This document shows, one piece after another, positions 1-64,000 of a stretch of 64,000 bases of DNA. The stretch covers positions 806,001 through 870,000 of the forward strand of contig NZ_AP018498.1 in assembly GCF_003569745.1 (NCBI RefSeq). Reading direction: 5' to 3'. Both the position numbers and the translations under genes were made by a program. This stretch comes from Altererythrobacter sp. B11 (GTDB lineage Bacteria > Pseudomonadota > Alphaproteobacteria > Sphingomonadales > Sphingomonadaceae). The notes under the pieces are model-generated. The model was given only the letters and a program-made list of their open reading frames with translations. It searched no databases and was not told the DNA's origin. Each line of letters starts with the position of its first letter. Within the stretch, counting starts at the first letter, position 1.

Positions 1-126
1 CATGGCGTCCGATGGCATCGGGATCGGAGCCGGGGATGTGGTCACGGTCTTCTGGCGAAGCCGAACAACCCGAGCTGGCCAAGGCGGCCAGGAGGCCAAG
101 GATTGCGCTCGTCGGCCTATCGATCA
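1..126 (-). CDS. Putative lipoprotein, 3' end outside window
   Basis: The gene begins at ATG 126 on the minus strand and runs off the left edge, so only 42 codons are visible. The N-terminus has a hydrophobic signal stretch ending in a lipobox (LAALASSGC), followed by a polar segment, which suggests an outer- or inner-membrane lipoprotein. A GGAG lies about 8 bases before the ATG. It is downstream of and co-directional with the DUF190 gene and the czc operon, separated by about 350 bases. The product cannot be identified from this fragment. Confidence 0.5.
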
Positions 127-301
127 TCTGGGGCTCCGATTGAGGCTGCGACACGAACTGGTCGCCGTGGGCGCCACAGGGGGCAAGCGCCCACGGCGTG
201 GCCCTTCTCGGTCACGCGATGGCCAGCAAAGTGCTTGAAGGACCGAAACGCGCGCGGGGGCCGATTAGAAGAAACCACCCATAGTAAAGGAGGTGTCTGC
301 A

Positions 302-418
302 ATGCCTGTTCGGATGGATCGGAGCCGCGGTGCGCGACAAGGCGAACAGTTCGGAAGCGGTGGTCCTCCCCTCCGCCAGCGAGGCGAAGGGGAGGTCTCG
401 TTGCGGCAGGCGACGTGA
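302..418 (+). CDS. Possible 38-aa ORF with strong Shine-Dalgarno
   Basis: The stretch 127-474 between the left-edge lipoprotein and the DUF190 gene has no convincing long gene. It contains a short plus-strand ORF preceded by a near-perfect ribosome binding site (AAAGGAGGT at 286-294, 7 bases before ATG 302). The predicted peptide is Arg/Gly/Gln-rich (starts MPVRMDRSRGARQGEQ) with no recognisable domain. It lies opposite to the flanking genes. It could be a small protein, a leader peptide or a chance match; only the ribosome binding site supports it. Confidence 0.25.
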   Translation: MPVRMDRSRGARQGEQFGSGGPPLRQRGEGEVSLRQAT

Positions 419-474
419 TGTTGCCCGCGCAGTCTTGCGTTCGGCATCTTTTGCCCGAAACGCGAGAGCATCTG

Positions 475-819
475 TCATTCGCGGTCTTCCGCAATCGTTT
501 TCTGGCCCCTGCCGCCAATGACTTCTACCTTTTCGAGGGTAATTAAGCCAATGTCCGGGATGTCTGCGAGGCCATCGACAAAAGTCCGGAGCCTCTGCTC
601 TTTCTCGACGATCTCGATGACGACTGCGCGATCGCTTTCAAAAACGTGACGCCGATGGATATGCGCCGATCTGCCGAAACCCAGCCTGGCATCCAGAACG
701 GTGATGCCCGCCAATCCCGCATCGCGCGCGCGCGATGCAATCACCTCCAGTACCTTGCGGTCGCCCAGGTAAGCGCCTTCGTCGGTGTAGATACGCAGCA
801 ACTTTGTCGTTTCAGGCAT
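475..819 (-). CDS. DUF190 (PII-like) protein
   Basis: A 114-residue protein of the DUF190 family, a PII-like ferredoxin-fold group often encoded beside ion channels or RND metal pumps. The family pattern is visible: an N-terminal beta strand (LLRIYTDEGAYLGDRKVLE), a central helix-strand (AGLAGITVLDARLGFG), then SDRAVVIEIVEKEQRL and a C-terminal strand. It starts 12 bases after the czcA stop and is probably the last tightly linked gene of the czc operon. A regulatory role for the pump is inferred from family habit and position; the ligand is unknown. Confidence 0.8.
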   Translation of the reverse strand: MPETTKLLRIYTDEGAYLGDRKVLEVIASRARDAGLAGITVLDARLGFGRSAHIHRRHVFESDRAVVIEIVEKEQRLRTFVDGLADIPDIGLITLEKVEVIGGRGQKTIAEDRE

Positions 820-831
820 GATTTTCCTCCT

Positions 832-3800
832 TCACGCCGTTTCTGGTGCAACGGGCGAGGCATTCTCGTCCTTCCTGCGCTGGCGGTTTTCGATTGCTCC
901 GAGCACAACCTTCGCAATCGACGGCAACACCAGAAGGGTGAGGACGGTTGCAGCGATCAACCCGCCGATGACCGTGACAGCGAGCGGCTTCTGAACTTCA
1001 GCCCCGGTCCCTGTAGCGATCGCCATCGGAATGAAGCCGATCGCCGGAACAAAACCGGTCATGATGACTGCACGCATCTTCTCGGCCATGCCTTCCCGGA
1101 TCGCCTCGATCAAAGGCATCCCGTGCTCCTGACGTTCTCGAATAGCGGTCATCACCACCAGACCGTTAAGAACCGAAACACCGGCCAGCACAATAAGCCC
1201 GACCGCTGCCGAGACGGAGAAGTTGATACCGGTCACGGCGAGGGTGAAAATCCCGCCGGCCAAGCCCAGCGGCAAGGTCAGGAAGACCGCAGTTGCTCGT
1301 CCGGCCGATCCAAGGGCCACGAAAAGCAGCACGAAGATGGCGACAAAGGCAAGCGGGACCACGATTGAAAGTCGTGATGTCGCGGCTTGCAGGCTCTCGA
1401 ACTGTCCGCCCCATTCCAGATAATATCCAGCAGGCAGCTTTACCTGAGCAATCTTTGCCTGCGCTTCCTGGACAAACGAACCTGCGTCGCGCCCTTCCAG
1501 ATTCAACTGCACGACGACACGGCGCTTGCCGTTCTCGCGTCTGATTTCGTTGAGGCCTTCCGTGAGACTTATCTGCGCCACCTGTGCCAAAGGAACCTGC
1601 TTCCGCAGTTCGCCGGATTCTTCAGGCAAAAGCACAGGAAGTGAGCGGATGTCATCGAGATTGACCCGCGTTGCGTCAGGCACGCGTACAGTGATGTCGT
1701 AGCGCCGATCGCCCTCGTAAAGGAGGCCGGATTCGCGCCCTCCGAGAGCTGCGGCTACAGTATCGGCCACTTCCTGGACTGTCAGGCCGTAGCGAGCGAT
1801 CATTGCGCGATCGAGTTTTACATCGAGCACGGGCGCACCGCCGACCTGATCGGCCTTTACGCTGCTTGCTCCCGGGATAGTCTGCAGCACCCGCACCATT
1901 TCGTTTGCCGTCTGCGACATTTTGTCGAGGTCGTCCCCATAGAGTTTGATCGCTACATCGCCGCGGACACCCGAAATCAGTTCGTTGAAGCGAAGCTCGA
2001 TCGGCTGACTGACTTCATAAAGCTGACCGAGCTGAGCGCCGGCCGCCTTTTCGATGCGTTCAACTACATCGCCTTTGGTATGGACGCCATCCGGCCACTC
2101 GTCCTCTGGCTTCAGAATAACAAAACCATCGGAGACGTTCGGCGGCATCGGGTCGGTTGCGACTTCGGCCGTCCCCGTTTTTGAGAACATCAGTTCCACT
2201 TCCGGCAACTTAGCGACCGCTTCCTCGACCTTGCGCTGCATTGCCAGCGATTGTTCGAGACTGACCGAAGGCACCCGGGTGGAGGCAACCGCCAAGTTCT
2301 TTTCGTCGAGTTGCGGTATGAACTCCGACCCAAGCAGCCCGAAGACCGGAACGGCCGCCAGAAAGAAAGCGACGCCCCCGGCGATGAACGGGAGTGGCCG
2401 TGCAAGCGCCTTGTCGAGAAGAGGCAGATACCGATCCTTGCTCTTGCGGATCAGCCACACCTCCTTCTCGGCGACACGTCCGCGAATGACGATCGCTACC
2501 AGCGCAGGCACAAGTGTGATCGCAAGGATAAATGCGGAGACGAGTGCCAGCATGATGGTGATTGCCATGGGCGAGAAGGTCTTGCCCTCGACGCCTGTGA
2601 ACATGAGGAGCGGCGCGAAGGAAAGAAGGATGATCGCCTGACCGAATACCGTCGGTTTGATCATCTCTTGCGAGGCGTGCATTGTCTCCTCAAGCCGTTC
2701 TCGAAGCGAGAGCAGCCGACCTTCATGTTCCTGCCGATGCGCCAGTCGCGCGAGACAGTTCTCGATAATGATTACGGCGCCGTCGACGATGAGGCCGAAG
2801 TCCAGTGCGCCAAGGCTCATGAGGTTGCCCGGCACGCCGAATGAATTCATTCCCATCGCCATCATAAGGAACGAGAACGGAATGACCAGAGCGGCGATGA
2901 TCGCCGCGCGCCAGTTTCCCAGCAGCAGGAACAGCGACGCCGCCACGAGCAGGGCGCCTTCGGTGAGATTGCGTTCGACGGTTCCCACGGTGGCGCTGAC
3001 CAGCTCGGCGCGGTCGAGAACGATTTCGGCTTCTACGCCCGGCGGCAACGTCTTCGATACCTGATCGATCCTCGCCGAAACGTTCTCGGCAACGATCCGG
3101 CTGTTCTGATCAATCAGCATGAGCACGGTGCCGATCACCGCCTCCTTACCGTTCAGACTTCCCGCGCCGGTGCGGAGATCGCCGCCGATCTTGACGTTGG
3201 CGATCTGGCCGACCGTGACCGGAACGCCGCCGCGCGTGGCTGCAACGGCATTCTTGATCTCGTCGACCGAACGTGCACGCGCATCTACACGGACGAGATA
3301 AGCTTCGCCGCCGCGATTGTAGTAATTGGCACCTACGGCAAGATTGGCCTTTTCCAGAGCCTCCCCTAGTTCGCTGTAGGAGATGCCGAAATTGGTTAAT
3401 TTGGTCGGATCGGGTTCGACAACGAACGTCTTGGCGTAGCCGCCGATCGAGTCGACGCCCGCAACGCCCGGCACTGCCTTCAGCTGGGGTCCGATGATCC
3501 AGTCCTGCACGGTGCGCAGATAGCCGGCTTTGGCGACCTCGTCGGTGAGCAGGTCGCCTTCGGGCGTGAGATAGCTTCCGTCGGGTTGCCAGCCAGGTTG
3601 CCCGGCGACCTTCTTCGCGCCCTTCCCGTCCGGATTGGTATAGCCGACGGTGTACATGACCACTTCGCCCAGGCCCGTTGTCACGGGTCCGATTTGCGGC
3701 TGCACACCTTCGGGGAGGTCCTCGGTCACCTGTCTTAGCCGCTCTCCGACCTGCTGTCGTGCGAAGTAAAGGTCGGTGGATTCCGAGAATATCGCTGTAA

Positions 3801-4077
3801 CCTGGCTAAATCCGTTGCGCGAAATCGAGCGCGTCGTCTCTAGTCCTGGAATGCCAGCGAGCGAGATTTCGACCGGATAGGTAACCAGTTTTTCGATTTC
3901 GACCGGCGACAGACGCGGATCGACAGTGTTGATCTGCACCTGGTTGCTGGTGATGTCTGGCACTGCATCGATCGGCAACTTGGTCAGCTGCCAGATGCCG
4001 AGGCCAGCGATTGCAAGAAAGAGGAACAGGACCATCCAGCGGGCGCGGACGGACAGTGCGATAAGTCGAGCAATCAT
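832..4077 (-). CDS. czcA: CzcA-type heavy-metal RND inner-membrane pump
   Basis: A 1081-residue HME-RND transporter that would export divalent cations such as Zn, Cd, Co or Ni from periplasm or cytoplasm using the proton gradient. Visible signs: N-terminal membrane helix, the CzcA/CnrA signature KTGTAEVATDPMPPN, and the proton relay in TM4 (DFGLIVDG...E) with Asp426, Asp432 and Glu439, equivalent to the known CzcA relay with a constant offset. Residues about 148-185 hold an insertion-like polar segment (NPDGKGAKK...). It follows czcB by 3 bases and precedes the DUF190 gene. The substrate is inferred from family; the CusA-like pump at 25.2 kb is a different branch. Confidence 0.93.
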   Translation of the reverse strand: MIARLIALSVRARWMVLFLFLAIAGLGIWQLTKLPIDAVPDITSNQVQINTVDPRLSPVEIEKLVTYPVEISLAGIPGLETTRSISRNGFSQVTAIFSESTDLYFARQQVGERLRQVTEDLPEGVQPQIGPVTTGLGEVVMYTVGYTNPDGKGAKKVAGQPGWQPDGSYLTPEGDLLTDEVAKAGYLRTVQDWIIGPQLKAVPGVAGVDSIGGYAKTFVVEPDPTKLTNFGISYSELGEALEKANLAVGANYYNRGGEAYLVRVDARARSVDEIKNAVAATRGGVPVTVGQIANVKIGGDLRTGAGSLNGKEAVIGTVLMLIDQNSRIVAENVSARIDQVSKTLPPGVEAEIVLDRAELVSATVGTVERNLTEGALLVAASLFLLLGNWRAAIIAALVIPFSFLMMAMGMNSFGVPGNLMSLGALDFGLIVDGAVIIIENCLARLAHRQEHEGRLLSLRERLEETMHASQEMIKPTVFGQAIILLSFAPLLMFTGVEGKTFSPMAITIMLALVSAFILAITLVPALVAIVIRGRVAEKEVWLIRKSKDRYLPLLDKALARPLPFIAGGVAFFLAAVPVFGLLGSEFIPQLDEKNLAVASTRVPSVSLEQSLAMQRKVEEAVAKLPEVELMFSKTGTAEVATDPMPPNVSDGFVILKPEDEWPDGVHTKGDVVERIEKAAGAQLGQLYEVSQPIELRFNELISGVRGDVAIKLYGDDLDKMSQTANEMVRVLQTIPGASSVKADQVGGAPVLDVKLDRAMIARYGLTVQEVADTVAAALGGRESGLLYEGDRRYDITVRVPDATRVNLDDIRSLPVLLPEESGELRKQVPLAQVAQISLTEGLNEIRRENGKRRVVVQLNLEGRDAGSFVQEAQAKIAQVKLPAGYYLEWGGQFESLQAATSRLSIVVPLAFVAIFVLLFVALGSAGRATAVFLTLPLGLAGGIFTLAVTGINFSVSAAVGLIVLAGVSVLNGLVVMTAIRERQEHGMPLIEAIREGMAEKMRAVIMTGFVPAIGFIPMAIATGTGAEVQKPLAVTVIGGLIAATVLTLLVLPSIAKVVLGAIENRQRRKDENASPVAPETA

Positions 4078-4080
4078 GAG

Positions 4081-5235
4081 CTATTCCTCCTCGCCTGCGC
4101 CCTTGCCGAGCTCGGCTTTCAGCAGGAACGCATTCGTGGTGGCGATCATCTGACCCGTCTTCAGCCCCGAAGCGATTTCCACGCGTCCGGCGCTGCGCCT
4201 GGCAACCGTGACATTGTTCGCGCGAAATCCGTCCTCGGTTCGCACAAAGACGACATCGCGGCCCTCCAGCGTCTGAAGCGCCTCCTCGGGAATTACGATC
4301 GCGTCCGACACCTCGCCGCGGCTCGGCAGCAAGCGGACCCGCACCGGCAGCCCTGGCTGGAGGCTTCCCGGAACGTCGAGCACGGCCGTTGCCGAACGCG
4401 TTTCCCCGGCAAGACCGGGCGTAATCGCGCGGACGCGTGCCTCGATTGTTCGTCCATCGGGTAACTCCACGACCGCCCGGTCGCCCCGAACGAGCCGCTG
4501 CGCATCCGTTGGCCCGACCGCAGCTTCGATTTGCACCTTCGACGGGTCCGCCACTCGGAACAACTCGGTTTCGGGTTGGACGTATGCGCCAAGACTGACG
4601 TTTTCGCTGGTCACCCGACCGGATATGGGACTGGCAACGACTGAGCCGCTGCCATCACCCGTGACATTGGCTGCCCTGGCCGCAAGCCGCGCGCGCTGGG
4701 CCTCGGCGGCCGCGACAGCAGCTTCGGCTTGCGCCCGCTCATAATCCACGCGAGCCGATACCTGCTGTTCGTAAAGTTGCCGTTCGCGAGCGAGATTGCG
4801 CTGAGCAAGAACCGCCTGCGCCTCTGCGGCGGTCTTCGCGGCTGCGATCTGGGCCGCGTCCCGGCTTCGGACGATGGCGAGCGCCTCGCCAGCGCGGACC
4901 GGATCACCGAGCCGCTTGTACACGCGGGTCACAGCCCCACTGGCCAAGGCCGTGACAATTGCCTCGCCGGTCGGCGAAGCGGTCACCGTAGCCTGAGCAA
5001 GAACCTCCGAACCGAGGCCGCCCGACTGAACCGTCTCCACAGCAATATTAGCCGCCCGGATCGCGTCCGGCGTCATCGCAAGAGTGTCCATAGGAGCGAC
5101 CGCTTCCTCGGCCTGTTCCTCATTGCCGGTTTCAACGACAGGGTCTGCGGTACATTGCGATACCGCGACAGCTCCGGCGGCGACGAGCAACACCGCACCC
5201 GCTCCGCCCAGGATTCGCCTATTGGGTTGGATCAT
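4081..5235 (-). CDS. czcB: CzcB-type membrane fusion protein
   Basis: A 384-residue periplasmic adaptor linking CzcA and CzcC. ATG 5235 is preferred because GGAG lies 7 bases upstream and the protein then begins with a membrane anchor (RRILGGAGAVLLVAAGAVAV) followed by a lipobox-like SQC. An open frame extends to 5409, but that extension is Arg-rich with no family match. Visible parts: lipoyl-like half-motifs, a long Ala/Gln-rich alpha hairpin (about 130-190), and a beta barrel (SLQPGLPVRVRLLPS). Its start codon overlaps the stop of a short upstream ORF, suggesting translational coupling. Confidence 0.9.
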   Translation of the reverse strand: MIQPNRRILGGAGAVLLVAAGAVAVSQCTADPVVETGNEEQAEEAVAPMDTLAMTPDAIRAANIAVETVQSGGLGSEVLAQATVTASPTGEAIVTALASGAVTRVYKRLGDPVRAGEALAIVRSRDAAQIAAAKTAAEAQAVLAQRNLARERQLYEQQVSARVDYERAQAEAAVAAAEAQRARLAARAANVTGDGSGSVVASPISGRVTSENVSLGAYVQPETELFRVADPSKVQIEAAVGPTDAQRLVRGDRAVVELPDGRTIEARVRAITPGLAGETRSATAVLDVPGSLQPGLPVRVRLLPSRGEVSDAIVIPEEALQTLEGRDVVFVRTEDGFRANNVTVARRSAGRVEIASGLKTGQMIATTNAFLLKAELGKGAGEEE

Positions 5236-5459
5236 TGAACATCTCCGGAAATCAGGGGCCTGGCCGCGCGAGGAGTTCCAGCGCCGGAAGCCGCGAGGGC
5301 AAGAATGTGAAGCGGCGAAAGAGCTCCACCGAGAAAGTTTCCTTGCGCGTGCTGCGAACTGCAACCGAGCCCAGGACTGCGTGCGGTCAAGCAAGTCATT
5401 GGCCCGCAAGCCGCAGACAATGGGGTGTGCTCAATATCGATCGCGAAGAAAGAGATCAT
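5232..5459 (-). CDS. Small ORF coupled between czcC and czcB
   Basis: A 75-codon frame whose start overlaps the czcC stop (ATGA, 5459-5456) and whose stop overlaps the czcB start (ATGA, 5235-5232). Overlap at both ends is what a real, translationally coupled operon gene looks like, and it fills the only sizeable gap in the operon. The peptide has a weakly hydrophobic middle (FLGGALSPLHILALAASG) and four Cys, with no family I recognise. Third-position base use is mixed, so coding is not proven; it could be a fortuitous frame in a spacer. Confidence 0.4.
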   Translation of the reverse strand: MISFFAIDIEHTPLSAACGPMTCLTARSPGLGCSSQHAQGNFLGGALSPLHILALAASGAGTPRAARPLISGDVQ

Positions 5460-6763
5460 TGCGCTGCCTCCATATCTCCCACAGCGGCGGCCTGACGTTC
5501 CAGGGTCGCCTGCGCTTCCGCTCTGGCGCGGCGTGCGGCGATGAGCTCAGCCTGCGTTTCGGAATACGCCTGTTGTGCATCAAGGAGCTCAATCAGCGAG
5601 GACTTGCCGGCCCGGTACGAGAGTTCGGCAAGTCGCAAGGCTTCGCGTGCCTGGTTGATGGCGCTGCCTGCCAAAGCCGCGACGCGGGCATCAGCGGCAT
5701 CGAGCGCGGCTCGCGCATTTGCAATCGCCGCTTGCGTGTTGGTCAAAACGCTATTTCGCCGCGCTTCGGCCGCTTGAATGTCCGACCGGGCGGCCGCGAC
5801 ATTACCTTGATTGCGATCGAACAACGGAAGAGGCACAGACAAGCTCGCGACCAACGCGCGATCGCCCGTTTCGCGAAGCTGCCGCACGCCGACGCCGACA
5901 GACGGATCGAGACGGCCTTCGGCGCGAGCTTGGCGCAATTGAGCGTCGGCGATTGCGCGCTCGGCTTCGGCGAGGCGCACGTCGAGTGTTTGTGAGGCGC
6001 TAACGATGGGAGGCGGAGGGAGGAGATCGCTCCCGGCGAGTTCGGCCGGCGGTATATCCGTTCCGAAAAGCGCTGCAAGTGAACGGCGGGCGGCCTCCTC
6101 CTCCGCCTCTGCGGCGCGTAGCGCCGCCGTTGCTTGTGCGAGCGCTGCGTTGGCTCGCAAGCCGCGCAGCGGCGGCTCTTTTCCCGCGTCGACAAGTGCG
6201 CGTGCGACACGCGAGACTTCGCGTGCCCTTGCCTCATTCTCGCGGGCAAGGGCCAAGTTGTCACGCGCAGCTACGCCCAAGGCAAAGAGATGGCGAACCT
6301 GCAAACCGAGATCGGCGCGCGTAATCGCGAAGCGGTACTCCTGGACAGCGAGTTGGGCTTCGGCGAGCGTCATGCGCGCCCGCCGTCTTCCGCCGAGATC
6401 GAGCCTCTGATTCACGGAAACCGTGGTTTCCGTCCCGTTGAATCCCGAATAGGGGCCAGTGCCTGCAAAGTTTTCGACATCGACATTCAGGCTAGGATTG
6501 AATCGAAGCCCGGCCTGTTGCAGTCGTCCGCGAGCGGCTTCGACCTCAGCGCGAGCGGCAACCACCGCCGGGGACCGCGCCTCAGCTTCCTCGAGCGCCT
6601 GGGCAAGCGTAAGGACGGGGGGCAAAGGTTCTGTGCGAACCAAGGGCGGAACAAAGGGCGCTGGGGGGCCGACAATCGGCTGATCATCCACCTGGGCCGC
6701 GACGGATGTGGCCGACGCAGCCACGAGCGCCGCAGCCATAACGGCCGCAAAATTGGCATGCAT
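5456..6763 (-). CDS. czcC: CzcC-type outer-membrane efflux protein
   Basis: A 435-residue TolC/OEP-family protein forming the outer-membrane channel of the CzcCBA pump. It has a signal peptide (VMAAALVAASATSVAAQ), then two repeats of long Ala/Arg/Glu-rich helices (LTLAQALEEAEARSPAVVAA; DAQLRQARAEGRLDPSVGVG) with short beta strands, as expected for the family. A TolC-like helix end (SYRAGKSSLIELLDAQQAY) is near the C-terminus. It is first of the three pump genes, 61 bases after a small periplasmic protein. Confidence 0.9.
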   Translation of the reverse strand: MHANFAAVMAAALVAASATSVAAQVDDQPIVGPPAPFVPPLVRTEPLPPVLTLAQALEEAEARSPAVVAARAEVEAARGRLQQAGLRFNPSLNVDVENFAGTGPYSGFNGTETTVSVNQRLDLGGRRRARMTLAEAQLAVQEYRFAITRADLGLQVRHLFALGVAARDNLALARENEARAREVSRVARALVDAGKEPPLRGLRANAALAQATAALRAAEAEEEAARRSLAALFGTDIPPAELAGSDLLPPPPIVSASQTLDVRLAEAERAIADAQLRQARAEGRLDPSVGVGVRQLRETGDRALVASLSVPLPLFDRNQGNVAAARSDIQAAEARRNSVLTNTQAAIANARAALDAADARVAALAGSAINQAREALRLAELSYRAGKSSLIELLDAQQAYSETQAELIAARRARAEAQATLERQAAAVGDMEAAQ

Positions 6764-6824
6764 GTATCAAGGACTCCCGACAAACCGAAATACGCCCGCA
6801 CAGGACCGGGCGAGCTATCAGTTG

Positions 6825-7160
6825 TCAGGCCATTGGTGGTCTGAGGATATCAGAGCAGGCGGCCAGTGAAAGGCTCACGCTGTTTCGCACCGGAACGGGC
6901 TTCGACGCAGCTACAGGCTCCGATTCTGCATTGGCCATCATCGGAATTCCGATCTGATGACCGTGGCACCCGTGCAAATTTATTGACGCCTTGGAGGGAT
7001 CGGACTGGCCATCGTCCTTCTGCTTTGAAAGGCCTTCGCAACAATCAATCGAGACCGCCGTGCTCGAATTTTGGCCCGACTCAGCGACATGCGCCATCGC
7101 ACCCGCCGACAATCCGAAGGCGAGCAAAAGGCTGACAATGATAGAGAGCAACCTCTTCAT
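6825..7160 (-). CDS. Small periplasmic Cys/His protein heading the czc operon
   Basis: A 111-residue secreted protein: signal peptide (LLSIIVSLLLAFGLSAGAMA) then a short polar domain with a CC pair and a Cys/His cluster (LHGCHGHQIG). Small periplasmic proteins of this size, for example CzcI, commonly head czc operons; the sequence resemblance is only in layout. It is 61 bases upstream of czcC and the first gene after a long AT-richer spacer, so the operon promoter should lie upstream of 7160. A role in periplasmic metal sensing or buffering is inferred. Confidence 0.7.
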   Translation of the reverse strand: MKRLLSIIVSLLLAFGLSAGAMAHVAESGQNSSTAVSIDCCEGLSKQKDDGQSDPSKASINLHGCHGHQIGIPMMANAESEPVAASKPVPVRNSVSLSLAACSDILRPPMA

Positions 7161-7532
7161 TGGGACCCCCTAGCCTTGCGGAATGCGCAAGGGAAGAGAA
7201 AACTGTATTTGTGTTCAAATCATTGTCTGCGAACCGCAGCGGCTTGTATGATATACGGTCACATACGGCTTTTGCTTTCACACATTTATATTCCCATCAG
7301 CTCTGTACTCATTCCCTTCGGAAAGGTAAGCAATAATAGGCGCCAACTATCGTACCCGTAGACCGCTATGTCGTCTTGCAAAGAGTCTTTGTTTTTTGCC
7401 TGATCGGTATGACGGAGTACCCTCGCTATCGCCGCCTGATGGGCGCGCCGATTCTATTTTTCGTCCGGAAGGGCTCGGCTGCTATGACTAAGAGAGAGCA
7501 GGTGCTTCGGAGGTCGGAGCCGGGAGAGCAAG
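7161..7532. promoter_or_regulatory. Divergent intergenic region
   Basis: A 372-base spacer between the minus-strand czc operon and the plus-strand SpoIIAA/CDF operon. It is clearly AT-richer than its neighbours (for example around 7230-7350) and should carry promoters for both operons. No regulator gene and no clear MerR- or ArsR-type dyad was found in it. A GGGAGAG ribosome binding site for the plus-strand operon lies at 7522-7528. Confidence 0.5.
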
Positions 7533-7913
7533 ATGCTTGAGATAGCCGAAGACGATGGCCTGGTCCGGATACGGGCAAGCGGAACACTTGCGGGCTCGGA
7601 CTTTGATCGCTTCGTCCCCGTCTTCGAAAGCGTGTCCGGACGCAAACCGGGTAGGATCCCCATGATCATCGAGCTTGCGTCCGACTTTTCCGGTTGGGAT
7701 GTCGGCGGTCTGTTGCGCGACCTGAAGTTTGACGCAAGGCACCATGACGCCTTTGGGAGAATGGCAATCGTCGGCCTGAAGGAGTGGGAAAAATGGGGAA
7801 CTAATCTCATCGCTTCGCTCTTCCCGTTCGGAGAGATGGAGTTTTTCGAGCTGGCGGATATGCACGAGGCTGAAGCTTGGGCGCGCAACAAAAGCCGGGG
7901 TCGAAAGTCGTGA
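7533..7913 (+). CDS. SpoIIAA-like (STAS-fold) protein
   Basis: A 126-residue soluble protein that fits the SpoIIAA-like family (DUF3478): N-terminal strand (MLEIAEDDGLVRIRASGTL), the phrase PMIIELASDFSGWDVGGLLRDLKFD, and the late FGRMAIVGLKEWEKWGTNL. Family members have a STAS fold and are often found beside transporters; their partner is unknown. A good ribosome binding site (GGGAGAG) precedes ATG 7533. It heads a chain of five membrane-transport genes and overlaps the CDF gene by GTGA, so it is probably coupled to it. Confidence 0.75.
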   Translation: MLEIAEDDGLVRIRASGTLAGSDFDRFVPVFESVSGRKPGRIPMIIELASDFSGWDVGGLLRDLKFDARHHDAFGRMAIVGLKEWEKWGTNLIASLFPFGEMEFFELADMHEAEAWARNKSRGRKS

Positions 7914-8536
7914 GCGGCGCCGATTTCAACCTGGGCTCGCCGGACAAGCGGCGCACGCTTTGGATCGTGCTCTGGCTAAACGTGGCCATTGCGGTTGGCT
8001 TCTTTGTGACGGGTTATCTTGGCGACTCTAACGCGCTCATTGCCAACGGACTCGACAACTCGTCCGACGCCATAGTGTACGGGCTTAGTCTCCTGGCCTT
8101 GACCCGATCGCAGAAGTGGAAGCGCGGGGCCGCACGCTTTTCTGGCATCATGCTGCTGGTTTTCGCCGGCGGTGTGATCGCTGATGCCATACGCCGGTTT
8201 ATCGAGGGATCCGAGCCGGGCGGCCTCATGATGATGGGGATGGCGCTCTTGGCCGGCGTAATCAATCTCTGGTGCCTCTATCTCCTGAAGAAGTTGAAAG
8301 GCAAGGACGTCAATTTGCGTGCAGCGACGACTTTCAGTTTCAACGACTTCGTCTCCAACGGCGGGATCATCGTTGCCGGGATCGTAGTGATGGTGACCGG
8401 TGCCAATTGGCCCGATCTGGTCGTCGGCATCGCGGTTGCAGGTATCGCGCTGTATGGCGGTATCGATATCTTGCGCGACGCCCACCAGGATACTCACGAG
8501 GAGCGCGGAACCGTTCACGACGAGGACAAAGATTGA
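7910..8536 (+). CDS. CDF-family cation transporter
   Basis: A 208-residue membrane protein of the cation diffusion facilitator superfamily. GTG 7910, overlapping the previous stop, is chosen; a longer TTG start at 7877 would lie inside the upstream gene. Six hydrophobic segments are visible, with TM2 carrying NGLDNSSDAIVYG and TM5 carrying FSFNDFVSNGG, at the places of the usual metal-binding (H/D)xxxD motifs. The cytoplasmic C-terminal domain of full CDF proteins is missing; the tail is a short acidic His/Asp stretch. Substrate unknown; metal export is inferred. Confidence 0.8.
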   Translation: MSGADFNLGSPDKRRTLWIVLWLNVAIAVGFFVTGYLGDSNALIANGLDNSSDAIVYGLSLLALTRSQKWKRGAARFSGIMLLVFAGGVIADAIRRFIEGSEPGGLMMMGMALLAGVINLWCLYLLKKLKGKDVNLRAATTFSFNDFVSNGGIIVAGIVVMVTGANWPDLVVGIAVAGIALYGGIDILRDAHQDTHEERGTVHDEDKD

Positions 8537-9414
8537 CGCTCATCGAATCGCTATTTTCTTCGCAAGACCTCTCACACGTCTTGCTTCTGGCGATGTTCGC
8601 GAGTGTGGGGTTGATCGCTGGGATGGTTTGGGCCGAGTATAGCCGATATCAACCGAACCAGAACGACCTAACTGCGCCCGCCGCGGCGGGCGTCCTCTTT
8701 GCCCTTGTTGCAGTTGGGGTAATGCCATCTGCGCAGGCGGATTCCCGCCCTTGGCTTGTTTCTCTGCTCCTCTTGTTCGGCAGTGCGGCTTATGTGCTGC
8801 TCGGCATACTTTCCCGCTACATCGAAGATCGCTGGGTCAAAAGCTGCAAGGTTCCGGGGGACGTCAGAAAAGCATCGGGTGGGACCATCAGTGCGGCCGC
8901 GATTGTTGATCTTATGAGATACGGTCTTGTGCTTGGAGCGGCCGCAGCTGCCTCCGCGACTTCCGCGATTATGGTGGCCACAGCATTGATTCTGGTCAAC
9001 ATTTCTGGGGCTCGTCGAACTTTCGCTGGATATCATCTACTAGATCTGAGACGCATGGACGGGGTTGCGATATTGGTTCTGTTCGCATTGGTGTTCATTA
9101 GCGTCGCGCTCCTCGTGTTCTGGAGTTTGCACGGATGGAACGCAATTGACCAGGCTTGGACCCTGATTTTCCTTGCAGGGTTTCTCCTTGCGGCATCGGC
9201 CAAGACCTTGCTCGAGCACGATGACGAAAAGTCTGAAAACCACAGAAAGTCGCTCCTCGCTTTTATTGTTGGGTTCGCAACCTTCGCGCTTTTCACTGCG
9301 GCGCTCGCGACAGCTTTCAAGGAATTTGAAATCCCCCAGACGGGTTTGGAGCATCCTAAAGAGCAATCCACAGGCGCGTTGGGCGCCGAACAGGCAAGCG
9401 GGGCAAAAAGATAA
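8533..9414 (+). CDS. ZIP-like multi-pass membrane protein with degenerate metal site
   Basis: A 293-residue membrane protein. TTG 8533 overlaps the previous stop and has GAGG about 8 bases upstream; an open frame to 8272 lies inside the CDF gene. About eight hydrophobic segments are seen. The layout resembles the ZIP-like protein at 10426: AAGVLFALVAVGVMPSA here against AAGVVFAAAAGEILPDL there, and IVDLMRYGLVLG against IGVDLFIDGLVLG. The charged residues expected for metal binding in those helices are mostly replaced. It may be a regulatory or structural partner of the neighbouring transporters; function is not established. Confidence 0.6.
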   Translation: MTLIESLFSSQDLSHVLLLAMFASVGLIAGMVWAEYSRYQPNQNDLTAPAAAGVLFALVAVGVMPSAQADSRPWLVSLLLLFGSAAYVLLGILSRYIEDRWVKSCKVPGDVRKASGGTISAAAIVDLMRYGLVLGAAAAASATSAIMVATALILVNISGARRTFAGYHLLDLRRMDGVAILVLFALVFISVALLVFWSLHGWNAIDQAWTLIFLAGFLLAASAKTLLEHDDEKSENHRKSLLAFIVGFATFALFTAALATAFKEFEIPQTGLEHPKEQSTGALGAEQASGAKR

Positions 9415-10367
9415 TGGGAAAAGCTCACGGCCACGCCGGGCATAATCACGGCGAAGAGAACCTTAGCGATCGTCAGCTGATTTTTGCGGTAGCGATCAAC
9501 ATGCTGCTGACCGTCGCGCAGATCGTCGGCGGAATTGTATCGGGTTCGCTGGCGCTCATTGCCGATGCGTTGCACAATTTCAGCGATGCAGCCTCGCTCG
9601 GGCTTGCCTGGTTCGCCCGCCGGATCGGGCGCAGGCCGGCTGACAAGCTCATGACCTTCGGATACGCGCAGGGCGAGGTTGTCGCCGCGCTCATAAATCT
9701 GACGACGCTCTTGATCATTGGCTTCTACCTGATCGTCGAGGCGATCAACCGTTTCGCCGATCCGCAGCCTATCGAGGGCTGGACGGTCATCGGAGTGGCC
9801 GGCATCGCTCTGGTGATCGACCTGGTCACAGCATTCATCGTCTATCGCGGCTCGCATGACAGCATCAACATGAAAGCGGCATTCTTGCACAACGTCTCCG
9901 ATGCACTGGCGTCGGTCGGAGTGATCGTCGCGGGCATCCTGATCTTGCTCTACGACCTTTATGTCGCCGATCTGGTCATCACACTGATTATCGCCGGATA
10001 CGTCATCTGGCAGGGCGTCACGCTGATGCCGAGGACTGTGCGGCTGCTGATGGGCGCGGTGCCAGACGAGATCGAATTCGAGCGCATCGTCAAGGCGTTG
10101 GAGGATCAGGACGGCATTCTCAGCGTTCATCATGTTCACGTCTGGAATCTGGGTGAGCATGCACGCGCGCTTGAAGCGCATGTCGTTCTCGAGGCCGATA
10201 CTCTGAAGCTGTTTGAAACGTTGAAGAACCGTGTGAAGGAGCATCTCGCAATCGATTTTCATATCCATCACGCAACGCTGGAACCCTGTCAGGAAAGCGA
10301 GTGCGAGCGAGCGCTAATTCCTGAACACCCGTCTCCTGGCATGCATTCACACGGTGAAGGACATTAG
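9414..10367 (+). CDS. czcD: CzcD/ZitB-type CDF zinc exporter
   Basis: A 317-residue cation diffusion facilitator that would exchange cytoplasmic Zn, Cd or Co for protons. The N-terminus is His-rich (GKAHGHAGHNHGEEN). TM2 has HNFSDAASLG and TM5 has HNVSDALASVG, the two HxxxD motifs of zinc-type CDF proteins. A cytoplasmic domain follows with HHVHVWNLGEHARALEAHVV, and the tail is again His-rich (HSHGEGH). Its ATG overlaps the previous stop (TAATG). Confidence 0.92.
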   Translation: MGKAHGHAGHNHGEENLSDRQLIFAVAINMLLTVAQIVGGIVSGSLALIADALHNFSDAASLGLAWFARRIGRRPADKLMTFGYAQGEVVAALINLTTLLIIGFYLIVEAINRFADPQPIEGWTVIGVAGIALVIDLVTAFIVYRGSHDSINMKAAFLHNVSDALASVGVIVAGILILLYDLYVADLVITLIIAGYVIWQGVTLMPRTVRLLMGAVPDEIEFERIVKALEDQDGILSVHHVHVWNLGEHARALEAHVVLEADTLKLFETLKNRVKEHLAIDFHIHHATLEPCQESECERALIPEHPSPGMHSHGEGH

Positions 10368-10425
10368 CGGTTTGCCGCAAGGGTGATTTGTCGGGGCGTT
10401 CAAGCGCTGCGATCCAGGAGTTTAG

Positions 10426-11124
10426 GTGATCGGGATGTCAGTTCTTGCCTATACGCTGATCCCTCTTGCCGCGATAATCTTGGGCGCCGCCTTTGCGATC
10501 CTGCGCAAACCGGGAGCCGCGTTCACGGCGGGCGTGCAGCATCTTGCGGCAGGGGTCGTATTTGCTGCTGCGGCCGGCGAAATCCTTCCCGACCTCAAGC
10601 ATGCCCAGTCCCCTGTCGCGGTATTGGCTGGCGGCCTGGTCGGCGTTGGGCTCATGTTGCTGATCAGGAGAGTCGGCGAGAATTACCAAGGGCCGGTTGG
10701 TCTGACCGTTTTGATCGGTGTCGACCTGTTCATCGATGGGCTCGTGCTGGGGATTGGTTTTGTCGCTGCGCTGCAAACGGGTCTGTTGCTTACGATCGCG
10801 CTATCCCTGGAAGTCATGTTCATTGGTGTCGCGCTCGCTCTCGAGCTCCAGCAACGAAGTTGGTCGCGCGCCAAAATGCTGGGGACGATGGCGGCCGTGG
10901 GCTTGCTCCTGCCCATTGGAGCGCTGTTCGGGACGGCTGCGTCCGCTCTGCCCGCGCCCATGCTGGCGGGTTTGTTCGCGTTCGGCCTGGTTGCGTTGCT
11001 CTACCTGGTTACCGAAGAACTCCTGGTCGAGGCGCATGAGGCACCCGAAGGACCCATCGTCACCTCGATGTTCTTCGTCGGATTCCTCGCGTTGCTGATG
11101 CTCGAAGAAGGTCTGGCCGGATAG
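10426..11124 (+). CDS. ZIP-like metal transporter
   Basis: A 232-residue membrane protein related to the ZIP family, with about eight hydrophobic segments. AGGAG at 10416-10420 sits 5 bases before GTG 10426, so that start is preferred over the ATG at 10435. The two ZIP metal helices are recognisable but altered: GVDLFIDGLVLG where HNxPEG is usual, and SLEVMFIGVALALE in the next. Acidic residues remain, so metal binding is possible. It is the last gene of the SpoIIAA-CDF-ZIP-CDF-ZIP run. Confidence 0.75.
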   Translation: MIGMSVLAYTLIPLAAIILGAAFAILRKPGAAFTAGVQHLAAGVVFAAAAGEILPDLKHAQSPVAVLAGGLVGVGLMLLIRRVGENYQGPVGLTVLIGVDLFIDGLVLGIGFVAALQTGLLLTIALSLEVMFIGVALALELQQRSWSRAKMLGTMAAVGLLLPIGALFGTAASALPAPMLAGLFAFGLVALLYLVTEELLVEAHEAPEGPIVTSMFFVGFLALLMLEEGLAG

Positions 11125-11212
11125 CAGAGATCTTCGGGTCGTGGCCGCCCGATATCAATCTCGATTTCGATCGATCTGTCGGGCCTAAGTCCCTGACCAA
11201 GAATGATGTCTA

Positions 11213-11494
11213 TCACGCCATCAGCACGGGCAGAAAATCCCACAGCACGGCGACCCCGGCAAGGGCGATACCGAGTCCGGCAACGGAAACGATCGACCGT
11301 ATACGCTTCCAGCGCCACAAGGCCGCGAGCGCAGCGAATGCAGCGAGCGTCAGCGCAAGCGTGATCCACAACACCACCGGATCGCCTGGCAGCACCGAGC
11401 TTACCGACCAGGCAAGTCCGAAATGCGCCGCCCAGACAGCCAGTGCGGCCGTCGCGGTCCACCAGTCGTGATCATTGTGAAAGTCGGCCGCCAT
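11213..11494 (-). CDS. Small membrane protein of the caa3 oxidase operon
   Basis: A 93-residue protein with three hydrophobic helices (AALAVWAAHFGLAWSVSSV; VLWITLALTLAAFAALAALW; VAGLGIALAGVAVLWDFLP). It starts 4 bases after the fused oxidase subunit stop and is the last gene of the operon. Small subunit-IV-like proteins occupy this position in many caa3/aa3 operons, so a role in the oxidase is likely from context. No specific family is recognised. Confidence 0.65.
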   Translation of the reverse strand: MAADFHNDHDWWTATAALAVWAAHFGLAWSVSSVLPGDPVVLWITLALTLAAFAALAALWRWKRIRSIVSVAGLGIALAGVAVLWDFLPVLMA

Positions 11495-11498
11495 CGCG

Positions 11499-14039
11499 TC
11501 AGCCCGGGAACAGGCGCAGGGCGAGGGTGAAGACCAACGCCATGAGTGCGGCGAAGAACAGGTAGCGCGAAACCACCTCCATCGTTGTGTTCGCGGGGGT
11601 TGTCAGCAGTCCGCGCCCGCTGCGGTATCCCAGATAGGCCGCCATGAGCACGCCGATCGCGGCAACGCAGCCTGCAAAGGCAAGCAGAGCGAAAACGGTC
11701 GCCCCCTGCCCGGTGGCGGCAGGCGCCAGAGCCTCGCTCTGCCAACCGGCTGCATCCCAGCCCAGCGCAGCGAGGAGCAGCGCGGCGGAGAATGCCTCCG
11801 TCATCCAGGGTAGCTGGCCCGCGAACGATCCCGGAGCGCGGGCCGCAAGCAGCCGCCGCCCTCCCCAGGCTGCGGCCGCAGCGAACAATTCGAGCGCCGC
11901 GATCCCGGCTGTCTGGCCCAGTGGCGGAGCCCCGATCCAGACCTCGGGATGAATGCCGTACAGATAGAGATAGCTGAACAGGCCCATGAAGCCGATCATG
12001 CCCATGACAATCATCAGGACGTTCAGGGCCCACCAGCCGTGGCTGGACGGCCCTGTGATGGCGATCGGCACGGTAATTCCAGCCCCGATGTCGGCCGTCT
12101 CCTGTGCAATTGGGCGGTCGGTCTCCCATAACCAGCGCAAGACGCATCCCACTGCGATCACGCCGCTGAACAGGCCGAAGGCATAGGCCTGGATCGTCAG
12201 CGAGAGAAAGAAGCCGGCAGTGAAGACAGCCGCTCCCACCGGCCAGGGCGAAGGTCCCGGCATGAGTTGAAGATATTGCGGTTCGGCATTGACCGGCGAG
12301 GTAATGATCGTCTCGCGCAGTCCGGTGGCACTGTTGGGCAGGAAGTACCGCCCCGCCTTCACGTCGTCGCAGATGCCGGGATCATCCCACAGCGGCTCGC
12401 GGCTCCGTACCAGAGGAATCGAGCGGGTGGAGTACATGCCCGTGGGCAGCCATTCGAGCGTCCCTGCGTCGTAGACGTTGCCGGCATCGTGATCGGTGGT
12501 GAAGCGGAAGTTGCGCAGCAGATCGAGCAGGAACAGCAGCACGCCGAGGGCGATGACGAATGCGCCTACGGTCGAGGTCAGGTTGAGCATATCGAGACCG
12601 CGTTCGGGCAGATAGGTATAGACGCGTCGCGGCATACCCATGAAGCCGGTCAGGTGCATCGGCAGGAATGTGATGTGTAGTCCGGTGAACATGAGCCAGA
12701 ATACCCACTTACCCAGCCGCTCGGACAGCGGGTTCCTCGATGTCATGCCGTTCCAGTAGTAGAACGCCGCGAACATCGGAAAGACCATACCGCCTAGCAG
12801 CACGTAGTGCAGGTGTGCGACGATGAAGTAGGTGTCGTGCGCTTGCCAGTCGAACGGCACCATGCCTACCATCACCCCGGTCAGGCCGCCCATGACGAAG
12901 ATAACGATCGATCCGACGAAGAAAAGGGCCGGGGTGGACCAACGGATCCTGCCCGAAGCGAGTGTGGCTATCCAGCAGAAGACCTGAATGCCCGCCGGGA
13001 GCGAGACCGCCATGCTTGCCGCACTGAAATAGCCGGTCGAAACGCGCGGCATTCCCGTGGCGAACATGTGGTGCGCCCACACCCCGAAGCTGATGAACCC
13101 CGTCGCCACGAGCGCCAGCACGTTGAGCCGGTATCCCACCAGCTCGGTGCGCGCCACGGTCGCCACCATCATGCTCATGAGGCCTGCGGCGGGCAGGAAG
13201 ATGATGTAGACCTCCGGATGACCGAAAAACCAGAACAGGTGCTGCCACAAGAGCGGATCGCCGCCGCGGGTGGGATCGAAGAATGGCCAGTTGAAGGCGC
13301 GTTCCAGTTCGAGCAGCAAGGTGCCCAGAATCACGCTCGGAAAGGCGACTACGATCATCACCGCGAATACCAGCATGGCCCACGCGAACATCGGCATCCG
13401 ATCGAGCGTCATGCCCGGCGCACGGGTGCGTAGCACGCCGACGATGATCTCGATCGCGCCGGCGATCGCCGAAATCTCTATGAACCCTATGCCGAGCAAC
13501 CAGAAATCGGTGTTGATGCCGGGGCTGTATGCGATCGACGTCAGGGGCGGATACATGAACCACCCGCCGCTGGGGGCGAGCCCTACGAAAAGCGAAGCGA
13601 AGAAACACAGTCCGCCCACCAGATATGCCCAGAAGGCATAGGCCGACAGACGCGGGAACGGCAGATCCCGCGCTGCCAGCATTTGTGGCAACAGCATTAC
13701 CCCCAACGCCTCGACCATCGGCACGGCGAAGAGGAACATCATCACCGTGCCATGCATGGTGAAGAACTGATTGTAGGTTTCCGGCGCCAGGAAGCTCTGC
13801 AACGGTGCGGCGAGCTGCACGCGCATTCCCAGGGCAAGCACGCCCGCCAGCAGGAAAAACAGGAACGCGGTCGCGACGTAGAAAAAGCCAATATAATTGT
13901 TGTTGACGACCGTCAGCAGGCCCCATCCCTTCGGATTGGCCCAGATTCGCTCGAGTTCCTCCACCTCGCCTTCGGGCCGCGGACGGTGCGTGGGGAACAG
14001 CCCGTACAGATGGTGGTCGAAGCCTGTTTCCGACTTCAT
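11499..14039 (-). CDS. ctaD: Cytochrome c oxidase subunit I-III fusion
   Basis: An 846-residue fusion of CtaD (about residues 1-560) and CtaE (about 590-846), the catalytic core of a caa3-type haem-copper oxidase that reduces oxygen and pumps protons. The CtaD part shows the haem a ligand FFTMHGTVMMF, the CuB/Tyr motif GHPEVYIIFLP, the His pair GVWAHHMFATGM and the haem ligands VAHLHYVLLGGM. The CtaE part has about seven helices with SSHGWWALNVLMIVMGM. Such fusions are known in caa3 oxidases. Its ATG overlaps the ctaC stop. Confidence 0.95.
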   Translation of the reverse strand: MKSETGFDHHLYGLFPTHRPRPEGEVEELERIWANPKGWGLLTVVNNNYIGFFYVATAFLFFLLAGVLALGMRVQLAAPLQSFLAPETYNQFFTMHGTVMMFLFAVPMVEALGVMLLPQMLAARDLPFPRLSAYAFWAYLVGGLCFFASLFVGLAPSGGWFMYPPLTSIAYSPGINTDFWLLGIGFIEISAIAGAIEIIVGVLRTRAPGMTLDRMPMFAWAMLVFAVMIVVAFPSVILGTLLLELERAFNWPFFDPTRGGDPLLWQHLFWFFGHPEVYIIFLPAAGLMSMMVATVARTELVGYRLNVLALVATGFISFGVWAHHMFATGMPRVSTGYFSAASMAVSLPAGIQVFCWIATLASGRIRWSTPALFFVGSIVIFVMGGLTGVMVGMVPFDWQAHDTYFIVAHLHYVLLGGMVFPMFAAFYYWNGMTSRNPLSERLGKWVFWLMFTGLHITFLPMHLTGFMGMPRRVYTYLPERGLDMLNLTSTVGAFVIALGVLLFLLDLLRNFRFTTDHDAGNVYDAGTLEWLPTGMYSTRSIPLVRSREPLWDDPGICDDVKAGRYFLPNSATGLRETIITSPVNAEPQYLQLMPGPSPWPVGAAVFTAGFFLSLTIQAYAFGLFSGVIAVGCVLRWLWETDRPIAQETADIGAGITVPIAITGPSSHGWWALNVLMIVMGMIGFMGLFSYLYLYGIHPEVWIGAPPLGQTAGIAALELFAAAAAWGGRRLLAARAPGSFAGQLPWMTEAFSAALLLAALGWDAAGWQSEALAPAATGQGATVFALLAFAGCVAAIGVLMAAYLGYRSGRGLLTTPANTTMEVVSRYLFFAALMALVFTLALRLFPG

Positions 14040-15061
14040 TTCTGCGTTTCCAGCCAGGTCGCGATCGCGCCCAGTTCTTCGGCCGAAAGCGTGGGGTAGC
14101 TCGGCATTCGGTTTCCGGGCTTGATCGACTGGCTGTCGCCGATCCAGCCGATCAGCGTTCCGCGATTGTTAGGCAAAATCCCAGCGCCCAGAGTTAATCG
14201 GCTGCCGACATGCGTCAGATCCGGTCCGGCGAGGCCATTTGCCTCGGTTCCTTGGACGCGGTGACACGCCGCACAGCCGCTATCCATGAAAACTTGCCGC
14301 CCAGCCGCGGTCGCGTTACTGCGCCCGACTGGCGAGCGTACAGGGCGCAGGCCGGGCTGGTTCTCGCCGGCGATCACCGCCGCCGGCTCCGGCAGCGTGG
14401 GTGCCGTCCCGCCCGCCCGGCGCGCCGCAAGCCAGGCGGACCATTCGGCCGGTTCATGCGTCACGGTGACAAAACCCATCAGTGCATGGGCCGCACCGCA
14501 ATACTCCGCGCACACTCCGCCGTATCGCCCTGGCTTGTCAGCCTGGACACGCAGCAGGTTGGTGCGGCCTGGAATCATGTCCTTCTTGCCCGAAAGGTGC
14601 GGAACCCAGAAGCTGTGAATCACGTCCGCGCTCTTGAGTTCGAACACGACCGGACGCCCCACCGGCAGATGGATTTCGTTCGCATCGCGCAACATCACAT
14701 TGCCGGCGGAATCGAGATAGTCGACCCGAAACCACCACATTTCGCCGGTCACCCGGATACGCATCTCGTCTCCGGTGATGTCTTCGGTGAGTGCAGCCGT
14801 TAGCGTTAGCCCCCAGACCAGCAGCCCGGTCAGCACAAGCCCGGGAAAAGCAATCCCGCCGATCCAGACGGTCCTCTCGCCGCCAAGCTTTCTCTTGATC
14901 TGCGGCGGACCCTTGATCGCCACCCAGAGTGCAACAAGCACGACGCCCGTAACGACGAGCCCCATGCCAAGCAGCGCCCAGGCGAGCACCGTCACCCGTT
15001 CGGCATAAGGTCCGGCCGGATCGAGTACCGGCGGCGGCCAGCCCCAGAGCGCCTCAATCAT
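14036..15061 (-). CDS. ctaC: Cytochrome c oxidase subunit II with cytochrome c domain
   Basis: A 341-residue caa3-type subunit II. Two N-terminal membrane helices are followed by a cupredoxin domain with the CuA site (HSFWVPHLSGKKD and CAEYCGAAHALMGF), then a C-terminal cytochrome c domain with haem motif CAACH and a Met ligand near RMPSYP. It takes electrons from cytochrome c and passes them to subunit I. It overlaps the upstream cytochrome gene by 8 bases and the downstream subunit by 4. Confidence 0.95.
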   Translation of the reverse strand: MIEALWGWPPPVLDPAGPYAERVTVLAWALLGMGLVVTGVVLVALWVAIKGPPQIKRKLGGERTVWIGGIAFPGLVLTGLLVWGLTLTAALTEDITGDEMRIRVTGEMWWFRVDYLDSAGNVMLRDANEIHLPVGRPVVFELKSADVIHSFWVPHLSGKKDMIPGRTNLLRVQADKPGRYGGVCAEYCGAAHALMGFVTVTHEPAEWSAWLAARRAGGTAPTLPEPAAVIAGENQPGLRPVRSPVGRSNATAAGRQVFMDSGCAACHRVQGTEANGLAGPDLTHVGSRLTLGAGILPNNRGTLIGWIGDSQSIKPGNRMPSYPTLSAEELGAIATWLETQK

Positions 15062-15467
15062 CGTCGAAGCCGTACAGGTACGCCGCCACGTCGCGCGCCT
15101 CGGCTTCGTTCAGCGGCATTGGCGGCATCGTCGATCCAGGCTTCGCCGCTGGCGCGTTGCGCACGAAGGCGGCGAGGTTTTCCGGCGTGTTGGCCAGCGC
15201 CCCAGCTATGAGACCGGCGTCGTCGAAGCCCTCGAGCGAAGGGCCCGTGCGACCCTGCGGCCAGGCGAGGCCAGGAATCGTGTGACATGCGCCGCAGCCA
15301 ACCCTGCTGATCGCTGCCAGGCCGCGCTGTTCCTGCGCGGGAGAGAACGCATAACGCGATTGCGGCGGCTGCTTGCACGCGGCGAGCGCGATCGTTCCGC
15401 CCGTCAGGGCCAGAAGGCAGAAAATTCGTTTTGCGTCGATGTGCCAAATCGTGGCTCGGCCCCTCAT
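15054..15467 (-). CDS. Lipoprotein monohaem cytochrome c
   Basis: A 137-residue cytochrome c with a lipobox (TIALAAC), one haem motif (VGCGACHTIPG) and a likely axial Met in STMPPMPLNEAEA. The C-terminus (ARDVAAYLYGF) is typical of small class-I cytochromes. It is first in the oxidase operon, so it probably feeds electrons to the caa3 oxidase as a membrane-tethered donor. The ribosome binding site is weak, so the exact start is uncertain. Confidence 0.85.
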   Translation of the reverse strand: MRGRATIWHIDAKRIFCLLALTGGTIALAACKQPPQSRYAFSPAQEQRGLAAISRVGCGACHTIPGLAWPQGRTGPSLEGFDDAGLIAGALANTPENLAAFVRNAPAAKPGSTMPPMPLNEAEARDVAAYLYGFDDD

Positions 15468-15511
15468 GCTGCTTTGAAACCCGACGCCTTGGTCGTAGGT
15501 TTCTTGATTGA

Positions 15512-16261
15512 ATGATTTGTACAGACAACAAACGCATTTGCCAGACGCTGGCAGCGATTGCGCTGATGGCGCTTGCCGCCTGCGACGAAGCCGAGCCGGT
15601 TGCGCCGAGCGTGTTCGAGGCTACCGGTGAGCTCATCGCGCTTTCGGGCGGTGATGCGGGCGCGGTTGGAGCCTGTGTCACCTGCCATGGTCTGCAAGGG
15701 CAGGGCGATGGTAACCTCTCGCCCCGGCTCGCCGGACTCGACGCGGGATATATCGCACGTCAGCTCGAATATTTCTCCGCAGGTCAGCGGCGCCATCCGC
15801 AGATGAGCTGGATTGCCGCGCGCCTGGACTGGCGCGCGCGGGTAAAGGTCGCGAACCACTACGCCGCGCTCCCGGTGCCGGAGGAGGAGGAGGGCGAATT
15901 TCTTTCGGTCGCCGCCTGCTCGCCCGCCATAGCCCGCCTCTACCAGCAAGGGGATGCGGTGCGCGAGATCGAGGCCTGCGCCGTGTGCCATGGCGCCAAC
16001 GCGCGGGGCGTGGGCGCAGGCAACCCGCCGCTCGCCGGACAACCAGCGCCCTACCTGGTGCGCCAGCTGGAAAACTGGCGTTCGGGCGAGCGCTACGGCG
16101 ATCCGCTTGATGCGATGACGCATGTCAGCCGTCTGCTTTCTGCGGCGGAGCTGGTGCCGCTTGCGGAGTATAGCGCGCACCTGACGGATGCGAACGGGCG
16201 TCGGGAACCTCGGGCAATATGCCCTCTAACACGTCGTCGCGATCCCAGAAGTGGTGCTTGA
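15512..16261 (+). CDS. Dihaem cytochrome c4-like protein
   Basis: A 249-residue secreted protein with two haem c motifs (CVTCHGLQGQGDG and CAVCHGANARGVG), each followed by the cytochrome c4 phrases PRLAGLDAGYIARQLEYF and PPLAGQPAPYLVRQLENW. The signal region ends near LAAC, so it may be a lipoprotein. It is transcribed divergently from the oxidase operon 44 bases away. The last ~45 codons overlap the opposite-strand cytochrome b561 gene and do not look family-like, so the frame is probably read-through beyond an original stop. Confidence 0.85.
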   Translation: MICTDNKRICQTLAAIALMALAACDEAEPVAPSVFEATGELIALSGGDAGAVGACVTCHGLQGQGDGNLSPRLAGLDAGYIARQLEYFSAGQRRHPQMSWIAARLDWRARVKVANHYAALPVPEEEEGEFLSVAACSPAIARLYQQGDAVREIEACAVCHGANARGVGAGNPPLAGQPAPYLVRQLENWRSGERYGDPLDAMTHVSRLLSAAELVPLAEYSAHLTDANGRREPRAICPLTRRRDPRSGA

Positions 16262-16797
16262 TCGCTGCGGCGGCGTGCAACGGCACCAGCAGCGACAGCG
16301 CGACAATGCCTATCACGTGGACTTCTTCCGCATGGTCGAGCAGCCAGTATTGCCATTCGGGCGTGAGGTCCTGGAACGGCATCGCCGGCACCGGGATCAG
16401 TCCCGCCAGGAACAGCGGACGCGCAGGCTGGATTGCGGACCACAGGACCCAGCCCGAAAGAGGGATCAGCACAAAGAGCGCGTAAAACGCCGCCTCCACA
16501 GAGTACGCCAGAGTCGATCGCCACCCCTGAATTATCGGCAGCATTTATCGGACCCGGCACCATCAGGCGCCACAACAGCCGCAGAGCGCCCAGCAGGAGA
16601 AGCGTCAGCCCGATCTCCGAATGAAGCCGATACGCCTCCAGCTTGTCAGGGCCGACCATGTAGCGCTGCATCAGCCAGCCCGACCCGAGTTGATAGATCA
16701 CGACCGCCGCCATGACCCAATGAAAGGTGACCCCCACCGGCGTATACTTGCCGCGCCCGCGGTAACGCTCGGCCCAGTCGCGCAAGGAACTGATCAT
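16125..16797 (-). pseudogene. Cytochrome b561 gene with a frameshift
   Basis: Two frames together make one cytochrome b561. From ATG 16797 the sequence reads YTPVGVTFHWVMAAVVIYQL... to VPGPINAAD; then the match jumps to the next frame as IQGWRSTLAYSVEAAFYALF... and ends AIKHHFWDRDDVLEG. The change is at about 16529-16537, where GATAATTC would restore the frame if one A were removed. Haem-binding His residues are present in both halves. The protein would otherwise be a dihaem membrane cytochrome. Start overlaps the ctaG stop. Either a recent mutation or a sequencing error. Confidence 0.75.
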
Positions 16798-17543
16798 CGC
16801 GCCGGCTCGGGACTAAACGATCGGTAAAGGATCTTCAGCGCAGCCAACAGATAGATCAGGGAGGCGGGCGCCCACATCACCACGCCGGCGAGTTGCTGGT
16901 CCTCAAGCGGCGAAAGGCCCCATGCCTGAGTGGTCAGCCAGTGCGGGGCGTAAAGAGCCGTTCGGGCGAAGGTCAGCAGTGCGCCGAGCAGCCCCATCGC
17001 CACCATCGTTGCAAGCAGCGCGCCAACTGCCGCGGCTGCGGGCGCGCGAACCACTTGCGCCCACCAGATCGCAGCCGTGCCGGTGATCGTGATCTGCATT
17101 GCCCAGAATACCGCATCATAGCTCATAGCCGCCGCGTAAAGCGGGGGTGCGTGCCACACCAGAAACACCAGCGCATGCACCGCAGTATAAAGGGCGAGCG
17201 AGCCGTGAACCGCACGACGCTCCAGTGCGAAGGCTTTCATGACCAGTGGAGCGAGCAGCGCGACCAGGATAACGTCATGGACGACACGGATGGTAAACAG
17301 AGCAGAACCAAGCACGCAGAACGGGCTGAGAAAGAGAAACAGCGCGGTCAGGCCTGCGCCTGTAGCGCTTTTTTTCGCTTCGTGATCGCCCCAGCGGGAC
17401 CACATCGCGACTGCCAGAACGAATCCCAGGCCGAGCAGCGGATCGCCATTCCAGCGCGCAAGCCATTCGCCCGGCGCGGGCGCGGCACCGCAGTATGGAC
17501 TCCACATCGTCGTTGCGTCTGCCAAGGTCGGTCTCGCTGGCAT
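16794..17543 (-). CDS. ctaG: CtaG-type oxidase assembly membrane protein
   Basis: A 249-residue membrane protein of the caa3_CtaG family needed for copper insertion or assembly of caa3 oxidases. Seven hydrophobic segments are visible, with family-like phrases WSPYCGAAPAPGEW, HDVILVALLAPLVM, HALVFLVWHAPPLY and a C-terminal DQQLAGVVMWAPASLIYL. It is coupled to the cytochrome b561 gene by ATGA. Its proximity to ctaC/ctaD supports a role in maturation of that oxidase. Confidence 0.85.
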   Translation of the reverse strand: MPARPTLADATTMWSPYCGAAPAPGEWLARWNGDPLLGLGFVLAVAMWSRWGDHEAKKSATGAGLTALFLFLSPFCVLGSALFTIRVVHDVILVALLAPLVMKAFALERRAVHGSLALYTAVHALVFLVWHAPPLYAAAMSYDAVFWAMQITITGTAAIWWAQVVRAPAAAAVGALLATMVAMGLLGALLTFARTALYAPHWLTTQAWGLSPLEDQQLAGVVMWAPASLIYLLAALKILYRSFSPEPAR

Positions 17544-17697
17544 AATCTATCTCGGCATCAGCCGATGCCTCATGCTAGAGGCGTGACGATGAGCAAACAA
17601 CAATTGCCGCTGGCGCAACAGGCACTAATTCACGACCGATATCTGCCCGACGCCTTCACCGTCCAGCATATTCGCTGATCACCGCTCTCCTAGTTGC

Positions 17698-18339
17698 TTG
17701 CTTGCGTTGCTATGGCCTGACGAAGTCGGCGAAACCCACTTCAGTCCGGTATGGCAGCGCACCCTCTGGATCGCGCTTTTAATCAATGCCATCAGGTCAG
17801 GGGTCGAAATCGTAGCGGGCATGGCGGATTCGCGCGTCCTGCAGACCGATGCACTCGACTTTCTGGGAAAATGTTGCACTACGCCATCAGCCTCGGAGTG
17901 GCCGGAATGGCGCTCGCTTGGCGAAGACGCGCGGCGCTTGCCAAGACCGCGACTATGTTCGCTTTCGGCGTCTGGGTGCTGGGTTCCGCGATCTGGGGCT
18001 TCCCTGAAGGCGCATCGCCGGATGCCGGGACGATGGGCATTATCGGCAGCGCGGCTCTTCTGGCGAACCTGACGGTTGCGGTGCGGCTGTTTCGCTTTCG
18101 CACCGGGACGCGAACATGCGCTTGGTGTGAATCTGCTCGCGCAAGGACGCAATCGGCAGTGTTGCCGTCCTGGGAGCAGCGCCGGGTGTCTTCGGAGCCG
18201 GCGCAGGAATGCTGTGGCAGGCTTTCTGGGTGCTGGTGAAGGGCGCTCCTCCCGCTATGCCATCGCCGTCCTGATCGCCTCCACCAACTTGCTTATCGAA
18301 CTCGGCGTGATGCGACGGCTCATTTCACTTTTCGAGTAG
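17698..18339 (+). pseudogene. Decayed CDF-like gene, paralogue of the gene at 19078
   Basis: Pieces in three frames align in order to the intact protein at 19078: RTLWIALLINAIRSGVEI and LQTDALDFLGK (to about 17875), then HYAISLGVAGMALAWRRRAA and IIGSAALLANLTVAVRLFRF (about 17880-18100), then CSRKDAIGSVAVLGAAPGVF (about 18125-18210), and a final YAIAVLIASTNLLIELG (to 18339). At least three shifts interrupt it, so no full product is possible. It looks like an older duplicate left behind next to the functional copy. Confidence 0.8.
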
Positions 18340-18593
18340 GACGGGCGGCAAATTTCTTCGTGGGTCTACGCGCTGGTTCCAGCGCATTCGCAATCGGCTT
18401 CCGTGGTGCTTGATCTATCGAACCTGCGAGCTGCTCGGAGCCCGCATAAAGTACGGATTCGACTATCGCAAAGGATGTCAGAACCAGGATCTTGGCCGTG
18501 GCCACGCTCCTGTCGGAAGCCTTGCGGCTGTTATCTTATGGCGTTCTTCGGCTGCCCTGTTCTCGAGAGCTGACCTATGGATTCCATCAGGGC
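18340..18593. other. Spacer without a clear gene
   Basis: About 250 bases between the decayed CDF gene and the MerR gene. A 61-codon minus-strand frame (18320-18505, GTG start, hydrophobic N-terminus ILVLTSFAIVESVLYAG) overlaps it, but the AGGAG is only about one base from the GTG and there is no known family. The stretch is probably decayed coding sequence. Confidence 0.35.
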
Positions 18594-18995
18594 TCATTCG
18601 TGATCGCTTCCCGGAGAAAGCGCACGCAATATATCGCAATCGCCGATCGAACCGCCGGCGCAGGATTCGACGAGGTCGGTCAACTCGCGCCGCAATGCGG
18701 TGAGGTCGGCAATCTTGCGATCGATCGCGGCGAGATGCTGAACCGCGATCGCATCGACCGTGGCGCAATTCTCCCCGGGGTTACGCGTGAGATTCATCAG
18801 CTGGCTGACCTGATCGAGCGAGAAGCCGAGATCGCGCCCTCGCTTGATGAAGGTGAGCCGGTTGAGAGACGCCTTGTCGTATTCACGGTAGTTGCTGGCA
18901 CTGCGATCCGGCTCTTCGAGCAGCCCTGCCTTCTCGTACCAGCGGATCGTTTCCACACGGACGCCTGTTCGGCATGCCAGTTCACCGATGCGCAT
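18594..18995 (-). CDS. pbrR: MerR-family Pb/Cd/Zn-responsive regulator (PbrR/CadR type)
   Basis: A 133-residue MerR regulator. The N-terminal winged helix reads IGELACRTGVRVETIRWYEK, followed by a coiled dimer helix. Metal-binding Cys are at 77 (ENCATVD), 112 (ESCAGG) and 120 (GDC), close to the three-Cys pattern of CadR/PbrR. It is divergent from the CDF-like gene, with a MerR-type operator between them and a second copy before the pbrT-like gene, so it probably activates both and itself. The pbrT neighbour favours Pb(II), but Cd or Zn is possible. Confidence 0.85.
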   Translation of the reverse strand: MRIGELACRTGVRVETIRWYEKAGLLEEPDRSASNYREYDKASLNRLTFIKRGRDLGFSLDQVSQLMNLTRNPGENCATVDAIAVQHLAAIDRKIADLTALRRELTDLVESCAGGSIGDCDILRALSPGSDHE

Positions 18996-19007
18996 TGATC
19001 CGGCCCC

Positions 19008-19040
19008 TTGACCCTATAGTGACTTCAGGGGGCATATGGT
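19008..19040 (+). promoter_or_regulatory. MerR-type promoter/operator of the CDF-like gene
   Basis: TTGACC (-35) at 19008-19013 is followed by the dyad CCCTATAGTGACTTCAGGG at 19012-19030 and a -10-like CATATGG at 19033-19039. The -35 to -10 spacing is longer than the normal 17, as MerR activators require. The dyad resembles known CadR/PbrR operators. It lies between the divergent regulator and CDF-like genes. Confidence 0.8.
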
Positions 19041-19077
19041 GGCGCCATGACCGATTCCAACACCCACAGGTACGACA

Positions 19078-19740
19078 ATGGCAGGATGTGATTGCGCGCC
19101 GAGCGATGAACCCGCGGACGATCCCCAATGGCGCCGGGCACTGTGGATCGCGCTGGCGATCAATCTGGCGATGTTCGCGGGAGAAATCGGCGCGGGGCTC
19201 ATCTCGGGCTCGCAGGCGCTGCGGGCCGACGCGCTCGACTTCCTGGGCGATGCAGCCAATTACGCGATCAGCCTGGGCGTGGCCGGTTCGGTCCTTGCAT
19301 GGCGCGCGAAGGCGGCGCTTGCCAAGGGCGCGACGCTCGCGCTGCTGGGGCTGTTCGTGCTGGTCTCCACCGGAATCGCACTGATGAACGGCACCGTGCC
19401 GCGGGCCGAACTGATGGGCGTGGTGGGGGTCATCGCACTGATCGCCAATGGCGCGGTGGCGATCATGCTGTTCCGTTTTCGCAGCGGCGACGCGAACCGG
19501 CGCTCGGTCTGGATTTGCTCGCGCAACGACGCGATCGGCAACGTCGCCGTGGTTGCCGCTGCCGCGGGCGTGTTCGGAACCGGCACGGCCTGGCCCGATC
19601 TCATCGTCGCCGCGATCATGGCGGCGCTGGGCCTGTCCGGCGGGTGGCAAATCATGCGGCACGCGCTGCGCGATCTTGGCGAAGCGTCACGATCGTCCGA
19701 CACATCGGCCAATGCTCATTCTAAGAATGCGTCGCAATAG
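19078..19740 (+). CDS. CDF-like cation transporter of the pbr regulon
   Basis: A 220-residue, six-helix member of the CDF superfamily. TM2 has the acidic string RADALDFLGDAANYAISLG and TM5 has ICSRNDAIGNVAVVAA; these replace the usual HxxxD sites. The N-terminus has a CDC pair (AGCDCAP). No C-terminal cytoplasmic domain. It is the first gene under the MerR operator, so it should be induced by the metal and export it. An intact counterpart of the pseudogene at 17698. Confidence 0.8.
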   Translation: MAGCDCAPSDEPADDPQWRRALWIALAINLAMFAGEIGAGLISGSQALRADALDFLGDAANYAISLGVAGSVLAWRAKAALAKGATLALLGLFVLVSTGIALMNGTVPRAELMGVVGVIALIANGAVAIMLFRFRSGDANRRSVWICSRNDAIGNVAVVAAAAGVFGTGTAWPDLIVAAIMAALGLSGGWQIMRHALRDLGEASRSSDTSANAHSKNASQ

Positions 19741-19742
19741 CC

Positions 19743-19773
19743 TTGACCCTGTAGTGGCTTCAGGGTGTATGCG
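19743..19773 (+). promoter_or_regulatory. Second MerR-type promoter/operator, before pbrT-like gene
   Basis: TTGACC at 19743-19748, perfect inverted repeat ACCCTG (19746-19751) ... CAGGGT (19761-19766), and a -10-like TATGCG at 19768-19773, spacing 19. It differs from the first operator at only a few positions, so one regulator should bind both. It sits immediately after the CDF-like stop, so pbrT has its own regulated start of transcription. Confidence 0.8.
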
Positions 19774-19803
19774 CGCCACATGACGAATCTCGGATCGAAT
19801 CGC

Positions 19804-21762
19804 ATGATGCGCCGGCTGCGCGGATTTCTGGCAGTCCTGCTCATTATCGTGGCATCGGGGCTCATGGCCTCGCCTGCGGCAGCCCAGGCGCTCGAGCCGG
19901 CGACCGCCGAACGGGTCGGTACGACGTGGAAGCTCCTCGATTACATAGCGGTCGACTACGAGGGCGCCGTGTCGGGGGGCAAGGTCACCAGCGACGGCGA
20001 ATATGCCGAGATGCAGGAGTTCGCGGCCACGATCGCGGATGAGCTCGATCAACTGCCCGACCGGCCGCGGAAGGCCGAGCTCGTTCGCGAGGCACGCGCG
20101 CTGCGCGACCAGATCGCCGCGAAAGCTCCGGCGGCGCGAATAGCTTCGACCTCCCACAAGATCTCCGGCGTGCTGCTCGAGGCCTATCCCGTCCCGGTCG
20201 CGCCTTCGAGAGCGCCAAACGTCGCGCGCGGTGCTGCTCTCTTCGCCGATAATTGCGCCGCCTGCCATGGCGCGAGCGGGAACGGCAAGGGGCCCGATGC
20301 TGCCGGGCTAGAAACGCCGCCGATTGCGTTCACCGACACGGCCCGCGCGCGCAAGCGCAGCCTCGCGGCACTCGAGCAGGTCATCTCGCAAGGGATCGAC
20401 GGTACCGCCATGCAAAGCTTTCGCGACCTTCCTGCCGAGGATCGCTGGGCGCTCGCCTTCCGCGCCGGAGCGTTCGCCTTTTCGCAGGCCGACGTGCAGC
20501 GGGGCGAGAGGTTGTGGCAGAGCAGCGCCGACATTCGCGCGAGAATGCCCGATCTGAAGGCTCTCGTCACGACCACCCCAGAAGCATTAGGCGAGCAGAT
20601 CGGACAGGGGCGGGCCGACGCCGTCATGGCCTATCTTCGCGCCAATCCCGAGGCTCTGACGGCCCGGGCTTCGGGCGATGCCGGCAAAGCCATCGCCACG
20701 ACCCGCGCCAGGCTCGGCGAAAGCGTCGACGCCTACCGCTCCGGAGACAGGAAACGGGCCAAGGCGCTCGCCCTGTCGGCCTATCTCGACGGCTTCGAAC
20801 CCATCGAGCCGCTGCTCAGCGCCAAGGACGCCGGACTGATGGCGAATATCGAGACGCGCATGGGCGCGTTCCGGGCAGCGATCGGCGACGGAATAGCGCC
20901 CGATGCCCTGGCGACGCAGGCGGGAGCAATCGATACGCTCCTCGATGACGCCGAGCGTTCCCTGGCGCCCGGCGCGTCGAGCGCCGTCACCACGTTCGCC
21001 GGCGCGTTTGCCGTCCTGTTGCGCGAAGGCCTCGAAGCGCTGCTCATCGTCGTGGCGATGCTGGCGTTTCTGGAGAAGGCGGACCGCAAGGACGTGTTGC
21101 GCTACGTTCACGGCGGCTGGACGAGCGCTCTCGTTGCCGGAGGAGCGACCTGGCTGGTGGCCACCTATGCGATCGGCATCAGCGGCGCGAGCCGCGAGCT
21201 GACCGAAGGGTTCGGCTCCCTGTTTGCGGCGGTCGTGCTGCTGTCGGTGGGCATCTGGATGCACGGCAAGGCGCAGGCCGGCCAGTGGCAGAGGTATATT
21301 CAGGAAAAGCTCGCCAGGGCCCTCGGCGGCCAGTCGGGCTGGTTGCTGTTCGGCCTCGCCTTCGTCGTCGTATACCGCGAGGTGTTCGAGACGATCCTGT
21401 TCTTTGCCGCCTTGTGGTCGCAGGGCAACGGAGCGGCAATGCTCGCTGGAACGGTCGCCGCCGTACTTGTACTCGCCGGCCTCGCGTGGGCCATGTTGCG
21501 GTACAGCCGGCAACTGCCGATCGCCAGTTTCTTCCGCTACAGCTCCTGGCTGATGGCCGCGTTGACAGTGGTGCTCGCGGGCAAGGGTGTCGCCGCATTG
21601 CAGGAGGCAGGCTGGATCGATATCGCACCCGTCTCGTTCGTTCCGCGACTTTCGATCGTCGGCCTGTTCCCCACGCTCGAGACGGTCGCGGCGCAGATTC
21701 TCGTCCTTCTCGCGCTCGTCCTCGGCTTTGCGGTCAATCGTCGCCGCGTGGCCGCAGACTGA
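19804..21762 (+). CDS. pbrT: PbrT-like FTR1 permease with cytochrome c domain
   Basis: A 652-residue protein: signal peptide (FLAVLLIIVASGLMASPAAAQ), a periplasmic region, a cytochrome c domain with haem motif NCAACHGASGNGKG, a helical linker, and a C-terminal FTR1 iron/lead permease with about seven helices. The two FTR1 motifs are present: REGLEALLIV and YREVFETILFF. PbrT of Cupriavidus has this layout and takes up Pb(II). ATG 19804 is preferred because the GTG at 19765 and ATG at 19780 lie on or before the expected transcript start. Iron uptake is an alternative function. Confidence 0.85.
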   Translation: MMRRLRGFLAVLLIIVASGLMASPAAAQALEPATAERVGTTWKLLDYIAVDYEGAVSGGKVTSDGEYAEMQEFAATIADELDQLPDRPRKAELVREARALRDQIAAKAPAARIASTSHKISGVLLEAYPVPVAPSRAPNVARGAALFADNCAACHGASGNGKGPDAAGLETPPIAFTDTARARKRSLAALEQVISQGIDGTAMQSFRDLPAEDRWALAFRAGAFAFSQADVQRGERLWQSSADIRARMPDLKALVTTTPEALGEQIGQGRADAVMAYLRANPEALTARASGDAGKAIATTRARLGESVDAYRSGDRKRAKALALSAYLDGFEPIEPLLSAKDAGLMANIETRMGAFRAAIGDGIAPDALATQAGAIDTLLDDAERSLAPGASSAVTTFAGAFAVLLREGLEALLIVVAMLAFLEKADRKDVLRYVHGGWTSALVAGGATWLVATYAIGISGASRELTEGFGSLFAAVVLLSVGIWMHGKAQAGQWQRYIQEKLARALGGQSGWLLFGLAFVVVYREVFETILFFAALWSQGNGAAMLAGTVAAVLVLAGLAWAMLRYSRQLPIASFFRYSSWLMAALTVVLAGKGVAALQEAGWIDIAPVSFVPRLSIVGLFPTLETVAAQILVLLALVLGFAVNRRRVAAD

Positions 21763-21930
21763 TGCGCTGCTTTCCTGGCCGATTCGGACCTACGGCGCGA
21801 TTCAGCCGCCGCTCTCGCGCTGCATGACCCGCCCGCGGATCGAACGAAAACCTCCCGATCGGCGCCGACCTGCGGCAAACCGGATCGTGTTCGTCTTGCT
21901 ATTGCCGGATGCCCGGTCTATCGCGCCGGG

Positions 21931-22308
21931 GTGAAGTTCCTGCGCGCCCTGGCTCTGGTTTGTTTCGGCTTCGGACTGTTCGTCCAGGTCGCGGCCAATG
22001 CCGCGGCGGTGCCCCAGGTCGAAATGGCGACGATGGGCGATTGCGCTCACGCTGAGCAGGCGATGTCCGGGCACCGTATGAAGGGCATGGCGGACTCCTC
22101 CGATCACAAGGGTTCTTGCCCCGACATGACGATCGAGTGTCTGATCGCCATGAACTGCCTGCCACCGCTTGCGCTGCCCGATACCGGAGCGGCCCAGCCG
22201 ACCCCGCTTCCAGCCGCCCGGATCTACGGTCTTGCGAACGCAGTGCGGCTCGAAAGCGAGCCCGCGCGTCCGGAGTCGCCCCCTCCCCAAACCTACCTCA
22301 CCGTCTAG
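21931..22308 (+). CDS. Small secreted Cys/Met/His protein
   Basis: A 125-residue protein with a signal peptide (ALALVCFGFGLFVQVAANAAA), a His/Met/Cys-bearing middle (DCAHAEQAMSGHRMKGMAD; SCPDMTIECLIAMNC) and a Pro-rich tail. The composition suggests periplasmic copper or silver binding. It starts with GTG and lies 134 bases before the cus operon in the same direction, so it is likely its first gene. No named family is recognised. Confidence 0.6.
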   Translation: MKFLRALALVCFGFGLFVQVAANAAAVPQVEMATMGDCAHAEQAMSGHRMKGMADSSDHKGSCPDMTIECLIAMNCLPPLALPDTGAAQPTPLPAARIYGLANAVRLESEPARPESPPPQTYLTV

Positions 22309-22442
22309 TTTCGAACGGCGCCGCGCGATGCGCGGCGGGCCGGATCGCGAGCTGGGCGGACGACTGCGTCTGACCGGTCCTTGCGGCCGTTGCTAACGCC
22401 AACCGTCTTCCTGGCCCGCTCTGAACGAGTGAGGTTTATCGC

Positions 22443-23678
22443 ATGTTTTGGCGCATTTGCTGGCTGCCCATGGCAGCCGCGCTTGCCGCGCAGGCTGCCC
22501 AGGCGCAGTCGGTCGGCTACGATGAGGCATTGCGGGCAGCGCAAACGCAGCAGCCCGTGCTGCAGGCGCGCGAGCTCGAGATCGAGGCCCTGGAGAGGAC
22601 CGCGGAAGCGGCAGGCGAACTGCCCGACCCGCGGTTGCGCGCGGGCATCGTCAACTTGCCGGTCACCGGACCGGCTGCGTTCGATCTCGATCGGCAGCTT
22701 CCGACGCAGGTCCAGGTCGGGGTGGAGCAGGACTTCCCCAATCTCGCCAAGCGCCACGCCAGGACGGGAGTCGCGGACTCGGACATCCGCGTGGCCGATG
22801 CCCGGTTGGCGCACACCGAACACATGGTTCGGATCGAAACCGGCGAGGCCTGGATCTCGCTCGCATATGCCCAGCAGCGACTGGCGCTCGCCGCGAGGGC
22901 CCAGGACGACCTGCACAAGCTGGTGCCGGTCGCGCGCAGCGCCGTGGCGGCCGGCTCGGCGCGTCCCGCGCAGAGTCTGGAAATACGCCGCGCATTGCTC
23001 GACATCGACGATGCGCGGACGCGGATCGAAGCCGACCGGGAAGCGGCGCAGGCCCGCCTGAGGCGGTACATCGCCGGGACCGAACCCGTCGCCGAAGGGC
23101 CAGTCCCATCGGCCGACATCGATCCCGTGACGCTGCGGGCGACGCTTTCGCGAAACCCAGAGATCATCCTGGCCGACGCGGCCGAGGATCGCGCGCGAGC
23201 CGCGATCGACCTTGCCCGTGCGGACAAGCGGCCCGACTTCGGCGTCAACGTGAGCCTTGGGCGGCGCAACCCCGATTTCGGAAGCGTGGTCTCGGTCATG
23301 GGTTCGGTGACCGTGCCGATCTTCGCCGGTCGGCGGCAGGAGCCGCGCATAGCCGCGGCCGAAGCGCAGGCGGCGGCGGCTCGCGCCGAGCGGGCCGACA
23401 TGCTGCGCGCGCTCGAAGCGCAGTTCGCCGCCGACCTCGCGGCCTGGCGCAGCGCGGCCCGGCAATGGCAGCGCGCGCGCGAGGAGCTGTTGCCTCTGGC
23501 CCGCAATCGGGCGAACCTCGAAACCGCCAGCTTCGCCGCCGGCCGTGCCGAACTGATCGACGTGATCGCGGCCAAGACCGCGCTGGCCCTCCTCGAACTC
23601 GAAGTCCTCGAGCGGGAGGAGGCGACGGTCGAAGCCGCCACCAAACTGCGACTTACCTATCGGGAGCACATGCAATGA
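22443..23678 (+). CDS. cusC: CusC-like outer-membrane efflux protein
   Basis: A 411-residue TolC-family protein with signal peptide (WLPMAAALAAQAAQAQS) and two long Ala/Arg-rich helical repeats. The phrases PDPRLRAGIVNLPV and QVGVEQDFPNLAKR are typical of the copper/silver OEP branch. It forms the outer-membrane duct of the Cus pump. Its stop overlaps the cusB start (ATGCAATGA), so translation is coupled. Confidence 0.88.
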   Translation: MFWRICWLPMAAALAAQAAQAQSVGYDEALRAAQTQQPVLQARELEIEALERTAEAAGELPDPRLRAGIVNLPVTGPAAFDLDRQLPTQVQVGVEQDFPNLAKRHARTGVADSDIRVADARLAHTEHMVRIETGEAWISLAYAQQRLALAARAQDDLHKLVPVARSAVAAGSARPAQSLEIRRALLDIDDARTRIEADREAAQARLRRYIAGTEPVAEGPVPSADIDPVTLRATLSRNPEIILADAAEDRARAAIDLARADKRPDFGVNVSLGRRNPDFGSVVSVMGSVTVPIFAGRRQEPRIAAAEAQAAAARAERADMLRALEAQFAADLAAWRSAARQWQRAREELLPLARNRANLETASFAAGRAELIDVIAAKTALALLELEVLEREEATVEAATKLRLTYREHMQ

Positions 23679-25200
23679 AAGCTGCTTGGGAAAGACTGAC
23701 GCCGCGTCAGAAGTCCTACACGCTTGCCGCCGGGATCGCGCTCGTGAGCATCGGCGCCGGTTACGGGCTTGCGACACTTGGAGACGGCAATTCCGGCAAT
23801 TCCGCAGATAGCAGTGCGGCGACCGAAGCGGGCTGCAAGCAGGTCGCCTACTGGTACGATCCGATGAAGCCCGACCAGCACTTCGATGAGCCGGGCAAAT
23901 CGCCCTTCATGGATATGCAACTGGTGGCGAAATGCGCCGGGGGCGAAGCTGCGAGTGCGGGCGGGGTGAGCATCGATCCCACGCTGGTACAGAACTTCGG
24001 CGTGCGCACCGCGCAGGCCGAGATCGGCGTGCTCGAGCCCGAGACGAACGTCACCGGCACGCTCGCCTACAACGCGCGCCAGGTGTCGACCGTGCAGCCG
24101 CGCGCGAGCGGGTTCGTGCAGCGCACCTACGGCCTCGCGCCCGACGACATTGTCCGCCAGGGAACCCCGCTCGTCGATCTGCTGATCCCCGAGTGGGGCG
24201 GCGCGCAGCGTGAGTACCTGGCGGTCGCCGCAACCGGTGACGCGGCGCTGACCCGCGCGGCGCGCGAGCGGATGCGCCTGCTCGGAATGCCCGACGGGGT
24301 GATCTCCTCGGTCGCGCGCAGCGGCAGTCCCCGCTCGACCATTACGATTACCGCGCCGTCATCCGGCGCTGTCACGAACTTGAGCGTGCGGCCGGGAATG
24401 AGCGTGTCCACGGGTCAGACCCTGGCCGAGATCACCGGTCTCAATCCGATCTGGCTCGAAGCGGCGGTTCCGGAAATCCTCGCCGGCGAAGTACGGGTGG
24501 GACAGCCGCTGAGCGCGACGCTGACAGCGTTCCCGGGCGAGAAATTCGCCGGCCGGATCACCGCCATCCTGCCCAGTGCGCAGGCGCAGAGCCGCACTCT
24601 CACTGTCCGGGCCGAGCTGCGCAATCCCGACCAGCGGCTGCGGCCTGGAATGTTCGCGCAGGTCTCGCTCTCGCCCGCGCGGCGCGAGGCCGTACTGATT
24701 CCGTCCGAAGCGGTCATCCGCACCGGCGAGCGCACGCTGGTGATGCTGGCGCAGCAACGCGGCGGCTATCGCCCCGCCGAAGTGCACATAGGCCGCGAGG
24801 CGAATGGCCGAACGGAAGTGCTCGCCGGCCTCGCCCCGGGCGAGAAGGTGATTACCTCGGGCCAGTTCCTGCTCGATTCCGAAGCCAGTCTGGCGGGGTT
24901 GGACGTTCGCGACATTGACGAGGCGCCCGCGGCCACTTCCGGCGGCGACACCAAGCAGACGCAGCAGCAGGGGCCCAAGCAATACAGCGCAAACGGCACG
25001 ATCGAGAAGATCACCGCACGCTCTGTTACCTTGCGCCATGGCCCCGTTGCCGGACTCGGCTGGCCGGCGATGACGATGACCTTCGCGACGAAAGGACCGG
25101 CCCAGCTGCGCGGATTCAAACGCGGCGACAAGGTCACTTTCCGGTTCGTGCAGGACGGTAAAGCTGTGCGCATCAGCGCCATCAAGCAGGCAAGCAGCCA

Positions 25201-25204
<4 letters not shown>
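23675..25204 (+). CDS. cusB: CusB membrane fusion protein with C-terminal CusF domain
   Basis: A 509-residue periplasmic adaptor. In order: membrane anchor ([19 protein letters not shown]), a heavy-metal-binding segment ([12 protein letters not shown] ... SPFMDMQLV), the adaptor core with lipoyl and barrel domains, a Thr/Gln linker, and a CusF-like Cu/Ag-binding domain at about 430-509 with [16 protein letters not shown] carrying the His, Trp and two Met ligands. The fusion would bring the chaperone to the pump. ATG 23675 overlaps the cusC stop; an upstream extension lies inside cusC. Confidence 0.9.
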
Positions 25205-28346
<3,142 letters not shown>

Positions 28347-28368
<22 letters not shown>

Positions 28369-28739
28369 TGCTGCTTGCCGCGCCGCTGGCGCTGGCTGCC
28401 TGCGATGCCGGCGAACAAGCGTCGGATACATCGGACAGGCCAATGGCGGATAGCCAGATGGCCGGCGGCCAGACGGCAACAGGCGGCGAAGACATGCCGA
28501 TGATGCAAACAGGCGAGGGCGAGCAGATGGGCACTGGCGAAGGGACCGTCGCGGCGGTGGACGCTGAAACGATTACCATCGATCATGGCCCCATCCCCGA
28601 AGTGAACTGGCCGGCGATGACCATGTCCTTTTCAGCCGATGAGGCATCGCGCCAGAAGGTAACCAAAGGCGATCAGGTCACTTTCGCGTTCCGCAAGACC
28701 GAAGGCGGCGGTGAGATCACTTCGATCGACAAGAAGTAG
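28347..28739 (+). CDS. cusF: CusF-like Cu/Ag-binding lipoprotein
   Basis: A 130-residue lipoprotein (APLALAAC lipobox) with a Met/Gln/Gly-rich linker ([24 protein letters not shown]) and a CusF barrel with [16 protein letters not shown], the same ligands as in the CusB C-terminal domain. AAGGAG precedes ATG 28347. It hands periplasmic Cu or Ag to the pump. Having both a fused and a free CusF suggests division of labour or redundancy. Confidence 0.88.
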
Positions 28740-28832
28740 CGTTTGAGGCCCGGGCGGCGGCGTTGCCCGACGTTCGGGCTTTCTCCGAGAGCGGGGCGAG
28801 TTCGGCGGGGCCGGAGTTCATCTGGCGCGACG

Positions 28833-29762
28833 TTACAGCGCAACAGGAGGCTCGAGCGTGCCGAGCCACGAAACAAGGATCAGCACCGCGATTCCCAACA
28901 CCGTTTCGAGCGCAATACTTCGCCGCAGGGGAGGGAGTGCGCGGCGCCGGAGCTTCTCGTCGCTCAACGCCTTGCCCAGCGCGGGGGTGAGCCGAAAGCG
29001 GTTGGCGGCGGCGAACGCGATCATGATCACGAAGAGCACGATCTTGACGACCAGCAACTGGCCGTAGCGCGTAGTCCAAAGCTCTAACACCTTGTCCGGC
29101 CCCACCAGGACCCAGCTGTTGACCAGTCCGGTCAGCAGGATGAGCGCGACAGCGGCCGATCCGATCCCGGAAAAACCGTGCAGGGCTGCGTGGATTTCCA
29201 GGCTGTCGCGGTCGCTTCGGGGCCGGGCGAGAAGGAGTTGCCACAATCCGAACAGCGCACCGATCCAGACTCCGGCAGCCATGACGTGCAGAATATCGCT
29301 GAGCAAATGGACGGTACCGATGGACCCTTCTCCGGCCGCCGCGTGACCGAGCCAGGCGAGGCTCGCCGTGGCCGCCGTGCCAAGGACGGCTGCGGTCATC
29401 CAGCTGGTCCTTCCAGCGGGCAGGATGAGGAGCAGCACCGTTGCAAGCGTCGCCGCCGCCGCTCGAACCAGAGCCGCCTTGCCAAGATCCATTCCGAACG
29501 CGACTGTGCGCAGCGAGTTCACATCTAATCCATCGGACAGCGACCCTGCGAACAGAATCGACTGCGCCGCGACGGCCGCGAGGCTTGCGACTGCGAGAGC
29601 CGAGGCGGCGGTGAGCAGGAGAAGGCGTCGGGGCCGTGCCAGGCCTCCGCGTTCCGGGAACGGTCGGCCGCCCGAGTAAAGAAAGAAGAGCGATGCTCCC
29701 ATGAGAAGCATCGCTCCCAGATATTGGATAAGCCTGAGGCTGACGACTACCGGCTCGATCAT
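28833..29762 (-). CDS. copD: CopD-family copper resistance membrane protein
   Basis: A 309-residue protein with eight predicted helices and CopD-type residues (IQYLGAMLLMGASLFF; LSDILHVMAAGVWIGALFGL; HGFSGIGSAAVALILL). CopD works with CopC in copper handling or uptake across the inner membrane. It starts 1 base after the copC stop and ends the copper operon. It is convergent with cusF. Confidence 0.88.
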   Translation of the reverse strand: MIEPVVVSLRLIQYLGAMLLMGASLFFLYSGGRPFPERGGLARPRRLLLLTAASALAVASLAAVAAQSILFAGSLSDGLDVNSLRTVAFGMDLGKAALVRAAAATLATVLLLILPAGRTSWMTAAVLGTAATASLAWLGHAAAGEGSIGTVHLLSDILHVMAAGVWIGALFGLWQLLLARPRSDRDSLEIHAALHGFSGIGSAAVALILLTGLVNSWVLVGPDKVLELWTTRYGQLLVVKIVLFVIMIAFAAANRFRLTPALGKALSDEKLRRRALPPLRRSIALETVLGIAVLILVSWLGTLEPPVAL

Positions 29763-29763
29763 G

Positions 29764-30132
29764 TCAGCCGACCTTGAAGTTCAGCTCGCCCGTCATCTTA
29801 TGGCCATCGGCGGTTGCAGCGCTCCAGACGACTTTGTAAGTGCCCTTGGGCAGCGCCTGTGCTGGAGTTCCGACGATCGTCTTGCCGTCCTTTGCCACCG
29901 CAGTCTTTACCGGAACCGCCATTCCGTGCTCGGGCATAGTCACCTCGAATTTGGAAAAAGCCGGCACGAGCTGTTCGTTGAACGTCAACGAGATGGCTTT
30001 GGGCGCTGCAGACACCGTGGCGTGATCGGCGGGATTGGAGGACGTAAGTTTGGCGTGCGCAAAAGCGGGCCCGGCGATCAAGAGCGATGCAGCGCCAATG
30101 GCGCCCAGAACGCTAGACGTAACGTTTTTCAT
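29764..30132 (-). CDS. copC: CopC periplasmic copper-binding protein
   Basis: A 122-residue cupredoxin-like protein. The signal peptide (SLLIAGPAFA) is cleaved to expose HAKLTSSNPAD, where the new N-terminal His is a Cu(II) ligand; ATADGHKMTGELNF holds the later ligands. It carries periplasmic copper and cooperates with CopD. It is preceded by a 109-base spacer after the NTF2-like gene. Confidence 0.92.
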   Translation of the reverse strand: MKNVTSSVLGAIGAASLLIAGPAFAHAKLTSSNPADHATVSAAPKAISLTFNEQLVPAFSKFEVTMPEHGMAVPVKTAVAKDGKTIVGTPAQALPKGTYKVVWSAATADGHKMTGELNFKVG

Positions 30133-30241
30133 TGGTCATCTCCTTTGGTGAAAATTATTCTACTTGTTGTACAAAAGGCATGTGAAGCACGGCTTAATAC
30201 ACGACCTTGTCCTGACTCTCAGGCTCGCGAAGATCCTTTCG

Positions 30242-30760
30242 TCATTTCCGCGGCGCGCGAGACGAGGAATGATATTGGACGATCTTCCATCCTCCATCGT
30301 CTTGCATCAGCACCGAAGTCGCGGCGCCTTCGCGGTCGATCACCCGTCCGTCGGATAATTCTATCCGGTAAGTGTATGTCTCGCGGCCATAGGCCATGCG
30401 GCCCATGGTGGTCACCGTCACCGTTGGTCTGCCGAAGGTGAAACTCGCAATCTCGGCAAGTTCGGGTCCGAGATGATGCTCCATGTAATTTGCGAAGCTG
30501 CCCTCGGCCTTCCCGTTCTCGAAAATGGCCGAGTCCTGGGCGAACAAATCCGTCATGGCCTTTGCATCGCGCGCGGTCAGCGCATCGCGATAGGCGACGA
30601 GCAAGGCTTCGGCGCCGGAAATTTCTTGAGCGTTAGGGGCTGGACCTCCCGCCGCGGTAGCCATGGTGTGGGCGGAATGATCCGGGCTCTGTGCATGGGC
30701 AGAAGCCGCAGGCAGCGCCAGGCCGAACGCGAGCGCGGCAGCAAGAAGAGGGGTTTTCAT
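30242..30760 (-). CDS. Secreted NTF2/SnoaL-like protein
   Basis: A 172-residue protein: signal peptide (LLAAALAFGLALPAASAHAQ), a short His/Met linker (SPDHSAHTMATAAGG) and an NTF2-like domain (LLVAYRDALTARDAKAMTDLF; DGGWKIVQYHSSSR). Family members bind small ligands or act as enzymes, so the role cannot be fixed. Its place between copB and copC and the His/Met linker suggest a periplasmic copper-linked task. Confidence 0.8.
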   Translation of the reverse strand: MKTPLLAAALAFGLALPAASAHAQSPDHSAHTMATAAGGPAPNAQEISGAEALLVAYRDALTARDAKAMTDLFAQDSAIFENGKAEGSFANYMEHHLGPELAEIASFTFGRPTVTVTTMGRMAYGRETYTYRIELSDGRVIDREGAATSVLMQDDGGWKIVQYHSSSRAPRK

Positions 30761-30780
30761 CGAAATGTCCTTGTTGAAGC

Positions 30781-32007
30781 TCAGAACCAGAATCGGACTC
30801 CGACCACGTAATTGGTCACGCTCGGATCATCCCCCCGCGCACGCGCGTAATCCGCGCTCTGGCCGATCTTCCAGGCTTGTTCGATACCGATGTAGGGAGC
30901 GAATTCGCGGGCGATTTCGTAGCGCAGCCGCACACCCAGCTCGAGCGTATCAAGACCGGCTCCGATACCCAGTTCGGGAATATCTTGCGCGGCCAGATTC
31001 ACTTCGGCCCGCGGCTGCAGGATCAGGCGTTGAGTTACGCGCTGATCGAGCTCGCCCTCGAACCGGGCGGTGAGGTCACCCTTGTCTGACAGGAACGCAG
31101 CGGCATCGATATCGAAGCGGTAGGGCATCAGCCCCTGGATACCTATGACCCCGTAAGTCCGATCGCGCGGTGCGAAGTCCTGGCGCAGCCCCGTCTGAAG
31201 GTAGAACCACGGGCTGATTGCCCGACTGTAGAGCGCTTGTGTTTCCGCGCTTTCGATCTTCTCGCCGAAGCTTCCTTCGCCTTCGGATTTGAACCAGATC
31301 TTGTTGATGTCGCCGCCGTAATAGCCCTGGACATCCCACAGATAGCCATCCTTGCCCTGACGGACCTGGTATTCGGCGCGGTCCGCCATGAACCAGAGGA
31401 ACTTCTGTCCGCCCTGTTCAAGGCGAAGCGCCTCGCGCGATCCGCGCATGGCTTCGGCGCCCCAGATGGCGTCGGCCGCACGCGGCGGTCCGGACCCGGC
31501 AGCGGCCGGCGGTGGTCCCTCGGGGATGGGCATGGCCATTGCGCCCATGTCCATCTTGGAGTGATCCATGCCGCTCATATCCATCTGGGAATGGTTCATC
31601 TGGCCCATGTCCATGTCGCCGTGATCTTCAGGCGAAGAGGGGGCGGGAGACGCAGCAGTGCCTTGATCCATCTGACCCTGATCCATTGCGCCATGGTCCA
31701 TCATACTGTGGTCCATCGCGCCCTCGGCGGGAGGCGGCGAGACGCTGGTCGCGGCCGGAGCCTTCGGCGCTCCAGCCACGGGCTTCTTGGCCGGAGCGAC
31801 TTTCTTTGCCGGCGCCGGGGCGTTCTTAGTCGGGGCTGGAGCAGGGGGCGCCTTCTTCGCCGGCGGAGTGGGTTTGGGGGTCGCCTTGGGGGCTGGCGTC
31901 GGCGTCGGCTTCGGCATCGGCATGCCCATGGGCATGCTGTGTCCGGCATGTTGCGCCACCGCCGGCGTCGCGACGCCCAGCATCATGAGTGCGATAAGCG
32001 GCCTCAT
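30781..32007 (-). CDS. copB: CopB outer-membrane copper resistance protein
   Basis: A 408-residue protein. After the signal peptide comes a long Pro/Lys/Ala linker and a Met/His-rich stretch (DHSMMDHGAMDQGQMDQG; SQMDMSGMDHSKMDMGAM), then a CopB beta-barrel region from about residue 175 (EALRLEQGGQKFLWFMADRA ... GVRFWF). The final aromatic residues fit an outer-membrane protein. It overlaps the copA stop by ATGA, and binds or sequesters Cu in the periplasm or outer membrane. Confidence 0.9.
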   Translation of the reverse strand: MRPLIALMMLGVATPAVAQHAGHSMPMGMPMPKPTPTPAPKATPKPTPPAKKAPPAPAPTKNAPAPAKKVAPAKKPVAGAPKAPAATSVSPPPAEGAMDHSMMDHGAMDQGQMDQGTAASPAPSSPEDHGDMDMGQMNHSQMDMSGMDHSKMDMGAMAMPIPEGPPPAAAGSGPPRAADAIWGAEAMRGSREALRLEQGGQKFLWFMADRAEYQVRQGKDGYLWDVQGYYGGDINKIWFKSEGEGSFGEKIESAETQALYSRAISPWFYLQTGLRQDFAPRDRTYGVIGIQGLMPYRFDIDAAAFLSDKGDLTARFEGELDQRVTQRLILQPRAEVNLAAQDIPELGIGAGLDTLELGVRLRYEIAREFAPYIGIEQAWKIGQSADYARARGDDPSVTNYVVGVRFWF

Positions 32008-33863
32008 GCGCCCGCTCCCGGCTGCGCGACGGTGACGATCTGAAACATCCCCGCATGCATGTGATAGAGCAGGTGGCAGTGGAACGCCCAGTCGCCGGGC
32101 TCGTTGGCGGTTAGGTCGAACGTGGCGCTTCCGCCGGGCTGGACGACGACCGTGTGCTTGTTCGGCTGATGTTGCGCCGGGGCGCCGTTGACCAGCTCGA
32201 AGAAATGCCCGTGAAGATGAATAGGGTGCGCCATCATCGTGTCGTTCACCAGCTTGACCCGCACCCGTTCGTTGTTGGCAAACCGGATCGGCTTATCGCT
32301 CACCGAGGAGAACTTCTTCCCGTCGAACGACCACATGAACCGCTCCATGTTGCCAGTCAGGTGGATTTCCATCTGCCGCGAGGGGGTACGCAGCTCGGCA
32401 TGCGGGGCAAGCGCAACGAGATCCTTGTAGGTCAGAACCTTGTACGGGAGGCCGTCGAGTCCGATGCCGGGGTCGCCCATTCGATCGACCGGGTTCATCG
32501 CTACCATGTCGAGCCCGGGACCCACCTTGACATCAGGCGGCAGCATCGAGGTGTCGCGCATGTTCATGCCGCCCATGTCCATCCCGCCCATCGGCTCGGG
32601 CGCGGTGGTCATGGCCGGATTGGCTGCATCGCCCATAGCGCCCGACCCCATGGCGGAATGGTCCATGCCGGCCATACCACCCGCACCATGATCCATCCCT
32701 TCCATCCCTTCCATGCCTCCGCCGCCATGGTCCATTCCGCTCATGCCCATATCGGCCATGGTGAGCAGCGGCGGATCGCGTAGCACCGGAACCGGCGCGC
32801 GCGCGCCGGGGCGGCTGGCGAGAGTGGCCACCGCCATGCCCGAACGGTCCATCGATTCTGCGACGATCGTCATCGCCTCCCCGGTGGGCTCGACGACGAA
32901 GTCATAGGTTTCCGCGGTGCCGATCTGGAACTCCTCGACCGGCACCGGACGCACGTTCTGGCCGTCTGCGGCGACGATATGCATGGTTGCCCCCGGGATA
33001 CGGACGTTAAAGAAGCTCATCGCACTGCCGTTGATCACCCGGATGCGGATCCGCTCGCCCGGTTTGAACAGGAACTCCATTCCTTCCTTCGGTCCGAAAC
33101 CGTTCGCCAGATAGGTGTATGTCGAGCCGGTGACATCGAGGATATCCGTGGGCATCATGCGCATCTTCGCCCACATCCGCCGGTCAGCCCCGCTCAGCGG
33201 ATAGTCGTCGGTCCAGGTGTTCTTCTGGTAATTGAAATAGCCTTCGCCCTTCTTGAGCTTGTCCATGACCGCGTGCGGCATCATCGGCGTGAACTCGCTG
33301 AGCAGCAGCACATAATCCCGGTCCGCCTGCACCGGGTCGGATCCGGCGGGATCGATTACGATCGGCCCGTAATGCCCGGCCTGTTCCTGAAGATCGGAAT
33401 GGCTGTGCCACCAGTACGTGCCCGCCTGACGGATCGCCGGCAGGTCGTAGGTGAAAGTCTGCCCCGGCTTGATGCCAGGAAAGCTCACTCCCGGAACGCC
33501 GTCGAACTGAAATGGCACCAGAAGTCCGTGCCAGTGGATCGAACTGTCAGCATCGAGGGTGTTTGTGACGTTGAGCCGCACCGGCTGACCCTCCTTGAGG
33601 CGCACGAGCGGCCCGGGTACGCTGCCGTTTACGGCGATCCCGTGCCCCCGGCGTCCCTGGACCAGGCGCTGTCCTTCACCAATGGTGAGGTCGATGCTCG
33701 TGCCCGACACTTCGTCGAATCCTTGACGAATCAGCCCGCCCATCAAGCTGGCGCCGCGCGCCCAGGCGGGCACCGCACTCAGCAGGCCAATCGAGGCGAG
33801 CGAGGTCGCGCCTGTGTGCAGGAAGTGTCTACGATTCAACGCCGGCATATCTGTCATTTCCAT
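32004..33863 (-). CDS. copA: CopA/PcoA multicopper oxidase
   Basis: A 619-residue Tat-exported multicopper oxidase (RRHFLHTGATSLASIGLL). The copper-ligand motifs are all present: HWHGLLVPF, WWHSHSDLQ, HPIHLHGHFF and HCHLLYHMHAGM. Residues about 385-440 have the Met/His repeat typical of CopA (GMDHGGGGMEGMEGMDHG). It would oxidise Cu(I) in the periplasm. It is 41 bases after the ECF sigma gene and the first structural gene of the operon. Confidence 0.94.
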   Translation of the reverse strand: MEMTDMPALNRRHFLHTGATSLASIGLLSAVPAWARGASLMGGLIRQGFDEVSGTSIDLTIGEGQRLVQGRRGHGIAVNGSVPGPLVRLKEGQPVRLNVTNTLDADSSIHWHGLLVPFQFDGVPGVSFPGIKPGQTFTYDLPAIRQAGTYWWHSHSDLQEQAGHYGPIVIDPAGSDPVQADRDYVLLLSEFTPMMPHAVMDKLKKGEGYFNYQKNTWTDDYPLSGADRRMWAKMRMMPTDILDVTGSTYTYLANGFGPKEGMEFLFKPGERIRIRVINGSAMSFFNVRIPGATMHIVAADGQNVRPVPVEEFQIGTAETYDFVVEPTGEAMTIVAESMDRSGMAVATLASRPGARAPVPVLRDPPLLTMADMGMSGMDHGGGGMEGMEGMDHGAGGMAGMDHSAMGSGAMGDAANPAMTTAPEPMGGMDMGGMNMRDTSMLPPDVKVGPGLDMVAMNPVDRMGDPGIGLDGLPYKVLTYKDLVALAPHAELRTPSRQMEIHLTGNMERFMWSFDGKKFSSVSDKPIRFANNERVRVKLVNDTMMAHPIHLHGHFFELVNGAPAQHQPNKHTVVVQPGGSATFDLTANEPGDWAFHCHLLYHMHAGMFQIVTVAQPGAGA

Positions 33864-33904
33864 TGAGCTGTTTCCATCTAATACGGCTGGTCAGTGCTCA
33901 CCCC

Positions 33905-34465
33905 TCAAAAATCCGCGAATTTTTCTCTGAGCTGTTGCCGTGCCCGATATATCCTTGTTTCGACGGCCTTTTCGCTGATGTCGAGAATGGCGGCCGCTTC
34001 TGCCTGACTGCGGTTATCGAAGGTCACGAGCACGAACGGCTCACGCAGTTTCAAAGGCAGAAGGACTATCTCGCGTTCCACTTGCGCGAGCAGTTGTCGG
34101 CCATGCAGCTGGTGTTCCTGGTCGGGCGTGTCGTCGGCGATCAGAAAAGTGCCGTCATCGCCGCCTGAGCTTAACATTTGCGTAAAGCGCCTGCTGCGGA
34201 TGGCATCGCGGCACTTGTTTATGGTAATTGTGGCCAGCCACGGCCCAAGGCGCAGCGCCGGGTCGAAGCGGGACAGTGCAAGCCATGCCGAAGCCAGCGC
34301 GTTTTGCACGGCGTCTTGGGAATCCGGGACGTTTCCGAGCATTCGGTTCGCCAGCGCGAGAAGTCGCGGCGTATGCTGTTGGAGCAAGCGGTCGAACGCG
34401 CTGCGATCACCGCCTTGCGCGGCTACTACCAGTGCACGCTCGTTCGTATCATTGGCGAATTCCAT
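33905..34465 (-). CDS. cnrH: CnrH-like ECF sigma factor
   Basis: A 186-residue ECF sigma factor. Region 2 is at about 20-90 (DAVQNALASAWLALSRFDP; LATITINKCRDAIRSRR) and region 4 at about 125-180 (LPLKLREPFVLVTFDNRSQ; ISEKAVETRIYRARQQL). It is 4 bases after the CnrX-like gene and should be released by it and the CnrY-like protein. The likely targets are its own operon and the copper genes directly downstream. Confidence 0.88.
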   Translation of the reverse strand: MEFANDTNERALVVAAQGGDRSAFDRLLQQHTPRLLALANRMLGNVPDSQDAVQNALASAWLALSRFDPALRLGPWLATITINKCRDAIRSRRFTQMLSSGGDDGTFLIADDTPDQEHQLHGRQLLAQVEREIVLLPLKLREPFVLVTFDNRSQAEAAAILDISEKAVETRIYRARQQLREKFADF

Positions 34466-34469
34466 GTCC

Positions 34470-34913
34470 TCAGTCGGATGGATCGGCGGTCAGGGCGTTT
34501 GTCACCTCGTGGTCGAACGCGGACTGCTGCCGAGGATTGAGCAGGTCGCGCATGGCGAATACGTGACGAACGGTCGCCTTCTGGAGATCACCCATCCTCG
34601 TGTGGACCCGGTCGATCGCAATGCCGACCCCGGGTCCGTAGCGATGTTCACTCTCCATCGCTTCGGCGAGCTGAGCATTGGCCGACCTCAGTTCGAGCTC
34701 GAGACGGCGTTGCTCCACTGCAAAACGCTCTTCCAGTCTGTCGAGCTTCTGCTCCTGGGCGGGACTAAGATCGAGTTCCTCGTGTACGAACGCATGCAGG
34801 CCCGCAGGCGCTTTGCTTTCGGAGATCAGCCAGTTCGCGGCAATCGCACTCAAACTGCCCACAGCGGCCGCAATGGCGAGCAGAAGGACGGTCTGCCAGG
34901 TTCGCAGCTTCAT
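34470..34913 (-). CDS. cnrX: CnrX-like periplasmic metal sensor
   Basis: A 147-residue protein: one N-terminal membrane helix (VLLLAIAAAVGSLSAIAANW) and a helical periplasmic domain. The residues His40, His44, Glu61, His117 and Met121 (LHAFVHEELDL; DRLEERF; RHVFAMRDLL) correspond to CnrX His42, His46, Glu63, His119, Met123 with a constant offset of two. ATG 34913 overlaps the CnrY-like stop; an upstream frame extension lies inside that gene. In CnrX these residues bind Ni or Co. Confidence 0.85.
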   Translation of the reverse strand: MKLRTWQTVLLLAIAAAVGSLSAIAANWLISESKAPAGLHAFVHEELDLSPAQEQKLDRLEERFAVEQRRLELELRSANAQLAEAMESEHRYGPGVGIAIDRVHTRMGDLQKATVRHVFAMRDLLNPRQQSAFDHEVTNALTADPSD

Positions 34914-35194
34914 GGGGAAACGTGGAGCAGCGCGGACGGTGCGAGCTGGGTCGTTTCCGCCATCAGGGGCGTCTCGGCTTGCGCATATAGGGGGAGGCCG
35001 CTTGTGCCCAGTCCAGCCCCGAGTGCAACGACGGCTACAACAAGTCCAAGCAGCGAACGACCGCGCCGATCGCGCCTTTCCTGCATCTGTCCTATCCGCT
35101 GCCACACGCCGGGGTAAAAATCGGGGCTCCAGTCGGAGGCGTGGGTGTTCGCTGCAAGTCTGGCAAGGGCATTGTCCAGAGTGACTTCGTCCAT
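34910..35194 (-). CDS. cnrY: CnrY-like membrane anti-sigma factor
   Basis: A 94-residue protein about as long as CnrY. A cytoplasmic N-terminal part (about 1-45, LDNALARLAANTHASDW, WQRIGQMQERRDRRG) could hold the sigma factor; one membrane helix follows (SLLGLVVAVVALGAGLGTSG), then a short periplasmic tail. The gene order Y-X-H is that of cnr. Assignment is by order, size and topology rather than strong sequence identity. Confidence 0.75.
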   Translation of the reverse strand: MDEVTLDNALARLAANTHASDWSPDFYPGVWQRIGQMQERRDRRGRSLLGLVVAVVALGAGLGTSGLPLYAQAETPLMAETTQLAPSALLHVSP

Positions 35195-35245
35195 GGCTTC
35201 TCATTCTCCATCGCCGTTCTGCTTCTCATACGCGCCCCGACGCCC

Positions 35246-35273
35246 TAGCCCTCGAATATTTTTTTGAGGGCTA
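35246..35273. promoter_or_regulatory. Inverted repeat in the promoter region of the cnrYXH-like operon
   Basis: The arms TAGCCCTC (35246-35253) and GAGGGCTA (35266-35273) flank a 12-base AT-rich spacer. It lies 52-79 bases before the CnrY-like start on the minus strand, in the 228-base spacer shared with the divergent cytochrome c gene. It could be an ECF promoter element or an operator. The T-run inside the loop also allows a hairpin. Confidence 0.45.
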
Positions 35274-35422
35274 CAGCCTTGTGCACCGTATCACAGTCAG
35301 ACGCGTCTGCGCTTTGCCGGACTAAGGTGCTTCGAGGCCTCCCGGCTTAACAAGTTCCCTTGGCAGGGTAATTTCGCTCGTCAGCGTCGAAGATAGAACA
35401 ATCGTATTCAGGGAGAGCTAAA

Positions 35423-36124
35423 TTGGCTTACAAGAAACCCTATGACCTCAAGCGGCACTTGCCGAGTGTTTCGTTCGTCGTGGTGGCCTTGATGGCCTCC
35501 GCTGCCGTTGCCGGTGCCTTCATTTACACCGGGGTCTACAATATCGGCGCCGATGCCCCCCACTGGAGCTTCGTCTACAACACCCTCGACACCTTGCGGG
35601 AGCGCTCGATTTCGCGGGCTGCCGATGGCATCCGGGCACCGACCGATCTCGACAGCCCGGACCGGATTGCGAGCGGTGCGGGCCTCTATACGGAAATGTG
35701 CACGGGCTGCCATCTTGGCCCGGGACTCGAGCCGTCCGAAATGAGCCAGGGGCTCTATCCTCAGGCGCCCCGATTGGCCTCGGCCGGTCTTGATCACACG
35801 CCCGCCGAGCAATTCTGGGCGATCAAGCACGGAATCAAGCTCAGCGCGATGCCCGCGTGGGGCAAGACCCATAACGACGAGCTGATCTGGGACATGGTCG
35901 CCTTCGTGCGCAAGCTGCCCAAAATGTCGCCCGCGCAGTACAACGCAATCATAGCCAGTGCGCCCGCCGATCATGACGAGATGATGGAGGGCATGGCGCC
36001 GCCTGCCGACGGTGCTGACCACCACGGCGGTGGCTCGGGTCATGATGCAGCGATGGAGGGGATGGCGGCTCCTGCCGGAGATGCAGGCCATGTGGATCCA
36101 CCGGGAGCCTCTCACGCTCACTGA
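35423..36124 (+). CDS. Membrane-anchored cytochrome c with Met/His-rich tail
   Basis: A 233-residue protein starting at TTG 35423 (GGGAGAG about 8 bases before). One membrane helix ([20 protein letters not shown]), then a cytochrome c domain with haem motif [11 protein letters not shown] and an axial Met in [12 protein letters not shown]. The C-terminal tail is Met/His/Gly-rich ([18 protein letters not shown]), suggesting copper binding. It is a paralogue of the protein at 40827 and lies upstream of the Cu ATPase. Confidence 0.85.
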
Positions 36125-36171
36125 CGTTAAATCGAAGGCGGAGATACCTCCGACGTAAAGCGAGAAGTCCA

Positions 36172-38547
36172 CTGACAGATCACCAGAAGCATGTTCATGA
36201 CCAGGCGCATCCGGCGATCCCGGGAACGGCCGTCGATCCGGTCTGCGGGATGGTTGTGACGATCGAGGGCGCCAAGCACGTCGCCGAGCATGTGGGCGCA
36301 AAGCATTACTTCTGCTCGAGCCGGTGCAAGGACAAGTTCCTGATCGACCCGAATCTCTACTTATCGGGTGCCCACCTTGATGCGGTCGAGGACGCGCCCG
36401 AGGGCACGATCTACACCTGCCCGATGCATCCCGAGATCCGTCAGCCGGGTCCCGGGAGCTGCCCGATCTGCGGCATGGCGCTCGAGCCCGAAATGGTCAG
36501 CCTCGACGAGGGTCCCGATCCCGAACTCGTCGATATGCGCCGCCGCTTCTGGTGGAGCACGCTCTTTACAATCCCGCTGTTCGCCTATGCGATGGGCGAT
36601 CTGATCCCTGGGATAAACTTTGACCGGTTGATCGAACCGGCAGGGGCGCAGTGGGTGCAGTTGCTGCTCGCAAGCCCGGTGGTCTTGTGGGGTGGGTGGC
36701 CGTTCTTCGTGCGGGCGATTCAGTCTCTCAAGACGCGCAACCTCAACATGTTCACGCTTATCGGGTTCGGCGTAGCGATCGCCTATCTGTTCAGCGTCGT
36801 GGCGACGGTTGCACCCGACCTCTTTCCCGCAGCGTTCCGCGATCATTCGGGCCGAGTGGGCGTGTATTATGAAGCCGCGGCGGTTATCACCACGCTGGTC
36901 CTGCTCGGCCAGGTCCTCGAACTGAAGGCGCGCGGATCGACTTCGAGCGCCTTGCGTGCGCTGCTCGAACTGGCGCCGCCGAGCGCGGTCAAGATCTTCG
37001 GCGTGGGCGATGAACGCGAGGTGCCGCTCGATCAGCTTGCCACCGGCGACCTCCTGCGCGTGCGCCCAGGCGACAAAGTTCCGGTCGACGGCGAAATCGA
37101 GGAAGGATCGAGCGCTATCGACGAATCGATGATCAGCGGCGAGCCACTTCCCGTAGCTAAACGGGCAGGCGACACCGTGATCGGAGGGACGGTCAATCAG
37201 ACCGGCGGGTTCGTGATGCGCGCAACGGGCGTGGGCACGGATACGATGCTGTCCAAGATCGTGCAGATGGTGGCAGCGGCGCAGCGCAGCCGTGCTCCCA
37301 TACAACGGTTGGCCGATCAGGTCGCAGGTTGGTTTGTACCTGTTGTCATCGGCATTTCGGCGGTCACTTTCGTCGTCTGGGCGATCTGGGGACCGGCGCC
37401 CGCGCTGGCCTACGCGCTGGTCAATGCGATCGCGGTGCTCATCATTGCCTGCCCCTGTGCCCTCGGCCTGGCCACGCCGATGTCGATCATGACCGGCACC
37501 GGCCAGGGCGCGCAGCACGGAATCCTGATCCGCAATGCCGAGGCACTCGAGACGCTCGAGAAGATCGATACGCTGGTCGTCGACAAGACCGGCACGCTGA
37601 CGATGGGCAAGCCCGATCTGGTTGCGGTGACGACTGCGGAAGATATTGACGAGACCGGGTTCCTCGCCGCCGTCGCAGGTGTCGAAATGGGCAGCGAGCA
37701 TCCGCTTGCACATGCCATCGTCGAAGGCGCGCGGGCACGCGGGGTGTCGCCTGCAGAGGCCACAGACCTCGCCTCCACGACCGGCGAAGGTGTCGAGGCG
37801 ATGGTGCATGAGCGCCGCGTTGCCATCGGCAACGAGAAGATGATGCGGCGCGTGGGAATCGATGACGAGACCTGGCTCGCTTCGGCGGAAAGCGGCCGCA
37901 AACAGGGCCAGACGGTAATGTTCGTTGCGGTCGATGGCCGCCCCGCCGGACTGATCGCCGTCGCCGATCCGATCAAGCCCACGAGCGCCGCAGCCATCGC
38001 GGCGCTGCACACGCGCAACATACGCGTGGTTATGCTAACCGGTGACAGCCGGGCTACTGCCGAAGCGGTCGCGCGCGAGATGGGCATCGACGAGGTTCAC
38101 GCGAATGTCTCGCCCGAGGACAAGCATCGCGAGATCGAACGGTTGAAGTCCGAAGGGCGCCGTGTCGCCATGGCGGGCGACGGCATCAACGACGCGCCCG
38201 CGCTTGCTGCCGCCGATGTCGGCATTGCGATGGGCACCGGTACCGATGTCGCGATTGAAAACGCCGGCATCACGCTGGTTCGAGGCGATCTGACTGGCGT
38301 CGTTCAGGCCATCGTGCTGTCCCGCGCCACGATGCGCAACATCCGGCAGAACCTGTTCTTCGCCTTCGCCTACAACACGCTCGGGATTCCGGTCGCGGCG
38401 GGTGTGCTGTTCCCGGTCTTCGGGCTGCTGCTCAATCCCATGATCGCGGCCGCCGCGATGAGCCTGTCGTCGGTCTCCGTGATAGCGAACGCGCTCCGCT
38501 TGCGCGGGCTTCGCCTCCCCACGCTCGCGAGCGGCATGGCGAAATGA
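36172..38547 (+). CDS. Cu(I)-type P1B ATPase with YHS and HMBD domains, start unclear
   Basis: A Cu/Ag-exporting P-type ATPase of about 765-791 residues. It has an N-terminal YHS-like domain (DPVCGM ... [12 protein letters not shown]), a metal-binding [22 protein letters not shown], then the ATPase core: CPC ion motif ([10 protein letters not shown]), phosphorylation [21 protein letters not shown] and [10 protein letters not shown]. The first ATG in frame is 36250, but it would cut the YHS domain in half. Upstream the frame stays open with no ATG, GTG or TTG; CTG 36172 gives [11 protein letters not shown] and is used here. Confidence 0.9.
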
Positions 38548-38960
38548 TTACCGCGCTTCTCATCGGCGTTGTGTTGTTCATTCTGGGTCTTTCGCTCCAC
38601 CTGGGGATGCTTCGTCTGGCCAAGCGGGTCTCGCCCCCCGGGCGAGCCCCACGCGGAGCCCGCCTGGTCGGCGGCTCGCTGATAGTCCTTGTCAGCCATT
38701 TGGCTGTGGCTGCCTTGTTTGCGCTCGGCTTTGCCTTCGCCGCCAGTCTCGGGCTGGGCGGGTTTGCCAAGGAACCGTCTATGGCTTGGATGGATTACTA
38801 TTACTTCTCGTTGATCACGGTCACCACCGTCGGTTTGGGAAACATTTATCCTACGCAGCATTTGCGGGTGATCACCGGAATTGCATCGCTCACCGGATTT
38901 CTCCTGATCAGCTGCACCGCCCAGTACGTCTATCAAACCATGAGCAAACAGGAGGAATGA
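38544..38960 (+). CDS. Two-helix K+-channel-like protein
   Basis: A 138-residue membrane protein with an N-terminal helix, a second helix ([20 protein letters not shown]), a pore-like segment and a final helix. The selectivity filter reads [11 protein letters not shown], close to TVGYG of potassium channels (Tyr replaced by Leu). It overlaps the ATPase stop by ATGA, so it is expressed with it. Its part in copper handling is unknown; charge compensation during metal export is one idea. Confidence 0.75.
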
Positions 38961-39536
38961 ATGCCCGAAAATCAACAATCACATCAATCGGGAGGGGGCG
39001 GCGGTTACGTACGCTTCATGTCGATGATCGCGACGTCCACCGTCGTCATGTTCTTGCTGATGTATGCCAACACCTACAGCGCCGACCACATCTTCTGGAG
39101 CGAAACACGCTTCTGGATGACCTTCGTCATGGGCGCGGTGATGATGGTAATCATGCTGCTGTTCATGTGGTCGATGTACAAGAACAAGACCAAGAATTTC
39201 ATCATTCTGGGCACCGCAGCAGTGGTCTTCAGCCTGGCGTTGTGGCTCGTGCGAAGCCAGTCGACGGTCACCGATACCGAGTACATGAAGGCGATGATCC
39301 CTCACCACTCGATCGCGATCATGACCAGCGAACGGGCCCACATCCGCGATCCGCGGGTGCGCGAACTCGCCAAGGACATCATCGTCGCGCAGCGCCGCGA
39401 GATCGCCGAAATGAAATATCTGATCGAAGACATCGAGAGAAACGGCGTGCGCACTGCGCAAAGGCAGCCGCGCCCCGCCGAAATGGCTCCCAAGGCCGCA
39501 CCCCTGGCCACGCCGGTAGAGGAGAATGCACAGTGA
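38961..39536 (+). CDS. DUF305 membrane protein
   Basis: A 191-residue protein with three N-terminal membrane helices and a DUF305 domain (YMKAMIPHHSIAIMTSERA; LAKDIIVAQRREIAEMKYLI). The HH and Met residues of DUF305 are thought to bind metals in some members. AGGAGG lies about 8 bases before the ATG, which follows the channel stop directly. It is often found in copper resistance clusters. Confidence 0.88.
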   Translation: MPENQQSHQSGGGGGYVRFMSMIATSTVVMFLLMYANTYSADHIFWSETRFWMTFVMGAVMMVIMLLFMWSMYKNKTKNFIILGTAAVVFSLALWLVRSQSTVTDTEYMKAMIPHHSIAIMTSERAHIRDPRVRELAKDIIVAQRREIAEMKYLIEDIERNGVRTAQRQPRPAEMAPKAAPLATPVEENAQ

Positions 39537-40030
39537 TCCGTTTAGCACCGATTGCCGCCCTCGGCCTGCTGGCTCTGACCGGCTGCAACCAGAACACCGA
39601 TCCGGGAAACGACCGGGAGGCTCAACTCGAGCCTGCGCCGACACCGGCGCCCAAGATGGGCGCCGCCGAGGCACTGTCGGGCATCGCGACCGAAGCAATC
39701 CAGCCGGAGACCATGAGCGATGCAGATGTCGCGAGTCTAGGAGGAATGAGCGGCAAATGTTCGCTCCGTCTGACCGCGGTCGGCTTCCCGTCGTTCGTCT
39801 ACGACGATCCGCAGGGCACGGGCGTCATCAAACTCAACGGCAAGCTGATCCCGCTGGCCTCGCGCGGCGAAGGTAAGTTTGCGGATGGCGGTCTGCGCGT
39901 CGAACTGCGCCCGGTCGATCAGGAGTTTGGGGACGATGGCAGGCGCGAAGCCGAGATGATCATCTGGCTCCCAGAAGCGAAGGATGAGCTGGGCTTCCGG
40001 GGGTACGAGGTGTGCACCCAGAAGCGATGA
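39533..40030 (+). CDS. Lipoprotein of unknown function
   Basis: A 165-residue protein beginning at GTG 39533, which overlaps the DUF305 stop and has GAGGAG upstream. It has a lipobox (ALGLLALTGC), a Pro/Ala linker and a globular region (SGKCSLRLTAVGFPSFVYDD; GVIKLNGKLIPLA; AEMIIWLPEAKDELGFRGYE). I do not recognise the family. It is co-expressed with the DUF305 and ATPase genes. Confidence 0.75.
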   Translation: MIRLAPIAALGLLALTGCNQNTDPGNDREAQLEPAPTPAPKMGAAEALSGIATEAIQPETMSDADVASLGGMSGKCSLRLTAVGFPSFVYDDPQGTGVIKLNGKLIPLASRGEGKFADGGLRVELRPVDQEFGDDGRREAEMIIWLPEAKDELGFRGYEVCTQKR

Positions 40031-40078
40031 AGGAAGCGAACGGCCCAAGTCCAAGGAAAGTTTCAAGGAGTACAGACG

Positions 40079-40585
40079 ATGCCGCCCGTTCATCCCGCCC
40101 TTGTCCATTACCCCGTAGCCTTGGGAGTCACCTCAGTCATCGCAGATACCGTCGCCGCGGTCGCTGGGTTTCCGCAGCTGTTCGTCGTTGGCCAATGGGC
40201 GATGGCGATTGCAGCGGCAGGTGCGGCCGTGGCCGCGCCGGCCGGGTATTGGGACATGAAGCGGGATGACTTGGCGCATGAGACGCATGAGCTCGTCCAC
40301 CTGCACATGAAGTCCGGCCTGACACTCGTTGTTGCACTAGTGATCGGCGCGATCTGGCGCTGGTCGCTCGATAGCCCGGCGGTAACTTACCTCTTATTTG
40401 CGTGGATTGTTCTTGGAGGCCTGACCCTGCAGACCTGGATGGGCGGAGAAATTGTGTATGTCCATGGCGGCGGGGTTGCAGCCGCGGGTCAGGGGACTGC
40501 GCCCGAAGCTGAAGCGAAGAGGCCTTCGCGAATGCTGTACCGGCGTTTGAGCGGCGAGCGTGAGGGCTCCGGAAGCGGCGAGTGA
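40079..40585 (+). CDS. DUF2231 membrane protein
   Basis: A 168-residue protein with four helices and the DUF2231 pattern (VHPALVHYPVALGVTSVIAD at the start; HETHELVHLHMKSGLTLVV). Conserved His residues suggest haem or metal binding; the function is unknown. It starts 48 bases after the lipoprotein gene and ends the main copper ATPase run. The next 241 bases contain no gene I can support. Confidence 0.8.
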   Translation: MPPVHPALVHYPVALGVTSVIADTVAAVAGFPQLFVVGQWAMAIAAAGAAVAAPAGYWDMKRDDLAHETHELVHLHMKSGLTLVVALVIGAIWRWSLDSPAVTYLLFAWIVLGGLTLQTWMGGEIVYVHGGGVAAAGQGTAPEAEAKRPSRMLYRRLSGEREGSGSGE

Positions 40586-40826
40586 TCAGCTCCGCCTTTG
40601 TGCGAGGCAGATGATTTCCACTTGGGCGTAGCCACGCTTCAACAGCCGTTGACTGCCGTTGGCGCGGCGTAACGGTCTGCGCCGACATCTCCCGACGGCT
40701 TTACCACAATGGAAACCGACAAAAGCGTGAAGGACCTCACGCGTGCTTCCTCGCAGTTGATATGCCAATGGAACGAGACACTATCTGAAGTCTTCTAAGA
40801 GTGAAGCACCTCGAAGGGACACCGGC

Positions 40827-41393
40827 ATGCACAAGGAGATATCCTGGCGCAGTACCCTGATCGGCGCGGTAGGTATGCTCATGATAATGGCTACGATCGC
40901 GCTCGTCGTCATCCTCACAGGCAGTTACAACGTCGCGGCCGACGAGCGCCATACTACCCCCGTTGAATGGGCGCTTAGCACTTCAATGGAAAATTCGGTC
41001 CGGGCGAGAGCCGAAAATGTTCAGCCGCCGCCAACCTTCACGTCGACCATGATTTCGGCCGGCGGAGCGGAATACAAGGCCATGTGTCAGCACTGCCACG
41101 GTGGTGTAGGAGCCGCTAAGGAAGAGTGGGTGAAAGGAATGCGGCCCCAGCCCCCCGCGCTCGCCTCGGCAGCCAAGGAATGGCAGCCTGCTGAGATTTT
41201 CTGGCTTGTGAAGCACGGCGTCAAAGCAACTGCCATGCCTTCTTTTGGCGATACACATGAAGATGCGACAATCTGGAATATCGTCGCTTTCGTGAAAGCG
41301 ATGCCGAGCATGAGCGCAGAGCAATACGCCGCCTACGCGGCCGAAAGCGGCAGTCACTCAGAGGAGGGCGAAGGCGCCGCTCATTCGCACTGA
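40827..41393 (+). CDS. Membrane-anchored cytochrome c, paralogue of 35423
   Basis: A 188-residue protein: one helix (TLIGAVGMLMIMATIALVVI), then a cytochrome c domain with haem motif AMCQHCHGGVG, the phrase EIFWLVKHGVKATAMPSFG with the axial Met, and a short His/Glu tail. It shares the order and key phrases ([17 protein letters not shown] in the other) with the protein at 35423. The two bracket the Cu ATPase cluster. It may be an electron carrier or a copper-linked cytochrome. Confidence 0.85.
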   Translation: MHKEISWRSTLIGAVGMLMIMATIALVVILTGSYNVAADERHTTPVEWALSTSMENSVRARAENVQPPPTFTSTMISAGGAEYKAMCQHCHGGVGAAKEEWVKGMRPQPPALASAAKEWQPAEIFWLVKHGVKATAMPSFGDTHEDATIWNIVAFVKAMPSMSAEQYAAYAAESGSHSEEGEGAAHSH

Positions 41394-41464
41394 TTGGTAG
41401 CGCGTCGAATCTCAGCCGAGGCTTCGGCCGAGTGCGGGAAGCGCATCCCTACCCAGGCTGTGCT

Positions 41465-42907
41465 TCATCCGGCCTCCGCAATAATCAGAAAATCGTGCCC
41501 CTGCAGCGGACTCAGCAGGAGCGCCGCTCCCACTCCCAAAGCGATGATGAGAGCCGACGCAAGCAAGACCGCAACACCGCTGCCGCGCGAGAGTGTCCAG
41601 ACGTCTGAACCCGGAGCCGCGAAGTAAGCCGGCCCGATCACACGCAAATAATAGAATAGCGAGGCGACGGTGTTTGCCACGGCAAGCGCCGCCAGCCATC
41701 CGTAGCCGCCGTCGATCGCCGCGAGAAACACCGTCAGCTTGCCGACGAAGCCCCCCAAAGGGGGAATTCCGACGAGCGAGAACAGTGCCAGGATTAGGGC
41801 GAAGGCGACCCATGGCCGCTGTCGCCAGAGACCCGCGTAATCTTCGATTCGCGTTCGTCCGCGCAAGTGCGTGACCACCGCGAAGGCAGTGAGGTTCGCC
41901 GCCGCGTACCCCAACAGAAAGAAGATCAACGCTGGCAGCGCCCCGGAAGTGCGGCCGATCACGGCCACCGCAACTAGCGCATAGCCAGACTGCGACACCG
42001 AGGACCAGCCGAGCAGCCTGCGCAAGTCGCTCTGCCAGAGTGCTGCAAGGTTGCCGAGTGTCATCGTCAGCGCTGCCAGAACGGCGATCAGCGGACGCAA
42101 GTCGATGAGATCGACCGGGAACAGCATCACGACCCGGGCCAGCGCGACCGCTGCGCCGATCTTCGGCACGACCGTCAGGAATGCCGCCGAGGGAGCTGGG
42201 GCGCCTTCGGCTACATCGGGCATCCAGCTGTGGACCGGAACCGCACCCATCTTGAATGCTATGCCCAGGATTGTCAGTCCGGCGCCGATCACCAGCAGCG
42301 GTGAGGCGGAAGCGCCTTCGCTCATCCGCACCGCGATTGCATCGTAGCGCGTGCTTCCCAGCATTCCGAAGATCAGCGTCACGCCGATCATCAGCAGCGT
42401 GTTGGCGAAAGCGCCGATTAGGAAATACTTGACGCCGGCTTCCACCGAGATCGACCAGGCGCGGTGATAGGCCGCCAGCGTGTAGCCGGTGATCGACGAG
42501 AGCAGCACGCCGACTGACAATTCGAGCAAGTCCGCCGCGCCTGCCATCAGCATCGCACCCGCGGCCGAAAGCAGTAATAGCGCGTAATACTCGCCGTGCC
42601 GCCGATCGCTGCGCATCCACCCCGGCGTCATGGTCACGACCAGCGCTGTGCCGCCGGCGATGAGCAGTCGTGCCCAGATAGCGGCACCGTCGAGCACCCA
42701 GGCGCCCGAGAAGCTCAGCTTGGGCGCATCGGTGAATTGCAGGACGCACGCGAAGAAGCTTGCCCCAAGCCCGATTAGCGCCACCAGCGCACACCAGCCC
42801 TGGCGTTCATGGGTGACAAAGGATGCCAGCAAAAGTGCCGCGACGGCTGCGACCACGAGCGCGATTTCAGGAACGACGTCGCCGATCGCCACTTCAGCCG
42901 GCTCCAC
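41465..42907 (-). CDS. nuoN: NuoN-like complex I membrane subunit
   Basis: A 480-residue antiporter-like subunit with about 14 helices. It retains the channel features FKMGAVPVHSWMPDVAEGAPAP (Lys and acidic residues), ELSVGVLLSSITGYTLAAYH and LRRLLGWSSVSQSGYALV. It overlaps nuoM by 14 bases and is last in the operon. Function: proton translocation in the membrane arm, if it assembles with the other subunits. Confidence 0.9.
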   Translation of the reverse strand: MEPAEVAIGDVVPEIALVVAAVAALLLASFVTHERQGWCALVALIGLGASFFACVLQFTDAPKLSFSGAWVLDGAAIWARLLIAGGTALVVTMTPGWMRSDRRHGEYYALLLLSAAGAMLMAGAADLLELSVGVLLSSITGYTLAAYHRAWSISVEAGVKYFLIGAFANTLLMIGVTLIFGMLGSTRYDAIAVRMSEGASASPLLVIGAGLTILGIAFKMGAVPVHSWMPDVAEGAPAPSAAFLTVVPKIGAAVALARVVMLFPVDLIDLRPLIAVLAALTMTLGNLAALWQSDLRRLLGWSSVSQSGYALVAVAVIGRTSGALPALIFFLLGYAAANLTAFAVVTHLRGRTRIEDYAGLWRQRPWVAFALILALFSLVGIPPLGGFVGKLTVFLAAIDGGYGWLAALAVANTVASLFYYLRVIGPAYFAAPGSDVWTLSRGSGVAVLLASALIIALGVGAALLLSPLQGHDFLIIAEAG

Positions 42908-44396
42908 CGATCAGTGCGCGCGCCGAAGCGGTGATCGGGTCGAGCAGCCACGCCGGCCACACCCCGATCAGCACCACCAGCGCCAGCAGCACCGTGAGCA
43001 CGGTAATTTCGGCGCCTCGCAGGTCAGCGAAGGCGCTCGTGCCGTCTGGGAGCTTGCGCTTGCCGAAGAAAATCGACCGCACCATCGTCAGGAACAGCGC
43101 CGCGGTCAGCAATATGCCGATCAGCGCCAGTCCGGCGAGCCAGGGGTGAACCGCAAACGTACCTGCGAAGATCTGGAACTCGGCGACGAACCCGGCCAGC
43201 CCCGGGAGACCGAGGCTGGCGAATGCGGCAAGGATGAAAGCGGCGGTCAGCTTGGGCGCCAGTCCGGCAAGGCCGCCATAGCTGGCGAGCGAATACTCTT
43301 TCGTGCGCTGCCAGAACGCGCCGGTCATCAGGAACAGCGAGCCCGTAATGAGCCCGTGTGCCACCATCTCGACCACCGCACCGGTCAGCGCCAGTTGCCG
43401 CGCTGCCTCGTGGCCCACAATGAGCGAGCCGGCTGCGGCAATGCCCAGTACAGTGTAGCCCATGTGATTGACCGAGGTGTAGGCGATCCTGCGCTTCATG
43501 TCCTTCTGCCCGAGCGCAACGAGTGCGCCCCACAAGATCGACACCAGTGCGATGATGCCAATCCAGATCGCATAACGGGCAAAAGTCTCGCTCATCATCG
43601 CCAAGGGAATCCGGATCAGCCCATATGTCCCCATCTTGAGCAGGACGCCGGCCAGGATTGCCGAAGCCGGCGCGGGCGCCTGGACATGGGCGGGCGGCAG
43701 CCAGGTGTGCACCGGGAACAGCGGCGTCTTGATCCCGAAGCCGAACACGAAGCCGAGCAGCACGAGGCCTGCGCGCAAGCCCCCATCCGCCAGCGGCTGA
43801 CGCGCGATCAGCTCGCGCATGTCGAAGGTCAGCGGTCCGCCGTCTGCCAGCACGAGGCCGAGGACGGCGAGCAGGATCGCGAGTGATCCCGCGAGCGTAT
43901 AGAGGAAGAACTTGAGCGCCGCGGCTTGCGAATCGCCGTGGCCCCAGCGCCCGATCAGGAAATACATGCCGACCAGGCTGAGATCGAAGAACACGTAGAA
44001 CAGCAGCAGGTCGAGCGCCAGAAACACGCCGAGCGAAACGCCTTCGAGGAACAGGATCCAGGCGTAATATTGCCGCGCGCGCTCGCCGAGCTCGATCGGC
44101 CATGCGGCGGCGGCTAGAAACAGCAGTGCGCTCATCGTCGCCACCACCAGTGCGATTCCGTCGACGCCGAGCCGCCACCCCACCCCGAGAGTGGGGATCC
44201 ACGGCAGGTCCTCGACCGCCTGGAACATCGGCGCACCCGCACGCGTGTCGAAGCCGAGCCAGACCGCTACCAGCAGCGCCAACGGAACGGCGCTGACCGC
44301 CGCGGCCGAGAGCCGCGCCGCGCCTGCACTCATACCCGGCCTCAGGGCCAGAACCATCGCGCCGACCAGGGGCAGAAGAATGCAGAGCGTAAGCAT
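42894..44396 (-). CDS. nuoM: NuoM-like complex I membrane subunit
   Basis: A 500-residue antiporter-like subunit. The family stretches FFDLSLVGMYFLIGRWGHG, KTPLFPVHTWLPPAHVQAPA and LVALGQKDMKRRIAYTSVNH are clear. Two usual residues are changed: the Glu in TM5 is Asp (FFDLSL where FWELML is usual), and the TEAP acidic residue is lost (HVQAP). ATG 44396 begins at the family-like MLTLCILLPLVGAM; an upstream frame extension lies inside nuoL. Confidence 0.9.
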   Translation of the reverse strand: MLTLCILLPLVGAMVLALRPGMSAGAARLSAAAVSAVPLALLVAVWLGFDTRAGAPMFQAVEDLPWIPTLGVGWRLGVDGIALVVATMSALLFLAAAAWPIELGERARQYYAWILFLEGVSLGVFLALDLLLFYVFFDLSLVGMYFLIGRWGHGDSQAAALKFFLYTLAGSLAILLAVLGLVLADGGPLTFDMRELIARQPLADGGLRAGLVLLGFVFGFGIKTPLFPVHTWLPPAHVQAPAPASAILAGVLLKMGTYGLIRIPLAMMSETFARYAIWIGIIALVSILWGALVALGQKDMKRRIAYTSVNHMGYTVLGIAAAGSLIVGHEAARQLALTGAVVEMVAHGLITGSLFLMTGAFWQRTKEYSLASYGGLAGLAPKLTAAFILAAFASLGLPGLAGFVAEFQIFAGTFAVHPWLAGLALIGILLTAALFLTMVRSIFFGKRKLPDGTSAFADLRGAEITVLTVLLALVVLIGVWPAWLLDPITASARALIGGAG

Positions 44397-44398
44397 GG

Positions 44399-46297
44399 TC
44401 AGGTTCCCAAGAAGGTGAGAGCGACAATCAGGGCTATTCCGCCGGCGATCGCCACGTAATACTGGTGGCTCATCCCGGTCTGGAGACGGGCGGAGTAGCG
44501 GCCGCCTAGCGAAACCGCACCGCCGGTGCGTTCCGGCAGCGCATCGACCACGGCCTCGCCGATGCTGCTCGACACCTGCGCCAGCCATTCGCCGAACTGA
44601 CCGGTCAAGATGATTCCGCGATCGACCAGGGCCTTGTCCGCCTTAGCGAAGCTTGCGGAGCCCAGCCGCCCCAGCTTCGTCACGCCGCGCGCGAGCGCAG
44701 TGACGATCCGCTCGTCCGCCTTACCCGCGAGCCGCGCCAGCGCCAGAACCGGCTCCGTCACCGCCAGGCGGATCGCTGCGGGAAGACCGACCCATTCGGC
44801 GAGGGACTGCGAAATTCCTTGCGTTCCGAGAGTTGGCCTCTTCGCCAGTATCGTACCCAATGCAAGGCCGCTGGCGACCAGCAGCAGCGACAGCAGCAGT
44901 TCGCTGGTTCTGGAAGGCGGCAACGTGGCGTCAAACTTCGCGGCCATCGCATCGGGCAAACCAGGCAGCCACAGCAGGCCGAGCAGGAGGCTGGCGAGCG
45001 CCAGCAGAACAGCGGCCGACTTCTCCGCCCAGTTCGGCAGGTACGCTCCGCCATCGCCTTTCTTTCGGCCGAACACCATCAACTGGAAACGGGCGGCATA
45101 GGCGGCGCTCAAAGCCCCCGCGAGCATCACTGCCACTGCAAGCGCGAAGCCATGATCGCCGGCCGAACCGATCACTTGCTCCTTCGTCCAGCCACCGCCG
45201 AGCGGCGGTACTCCCGCAAGCGCCAAGGCCCCGATGCCGCTTGCCACAGCAGTGACGGGCAGAACCCTCGCGAAGCCCATATGACGCAATTGAAAATCGC
45301 CGGCGCGCTCCCCCGCGATGCCCGCGGCGAGAAACAGCAGCGCCTTGAAGAAACCGTGCGCGACGAGATGCAGGATCGCGACCAGCGGAAAACCCGCGCC
45401 CGTAGCCACGAACATCAGCCCGTAATGCGCCGAAGTCGAGGCGGCGAGCAGCTTCTTGGCGTGCGGCTGCATCAGCGCGACGATCCCGCCCGCCAGCGCC
45501 GTGGTCAGGCCGATCGCGATTACGGTCGGGCCAAACCACAAAACCGGTGCCAGCACCGGCTCCAGCCGCGCCAGCAGGTAGGCGCCCGCCGCGACCATCG
45601 TGGCTGAATGCAGCAGCGCCGACACCGAGGTCGGCCCGTCCATGGCCCGGAAGAGCCAGGGCGAGAATGGCACCTGACCCGATTTGGCCGCTGCCGAAAC
45701 CAGCACGCCCGCCGCGACAAGGGCCAACAGAGGCGACGGGAGCGTGGACAGGGCCGCGAAGTCGAAGCTGCCGGAGCCGGCGAAGGCCGCCATTGCCGCG
45801 ACGAACAGGCCGAGGTCGCCCGTGCGCGTTGCGATGAATGCGAAGTTCGCCGATCGTCCCGGCGCGTCCTCATGCCAGCGGTGCCCGATCAGGGCCCACG
45901 AGCAGGCGCCGACCAGCTCCCAGCCGATCAGCACCGTCAGCAGGTCTCCAGCTATCACCAGCAGCTCCATCCCGCCGACGAAGGCGAGCATCAGTGCGAT
46001 GAGCCGGCGCAGGCCCGCCGCCTTCTCGTGCGCGGTGGCATAGGTCAGCACCGTGAAGGCGACTGCCGGCACGAGGATCGCCACCATGCGCGAAAGCGGA
46101 GTAAGCGTGGCGGACATTTCCAGTCCGCCGCCCCATGCGATCCTGCTCGTTGCCCCTGTATCCGACAGCAGCGCCAAAACCAGAGTGCCCAAGAGCACCA
46201 GACTGGCTCCGGCGCCCAGCCAGACCCGGCGCTTTGGTTCGGCGAAGGTGAGCAGAGCGCCGACCAGCGGCAACAGAAAGAGCGCCCACTCCGTCAT
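44399..46297 (-). CDS. nuoL: NuoL-like complex I membrane subunit
   Basis: A 632-residue antiporter-like subunit with a long C-terminal helix, as in NuoL. Key features remain: IGWELVGACSWALIGHRW (TM5 Glu), AKSGQVPFSPWLFRAMDGPT (Lys), HGFFKALLFLAAGIAGERAG. The lateral helix region near 540-600 is Arg/Lys-rich (ALARLAGKADERIVTALARG). ATG 46297 overlaps the nuoK stop. Confidence 0.9.
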   Translation of the reverse strand: MTEWALFLLPLVGALLTFAEPKRRVWLGAGASLVLLGTLVLALLSDTGATSRIAWGGGLEMSATLTPLSRMVAILVPAVAFTVLTYATAHEKAAGLRRLIALMLAFVGGMELLVIAGDLLTVLIGWELVGACSWALIGHRWHEDAPGRSANFAFIATRTGDLGLFVAAMAAFAGSGSFDFAALSTLPSPLLALVAAGVLVSAAAKSGQVPFSPWLFRAMDGPTSVSALLHSATMVAAGAYLLARLEPVLAPVLWFGPTVIAIGLTTALAGGIVALMQPHAKKLLAASTSAHYGLMFVATGAGFPLVAILHLVAHGFFKALLFLAAGIAGERAGDFQLRHMGFARVLPVTAVASGIGALALAGVPPLGGGWTKEQVIGSAGDHGFALAVAVMLAGALSAAYAARFQLMVFGRKKGDGGAYLPNWAEKSAAVLLALASLLLGLLWLPGLPDAMAAKFDATLPPSRTSELLLSLLLVASGLALGTILAKRPTLGTQGISQSLAEWVGLPAAIRLAVTEPVLALARLAGKADERIVTALARGVTKLGRLGSASFAKADKALVDRGIILTGQFGEWLAQVSSSIGEAVVDALPERTGGAVSLGGRYSARLQTGMSHQYYVAIAGGIALIVALTFLGT

Positions 46298-46599
46298 TCC
46301 TTCAGTGTCTCCAGCCCTTCGGTGGTGTCGACCTGTCGCCGGCGATAGACCGCCGCCACCAATGCAAAGCCGACCGCCATTTCCACCGCCATCACCGCCA
46401 TGACGACGATCGCCAGCAACTGGCCTTTGGGCGGGCCCCCGACCCCGAGTGACCAGAAGCCGATGACGGCGAGAAGCACACCATTGAGCATCAGTTCCAG
46501 TCCCATCATCAGCATCACGAAGCTCTGTTGCGACAGCGCGCCGTAAAGCCCGGTGCCGATCAGCGCGGCGGCGACAACCAAGACGGCCGTGACCGTCAT
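46294..46599 (-). CDS. nuoK: NuoK-like complex I membrane subunit
   Basis: A 101-residue three-helix subunit. The two proton-path glutamates are kept: MLMMGLELMLNGVLLAVIG and VMAVMAVEMAVGFALVA. It overlaps both nuoJ and nuoL by ATGA. It links the quinone-side subunits to the antiporter-like channels in normal complex I. Confidence 0.9.
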   Translation of the reverse strand: MTVTAVLVVAAALIGTGLYGALSQQSFVMLMMGLELMLNGVLLAVIGFWSLGVGGPPKGQLLAIVVMAVMAVEMAVGFALVAAVYRRRQVDTTEGLETLKE

Positions 46600-47204
46600 C
46601 CCTCGCTCTCCTCCTTGTTATCTTCCTGCTCAGCTTCCGGCCGCCGCCCCGCAGGCTCCCCGCCAGGGACCAGCCCCGGCGGCCGCGAGCCTTCGTCTGA
46701 GGGACCAAAGCGGCCGCTGCGGGCCGAGAGCACGACCGTGGCGATCATCGCCGCGAGCAGCGTCACGCCAGCGCTTTCGAAGATCAGCATCGAGGAGCCG
46801 AGCAGCTCGGTCCCTAGATCGCGGATTACTGGCGCCCCCGCCGCGATGCGGTCACTTGGCAGATCGCTCAGCAGGATTGCGACCGTCAGGCCGGCAAACG
46901 CGGCAACTCCTGCGCCAATCGACAACCGGTTCTGGTGAACCATATTCATCGGATTGAGCCCGGCCGGGTTCATCATGAACATCACCATGAACAGCGCCAT
47001 GACCATCATCTCCACCGCCATCATGAATATAGTCGCCATGCCGATATACGGCGCCGCGAGCAGGAGCATGATCGCGCCAACGGCGATGAACGACGCCATC
47101 AACAGGAACGAAGCACGCACCATGCTGTCGGTGCGGAATACGCGCCAGCCGCTGACGACAGCCACGAGCGCGAGCAGATAGAAGGCGAGATCTGCGGCGC
47201 TCAC
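46596..47204 (-). CDS. nuoJ: NuoJ-like complex I membrane subunit
   Basis: A 202-residue five-helix subunit with FYLLALVAVVSGWRVF, MVRASFLLMASFIAVGAIML and a Met-rich stretch (IFMMAVEMMVMALFMVMFMM) around the TM3 region. The C-terminal tail is long and Glu/Gly/Pro-rich. GTG 47204 overlaps the nuoH stop; the open frame continues upstream inside nuoH. The Met density in TM3 is unusual. Confidence 0.85.
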   Translation of the reverse strand: MSAADLAFYLLALVAVVSGWRVFRTDSMVRASFLLMASFIAVGAIMLLLAAPYIGMATIFMMAVEMMVMALFMVMFMMNPAGLNPMNMVHQNRLSIGAGVAAFAGLTVAILLSDLPSDRIAAGAPVIRDLGTELLGSSMLIFESAGVTLLAAMIATVVLSARSGRFGPSDEGSRPPGLVPGGEPAGRRPEAEQEDNKEESEG

Positions 47205-48109
47205 GGCAGCGCCTCGACGCCGGCGATGGCGAGATCGAGGAACGACAGCGGCAGCAGGACGGTCCACAGCAGCGTCATCATCCGCGCGACCTGGAAACGC
47301 GCGAAGCGCTGCCCTAGCCACACCATTACAACCAGCAGAACTGCTGTCTTCAGGGCCAGCCATACGGGACCGGGCAGCCAAGGGCCGAGGTAACCCCCAA
47401 GGAAAACGCTCGCCCCCATCGCGGCGAACGCGGTCAGCATCGCGAGGCGCGCGATGGCCCACGCGAGTCGCGCAGAACCGGAAGTTTCGCTCTGGGTTCC
47501 TCCGGCAAGGTCGGCCGAATCGGCGTAGTCGAACGGCCCACGCAAACTGATCGCAAGGCCGAGCAGAAGGAATAACGGCAGCCCGAGCGGTTGGCGAACG
47601 ACGTTCCAGAGTTCGCGCTGCGATTCGACGATCGCACTCACCGCCAACGATTGCGCGGGAAGCGCTGCACCGATCAGCACAAACATCGACAGCAGCATCG
47701 CCGGCAGGCCAATCGCGACGAAGCGATAGCCTCCGATCAGCGGCAGCAGTGAATTGGCCGACCAGCCGTGGAGAAACACCGCTACGATGGTCAGCGCCTC
47801 GCACGCACCCCACAGCACGATGCCGCTGTCGAGATCGGCGACAGCGAGGCCGCGTGCGAATGACACGACCGACAGACCGGCGGCGGCGAGTGCGAAGTAA
47901 AGCACTGGCGCCAGCACCCAGTTCACCCGATCGGGTCGCTCGGTGCGGATAGACTGTTGTAGCAGCAATCGCGCCGCCTCGGCGAAAGGCGCTAGCAACC
48001 CGCCTTGGAAGCCGCCGCCGCTGACTTTCGCGAAGATCAGCCGCTGGATCGTCGCGGCAAACCAAATGCCGGTCAAAAGCATGACAACGACGAGGACGAT
48101 CGCGATCAT
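47201..48109 (-). CDS. nuoH: NuoH-like complex I subunit with altered quinone site
   Basis: A 302-residue membrane subunit with about eight helices. The N-terminal layout matches NuoH (LLAPFAEAARLLLQQSIRTE for the usual LQPIADGLKLLFKE), as does LRGPFDYADSADLAG for the usual RxPFDLPEAESELVAG. The Arg/Lys-rich GPNRVG loop and several acidic residues near the quinone site are missing. It overlaps nuoJ (GTGA) and the NuoB/D-like gene (ATGA). Confidence 0.8.
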   Translation of the reverse strand: MIAIVLVVVMLLTGIWFAATIQRLIFAKVSGGGFQGGLLAPFAEAARLLLQQSIRTERPDRVNWVLAPVLYFALAAAGLSVVSFARGLAVADLDSGIVLWGACEALTIVAVFLHGWSANSLLPLIGGYRFVAIGLPAMLLSMFVLIGAALPAQSLAVSAIVESQRELWNVVRQPLGLPLFLLLGLAISLRGPFDYADSADLAGGTQSETSGSARLAWAIARLAMLTAFAAMGASVFLGGYLGPWLPGPVWLALKTAVLLVVMVWLGQRFARFQVARMMTLLWTVLLPLSFLDLAIAGVEALP

Positions 48110-49122
48110 GTTGCTTCGATCTCCCCTTTCTCGTCTGCGCCGTCTTGACGTTCTTCGGACGGTTCGGGCCGGGCAATTCGCCTCAAGGTCTGCGGATCGA
48201 AGCAGTTGATGAGCAGCATCGCCTCCTGCCATTCCAGTCCCGGCAGGCGATCGACCAGGCGCGTGTCGTCCTCAGGGCCGACTGCCTCACCACCGCCAAG
48301 CGCTTCGGCAAGCTGGTCCCGTACGCGTCCGAGGCGGGGTGGGATCGCCAGGAACGCGCCCGCCCGCCGCGCTGCTTGCAGAAGAGAGGCTCGCTCCGCT
48401 CCTCCTTCTGCCGCCGCTCGCCGGCAACGCAGAGCCAGCGCACCGAGTTCGAGCAGCTCGAGCATCCGCGCGGCGCGCAACAGCGGTTCGGTAGAGGCAT
48501 TGCTGTCCGGCCAAGCTGGACTGCAAACCCGCGCCTCCTGGATGACATCGCCCTGAAGCGTCATCTCCAGCGCAAGGCCGGGCGGCAGCAGCGGGAAGAA
48601 CGGCCCAAGCGTCACGGTCATTGAATCCAGCTCGAGGCCGTCGCGCAAGTCGGCGCCGATCATGGCCATTTTCCGGCCATAAGGCGTTCCGCCCATCATG
48701 CCCTTTCCGCCCTGGCCGTGTTCGCCCTTGCCGCGCCATGGGTTGGGGGGCGCGTCTGCCAGCCACGCCTCTTCGGACCTGCGCGCGCCCGTCAGCAGAT
48801 TGCGGTCTAGTGCATCGAGTATCGGCGCCGGATTGTCATGGGCTGCGACCGACGTGGGTGCCGTTGCGCAGTCGAACGGCTTGCAACCCCACCACAGCGT
48901 CGTTCGCGGGTGGGGAAGCTGATCGTGCAACCGCTTCAGCGCATCGGTGTCGCTTTCGCGCAGGCTTCCGGCGACGAGCAGGATCGCAGCGTGACGGATG
49001 CTCCGCACCGCCCTGACAGAAGATTGCCGTGATAGCCGGGCGACCATCGCCTCTCCGCCCAAACCGAAGGCTGGGTAGAATGGTGCCGCGGAGCGGGCCG
49101 CAAGGCGTGCGAGCACGCTCAC
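48106..49122 (-). CDS. Degenerate NuoB/NuoD-like hybrid subunit
   Basis: A 338-residue soluble protein. Residues about 40-80 (HAAILLVAGSLRESDTDALK, HDQLPHPRTTLWWGC) align with the NuoB stretch [20 protein letters not shown] and DQMPEPRWVISMGSC. Residues about 155-200 (DSMTVTLGPFFPLLPPGLAL) resemble the NuoD start (NFGPQHPAAHGVLRLVL). The NuoB Cys pair (GLACC) is replaced by GLGGEAM, the late PGCPP motif is absent, and the NuoD His residues are lost. A 4Fe-4S N2 cluster is therefore unlikely. It sits between nuoA and nuoH, where B-C-D usually are. Possibly a structural plug or an adaptor. Confidence 0.65.
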   Translation of the reverse strand: MSVLARLAARSAAPFYPAFGLGGEAMVARLSRQSSVRAVRSIRHAAILLVAGSLRESDTDALKRLHDQLPHPRTTLWWGCKPFDCATAPTSVAAHDNPAPILDALDRNLLTGARRSEEAWLADAPPNPWRGKGEHGQGGKGMMGGTPYGRKMAMIGADLRDGLELDSMTVTLGPFFPLLPPGLALEMTLQGDVIQEARVCSPAWPDSNASTEPLLRAARMLELLELGALALRCRRAAAEGGAERASLLQAARRAGAFLAIPPRLGRVRDQLAEALGGGEAVGPEDDTRLVDRLPGLEWQEAMLLINCFDPQTLRRIARPEPSEERQDGADEKGEIEAT

Positions 49123-49472
49123 TGCCAGCGAAACACACCCTCGCGCCAGGCATAGACGATGCCGACACCGAGGATCGACAGGAACATGCCCATTTCAGCC
49201 AGCGCCTTGAGGCCTTCCTCGACGAAGACCACGGCCCATGGATACATGAACATCATCTCCATCTCGAAGGCGATGAAGAGCAGCGTCATTGGATAATAGC
49301 GCAGATGATATCGCTGCCATGCGTGCGAGCGCTGGCTGCCGCCGCCGAGGAAGGGAATCTGTTGTGGCTGCGTTTGGTTATGTGAAATGACCACAGGCGA
49401 CGCCAAAACGACGAGAGCTATTGCTATCGCTGCGAATGCGATGAGGGCGGTCAGCTGGCCAAGGTCGCGCAT
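49119..49472 (-). CDS. nuoA: NuoA-like complex I membrane subunit
   Basis: A 117-residue three-helix protein. The helix-2 region is like NuoA (HLRYYPMTLLFIAFEMEMMF, YPWAVVFVEEG), but the TMH1-2 loop that normally holds YECG(F/M)EP with its Cys reads QIPFLGGGSQRSHAW. It is the first gene of the operon; an inverted repeat lies 23-60 bases upstream. The ribosome binding site is weak. Confidence 0.85.
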   Translation of the reverse strand: MRDLGQLTALIAFAAIAIALVVLASPVVISHNQTQPQQIPFLGGGSQRSHAWQRYHLRYYPMTLLFIAFEMEMMFMYPWAVVFVEEGLKALAEMGMFLSILGVGIVYAWREGVFRWQ

Positions 49473-49494
49473 TTGTGAAATGTCCCGCTGTGTT

Positions 49495-49532
49495 CAATGC
49501 GAACGCGCTGCAACCTATGAAGTTTCGCATTG
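49495..49532. promoter_or_regulatory. Inverted repeat before the nuo-like operon
   Basis: CAATGCGAA (49495-49503) and TTCGCATTG (49524-49532) are perfect 9-base inverted arms separated by 20 bases, 23-60 bases upstream of the nuoA start and also upstream of the divergent gene at 49594. A dimeric regulator could bind it and control both directions. No regulator gene is adjacent. Confidence 0.45.
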
Positions 49533-49593
49533 CAAAAGGGAGTGTCAATTTAGGAGCTGAAAGGCCTGGCACGCATCGGAGCGCTGGATAGAA

Positions 49594-49881
49594 ATGAGAG
49601 AGGTGACGGGACAGTCCGTTCGACAGCTGGTTCCGCTCGTCGGAGCGCTCGGTATTCCGATCGCTTTAGGGATCACCAGCGGATCTATCCAGTTGGCAAT
49701 ACTCGCTCTGAGTCTGACCATTGCGCTCAACACAATTCTGCTAGGGGTGGCGTTCGCCGCGATCGTGTTCACGAGGAAGCCTCAAGATGCCTTCCATATG
49801 CTGATCGTTTCGAACCTTTCTTCGGATTTGGCTCTAGTTTCCGCCATCAGCGTGGCAATATGGATTGGCGCAGAGGTATGA
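49594..49881 (+). CDS. Small membrane protein divergent from the nuo-like operon
   Basis: A 95-residue protein with about three hydrophobic helices (LVPLVGALGIPIALGITSG; LSLTIALNTILLGVAFAAIV; LALVSAISVAIWIG). I do not recognise the family. It is divergent from nuoA and overlaps the next small ORF by ATGA. Its small size, hydrophobicity and position allow a link to the membrane complex, but nothing proves it. Confidence 0.6.
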   Translation: MREVTGQSVRQLVPLVGALGIPIALGITSGSIQLAILALSLTIALNTILLGVAFAAIVFTRKPQDAFHMLIVSNLSSDLALVSAISVAIWIGAEV

Positions 49882-50027
49882 GCCCGATCCGTATCGGAGT
49901 TCTCTTGGGTTGGCTGGTCAGCGAATTGCGATTCGAACACCGGCGCGGGATGCCGGCGGTTCCCATCCACAAAGCCGTCACGCGTCGCTTGCGCCGAGCC
50001 TTCGCTGCGGCTGGGCTCCTCACCTGA
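49878..50027 (+). CDS. 49-aa ORF coupled to the membrane protein
   Basis: ATG 49878 overlaps the stop of the previous gene (ATGA) and has GAGG about 3-4 bases upstream. The peptide begins MSPIRIGVLLGWLVSELRF, then an Arg/His-rich part (HRRGMPAVPIHKAVTRRLRR) and a short hydrophobic end. No known family. The overlap suggests coupled translation, but it is short. Confidence 0.4.
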   Translation: MSPIRIGVLLGWLVSELRFEHRRGMPAVPIHKAVTRRLRRAFAAAGLLT

Positions 50028-50181
50028 AGATCGCGGCGCCACTTGTCTTGGCGCAAAAAGCCGCGCTGAGTATTTTGCGAAGCTCGCGCTCGCCAGCGGC
50101 GCGACGCTGGCGGCTCATCTTGCGTTTTGATCCGGCTAGTATCGATCTGGCCTGGAGCCGGTATTGCACTAGTCTGTCGGA

Positions 50182-50454
50182 ATGAACCTCGACGAACTTT
50201 TGCTGCGCTATTTCCATGACACCGAATTGTCGTCGGTCAGACCCGACATGCTCACTTCGGGCATTGAGCGCTGCCAGGTCGATCTCGCACTCGAGCAGGA
50301 TCGAGGAAAGCGCTTCGCCCTGTGGACGCTGTTGCACATGTTTGGGGCCGCCCCTGAGATCGATGTCGTGTTCAAGGATGCCGGTGATCGCGACGCTGGC
50401 CGCAATCTTATGGATCCGCTGACTGCAAACGAAGTCGACGCAGCCACTGAATGA
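50182..50454 (+). CDS. Hypothetical acidic 90-aa protein
   Basis: A 90-residue soluble, acidic protein (LDELLLRYFHDTELSSVRPD; KRFALWTLLHMFGAAPEID) with no family I recognise. It is 154 bases after the 49-aa ORF and in the same direction. The next 263 bases to ssb contain no supported gene. Confidence 0.5.
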   Translation: MNLDELLLRYFHDTELSSVRPDMLTSGIERCQVDLALEQDRGKRFALWTLLHMFGAAPEIDVVFKDAGDRDAGRNLMDPLTANEVDAATE

Positions 50455-50717
50455 ACGAAGGAACGCTGGACCCCTTCAGGCTGAATCGGAGCCCAGTCCG
50501 GCTTTCATGCGAACCTGTCTGAATCAGGTCAGCTGAGGGATCGCAACCCGTTCGCTTCCGGCCGTGTTGCCCGCTGCGCGGGCTGCCCGCACCACCCGTC
50601 GCGAACGGGTTTCCCTTGGCCATGCGGCCTGCGGTGCGACCCTCCCATGCCCTGTTTCTCATCGACGTTCGCAAGCCGGAAACGGGTTCCGGTTGGCAAG
50701 CTGAAGGAGAAATCATC

Positions 50718-51104
50718 ATGACCAATCTCGTTATCCTCACCGGCCGCATCGCCCGCGATCCGGAGGCCCGCGAAACCCAGGGCGGCACCAGTGTCACCGG
50801 GATCACCGTGGTCACCGACCGTCCCGCGCGCGACAAGGACGGCAAGACCTACAAGGACGAAAGCGGATACACCGCCAAGGACAGCGAATTCCACCGGGTG
50901 ACCTGCTTCAACGGTCTCGCCAAGACCGTCGGCCAGTACTGCTCCAAGGGTCAGCTGGTTTCGGTCCAGGGCCGCCTGCACTACACGCAGTGGGAAGACC
51001 AGGACGGCATCAAGCGCTACGGCTGCGAGATTCTCGCCGACAAGGTCGACTTCCTCTCCCGCGCCAGCGGCGGCGACAACCAGGACGCACCTCCGATCGA
51101 CTGA
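50718..51104 (+). CDS. ssb: Single-stranded DNA-binding protein, plasmid type
   Basis: A 128-residue SSB with the OB fold (MTNLVILTGRIARDPEARET; SEFHRVTCFNGLAKTVGQYC; VQGRLHYTQWEDQDG). It is shorter than chromosomal SSB, and the acidic tail DDDIPF is reduced to DAPPID. AAGGAG lies 8 bases before ATG 50718; the upstream frame is not family-like. It would coat single-stranded DNA during plasmid replication or transfer. A strong terminator follows. Confidence 0.9.
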   Translation: MTNLVILTGRIARDPEARETQGGTSVTGITVVTDRPARDKDGKTYKDESGYTAKDSEFHRVTCFNGLAKTVGQYCSKGQLVSVQGRLHYTQWEDQDGIKRYGCEILADKVDFLSRASGGDNQDAPPID

Positions 51105-51125
51105 ACGACCGATCCACCTCTCCGA

Positions 51126-51158
51126 GAGGCCCTGCCCGCCGCGGCAGGGCCTCTTTTT
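51126..51158 (+). terminator. Rho-independent terminator after ssb
   Basis: Stem GAGGCCCTGCC (51126-51136) and GGCAGGGCCTC (51143-51153), 6-base loop, then five T at 51154-51158. It lies 22 bases after the ssb stop. Confidence 0.9.
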
Positions 51159-51163
51159 GCCGT

Positions 51164-51564
51164 GACAGACCAGGCTGGAGCCCGCCTGGCAGCGTGAATG
51201 GACAAGGCTGCGGCGGAATACCGTCGTCGATCGATGATGCCGACAGTCCCGTTCACGATTCAGTGGGCGTGCACACCTGGTCGCGCTCCACCGGCGTTCC
51301 CGGCTTCCTTCGATACGTGGCGTGCTATTGCCCGACGCAAGGTGGGTGGGGTCCTGGCTCACGGCTATCCCAGCATGATGGCCCGGTTCCTTCCGCCTCA
51401 AGGACGTGCGGGGCCCCACCATTTTGCCCGCCGCCGGACTGCATCCGGCCGCGCCCAAAATCGTTGCCCCCACCGCCGCTCGCGCGGTCGCCCCTGCGGA
51501 GCGATCCTGTGACCCGGAAGGCCCCAGACCATCGGCCGACCTCCTGTCGTCTCACGACAGTTTC
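51164..51564. other. Non-coding stretch
   Basis: About 400 bases between the ssb terminator and the small gene at 51577. Open frames here are short or shadowed and lack plausible starts. It probably holds the promoter of the 73-aa gene. Confidence 0.4.
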
Positions 51565-51576
51565 AGGAGGATTATC

Positions 51577-51798
51577 ATGGCTTGTTCAATGCATTGCCCG
51601 CTGCCGTCTCGCAGCTATTTCGCGGCTCTGGAAACCGCCGAGAAAAGGGCGCTTCACAGCTTCTTCGACCAGCATGTCGTCGAGGATGCCGAACTGGGAT
51701 ACTTCGCGCTCGACGAAGGCGACTACAATGCGCTGCCCGCGCATCTGGCGTCGCGGGTGGTTCACACGGTTCATGGGGGCATGCTCGAGGATTACTGA
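51577..51798 (+). CDS. 73-aa conserved-looking plasmid protein
   Basis: A 73-residue protein with AGGAGG (51565-51570) 6 bases before ATG 51577. Sequence features: an N-terminal CPLPSRSYFAALETAEKRAL and an acidic middle (DAELGYFALDEGDYNALPAH). Between a good ribosome binding site and a terminator 9 bases after the stop, it looks like an isolated, well-expressed small gene. Family unknown. Confidence 0.7.
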   Translation: MACSMHCPLPSRSYFAALETAEKRALHSFFDQHVVEDAELGYFALDEGDYNALPAHLASRVVHTVHGGMLEDY

Positions 51799-51806
51799 GC
51801 CTCGGC

Positions 51807-51844
51807 GGAGCGGGAACCGGATCGCGGTTCCCGCTCCCTTTTTT
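51807..51844 (+). terminator. Rho-independent terminator after the 73-aa gene
   Basis: Stem GGAGCGGGAACC (51807-51818) and GGTTCCCGCTCC (51826-51837), 7-base loop, then T-run at 51839-51844. Confidence 0.9.
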
Positions 51845-52326
51845 CATGTTTGCCCGGGGGTCTTCAGCCTGCCCGGACGCCCCAGGACCGCCGCCGCGAT
51901 CCGCAGTGGGGTCGGACGGATCATCGGGCTCGCGCGCAATTCGAGCGGGGCTTTGGACGCACTCTGTCCCGCGCATCTGGCGATGCGCTCCTGAGGGTGC
52001 GGCGTTTATCGGTTTTGGGGCCCCGCATGCACTTGCGAACCGACGCCGGGTCGGACCGGCGCGAAAGCGGCGGGAGCGACAGGCCCCGCTCCCTTGCTTC
52101 GCACGCGGACCTTGGCCGACGCCTTGTCCGCAGGTGCAGTTTGTGTCGGCCCCGCGCGGCGGCAATCTTTCTCGGTCGGCGATCGGATGTCCGCGGTGCC
52201 GCGCGCGGGGGGTGACAAATACGAACCCGCAAATCTGTCGCTCCTGCGCCGCTCCCCGCATGCGCCATCACCCTCTGCGACCGGCGGCAGCTTGCCGCAG
52301 CCGCCGAAGCCTTGCGGAGAGTGTTC
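51845..52326. other. Non-coding stretch before the replication genes
   Basis: About 480 very GC-rich bases. Long frames on both strands overlap each other and the real genes and show no domain, so I find no supported gene. It may contain the promoter of the HTH/repA pair. Confidence 0.4.
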
Positions 52327-52599
52327 ATGTCAACCGTTCCCGACCCGGTCCGACCCCGGTTTCTGCGCACACCCGATGCCGCGGTGCATCTGGGGCTGTC
52401 GCCGCGCACGCTCGAGAAACACAGGTGCTATGGCACCGGTCCGGTCTATCACAAGCTGGGCGGACGTATCGTCTACCGGCGCGAGGATCTCGATGCATGG
52501 GCCGAGCAGGGCCTGCGCCATTCGACCAGCGATCCCGGGCGGGGCATCGTCCATCCCGCCAAGCGGATCGACGGCTACACCGGCGCGGTCCGGCGCTGA
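52327..52599 (+). CDS. Excisionase-like helix-turn-helix protein
   Basis: A 90-residue MerR/AlpA-type HTH protein (FLRTPDAAVHLGLSPRTLEK; GPVYHKLGGRIVYRREDLDA), the HTH_17 layout. GGAGAG lies about 5 bases before ATG 52327. It precedes repA by 6 bases and is often found in that position on alphaproteobacterial plasmids and islands, where it may regulate replication or excision. Confidence 0.8.
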   Translation: MSTVPDPVRPRFLRTPDAAVHLGLSPRTLEKHRCYGTGPVYHKLGGRIVYRREDLDAWAEQGLRHSTSDPGRGIVHPAKRIDGYTGAVRR

Positions 52600-52605
52600 G
52601 GCTGC

Positions 52606-53487
52606 ATGCGTGCCCGCCGGACCTTTGCCCGCGCCGCCGAGCAGCTCGACCTTTTCGTCGGGGTCGGAGGCGACATTGCCGCGCGCGATGCGCAGGACCT
52701 GATGGCCTGGCCCTTCTTCAGCCTCGCGAAATCGAAGCGGGTGAAACCGATCGACTTTCGCATGGGCAAAGTCTCGATCCTGGTCGAGGCGACGGTCGAA
52801 CACGGCATGGCGACCATCTGGGACGCCGACGTGCTGATCTGGGTGGCCAGCCAGATCGTCGAGGCGCGCGATGGCAACAGACCGACCTCGCGGCTGATCG
52901 CCGCAACGCCGCACGAGATACTCGCCTTCACCGGGCGCGGCACCGGCAAGGCCGGGTACGAGCGGCTGAGGGCGGCGCTCGACCGGTTGCAATCGACGAG
53001 CATCGCCACCTCGATCCGCCAGCGCGGCGCGCGTCGGCGCCATCGCTTCTCCTGGATCAACGAATGGCGCGAGCGGCTCGACGAGGACGGCCGCGCCCTC
53101 GGCATCGAGATGATCGTGCCCGACTGGTTCTACGAAGGGGTGCTCGACCGGGCGCTCGTGCTGACGATCGATCCGGCCTATTTCCAGCTGACCGGCGGGC
53201 TCGAACGCTGGCTCTACCGCATCGTGCGCAAGCACGGAGGCAGGCAGAAGGGCGGGTGGAGCTTCGACATCGCTCATCTGCATCTCAAATCCGGCGCGCT
53301 CTCGCCGCTGAAGCGGTTCGCCTTCGACATCCGCGAGATCGTCCGGCGGCAACCGCTCCCGGGCTATCGGCTCGCGCTCGACCATCAGCTCGGCCGCGAA
53401 CGCCTGAACTTCACGCCGTTGCCGGTCGATCCCTTCGACGCCGCCAGGCGCCGGATCGGCATGGCCCCTGTGGAAAAGTGCGGGTGA
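52606..53487 (+). CDS. repA: RepA-type replication initiator (RPA family)
   Basis: A 293-residue plasmid replication initiator. Typical segments: AWPFFSLAKSKRVKPIDFRM near 35, FTGRGTGKAGYERLRAALDR near 110, WINEWRERLDEDGRALGIEM and GGLERWLYRIVRKHGGRQKG. It starts 6 bases after the HTH gene and is followed at once by three 20-base iterons. The stop TGA overlaps an ATG that opens the next frame. Confidence 0.9.
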   Translation: MRARRTFARAAEQLDLFVGVGGDIAARDAQDLMAWPFFSLAKSKRVKPIDFRMGKVSILVEATVEHGMATIWDADVLIWVASQIVEARDGNRPTSRLIAATPHEILAFTGRGTGKAGYERLRAALDRLQSTSIATSIRQRGARRRHRFSWINEWRERLDEDGRALGIEMIVPDWFYEGVLDRALVLTIDPAYFQLTGGLERWLYRIVRKHGGRQKGGWSFDIAHLHLKSGALSPLKRFAFDIREIVRRQPLPGYRLALDHQLGRERLNFTPLPVDPFDAARRRIGMAPVEKCG

Positions 53488-53488
53488 T

Positions 53489-53555
53489 GTTCGGACTATC
53501 AGGAACCGCGCCGTTCGGACTATCGGGAACCGGAAGTTCGGACTATCGGGAACCG
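53489..53555 (+). repeat. Three iterons, likely plasmid origin
   Basis: Three near-identical 20-base direct repeats (GTTCGGACTATCRGGAACCG) start at 53489, 53513 and 53536, so spacing is 24 and 23 bases, about two helix turns. They lie directly after repA. Iterons of this kind are RepA binding sites in an origin or an autoregulatory site. Only three copies are present. Confidence 0.8.
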
Positions 53556-53613
53556 AAACCGTGCGCAAAGCCCCGGAATTGCTGCGCTTCCGGGCCCCTT
53601 AACTATCCTAACA

Positions 53614-53632
53614 AGGAATCCTATGGATTCCT
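53614..53632. repeat. 19-base palindrome next to the iterons
   Basis: AGGAATCC (53614-53621) TAT GGATTCCT (53625-53632) is a perfect inverted repeat in an AT-richer patch 59 bases after the last iteron. It could be an operator or part of the origin. Confidence 0.6.
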
Positions 53633-53732
53633 GCTAACGACACGGCGCCTGTGCGCCGACGACAGTTCGGCTCCGCCCGCGGCAGGTGCAAGCACGCACT
53701 TTGCCAATCCGCCACTGACCCACGTCACGCTG

Positions 53733-54170
53733 GTGTGGCAGGAGGGGGTTTGCGAGGACTGGCTGCGCTTCGGCAAACCGGTCGCCGAGCGCATCGTCGA
53801 TCGCCGGACTCGCATCGAAAGCTACGCTTCGGGCCAGCTCTTCGCGCTCGTGCGCTGGGCAGCCAACGACTACGGAACCGTGCGCTCGACGCTGGACATC
53901 GTGCGCGCAGTCGGTCGAACCGAGCCTTATACGACAGTTTCACAAGTCGATCCGGGCGGAGAGCTCCTGCTCTCGGTGCGCGGCTGGCCACGCGTGCGCC
54001 GTGTCCTTGCGCTGATCGATGCGGTCGAAGCGGGCGGCACCGACCCGTGCGACACCGCGCCCGATCACTGGCGCCATGTGCACAATCGCCTCGCAGCGGG
54101 CCTGCCGCCGCGCGCCTATGCGCCAGGACGGCATCGCGTCTGGCTCCGGCGCCGAAAGCTCTGGCCGTGA
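53733..54170 (+). CDS. DUF2840 protein (conjugation-linked)
   Basis: A DUF2840 protein of about 145-155 residues. Segments WLRFGKPVAERIVDRRTRI, ALVRWAANDYGTVRSTLDIV and PDHWRHVHNRLAAGLPPRAY fit the family, which is found next to traF in mobile elements. The family match starts at PPLTHVTLVW around 53710, but there is no ATG, GTG or TTG there; GTG 53733 is the first clear start. The ATG at 53487 would put the iterons in the coding frame. Its stop overlaps the traF start by GTGA. Confidence 0.7.
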   Translation: MWQEGVCEDWLRFGKPVAERIVDRRTRIESYASGQLFALVRWAANDYGTVRSTLDIVRAVGRTEPYTTVSQVDPGGELLLSVRGWPRVRRVLALIDAVEAGGTDPCDTAPDHWRHVHNRLAAGLPPRAYAPGRHRVWLRRRKLWP

Positions 54171-54748
54171 AGCGCGGCACGGTCCTTGTTGCCGGCGCGG
54201 TCGCCGCAGCGGCTCTGCTGAGCGTCGCCGCGCCGCTGCCGCGCGTGCTCGTGTGGAATGTGACGGCCAGCGTCCCGACCGGGCTTTATTATATCGGCGA
54301 TACAGCCGGCTTGCATATCGGCGAACGGGTCGCACTCGATCCTCCATCCCTGCTGCGCGATTATCTCGCATCGCGCGGCTACCTTCCCGCGGGCGTGCCG
54401 CTCATCAAGGAGCTCGCGGCACTGCCTGGCGACGTCGTCTGCCGCGATGGTCTTGCGATCACGATCAACGGTAGCCCGGCCGGATCGGCGCGCGCACGCG
54501 ACCGGATGGGGCGCGTCCTGCCCGCCTGGCGCGGGTGCCGGACCATCGCCGATCGCGAGATCTTCGTGATGAATCTGCGCGCGCCGGACAGCTTCGACGG
54601 ACGCTATTTCGGGCCGCTGCGGCGTGATCGCATCATCGGGCGCGCCCGCCCGGTCTGGACCGACGAGGCCGGTGACGGCGCGCACGTCTGGTTCGCCGGG
54701 CCACCACGAAATTCCCACCCCACCGTCAATGAAGGAGATATTCCATGA
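54167..54748 (+). CDS. traF: TraF conjugative signal peptidase
   Basis: A 193-residue S26-type peptidase. One N-terminal helix, then the Ser site (NVTASVPTGLYYIGD) and the Lys region (VPLIKELAALPGDVVC), both expected in TraF. TraF processes the pilin precursor in conjugation. It starts with GTG overlapping the previous stop and ends 4 bases into the DUF736 start. Confidence 0.88.
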   Translation: MKRGTVLVAGAVAAAALLSVAAPLPRVLVWNVTASVPTGLYYIGDTAGLHIGERVALDPPSLLRDYLASRGYLPAGVPLIKELAALPGDVVCRDGLAITINGSPAGSARARDRMGRVLPAWRGCRTIADREIFVMNLRAPDSFDGRYFGPLRRDRIIGRARPVWTDEAGDGAHVWFAGPPRNSHPTVNEGDIP

Positions 54749-55076
54749 ACTGCATCGGTACCTTTGTCGCGACCCCGGATGGCTTCGAGGGCGCTTGCAG
54801 ACCCTCTTGATCGACAGCGCGCTGACCATGGTGGCGGTCGAGCCCGGCGATGCCGACAACGCGCCGGACTACCGGATCATGGCTGGCGAAGGCGACGCCG
54901 CTTACGAGGTCGGGGCGGGCTGGAAACATGTCGGCGACAAGGCCGGACCTTTTGTCGCGGTCGTGATCGACGATCCGGTCCTGATACAGCCGCTGCGCGC
55001 CAATCTTTTTCGGTCCGACGCGAACGCGCATGTCCTGATGTGGTCGCGTCCCGCCCGGCGCAAGGCGAAGGACTGA
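54745..55076 (+). pseudogene. DUF736 gene with a frameshift
   Basis: ATG 54745 with GAAGGAG upstream opens IGTFVATPDGFEG, which is the DUF736 start. That frame then stops at about 54810, while the rest of the family match (RLQTLLIDSALTM ... VLMWSR) runs in the next frame to 55076. One missing base around 54789-54793 explains it. The protein is otherwise intact, so a sequencing error or a recent mutation is possible. Confidence 0.75.
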
Positions 55077-55080
55077 GCCG

Positions 55081-55761
55081 GTGCACGGGTCACGACGCAT
55101 CCTGGCCGCGTTCGCGCTGCTCGCACTGAACTGCCCGGCGCCGGCATCGGCACAGCCAGCTGCCATTGATCGGCGCACGCGGCGCATCGACATCGCCACG
55201 CACGTGCGCGAGGCCGCGCGGCGCTTCGGCCTTCCCGAGCGCTGGATCTATGCGGTCATTCGGACCGAAAGTGCCGGGCGCACGCGCGCGGTCTCGTCCG
55301 CTGGAGCGATGGGCCTGATGCAGCTTATGCCCGGAACCTGGGCGCGCCAGCGCGCCCGGTTCGCACTCGGCAACGACCCGTTCGATCCGCGCGACAACAT
55401 TCTGGCGGGGGCATCCTACCTGCGCGAGATGTTCGATCGCTACGGTACCAAAGGCTTCCTCGCGGCTTACAATGCAGGGCCCGGTCGCTACGAGCAGTGG
55501 CTCTCCGCACGGCGTCCGCTCCCGCTCGAAACCCGCAAGTATGTCGCGAGAGTGACGTCGCTGCTGCTGACGGATCGCATTTTCCTGGCAGCCGCGGAGC
55601 CGGCGGCGAACGTGGTCTTGCCGGTCGAGGTAAGCCTTGCGGGCCCGGAGCCTTTAGCGCTCGCGCACGGCGAAACCGACGACCCGGCAAACCCTTTCGC
55701 CCGTCCGGTCGAGCCGACACACGACCTCTTCGCACCCATCTCGACGGTCAGCGACCGATGA
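55081..55761 (+). CDS. Lytic transglycosylase (VirB1-like)
   Basis: A 226-residue secreted SLT-type enzyme: signal peptide (LAAFALLALNCPAPASAQ), catalytic Glu in AVIRTESAGRTRAVSS, then GAMGLMQLMPGTWA and FLAAYNAGPGRYEQW. It cuts peptidoglycan for the transfer apparatus. It starts with GTG, 4 bases after the DUF736 stop. Confidence 0.9.
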   Translation: MHGSRRILAAFALLALNCPAPASAQPAAIDRRTRRIDIATHVREAARRFGLPERWIYAVIRTESAGRTRAVSSAGAMGLMQLMPGTWARQRARFALGNDPFDPRDNILAGASYLREMFDRYGTKGFLAAYNAGPGRYEQWLSARRPLPLETRKYVARVTSLLLTDRIFLAAAEPAANVVLPVEVSLAGPEPLALAHGETDDPANPFARPVEPTHDLFAPISTVSDR

Positions 55762-56015
55762 CGCCGGTCTGCGCAGCGCAGCGCGGAACTTCGTCGACTG
55801 GCGAAGCTTGGCGAAGGACGAGCAGGACCATTGGAAAGGGAAAGGGGGGATGGCGAGATAAAAGCAGCGCCGTCGGGCGGGCTGCAGGTGGTTGGTTTTC
55901 TTTGACATTCAGCGCCGTCGCGCCTCTGGCCCTGCCGTCGCTACACCGCAATTCCCCCGTGAATTCAGCGGCAAATGCGCCGTCGTCCGGATGCGCTGCC
56001 CATGCATGGCGATGA
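55758..56015 (+). CDS. Possible 85-aa ORF
   Basis: ATG 55758 overlaps the transglycosylase stop (ATGA) and continues for about 85 codons into the relaxase start. It has a hydrophobic patch (GWFSLTFSAVAPLALPSLH) and Ser/Arg-rich ends. No family is recognised, and it overlaps the relaxase by 41 bases. Support is the overlap only. Confidence 0.3.
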   Translation: MTPVCAAQRGTSSTGEAWRRTSRTIGKGKGGWRDKSSAVGRAAGGWFSLTFSAVAPLALPSLHRNSPVNSAANAPSSGCAAHAWR

Positions 56016-57744
56016 CTTCGATATCAGGCCGGGCCGTTCGCGCGACAGCGGAGCGGGGTCCTGGCGTAAGGCCAACTCGCTTGTCGGGCGCGTGCTCCAG
56101 GTCTCGCGCAGGGCAGGCTTTACGCCGCTTGGACGCGGCAGAGCCGGCCGGGGCACCGGGCATCTCGGACGCGGCGGTCCCGCCGCGCTCCGGTCCCGTC
56201 GCAACGCGTTACGCAGGCGCGTCGTCATCAAGGCGCGGGTCGTGCGGCACCGGGGTGCCCGGTTTCGTTCGGCGCCGCTCACCCGCCATGTCGCCTATCT
56301 CGAACGCGACGGAGTGACCCGCGATGGATCGTCGGGACAGATGTTCGATGCGCGGTCCGACCGTGCCGATGGCGACGCCTTCGCACAGCGCTGCGAGGAC
56401 GACCGGCACCACTTCCGCTTCATCGTCTCGCCGGAGGACGCGAACGATCTGGCCGATCTGCGCACTTTCGCCCGCGAGCTGATGGAGGACATGGCCAGCG
56501 ACCTCGATACGCGTCTCGACTGGGTGGCGGTAGATCACTGGAACACCGACAACCCTCACATCCATGTCCTGGTCCGCGGGATAGCCGACGATGGGAGGGA
56601 CCTCGTCATCGATCGTGGCTACATCAGCGAAGGGCTGCGCGCCCGCGCCGAGGAGCGCGCGACTATCGAGTTGGGTCCGCGCAGCGAGCGCGATATCAGA
56701 CAAGCGCTTCGCCGCGAGATCGACGCCGAGCGCTGGACCGGTCTCGACCGCCGTCTTCAGAAAGAGCGGGACGCGCACGGTGTTGTCGATCTCCGGCCCG
56801 AGGGCGCTTCGGGCAGGCGCAAGGATCGCACATTCCTGTTGGGCCGTGCGCAGGTGCTCGAACGCATGGGGCTGGCCGAAAAAGTCGGAGCCGCCAGCTG
56901 GACGCTGGCGCGAGACCTTGAGCCGACGCTTCGCGAGCTCGGCGATCGCGGAGACATCATCAGAACCATGCACCGGGCGATGACCGGGCAGGAGCATGGC
57001 GGCGATGACGGACGCTTCTGTGTGCATGCGCGATCCGGCGGCGAGCGCTTGACAGGAAGGCTGGTCGAACGCGGACTGCACGACGAGCTCACCGGCGAGG
57101 CTTATGTCATCGTAGACGGGATCGACGGCCGCGCGCATCATCTGCGCTTTCCCGACATCGAGCGGACCGGCGATGCCGCACCCGGCGCGATCGTCGAGAC
57201 AGGCACATGGACCGATCGCAAGGGACGACAGCAGGCCAGCCTGCTGACGCGGTCGGACCTCTCGATCGCGAGCCAGATCGAGGCGCGCGGCGCGACATGG
57301 CTCGACCGCCAGCTCGTCTCGCCTGAGCCGCATCCGCTGGCAGGCGGGTTCGGCTCGGAGGTTCGCGATGCCCTGGCCCGGCGGGGGCAGGTTCTGATCG
57401 ATGGGGGCCTTGCCAAGCGACAGGGGCAGCGCATCGTCTTTGCGCGAGGTCTCCTTGATACCCTGCGCGATCGCGAACTCGCGGAAACAGAGGAGGCCCT
57501 GGCCGCACGCCATGGTGGTGTCGCGCAGCCGACCGAGGCCGGTGATCATGTGGCCGGCATCTACCGCGAGCGCGTATCGCTCGCTTCGGGCCGTTTCGCC
57601 ATGATCGACAACGGCATGGGGTTCCAGCTTGTCCCCTGGCGGCAGGATCTCGAACGTCATCTGGGCCAGGAAGTGAGCGGCCGGATCAACCAGCGCGGCG
57701 GTGTCGACTGGAGTTTCGCCCGCTCGCGCGGTCCGGCCCTTTGA
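55975..57744 (+). CDS. Relaxase (DUF3363/VirD2-like)
   Basis: A 589-residue mobilization relaxase. A conserved N-terminal DDFDIRPGRSRDSG follows ATG 56002, which may be the true start. The middle has RHVAYLERDGV, the HUH motif DNPHIHVLVRGIADDGRDLV and the family phrase DRGYISEGLRARAEE; the C-terminal half is the DUF3363 region (GLAKRQGQRIVFARGLLDTL). It would nick at oriT and lead the DNA to the coupling protein. No oriT was located. Confidence 0.85.
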   Translation: MRRRPDALPMHGDDFDIRPGRSRDSGAGSWRKANSLVGRVLQVSRRAGFTPLGRGRAGRGTGHLGRGGPAALRSRRNALRRRVVIKARVVRHRGARFRSAPLTRHVAYLERDGVTRDGSSGQMFDARSDRADGDAFAQRCEDDRHHFRFIVSPEDANDLADLRTFARELMEDMASDLDTRLDWVAVDHWNTDNPHIHVLVRGIADDGRDLVIDRGYISEGLRARAEERATIELGPRSERDIRQALRREIDAERWTGLDRRLQKERDAHGVVDLRPEGASGRRKDRTFLLGRAQVLERMGLAEKVGAASWTLARDLEPTLRELGDRGDIIRTMHRAMTGQEHGGDDGRFCVHARSGGERLTGRLVERGLHDELTGEAYVIVDGIDGRAHHLRFPDIERTGDAAPGAIVETGTWTDRKGRQQASLLTRSDLSIASQIEARGATWLDRQLVSPEPHPLAGGFGSEVRDALARRGQVLIDGGLAKRQGQRIVFARGLLDTLRDRELAETEEALAARHGGVAQPTEAGDHVAGIYRERVSLASGRFAMIDNGMGFQLVPWRQDLERHLGQEVSGRINQRGGVDWSFARSRGPAL

Positions 57745-57765
57745 TACGTCCCAATCACGCAAATC

Positions 57766-57811
57766 TTGACAACCACACCATGTGATGCCTATAAACGCAT
57801 CAGGAGATGCG
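57766..57811 (+). promoter_or_regulatory. Toxin-antitoxin promoter with nested operators
   Basis: TTGACA (57766-57771) and TATAAA (57790-57795), spacing 18. TGATGC (57783-57788)/GCATCA (57797-57802) is an inverted repeat over the -10. CGCATC (57796-57801)/GATGCG (57806-57811) is a second, overlapping repeat whose loop holds the AGGAG. This suggests autoregulation by the Xre-like antitoxin and possible blocking of the ribosome binding site. Confidence 0.75.
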
Positions 57812-57813
57812 AT

Positions 57814-58245
57814 ATGGCCACTGCAGCCTTTCAGCAAGTCGAAGCCCGGCGCGGACTTCAGACCTTTGCCAGCGATGATGATCGCCGCCGCCTGACCGGC
57901 GCCGCGGTAAAGGCGGTACTGCGGCTCGTCGATGCCTGGGACGGCAGCAATGCGGAAGGTGCGGCGCTGCTCGGTGTGTCGGAAAGCACCTGGGACCGGA
58001 TGAAGGCCGGGACATGGGACGGCACGCTCAGCCAGGACCAGCTGACCCGCGCCTCGGCGCTGATCGGCCTGTTCAAGGGGCTGCATCTCCTGTTCGCCGA
58101 CGACATGGCGGATCGCTGGCCGAAGCTGGCGAACACAGCGCCGGTGTTCGACCGGCTTTCCCCGGTGCAGGCGATGATCGCCGGCGGCATCCCGCGCATG
58201 CTGGAAACCCGGCAGTATATCGACGCGCTTCGTGGCGGGCTCTGA
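57814..58245 (+). CDS. Xre/MbcA/ParS-type antitoxin (DUF2384)
   Basis: A 143-residue antitoxin: N-terminal HTH-like part and a C-terminal MbcA/ParS domain (FKGLHLLFADDMADRWPKLA; SPVQAMIAGGIPRMLETRQY). The usual partner is a RES toxin, present next. AGGAG lies 8-9 bases before ATG 57814. Represses its own promoter, as inferred from the operator repeats. Confidence 0.88.
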   Translation: MATAAFQQVEARRGLQTFASDDDRRRLTGAAVKAVLRLVDAWDGSNAEGAALLGVSESTWDRMKAGTWDGTLSQDQLTRASALIGLFKGLHLLFADDMADRWPKLANTAPVFDRLSPVQAMIAGGIPRMLETRQYIDALRGGL

Positions 58246-58948
58246 GGAGCCGGCCGACCTGCCTCTCGCCGACCTTCCGACGATCCGCGAGGCCTTCGAG
58301 CGGACCATCAGGCTTGTGCCGAGCGCGCGGCTGCGCGCAGCGGTCATGGCACCCCTGGCCGACGATGCTGACGATCTTGTCCTTCTGGCCGAGATCGAAG
58401 GCGCGACCAGCGGGCGGCTGATCGCCGAGGAACGCGGGCTTGGGGCGCTGCCCGCCGATGAGCTCGTTCACGGCGTGCCCCATGCCAGATTCATCAATGC
58501 GAGCTTCGCCTATGCCAAACCGCGCGAGCCGGGCCGTTTCAATCCCGCCAATCGCGGTGCCTGGTACGCCGCCCTGGCGGTGGAAACCTGCATTGCCGAA
58601 GTGGGCCATCACCTGACGAGAGCCCTGGCCGATGCGGGCGATTTCCATGCCGTCGTCGAGTATGGCGAGATGATCGCCAGCATGTCGGGCGTGTTCGTCG
58701 ATCTGCGCGATCTTCCCGATCATCCCGGCCTCGATCCCAAGACGGCGAAGGGCTATCCGGCCGGCAATGCTCTTGCGGCTCAAGCGCGCCGCGAAGGGCA
58801 TAACGGGATGATCTATCCCTCGGTCCGCCACGCGGGCGGGACCTGCATCGCCGCTTTGTGGCCCAATGTCGTGCAGTCGGTCGCGCAAGGGAGCATGTAC
58901 CGCCTGACATGGGCCGGGGAACCCGCGTTCGCTTGCGAGGCTCTCTAG
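58232..58948 (+). CDS. RES-domain toxin
   Basis: A 238-residue RES-domain protein, of the NAD+-degrading or ADP-ribosyltransferase-like toxin group. The signature residues are in SFAYAKPREPGRFNPANRGA, WYAALAVETCIAEVGHH and the end TCIAALWPNVVQSVAQG. GTG 58232 overlaps the antitoxin gene by 14 bases, as is normal for such pairs. It stabilises the plasmid by killing or stopping cells that lose it. Confidence 0.85.
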   Translation: MAGSEEPADLPLADLPTIREAFERTIRLVPSARLRAAVMAPLADDADDLVLLAEIEGATSGRLIAEERGLGALPADELVHGVPHARFINASFAYAKPREPGRFNPANRGAWYAALAVETCIAEVGHHLTRALADAGDFHAVVEYGEMIASMSGVFVDLRDLPDHPGLDPKTAKGYPAGNALAAQARREGHNGMIYPSVRHAGGTCIAALWPNVVQSVAQGSMYRLTWAGEPAFACEAL

Positions 58949-59047
58949 CCGCCCGCTTCTTTGCATGCGCCAGACCGCGATCTGCCCGGCATCGCGCTTG
59001 AAATGACGCTCCCGTTCGGCCTGCTGCCTGCTCAAAAAGGAGACAGC

Positions 59048-61039
59048 ATGTCGGCAACCAGAATCCTGTGGGGCCAGATCCTCGCCGTGTTTGCCCTGAC
59101 GCTGGGCGGCATCTGGGCCGGTACGCAATGGACAGCTGCCGAGCTTGGATATCAGACCGAGCTTGGCCGGGCCTGGTTCACCGCTTTCGGCATGCCGGTC
59201 TACCCGCCCTATGCGATCTTCTGGTGGTGGTTCAGTTACGAGGCCTATGCCCCGCGCATATTCGAGACCGGCGGCATGATCGCAGCGTCGGGCGGGCTGA
59301 TCTCGGTGGTGGTCGCGATCGCCATGTCGGTGTGGCGCGCCCGCGAACAACGCAATAGCGCGACCTACGGCTCGGCGCGCTGGGCAACGCGCTCCGACAT
59401 CGCCGATGCCGGCCTCCTCGCTGGCAAGGGCGTGGTGATCGGCCAGTGCGCCAATCTCTACTTGCGTCACGACGGGCCCGAACATGTGCTGTGCTTCGCG
59501 CCGACGCGCAGCGGCAAGGGCGTCGGCCTCGTCGTGCCGACACTGCTGACCTGGCCCCACTCGGCGGTCGTGCACGACATCAAGGGCGAGAACTGGGAAC
59601 TGACCGCCGGTTTTCGCGCCAAGTTCAGCCGCGTCCTCCTATTCGATCCGACCAACGAGGCTTCGGCCGCCTTCAACCCGTTGATGGAAGTGCGGCGCGG
59701 CGTCGGCGAAGTGCGCGACGTGCAGAACATCGCCGACGTGCTGGTCGATCCCGAAGGCTCGCTCGAGCGGCGCAACCACTGGGAAAAGACCAGCCATGCG
59801 CTACTGGTCGGCGCGATCCTCCACGTTCTCTATGCCGAAGAGGACAAGACGCTCGCAGGTGTCGCGTCCTTCCTTTCTGATCCGAAGCGGTCGATCGAGG
59901 CGACACTCGCCGCGATGATGCAAACGCCGCATCTGGGCGAGGATGGCGTACATCCGGTCGTGGCGAGCGCCGCGCGCGAACTGCTCAACAAATCGGAGAA
60001 CGAGCGTTCCGGCGTGCTCTCGACCGCCATGTCCTTCCTTGGCCTGTACCGCGACCCCGTAATCGCCAGTGTTACGCGGCAGTGCGACTGGCGCATTGCC
60101 GACCTCGTCGATCCGAAGCGCCCGGCGACGCTTTACCTCGTCGTTCCGCCCTCGGACATCAGCCGGACCAAACCGCTCGTTCGCCTGATCCTCAACCAGC
60201 TGGGGCGCCGCCTCACAGAAGACCTCGACGAAGGATCGGATCGCCGGCGCCTGCTCCTGATGCTGGACGAATTTCCGGCGCTGGGCCGTCTCGATTTCTT
60301 TGAAAGCGCGCTCGCCTTCATGGCGGGCTACGGCATCAAGGCGTTCCTGATCGCGCAATCGCTCAACCAGATCGAGAAGGCTTACGGCCAGAACAATGCC
60401 ATCCTCGACAATTGTCATGTTCGCGTCTGCTTCGCCACCAACGACGAACGCACCGCCAAGCGCATCTCGGAATCGCTCGGCACGGCGACCGAGCTGCGCG
60501 CGATGAAGAATTATGCCGGGCACCGCCTGTCGCCCTGGCTCGGGCACCTGATGGTTTCGCGGACCGAAACCGCCCGGGCTCTGCTCACCCAGGGCGAGAT
60601 CATGCAGCTGCCCGATTCCGACGAGATCGTCATGCTGGCGGGTGCCCATCCGATCCGCGCGAAGAAGGCGCGCTATTATGCCGATCCGAGACTGAAGAAG
60701 CGGGTCGAGTGTCCACCAGTCGTGGAGCAATCGGCCGAAAGCACCCGGAGCGGCGACTGGGGCGATGTGATCGCCCATCCGGACGCCCGGCCGAGACCTC
60801 GCCCGGCACCTGAAGATGTGGACGGTTTGGACACCGCGGGCGAGGGCGGCATTCGCCGTGAGCCCGACTTGCCGGAACACGAGGACGTGGTGCCGCCCCG
60901 GTCACCGCCTCACAACGAGTTCGACTTCACCGACCGGCGGGATGACGACGATGCTGTCAGAAACAGGCAGATTACGGACCGGATGCGCGCCAATGCGCGG
61001 CGCGCCGCGCTCGATCCCGGCGATGGGATCGATCTGTGA
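59048..61039 (+). CDS. traG: TraG/VirD4 coupling protein
   Basis: A 663-residue coupling ATPase. Two N-terminal membrane helices, Walker A (VLCFAPTRSGKGVGLV), Walker B (LLLMLDEFPALGRLDFFES) and the C-terminal RMKNYAG-like region. AAGGAG at 59036-59041 is 6 bases before ATG 59048. It brings the relaxase-DNA complex to a type IV secretion channel, but no such channel is encoded in the window. Confidence 0.92.
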   Translation: MSATRILWGQILAVFALTLGGIWAGTQWTAAELGYQTELGRAWFTAFGMPVYPPYAIFWWWFSYEAYAPRIFETGGMIAASGGLISVVVAIAMSVWRAREQRNSATYGSARWATRSDIADAGLLAGKGVVIGQCANLYLRHDGPEHVLCFAPTRSGKGVGLVVPTLLTWPHSAVVHDIKGENWELTAGFRAKFSRVLLFDPTNEASAAFNPLMEVRRGVGEVRDVQNIADVLVDPEGSLERRNHWEKTSHALLVGAILHVLYAEEDKTLAGVASFLSDPKRSIEATLAAMMQTPHLGEDGVHPVVASAARELLNKSENERSGVLSTAMSFLGLYRDPVIASVTRQCDWRIADLVDPKRPATLYLVVPPSDISRTKPLVRLILNQLGRRLTEDLDEGSDRRRLLLMLDEFPALGRLDFFESALAFMAGYGIKAFLIAQSLNQIEKAYGQNNAILDNCHVRVCFATNDERTAKRISESLGTATELRAMKNYAGHRLSPWLGHLMVSRTETARALLTQGEIMQLPDSDEIVMLAGAHPIRAKKARYYADPRLKKRVECPPVVEQSAESTRSGDWGDVIAHPDARPRPRPAPEDVDGLDTAGEGGIRREPDLPEHEDVVPPRSPPHNEFDFTDRRDDDDAVRNRQITDRMRANARRAALDPGDGIDL

Positions 61040-61467
61040 GCAAGGGTAACCGGATCAAGCACACCTTCCGGCTCCCGCCCGATCTGTCACGGCAACTGGC
61101 CGACTATGCCGGCCGCAAGCGGGTATCGCAGGCATCGGTGGTCGAAGCGGCGATCGCCTCGTTTCTTTCGCCCGACGGGTCCGAGCGGATGGAGGCCGCC
61201 TTCAGCCGGCGACTCGACCGGATCACGCGGCAATTGCAGAAGCTCGATTACCACGTGGAAGTCGGCAACGAAGCCTTCGCGCTGTATCTTCGGACATGGC
61301 TCGCCGCCACGCCGCCGCCTGCAAGCCAGCCTTCGGCTGCGGTCCGGGCCGGCGTCGAGAAGCGGTTCGAGAATTTTGTCGAAGCGCTTGCCCGGCACAT
61401 GGAGCGCGAAACGCATCTGGCGGACGATCTGATACGGGTGGGCGATCTTGGTGAGGACCATGGCTGA
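61036..61467 (+). CDS. Ribbon-helix-helix (CopG-like) mobilization protein
   Basis: A 143-residue protein with an N-terminal RHH motif (KHTFRLPPDLSRQLADYA; QASVVEAAIASFLS) and a long helical C-terminus. CopG-like genes typically sit between traG and trbB. GTG 61036 overlaps the traG stop. The following 13-codon frame (MAEDDLGAGKDR) ends at once, where trbB could have started. Confidence 0.8.
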   Translation: MSKGNRIKHTFRLPPDLSRQLADYAGRKRVSQASVVEAAIASFLSPDGSERMEAAFSRRLDRITRQLQKLDYHVEVGNEAFALYLRTWLAATPPPASQPSAAVRAGVEKRFENFVEALARHMERETHLADDLIRVGDLGEDHG

Positions 61468-61647
61468 AGACGATCTCGGGGCCGGAAAAGATCGGTAGCA
61501 GCTTGGCGAAGTTGTCGTCGGCCGCGCCGTTTAAAGTCCCCGCTCGGCGGGTCTCGAAGAGCAGAGGGCGCTTGTTGGAGCCGGTCATCGCACCGTGCAG
61601 TATTTGTAAGGGTGCAACCATTCCAGCAGCTTGCTAAGGGTAAATCA

Positions 61648-62568
61648 ATGCGCACCGATCTCGATCATCTTCCTCCGAACAAACAGCGCGAACTGGAACG
61701 CGTCGTCGAGATTGTGTTCGACGAATTTGGCGATGCACTCGCGCTTGCAAAGCACGAGTGGAAGAAGAAGGCGCGGATCCTCAAGATCATCCTCTACGGC
61801 AGCTATGCGCGCGGGGGCTGGGTCGATGAGCCGCATACCGCCAAGGGCTACCGTTCGGACTACGACCTGCTCATCATCGTCAATGACAAGCGCATTGCCG
61901 ACCGCGTCAAGTACTGGCTCAAGCTGGAAGAACGGCTCGACCGCGAGCTGGCGATCACCGGAGCGCTGCGCACGCCGGTCAACTTCATCGTGCACACGCT
62001 TCAGGAAGTGAACGATGGGCTGGCGCACGGACGCTACTTCTTCATGGATATCGCGAAGGACGGGATCGCGCTCTACCAGTGCGACGACACCGAACTGCAT
62101 CAGCCAAAACCCAAGACGCCCGCGCAGGCACGGGCCATGGCGCAGGAGTATTTCGACGAGTGGTATCCGAGCTCTAACCGCTTCAAAAAAGCAGCGGAAT
62201 TTCTCATTGCGGAAGGTGGGCTGAAGGAAGCTGCGTTCAATATGCACCAATCAGCAGAACGCCTGTATCACTGCCTGCTGCTGGTCTGCACTTTCTACAC
62301 CCCTCATAATCACAATCTCGGCTTCCTGCGCACCCAGGCCGAGCGGATTGATCCACGTCTGACGTATGTTTGGCCGCGAGAGACCAGACGCGACCGAGCT
62401 TGTTTCGAGAAGCTCAAGGAAGCCTATGTCAAGGCACGCTACTCGAAGCACTATCGGATCACGAAGGAAGAGCTTGAGTGGCTTGGCGCGCAGGTCGAAG
62501 AACTCGGCCGCGTGGTGCACGAGGTGTGTTCGGAGCGTCTCGAAGCGCTACGCTGCGAGGCGCTTTAA
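61648..62568 (+). CDS. Nucleotidyltransferase-HEPN fusion protein
   Basis: A 306-residue protein. N-terminal MNT domain with the GSxARGxx...D motif (ILYGSYARGGWVDEP; YRSDYDLLIIV); C-terminal HEPN domain with FNMHQSAERLYHCLLLVC. HEPN-MNT pairs are toxin-antitoxin modules, here in one chain. ATG 61648 has TAAGGG 7-8 bases before it. It lies between the RHH gene and the IS5 element. The 180 bases before it contain no gene I can support. Confidence 0.85.
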   Translation: MRTDLDHLPPNKQRELERVVEIVFDEFGDALALAKHEWKKKARILKIILYGSYARGGWVDEPHTAKGYRSDYDLLIIVNDKRIADRVKYWLKLEERLDRELAITGALRTPVNFIVHTLQEVNDGLAHGRYFFMDIAKDGIALYQCDDTELHQPKPKTPAQARAMAQEYFDEWYPSSNRFKKAAEFLIAEGGLKEAAFNMHQSAERLYHCLLLVCTFYTPHNHNLGFLRTQAERIDPRLTYVWPRETRRDRACFEKLKEAYVKARYSKHYRITKEELEWLGAQVEELGRVVHEVCSERLEALRCEAL

Positions 62569-62658
62569 TCAAAGTCAGAAAGGGCCTCATTTCGTCCACT
62601 TTGCGCTCTCATTTACGGCCCCTTAGAGCCTGATCCAAAATTAAGTTGAGTGGTATCA

Positions 62659-63571
62659 GCGGGTTAGCTTGACGCTTGCCCAAGTCGTTGATTCAGGGGG
62701 TTTTGCTACAAACTTCCGGAGCTCGACGATGTGGACCGACACCACTCGGGCGCATTATGCCCGTGCGGACCTGGCTTTGCCAAGCGATTTGACCGATGCC
62801 GAATGGGCGGTTCTGGAGCCGTTCTTTCCCCCGCCTTCGCATGTAGGGCGGCCCCGCAAGTGGCCGCTGCGGCGCATCATCGAGGCGATCCTCTACCTGC
62901 TGCGTGGCGGGCTGCCATGGCGGATGCTGCCGCCGTGTTTTCCGCCGGTTTCGACGGTGCGGCGCTGGTTCTACCTGTGGCGCGACAATGGGCTGTGGCT
63001 CTCGCTCAATCACGCCCTGCTGCTGATCGGGCGCGAGGCGGATGGTCGCGAAGCCTCGCCCAGTGCCGGAGTGATCGACAGCCAGAGCGTCAAGACCACG
63101 GAATCCGGCGGCCCTCGCGGTTACGACGCCGGCAAGAAGACAAAGGGGCGCAAGCGCCACATCCTCACCGACACCGATGGCAATCTCGTTCATGCCGTGA
63201 TCCACACCGCCGACATCCAGGATCGTGACGGCGCGCCACTCGTGCTAGCCGAAATCATCCATCGCTTCCCATGGCTACGGCATGTGTTCGCCGATGGCGG
63301 CTATGCTGGCGACAAGCTCCGCCAGGCGTTGCGCCGGATCGGCAAGTGGACGGTCGAGATCATCAAACGGTCCGACGCGACGAAAGGCTTCAAGGTGCTG
63401 CCCCGGCGCTGGGTCGTCGAGCGAACACTGGCTTGGCTTAACCGAAACCGTCGCCTCGCCAAGGACTTCGAGCAGACCATCGCCTCGGCAACCGCATGGC
63501 TCTTCATCGCCTCAATCCTGAGGTGGTTCCGCCTTCTTGGACAGGTCGGCGACGAAGTTAAGCTAATCCCC
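62659..63571 (+). mobile_element. IS5-family insertion sequence
   Basis: An element of about 0.9 kb containing an IS5-family transposase. The left end (GCGGGTTAGCTTGAC, from 62659) and the reverse complement of the right end (GGGGATTAGCTTAAC, ending 63571) match at 12 of 15 positions. Ends are inferred from this repeat; no target duplication is clear. A longer left boundary near 62627 (GAGCCTGATCC) is possible. Confidence 0.6.
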
Positions 63572-63640
63572 GATGTGATTATGCCGCCAGTCTGGTCGTC
63601 AGATCATGGGGGGCATGCCCCCCATGATCTGGTTCGCTGA
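62729..63640 (+). CDS. IS5-family transposase
   Basis: A 303-residue DDE transposase. Domains: N-terminal DLTDAEWAVLEPFFPPP and RKWPLRRIIEAILYLLRGGL, then the DDE motifs (GVIDSQSVKTTESGG; VFADGGYAGDKLRQAL; RRWVVERTLAWLNRNRRLAKD). ATG 62729 is chosen; the frame is open upstream to 62669. The last ~23 codons lie past the inferred right end and include a palindrome, so the C-terminus comes from the flanking sequence. Confidence 0.9.
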   Translation: MWTDTTRAHYARADLALPSDLTDAEWAVLEPFFPPPSHVGRPRKWPLRRIIEAILYLLRGGLPWRMLPPCFPPVSTVRRWFYLWRDNGLWLSLNHALLLIGREADGREASPSAGVIDSQSVKTTESGGPRGYDAGKKTKGRKRHILTDTDGNLVHAVIHTADIQDRDGAPLVLAEIIHRFPWLRHVFADGGYAGDKLRQALRRIGKWTVEIIKRSDATKGFKVLPRRWVVERTLAWLNRNRRLAKDFEQTIASATAWLFIASILRWFRLLGQVGDEVKLIPDVIMPPVWSSDHGGHAPHDLVR

Positions 63641-64000
63641 TCCGCCCGTAGGCCTCTGCCGGGGTCCGCCCGGCGAGACCCGAGTGCGGTCGCTGCGTGT
63701 TGTAATAGGTGATCCATCGCCGGAGGCCAGTGCGCAGCTCCGAGCCGGTCTCGAAGGCGTGGAGATAGACGCATTCATACTTCAGAGATCGCCACAGCCG
63801 CTCGATGAACACATTATCCATCCAACGGCCTCGACCGTCCATGCTGATCTTGACCTCTGCGTTGCGCAGCACGCTGGTGAAGGCGAAGCTGGTGAACTGG
63901 CTACCCTGATCCGTATTGAAGATCTCCGGCTTACCGAAGCGCGCCAGCGCATCTTCCAGTGCGGCGACGCAGAAGCCGGCGTCCATCGTATTCGACAGCC
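63579..64000 (-). CDS. IS3-family transposase OrfB, partial
   Basis: The C-terminal part of an IS3-family OrfB integrase core, cut by the right edge. Features: ARFGKPEIFNTDQGSQFTSF, the GRGRWMDNVFIERLWRSLKY DDE region, and TYYNTQRPHSGLAGRTPAEA. The frame stays open to 64000 (LSNTMDAGF...). Its last codons overlap, on the other strand, the end of the IS5 transposase frame. Confidence 0.9.
   Translation of the reverse strand, partial: LSNTMDAGFCVAALEDALARFGKPEIFNTDQGSQFTSFAFTSVLRNAEVKISMDGRGRWMDNVFIERLWRSLKYECVYLHAFETGSELRTGLRRWITYYNTQRPHSGLAGRTPAEAYGRISEPDHGGHAPHDLTTRLAA
63600..63631. repeat. 32-base perfect palindrome between two transposases
   Basis: CAGATCATGGGGGG (63600-63613), CATG, CCCCCCATGATCTG (63618-63631). 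It lies within the tails of both convergent transposase frames and is read as a DHGGHAPHDL-like string from either strand. It could be a terminator hairpin or part of the IS3 end. Confidence 0.8.

Follow-up and report, generated by a model that had tools for sequence, protein, structure and literature searches.

Signalling through the CnrYXH proteins is known from Cupriavidus metallidurans, where it answers to nickel and cobalt and the cnrCBA genes are placed after the sigma factor gene. Copper-resistance operons of the copABCD type, on the other hand, are commonly attributed to control by two-component systems of the CopRS, PcoRS and CusRS kind, in which periplasmic copper sensing switches on copABCD. 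The window analysed here, a stretch of 64,000 nucleotides from Altererythrobacter sp. B11, brings both together, with a set of CnrYXH-like genes (termed Y, X and H below) standing directly in front of copper genes. This raises two questions, namely which metal the sensor X answers to and whether the sigma factor H governs the copper genes at all.

Organisation of the locus

The three signalling genes are adjacent on the minus strand (35194-33905) and retain the order Y-X-H, as a previous sequence-only reading of this DNA had described. Y shares its last 4 nt (ATGA) with the start of X, a gap of 4 nt separates X from H and 41 bases separate H from copA, which is followed by copB, a SnoaL-like gene, copC and copD (Table 1). 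CnrYXH-type signalling ahead of a copper operon, the central observation of that reading, is therefore borne out by the annotation, and the cnrCBA or nccCBA pump genes are absent after H at this locus. The SnoaL-like gene after copB recurs in the neighbourhoods of many relatives. Together with a CusB-CusA-CusF set beyond copD and the divergent run of genes, the surroundings of YXH form a copper island.

Table 1. Genes and promoter-like sites of the YXH locus, in window coordinates.
Feature	Position	Strand	Basis
Y, anti-sigma-like protein, 94 aa	35194-34910	-	ORF
X, membrane-anchored periplasmic metal sensor, CnrX type, 147 aa	34913-34470	-	PF13801; PDB NccX/CnrX matches
H, CnrH-type ECF sigma factor, 186 aa	34465-33905	-	PF04542 and PF08281
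copA, copper resistance multicopper oxidase	32004..33863	-	TIGR01480, 749.5 bits (cut-off 479)
copB, copper resistance protein B	30781..32007	-	PF05275
SnoaL/NTF2-like protein	30242..30760	-	PF13474
copC, periplasmic copper-binding protein	29764..30132	-	NF033814
copD, copper membrane protein	28833..29762	-	NF033808
Cytochrome c, first gene of divergent run	35423..36124	+	PF13442
Copper-type P1B ATPase, after cytochrome c gene	36250..38547	+	TIGR01511 above cut-off; PRK10671 below its cut-off
Promoter-like site before Y	35253-35229	-	GAGGG-N16-CGTA, GCGTAT at -10, PWM 21.4
Promoter-like site before copA, in H-copA gap	33906-33882	-	CnrH-like motif, PWM 14.0
Promoter-like site toward cytochrome c gene	35266-35290	+	GAGGG-N16-CGTA with CCGTAT, PWM 12.7

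Relationship of Y, X and H to CnrYXH

The best solved relatives of X are NccX (4clv, E 8.8e-19) and CnrX (3zg1, E 1.6e-17). Its residues H40, H44, E61, H117 and M121 match the five metal ligands of CnrX, H42, H46, E63, H119 and M123. Retention of all five at a constant offset of two, as put forward in the sequence-only reading, is found by alignment and by structural superposition alike. M123 also appears in PMC7689651, where this methionine is needed for nickel and cobalt signalling; binding of nickel or cobalt by X is accordingly to be expected as possible, since all five ligands are kept, the signalling Met included. The predicted model of X (pLDDT 85) has CnrX as its best fold match, residues 37-143 superposing on 39-145 of 2y3d (107 residues, Z 12.7, 2.1 A). 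CnrX and NccX entries fill the top nine rows of the fold search (Z 11.5-12.7) and the next row reaches 9.7; helical bundles may attain Z values of this size without kinship, but sequence comparison also relates X to CnrX.

For H the nearest solved relative is CnrH (4cxf, E 2.5e-23), followed by SigW (E 9.8e-17). Y, taken as a single sequence, found no family or solved relative in family-model and PDB searches. It contains a single hydrophobic stretch (judged by eye) and LAPSALL in its C-terminal part. A family profile of 111 distinct Y proteins, when set against a profile of 4 CnrY sequences, aligned with an hhalign probability of 74.5% and E 2.7e-5, in one comparison that covers profile columns 1-57, and the score of 29.4 compares with a maximum of 14.0 among 100 column-shuffled profiles. 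By this profile comparison only, Y is homologous to CnrY and, judged by the sequence features tested, the signalling module belongs with CnrYXH. As a resistance determinant the locus is not cnr, because the target genes differ.

Promoter-like sites in the window and genome

GAGGG-N16-CGTA is visible by eye upstream of Y, and further sites of this type lie in the H-copA gap and toward the cytochrome c gene. At the copA site the TGA stop codon of H (33905-33907) is part of the -35 element TGAGGG. Of 157 distinct H 3' ends examined, 102 carry the motif, and 55 of these show the same overlap. A copA promoter that does not depend on the sigma factor, which the sequence-only reading had named as the outcome that would count against it, is contradicted by the sequence, as copA has a CnrH-like promoter-like site of its own in this gap.

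Counts of the motif alone are weak and it is the position of the sites that carries weight. The window contains five pattern matches where 1.46 would be expected, and 2 of 100 shuffles have at least that many; the entire genome holds 8 exact matches, fewer than the 13 of the reversed control. Two of the matches in the window, at 16460 and 16928, fall within open frames and score above the copA site. Outside the island the genome has five matches, and each overlaps an open frame no shorter than 120 codons. Three of these frames have Pfam domains (GH25, HlyD-type adaptor and response regulator) and two are without a known family; none of the five matches adjoins a recognised copper, nickel or cobalt determinant. 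One of the two matches in frames of no known family (L230 1501-1526; genome 3301229-3301254) has a spacer of 16, stands 134 nt ahead of the gene for an M61 peptidase, far from the island, and could be real or due to chance. Near the three RND pumps of the genome that are most like CnrA (51–59% identical) there is no exact match.

Conservation of the promoter motif in relatives

The exact motif is present in 74 of 110 distinct Y upstreams (110 bp), with a spacer of 16 in 70 and of 17 in 4, while composition-shuffled upstreams contain it 0.5 times on average and 3 times at most (200 rounds). Among the remaining 36, NNGGG-N15-17-CGTA is found in 30. A mirror motif pointing toward the divergent gene, within 180 bp of Y, accompanies 68 of the 110 distinct upstreams, compared with 0.4 after shuffling.

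From 100 of the 110 Y upstreams a weight matrix (TGAGGGAT-N12-TGCGTATA) was built and applied to the 100 bp that precede other genes. With the threshold at 13, a value picked after the scores were known, sites precede 77 of 96 distinct copA genes (71/79 directly after H, 6/17 elsewhere) and 51 of 63 copC genes. The same threshold is reached upstream of DUF411 genes in 4/46, cytochrome c in 3/11 and DUF305 in 2/42 cases; the cytochrome c site of the window, at 12.7, falls below it. No site was obtained upstream of copB (0/59), copD (0/58), P1B ATPase (0/42), SnoaL (0/23) and RND genes labelled CusA, CnrA-like ones included (0/22), nor for CnrC-like (0/13), CusF (0/9), CnrB-like (0/7), CusB (0/4) and CnrA-like (0/4) genes. 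In named genomes, the H-copA junctions of the best 80 of at least 572 stretches contain the exact motif in 68 of 74 cases.

On pMOL28, GAGGG-N17-CGTA of cnrC ends 33 nt and AAGGG-N17-CGTA of cnrY 32 nt before the start codon. Start sites for cnrC and cnrY are reported 24–25 nt upstream of the genes (PMC9045368), which places the motif ends 8–9 nt before them. The recurring position of the GAGGG-N16-CGTA sites suggests that H uses them as promoters.

Distribution and gene neighbourhoods

Relatives of X were found in 80 of 199 genomes of the window's family, 92 of 199 of a second alphaproteobacterial family, 9 of 299 Burkholderiaceae and 17 of 398 genomes across the phylum, in searches that began from copper-type sequences. 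The second family is, by inference, Caulobacteraceae, while X of the window has its named relatives in the Sphingomonadales. Eight of 369 gammaproteobacterial genomes (in the GTDB sense) match X, one of them (G445) belonging to Burkholderiaceae; the remaining 7 matches are weak (22.9–35.9 bits), with no H-like gene within approximately 1.5 kb on each side. No X relative was detected in the viral contigs searched. Among plasmids, 79 records match X, mostly from Sphingomonadales, with 40 called conjugative and 6 from Cupriavidus, and all five alphaproteobacterial plasmid loci inspected are copper islands.

Neighbourhoods were examined at 80 places from 74 of the 80 positive genomes of the window's family and at 29 places from 29 of the 92 positive genomes of the second (stretches up to 20 kb), as well as at all 10 Burkholderiaceae places and a single locus from f18, a further family. 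Taking a copper gene to be one whose best-hit label comes from proteins of the window or of locus L007, copper genes are present in 79/80, 28/29 and 1/1 loci of the window's family, the second family and f18, respectively. The first two together amount to 107 of 109 loci, 98 of them with copA or copB (74 and 24; the f18 locus also), and in 9 of the 107 the label rests on copC/copD, CusB/CusF or P1B ATPase only. In L135 and L220 no copper gene was found within the stretch examined. H adjoins X in 80/80, 28/29 and 1/1 loci; in L212 H precedes X. All 10 Burkholderiaceae loci have cnrC after H and an RND protein 87–100% identical to CnrA, with one of the 10 also receiving a copper-gene label (P1B ATPase). 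At least 572 stretches of named genomes encode X relatives; the best 80 all contain copper genes, with copA directly after H in 74, and these demonstrate constancy rather than an unbiased rate because they are nearest to the copper-type query. The YXH-copper arrangement is not due to chance, since it recurs in many genomes.

One locus, L175, has a copper-type YXH followed directly by a CnrC-CnrB-RND set (RND 54% to CnrA) and is possibly a mixed-metal case. Other alphaproteobacterial islands also contain CnrA-like RNDs (47–61% to CnrA).

An X and H pair was obtained for 82 of 114 rows, 48 of which (44 copper, 4 nickel) were used for a combined tree. The nickel and copper sets form the two sides of one branch; the tree, which has no outgroup, does not polarise the split. 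The nickel-type row nearest to NccX is presumably L192. Rather than a nickel/cobalt system 'placed' before copper genes, to use the word of the sequence-only reading, this is a separate, widespread lineage for which copper genes are the usual neighbours.

Additional conserved residues in the sensor

Copper-linked X proteins were aligned as 109 distinct rows, comprising 75 from the first family, 27 from the second, 5 from plasmids, 1 from f18 and that of the window. The classical ligands are nearly constant (H40, H44 and E61 in 108 each, H117 in 109 and M121 in 107). H104-x-x-M107 is kept in 109 of 109 and H90 in 96, whereas nickel-type sensors (5 distinct rows) have Glu at 104, Ala at 107 and Pro at 90. 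Both H104 and M107 are likewise found in all 58 distinct named X proteins, a set partly overlapping the 109. Three rows (L193, L222 and L170) have lost classical ligands with H104 and M107 retained; in L193, from a copA-copB island, H40 is replaced by Asp and M121 by Ile.

In the predicted model of X, H104 and M107 share helix 94-123 with the ligands H117 and M121. H90 is modelled at the hairpin turn between helices 51-89 and 94-123, and therefore need not be part of an H104/M107 site. Pairs of the HxxM type bind Ag(I) in SilE peptides (PMC10080550), which makes a soft-metal site at H104/M107 plausible. These residues could also be a lineage marker, since one tree branch separates copper- and nickel-type sensors; with a single split between both sets, their differences count as one independent event, and other positions, for example Q53 and Q129, separate them as well. 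A metal role for H104 and M107 may lie behind the conservation pattern.

Proposed copper switch and alternative explanations

YXH is probably a periplasmic copper-sensing sigma/anti-sigma switch which drives the copper genes through H. By homology to CnrYXH, the membrane anti-sigma Y would hold H at the membrane together with X. Copper would reach X on its periplasmic side and bind the five-ligand site, the H104-x-x-M107 pair on the same long helix, or both, and X so altered may cause Y to release H. The freed H would then steer RNA polymerase to promoters of the form GAGGG-N16-CGTAT. The one before Y would provide autoregulation and presumably read-through into copA-copB-SnoaL-copC-copD, and further putative targets are the promoter before copA itself and that before the divergent cytochrome c/P1B ATPase run.

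Copper as the sensed metal is suggested by the copper neighbours, by the sigma-type promoter before copA and copC and by an HxxM pair that has no nickel-type counterpart. The CnrX scaffold can bind copper, since crystals of CnrX with copper exist (title of 3epv) and the entire cnr cluster of C. metallidurans is induced by this metal, which PMC7563307 describes as cross-regulation. The sequence-only reading had left two options, of which a copper-responsive sensor is favoured on these grounds and nickel/cobalt control of copper resistance is unlikely. Within the copper switch, X may tentatively be viewed as a two-site sensor, in which H104-x-x-M107 would tune X to Cu(I) (or Ag(I)) as its actual signal and the nickel/cobalt site would be reused or act as a gate, a refinement that we put at somewhat under even chances.

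A broader sensor is the best of the alternatives, even if rather improbable. X would here keep the nickel/cobalt site and answer copper, nickel, cobalt and perhaps silver, with the copper genes as the main output. The five retained ligands, the copper crystal of CnrX, the copper induction of cnr and the CnrA-like pump after H in L175 all fit this view, but the neighbours of YXH are mostly copper genes and the CnrA-like RNDs of the genome are without an exact motif match nearby.

Far less credible is that X senses nickel or cobalt as in Cupriavidus and that these metals induce the copper genes. The ligand set, M121 included, is identical to that of CnrX, but the copper context is consistent in two families and many genera, the invariant HxxM is missing from nickel-type sensors, and the L193 sensor, inside its copA-copB island, has dispensed with H40 and M121 and not with H104 and M107.

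Least probable of all is that copABCD obeys another copper regulator, CueR- or CopRS-like, with H serving other genes: the genome does contain matches to the CueR and CopS models below cut-off (6 MerR-type regulators, one at 18618-18998, and 20 kinases, respectively), but no genome protein reaches the curated CueR or CopS/CusS-type cut-offs, a CnrH-like promoter lies in the H-copA gap here and upstream of 77 of 96 distinct copA genes, and the five exact matches outside the island overlap open frames, three with Pfam domains.

Comparison with known metal-responsive systems

The locus resembles CnrYXH in gene order, overlapping genes, sensor fold, the five ligands, sigma factor family, promoter type and a further promoter placed after H, ahead of the first target gene. 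It differs in having copABCD rather than cnrCBA after H, in the invariant H104/M107 and usual H90 of the sensor, in a promoter spacer of mostly 16 instead of the 17 of pMOL28, in a Y that ends in an LAPSxLL-type sequence where CnrY has SPFGLLIG, and in its position on the opposite side of one tree branch. Ncc serves an RND pump for nickel, cobalt and cadmium, metals also named in 4clv. NccX is the best solved match of X, and the sensor residues differ from it in the same manner as from CnrX.

In the SigAb-AabA-AabB system of Acinetobacter, a copper-induced ECF sigma factor is paired with a membrane anti-sigma modelled like CnrY, its direct regulon consisting of sigAb, relA and an sRNA, with metal genes affected indirectly (PMC12153292). 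The pairing of an ECF sigma factor with a CnrY-like membrane anti-sigma is shared. However, the sigma gene comes first there, and the portion of PMC12153292 available mentions no CnrX-type sensor; identity with the SigAb type was rejected on the Y-X-H order of the window. CorE of Myxococcus is an ECF sigma factor that controls copper oxidase and copper ATPase genes; it has no linked anti-sigma, and a Cys-rich domain at its own C-terminus senses the copper (PMC3107203). A link to both kinds of copper gene is common to the two, but the only Cys of H is in region 2 and the protein stops soon after region 4. Assignment to the CorE type (ECF238) was rejected, as H has no Cys-rich C-terminal domain and is linked to Y and X, whose genes precede it. 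The CopRS, PcoRS and CusRS systems use a histidine kinase and a response regulator in place of a sigma/anti-sigma switch, and control of the CopS/CusS type was rejected with no kinase of the genome over the curated cut-off.

The copper-linked branch seems to be an undescribed variant of a known signalling module. A non-exhaustive literature search found no description of such a lineage, although a CnrH group linked to copper may have been mentioned before; it is absent from the available parts of PMC10141476, PMC8224329, PMC4803752, PMC3637150, PMC11647585, PMC3511200, PMC4598750 and PMC8103513. Many alphaproteobacteria, with some loci on plasmids, seem to drive copABCD by an ECF sigma switch. 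The structure of CnrX is solved and its metal selectivity has already been studied, so that exchanging a few residues between CnrX and its copper-linked sister lineage, in which two further residues of ligand type are invariant, would allow the metal choice of a periplasmic sensor to be tested. If the two-site reading is true, CnrX and the copper sensor would constitute a natural pair, one scaffold retuned between metals.

Other features of the window

Several further genes of the window merit description. A CzcA/CnrA-type RND pump (832-4077), 58% identical to CnrA, lies outside the copper genes and is without an exact sigma-type motif. The MerR-type regulator at 18618-18998 is near the CadR-PbrR and CueR models and below both cut-offs. 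The CusB-like adaptor (23465-25204) combines an N-terminal heavy-metal-binding domain with a fused C-terminal CusF domain, and a separate CusF gene is present at 28347-28739. Inside the copper island, the gene at 19765-21762 encodes a fusion of cytochrome c with an FTR1 iron permease domain; a protein annotated as 'cytochrome c/FTR1 family iron permease' is also located near YXH in a Sphingorhabdus plasmid locus (L008).
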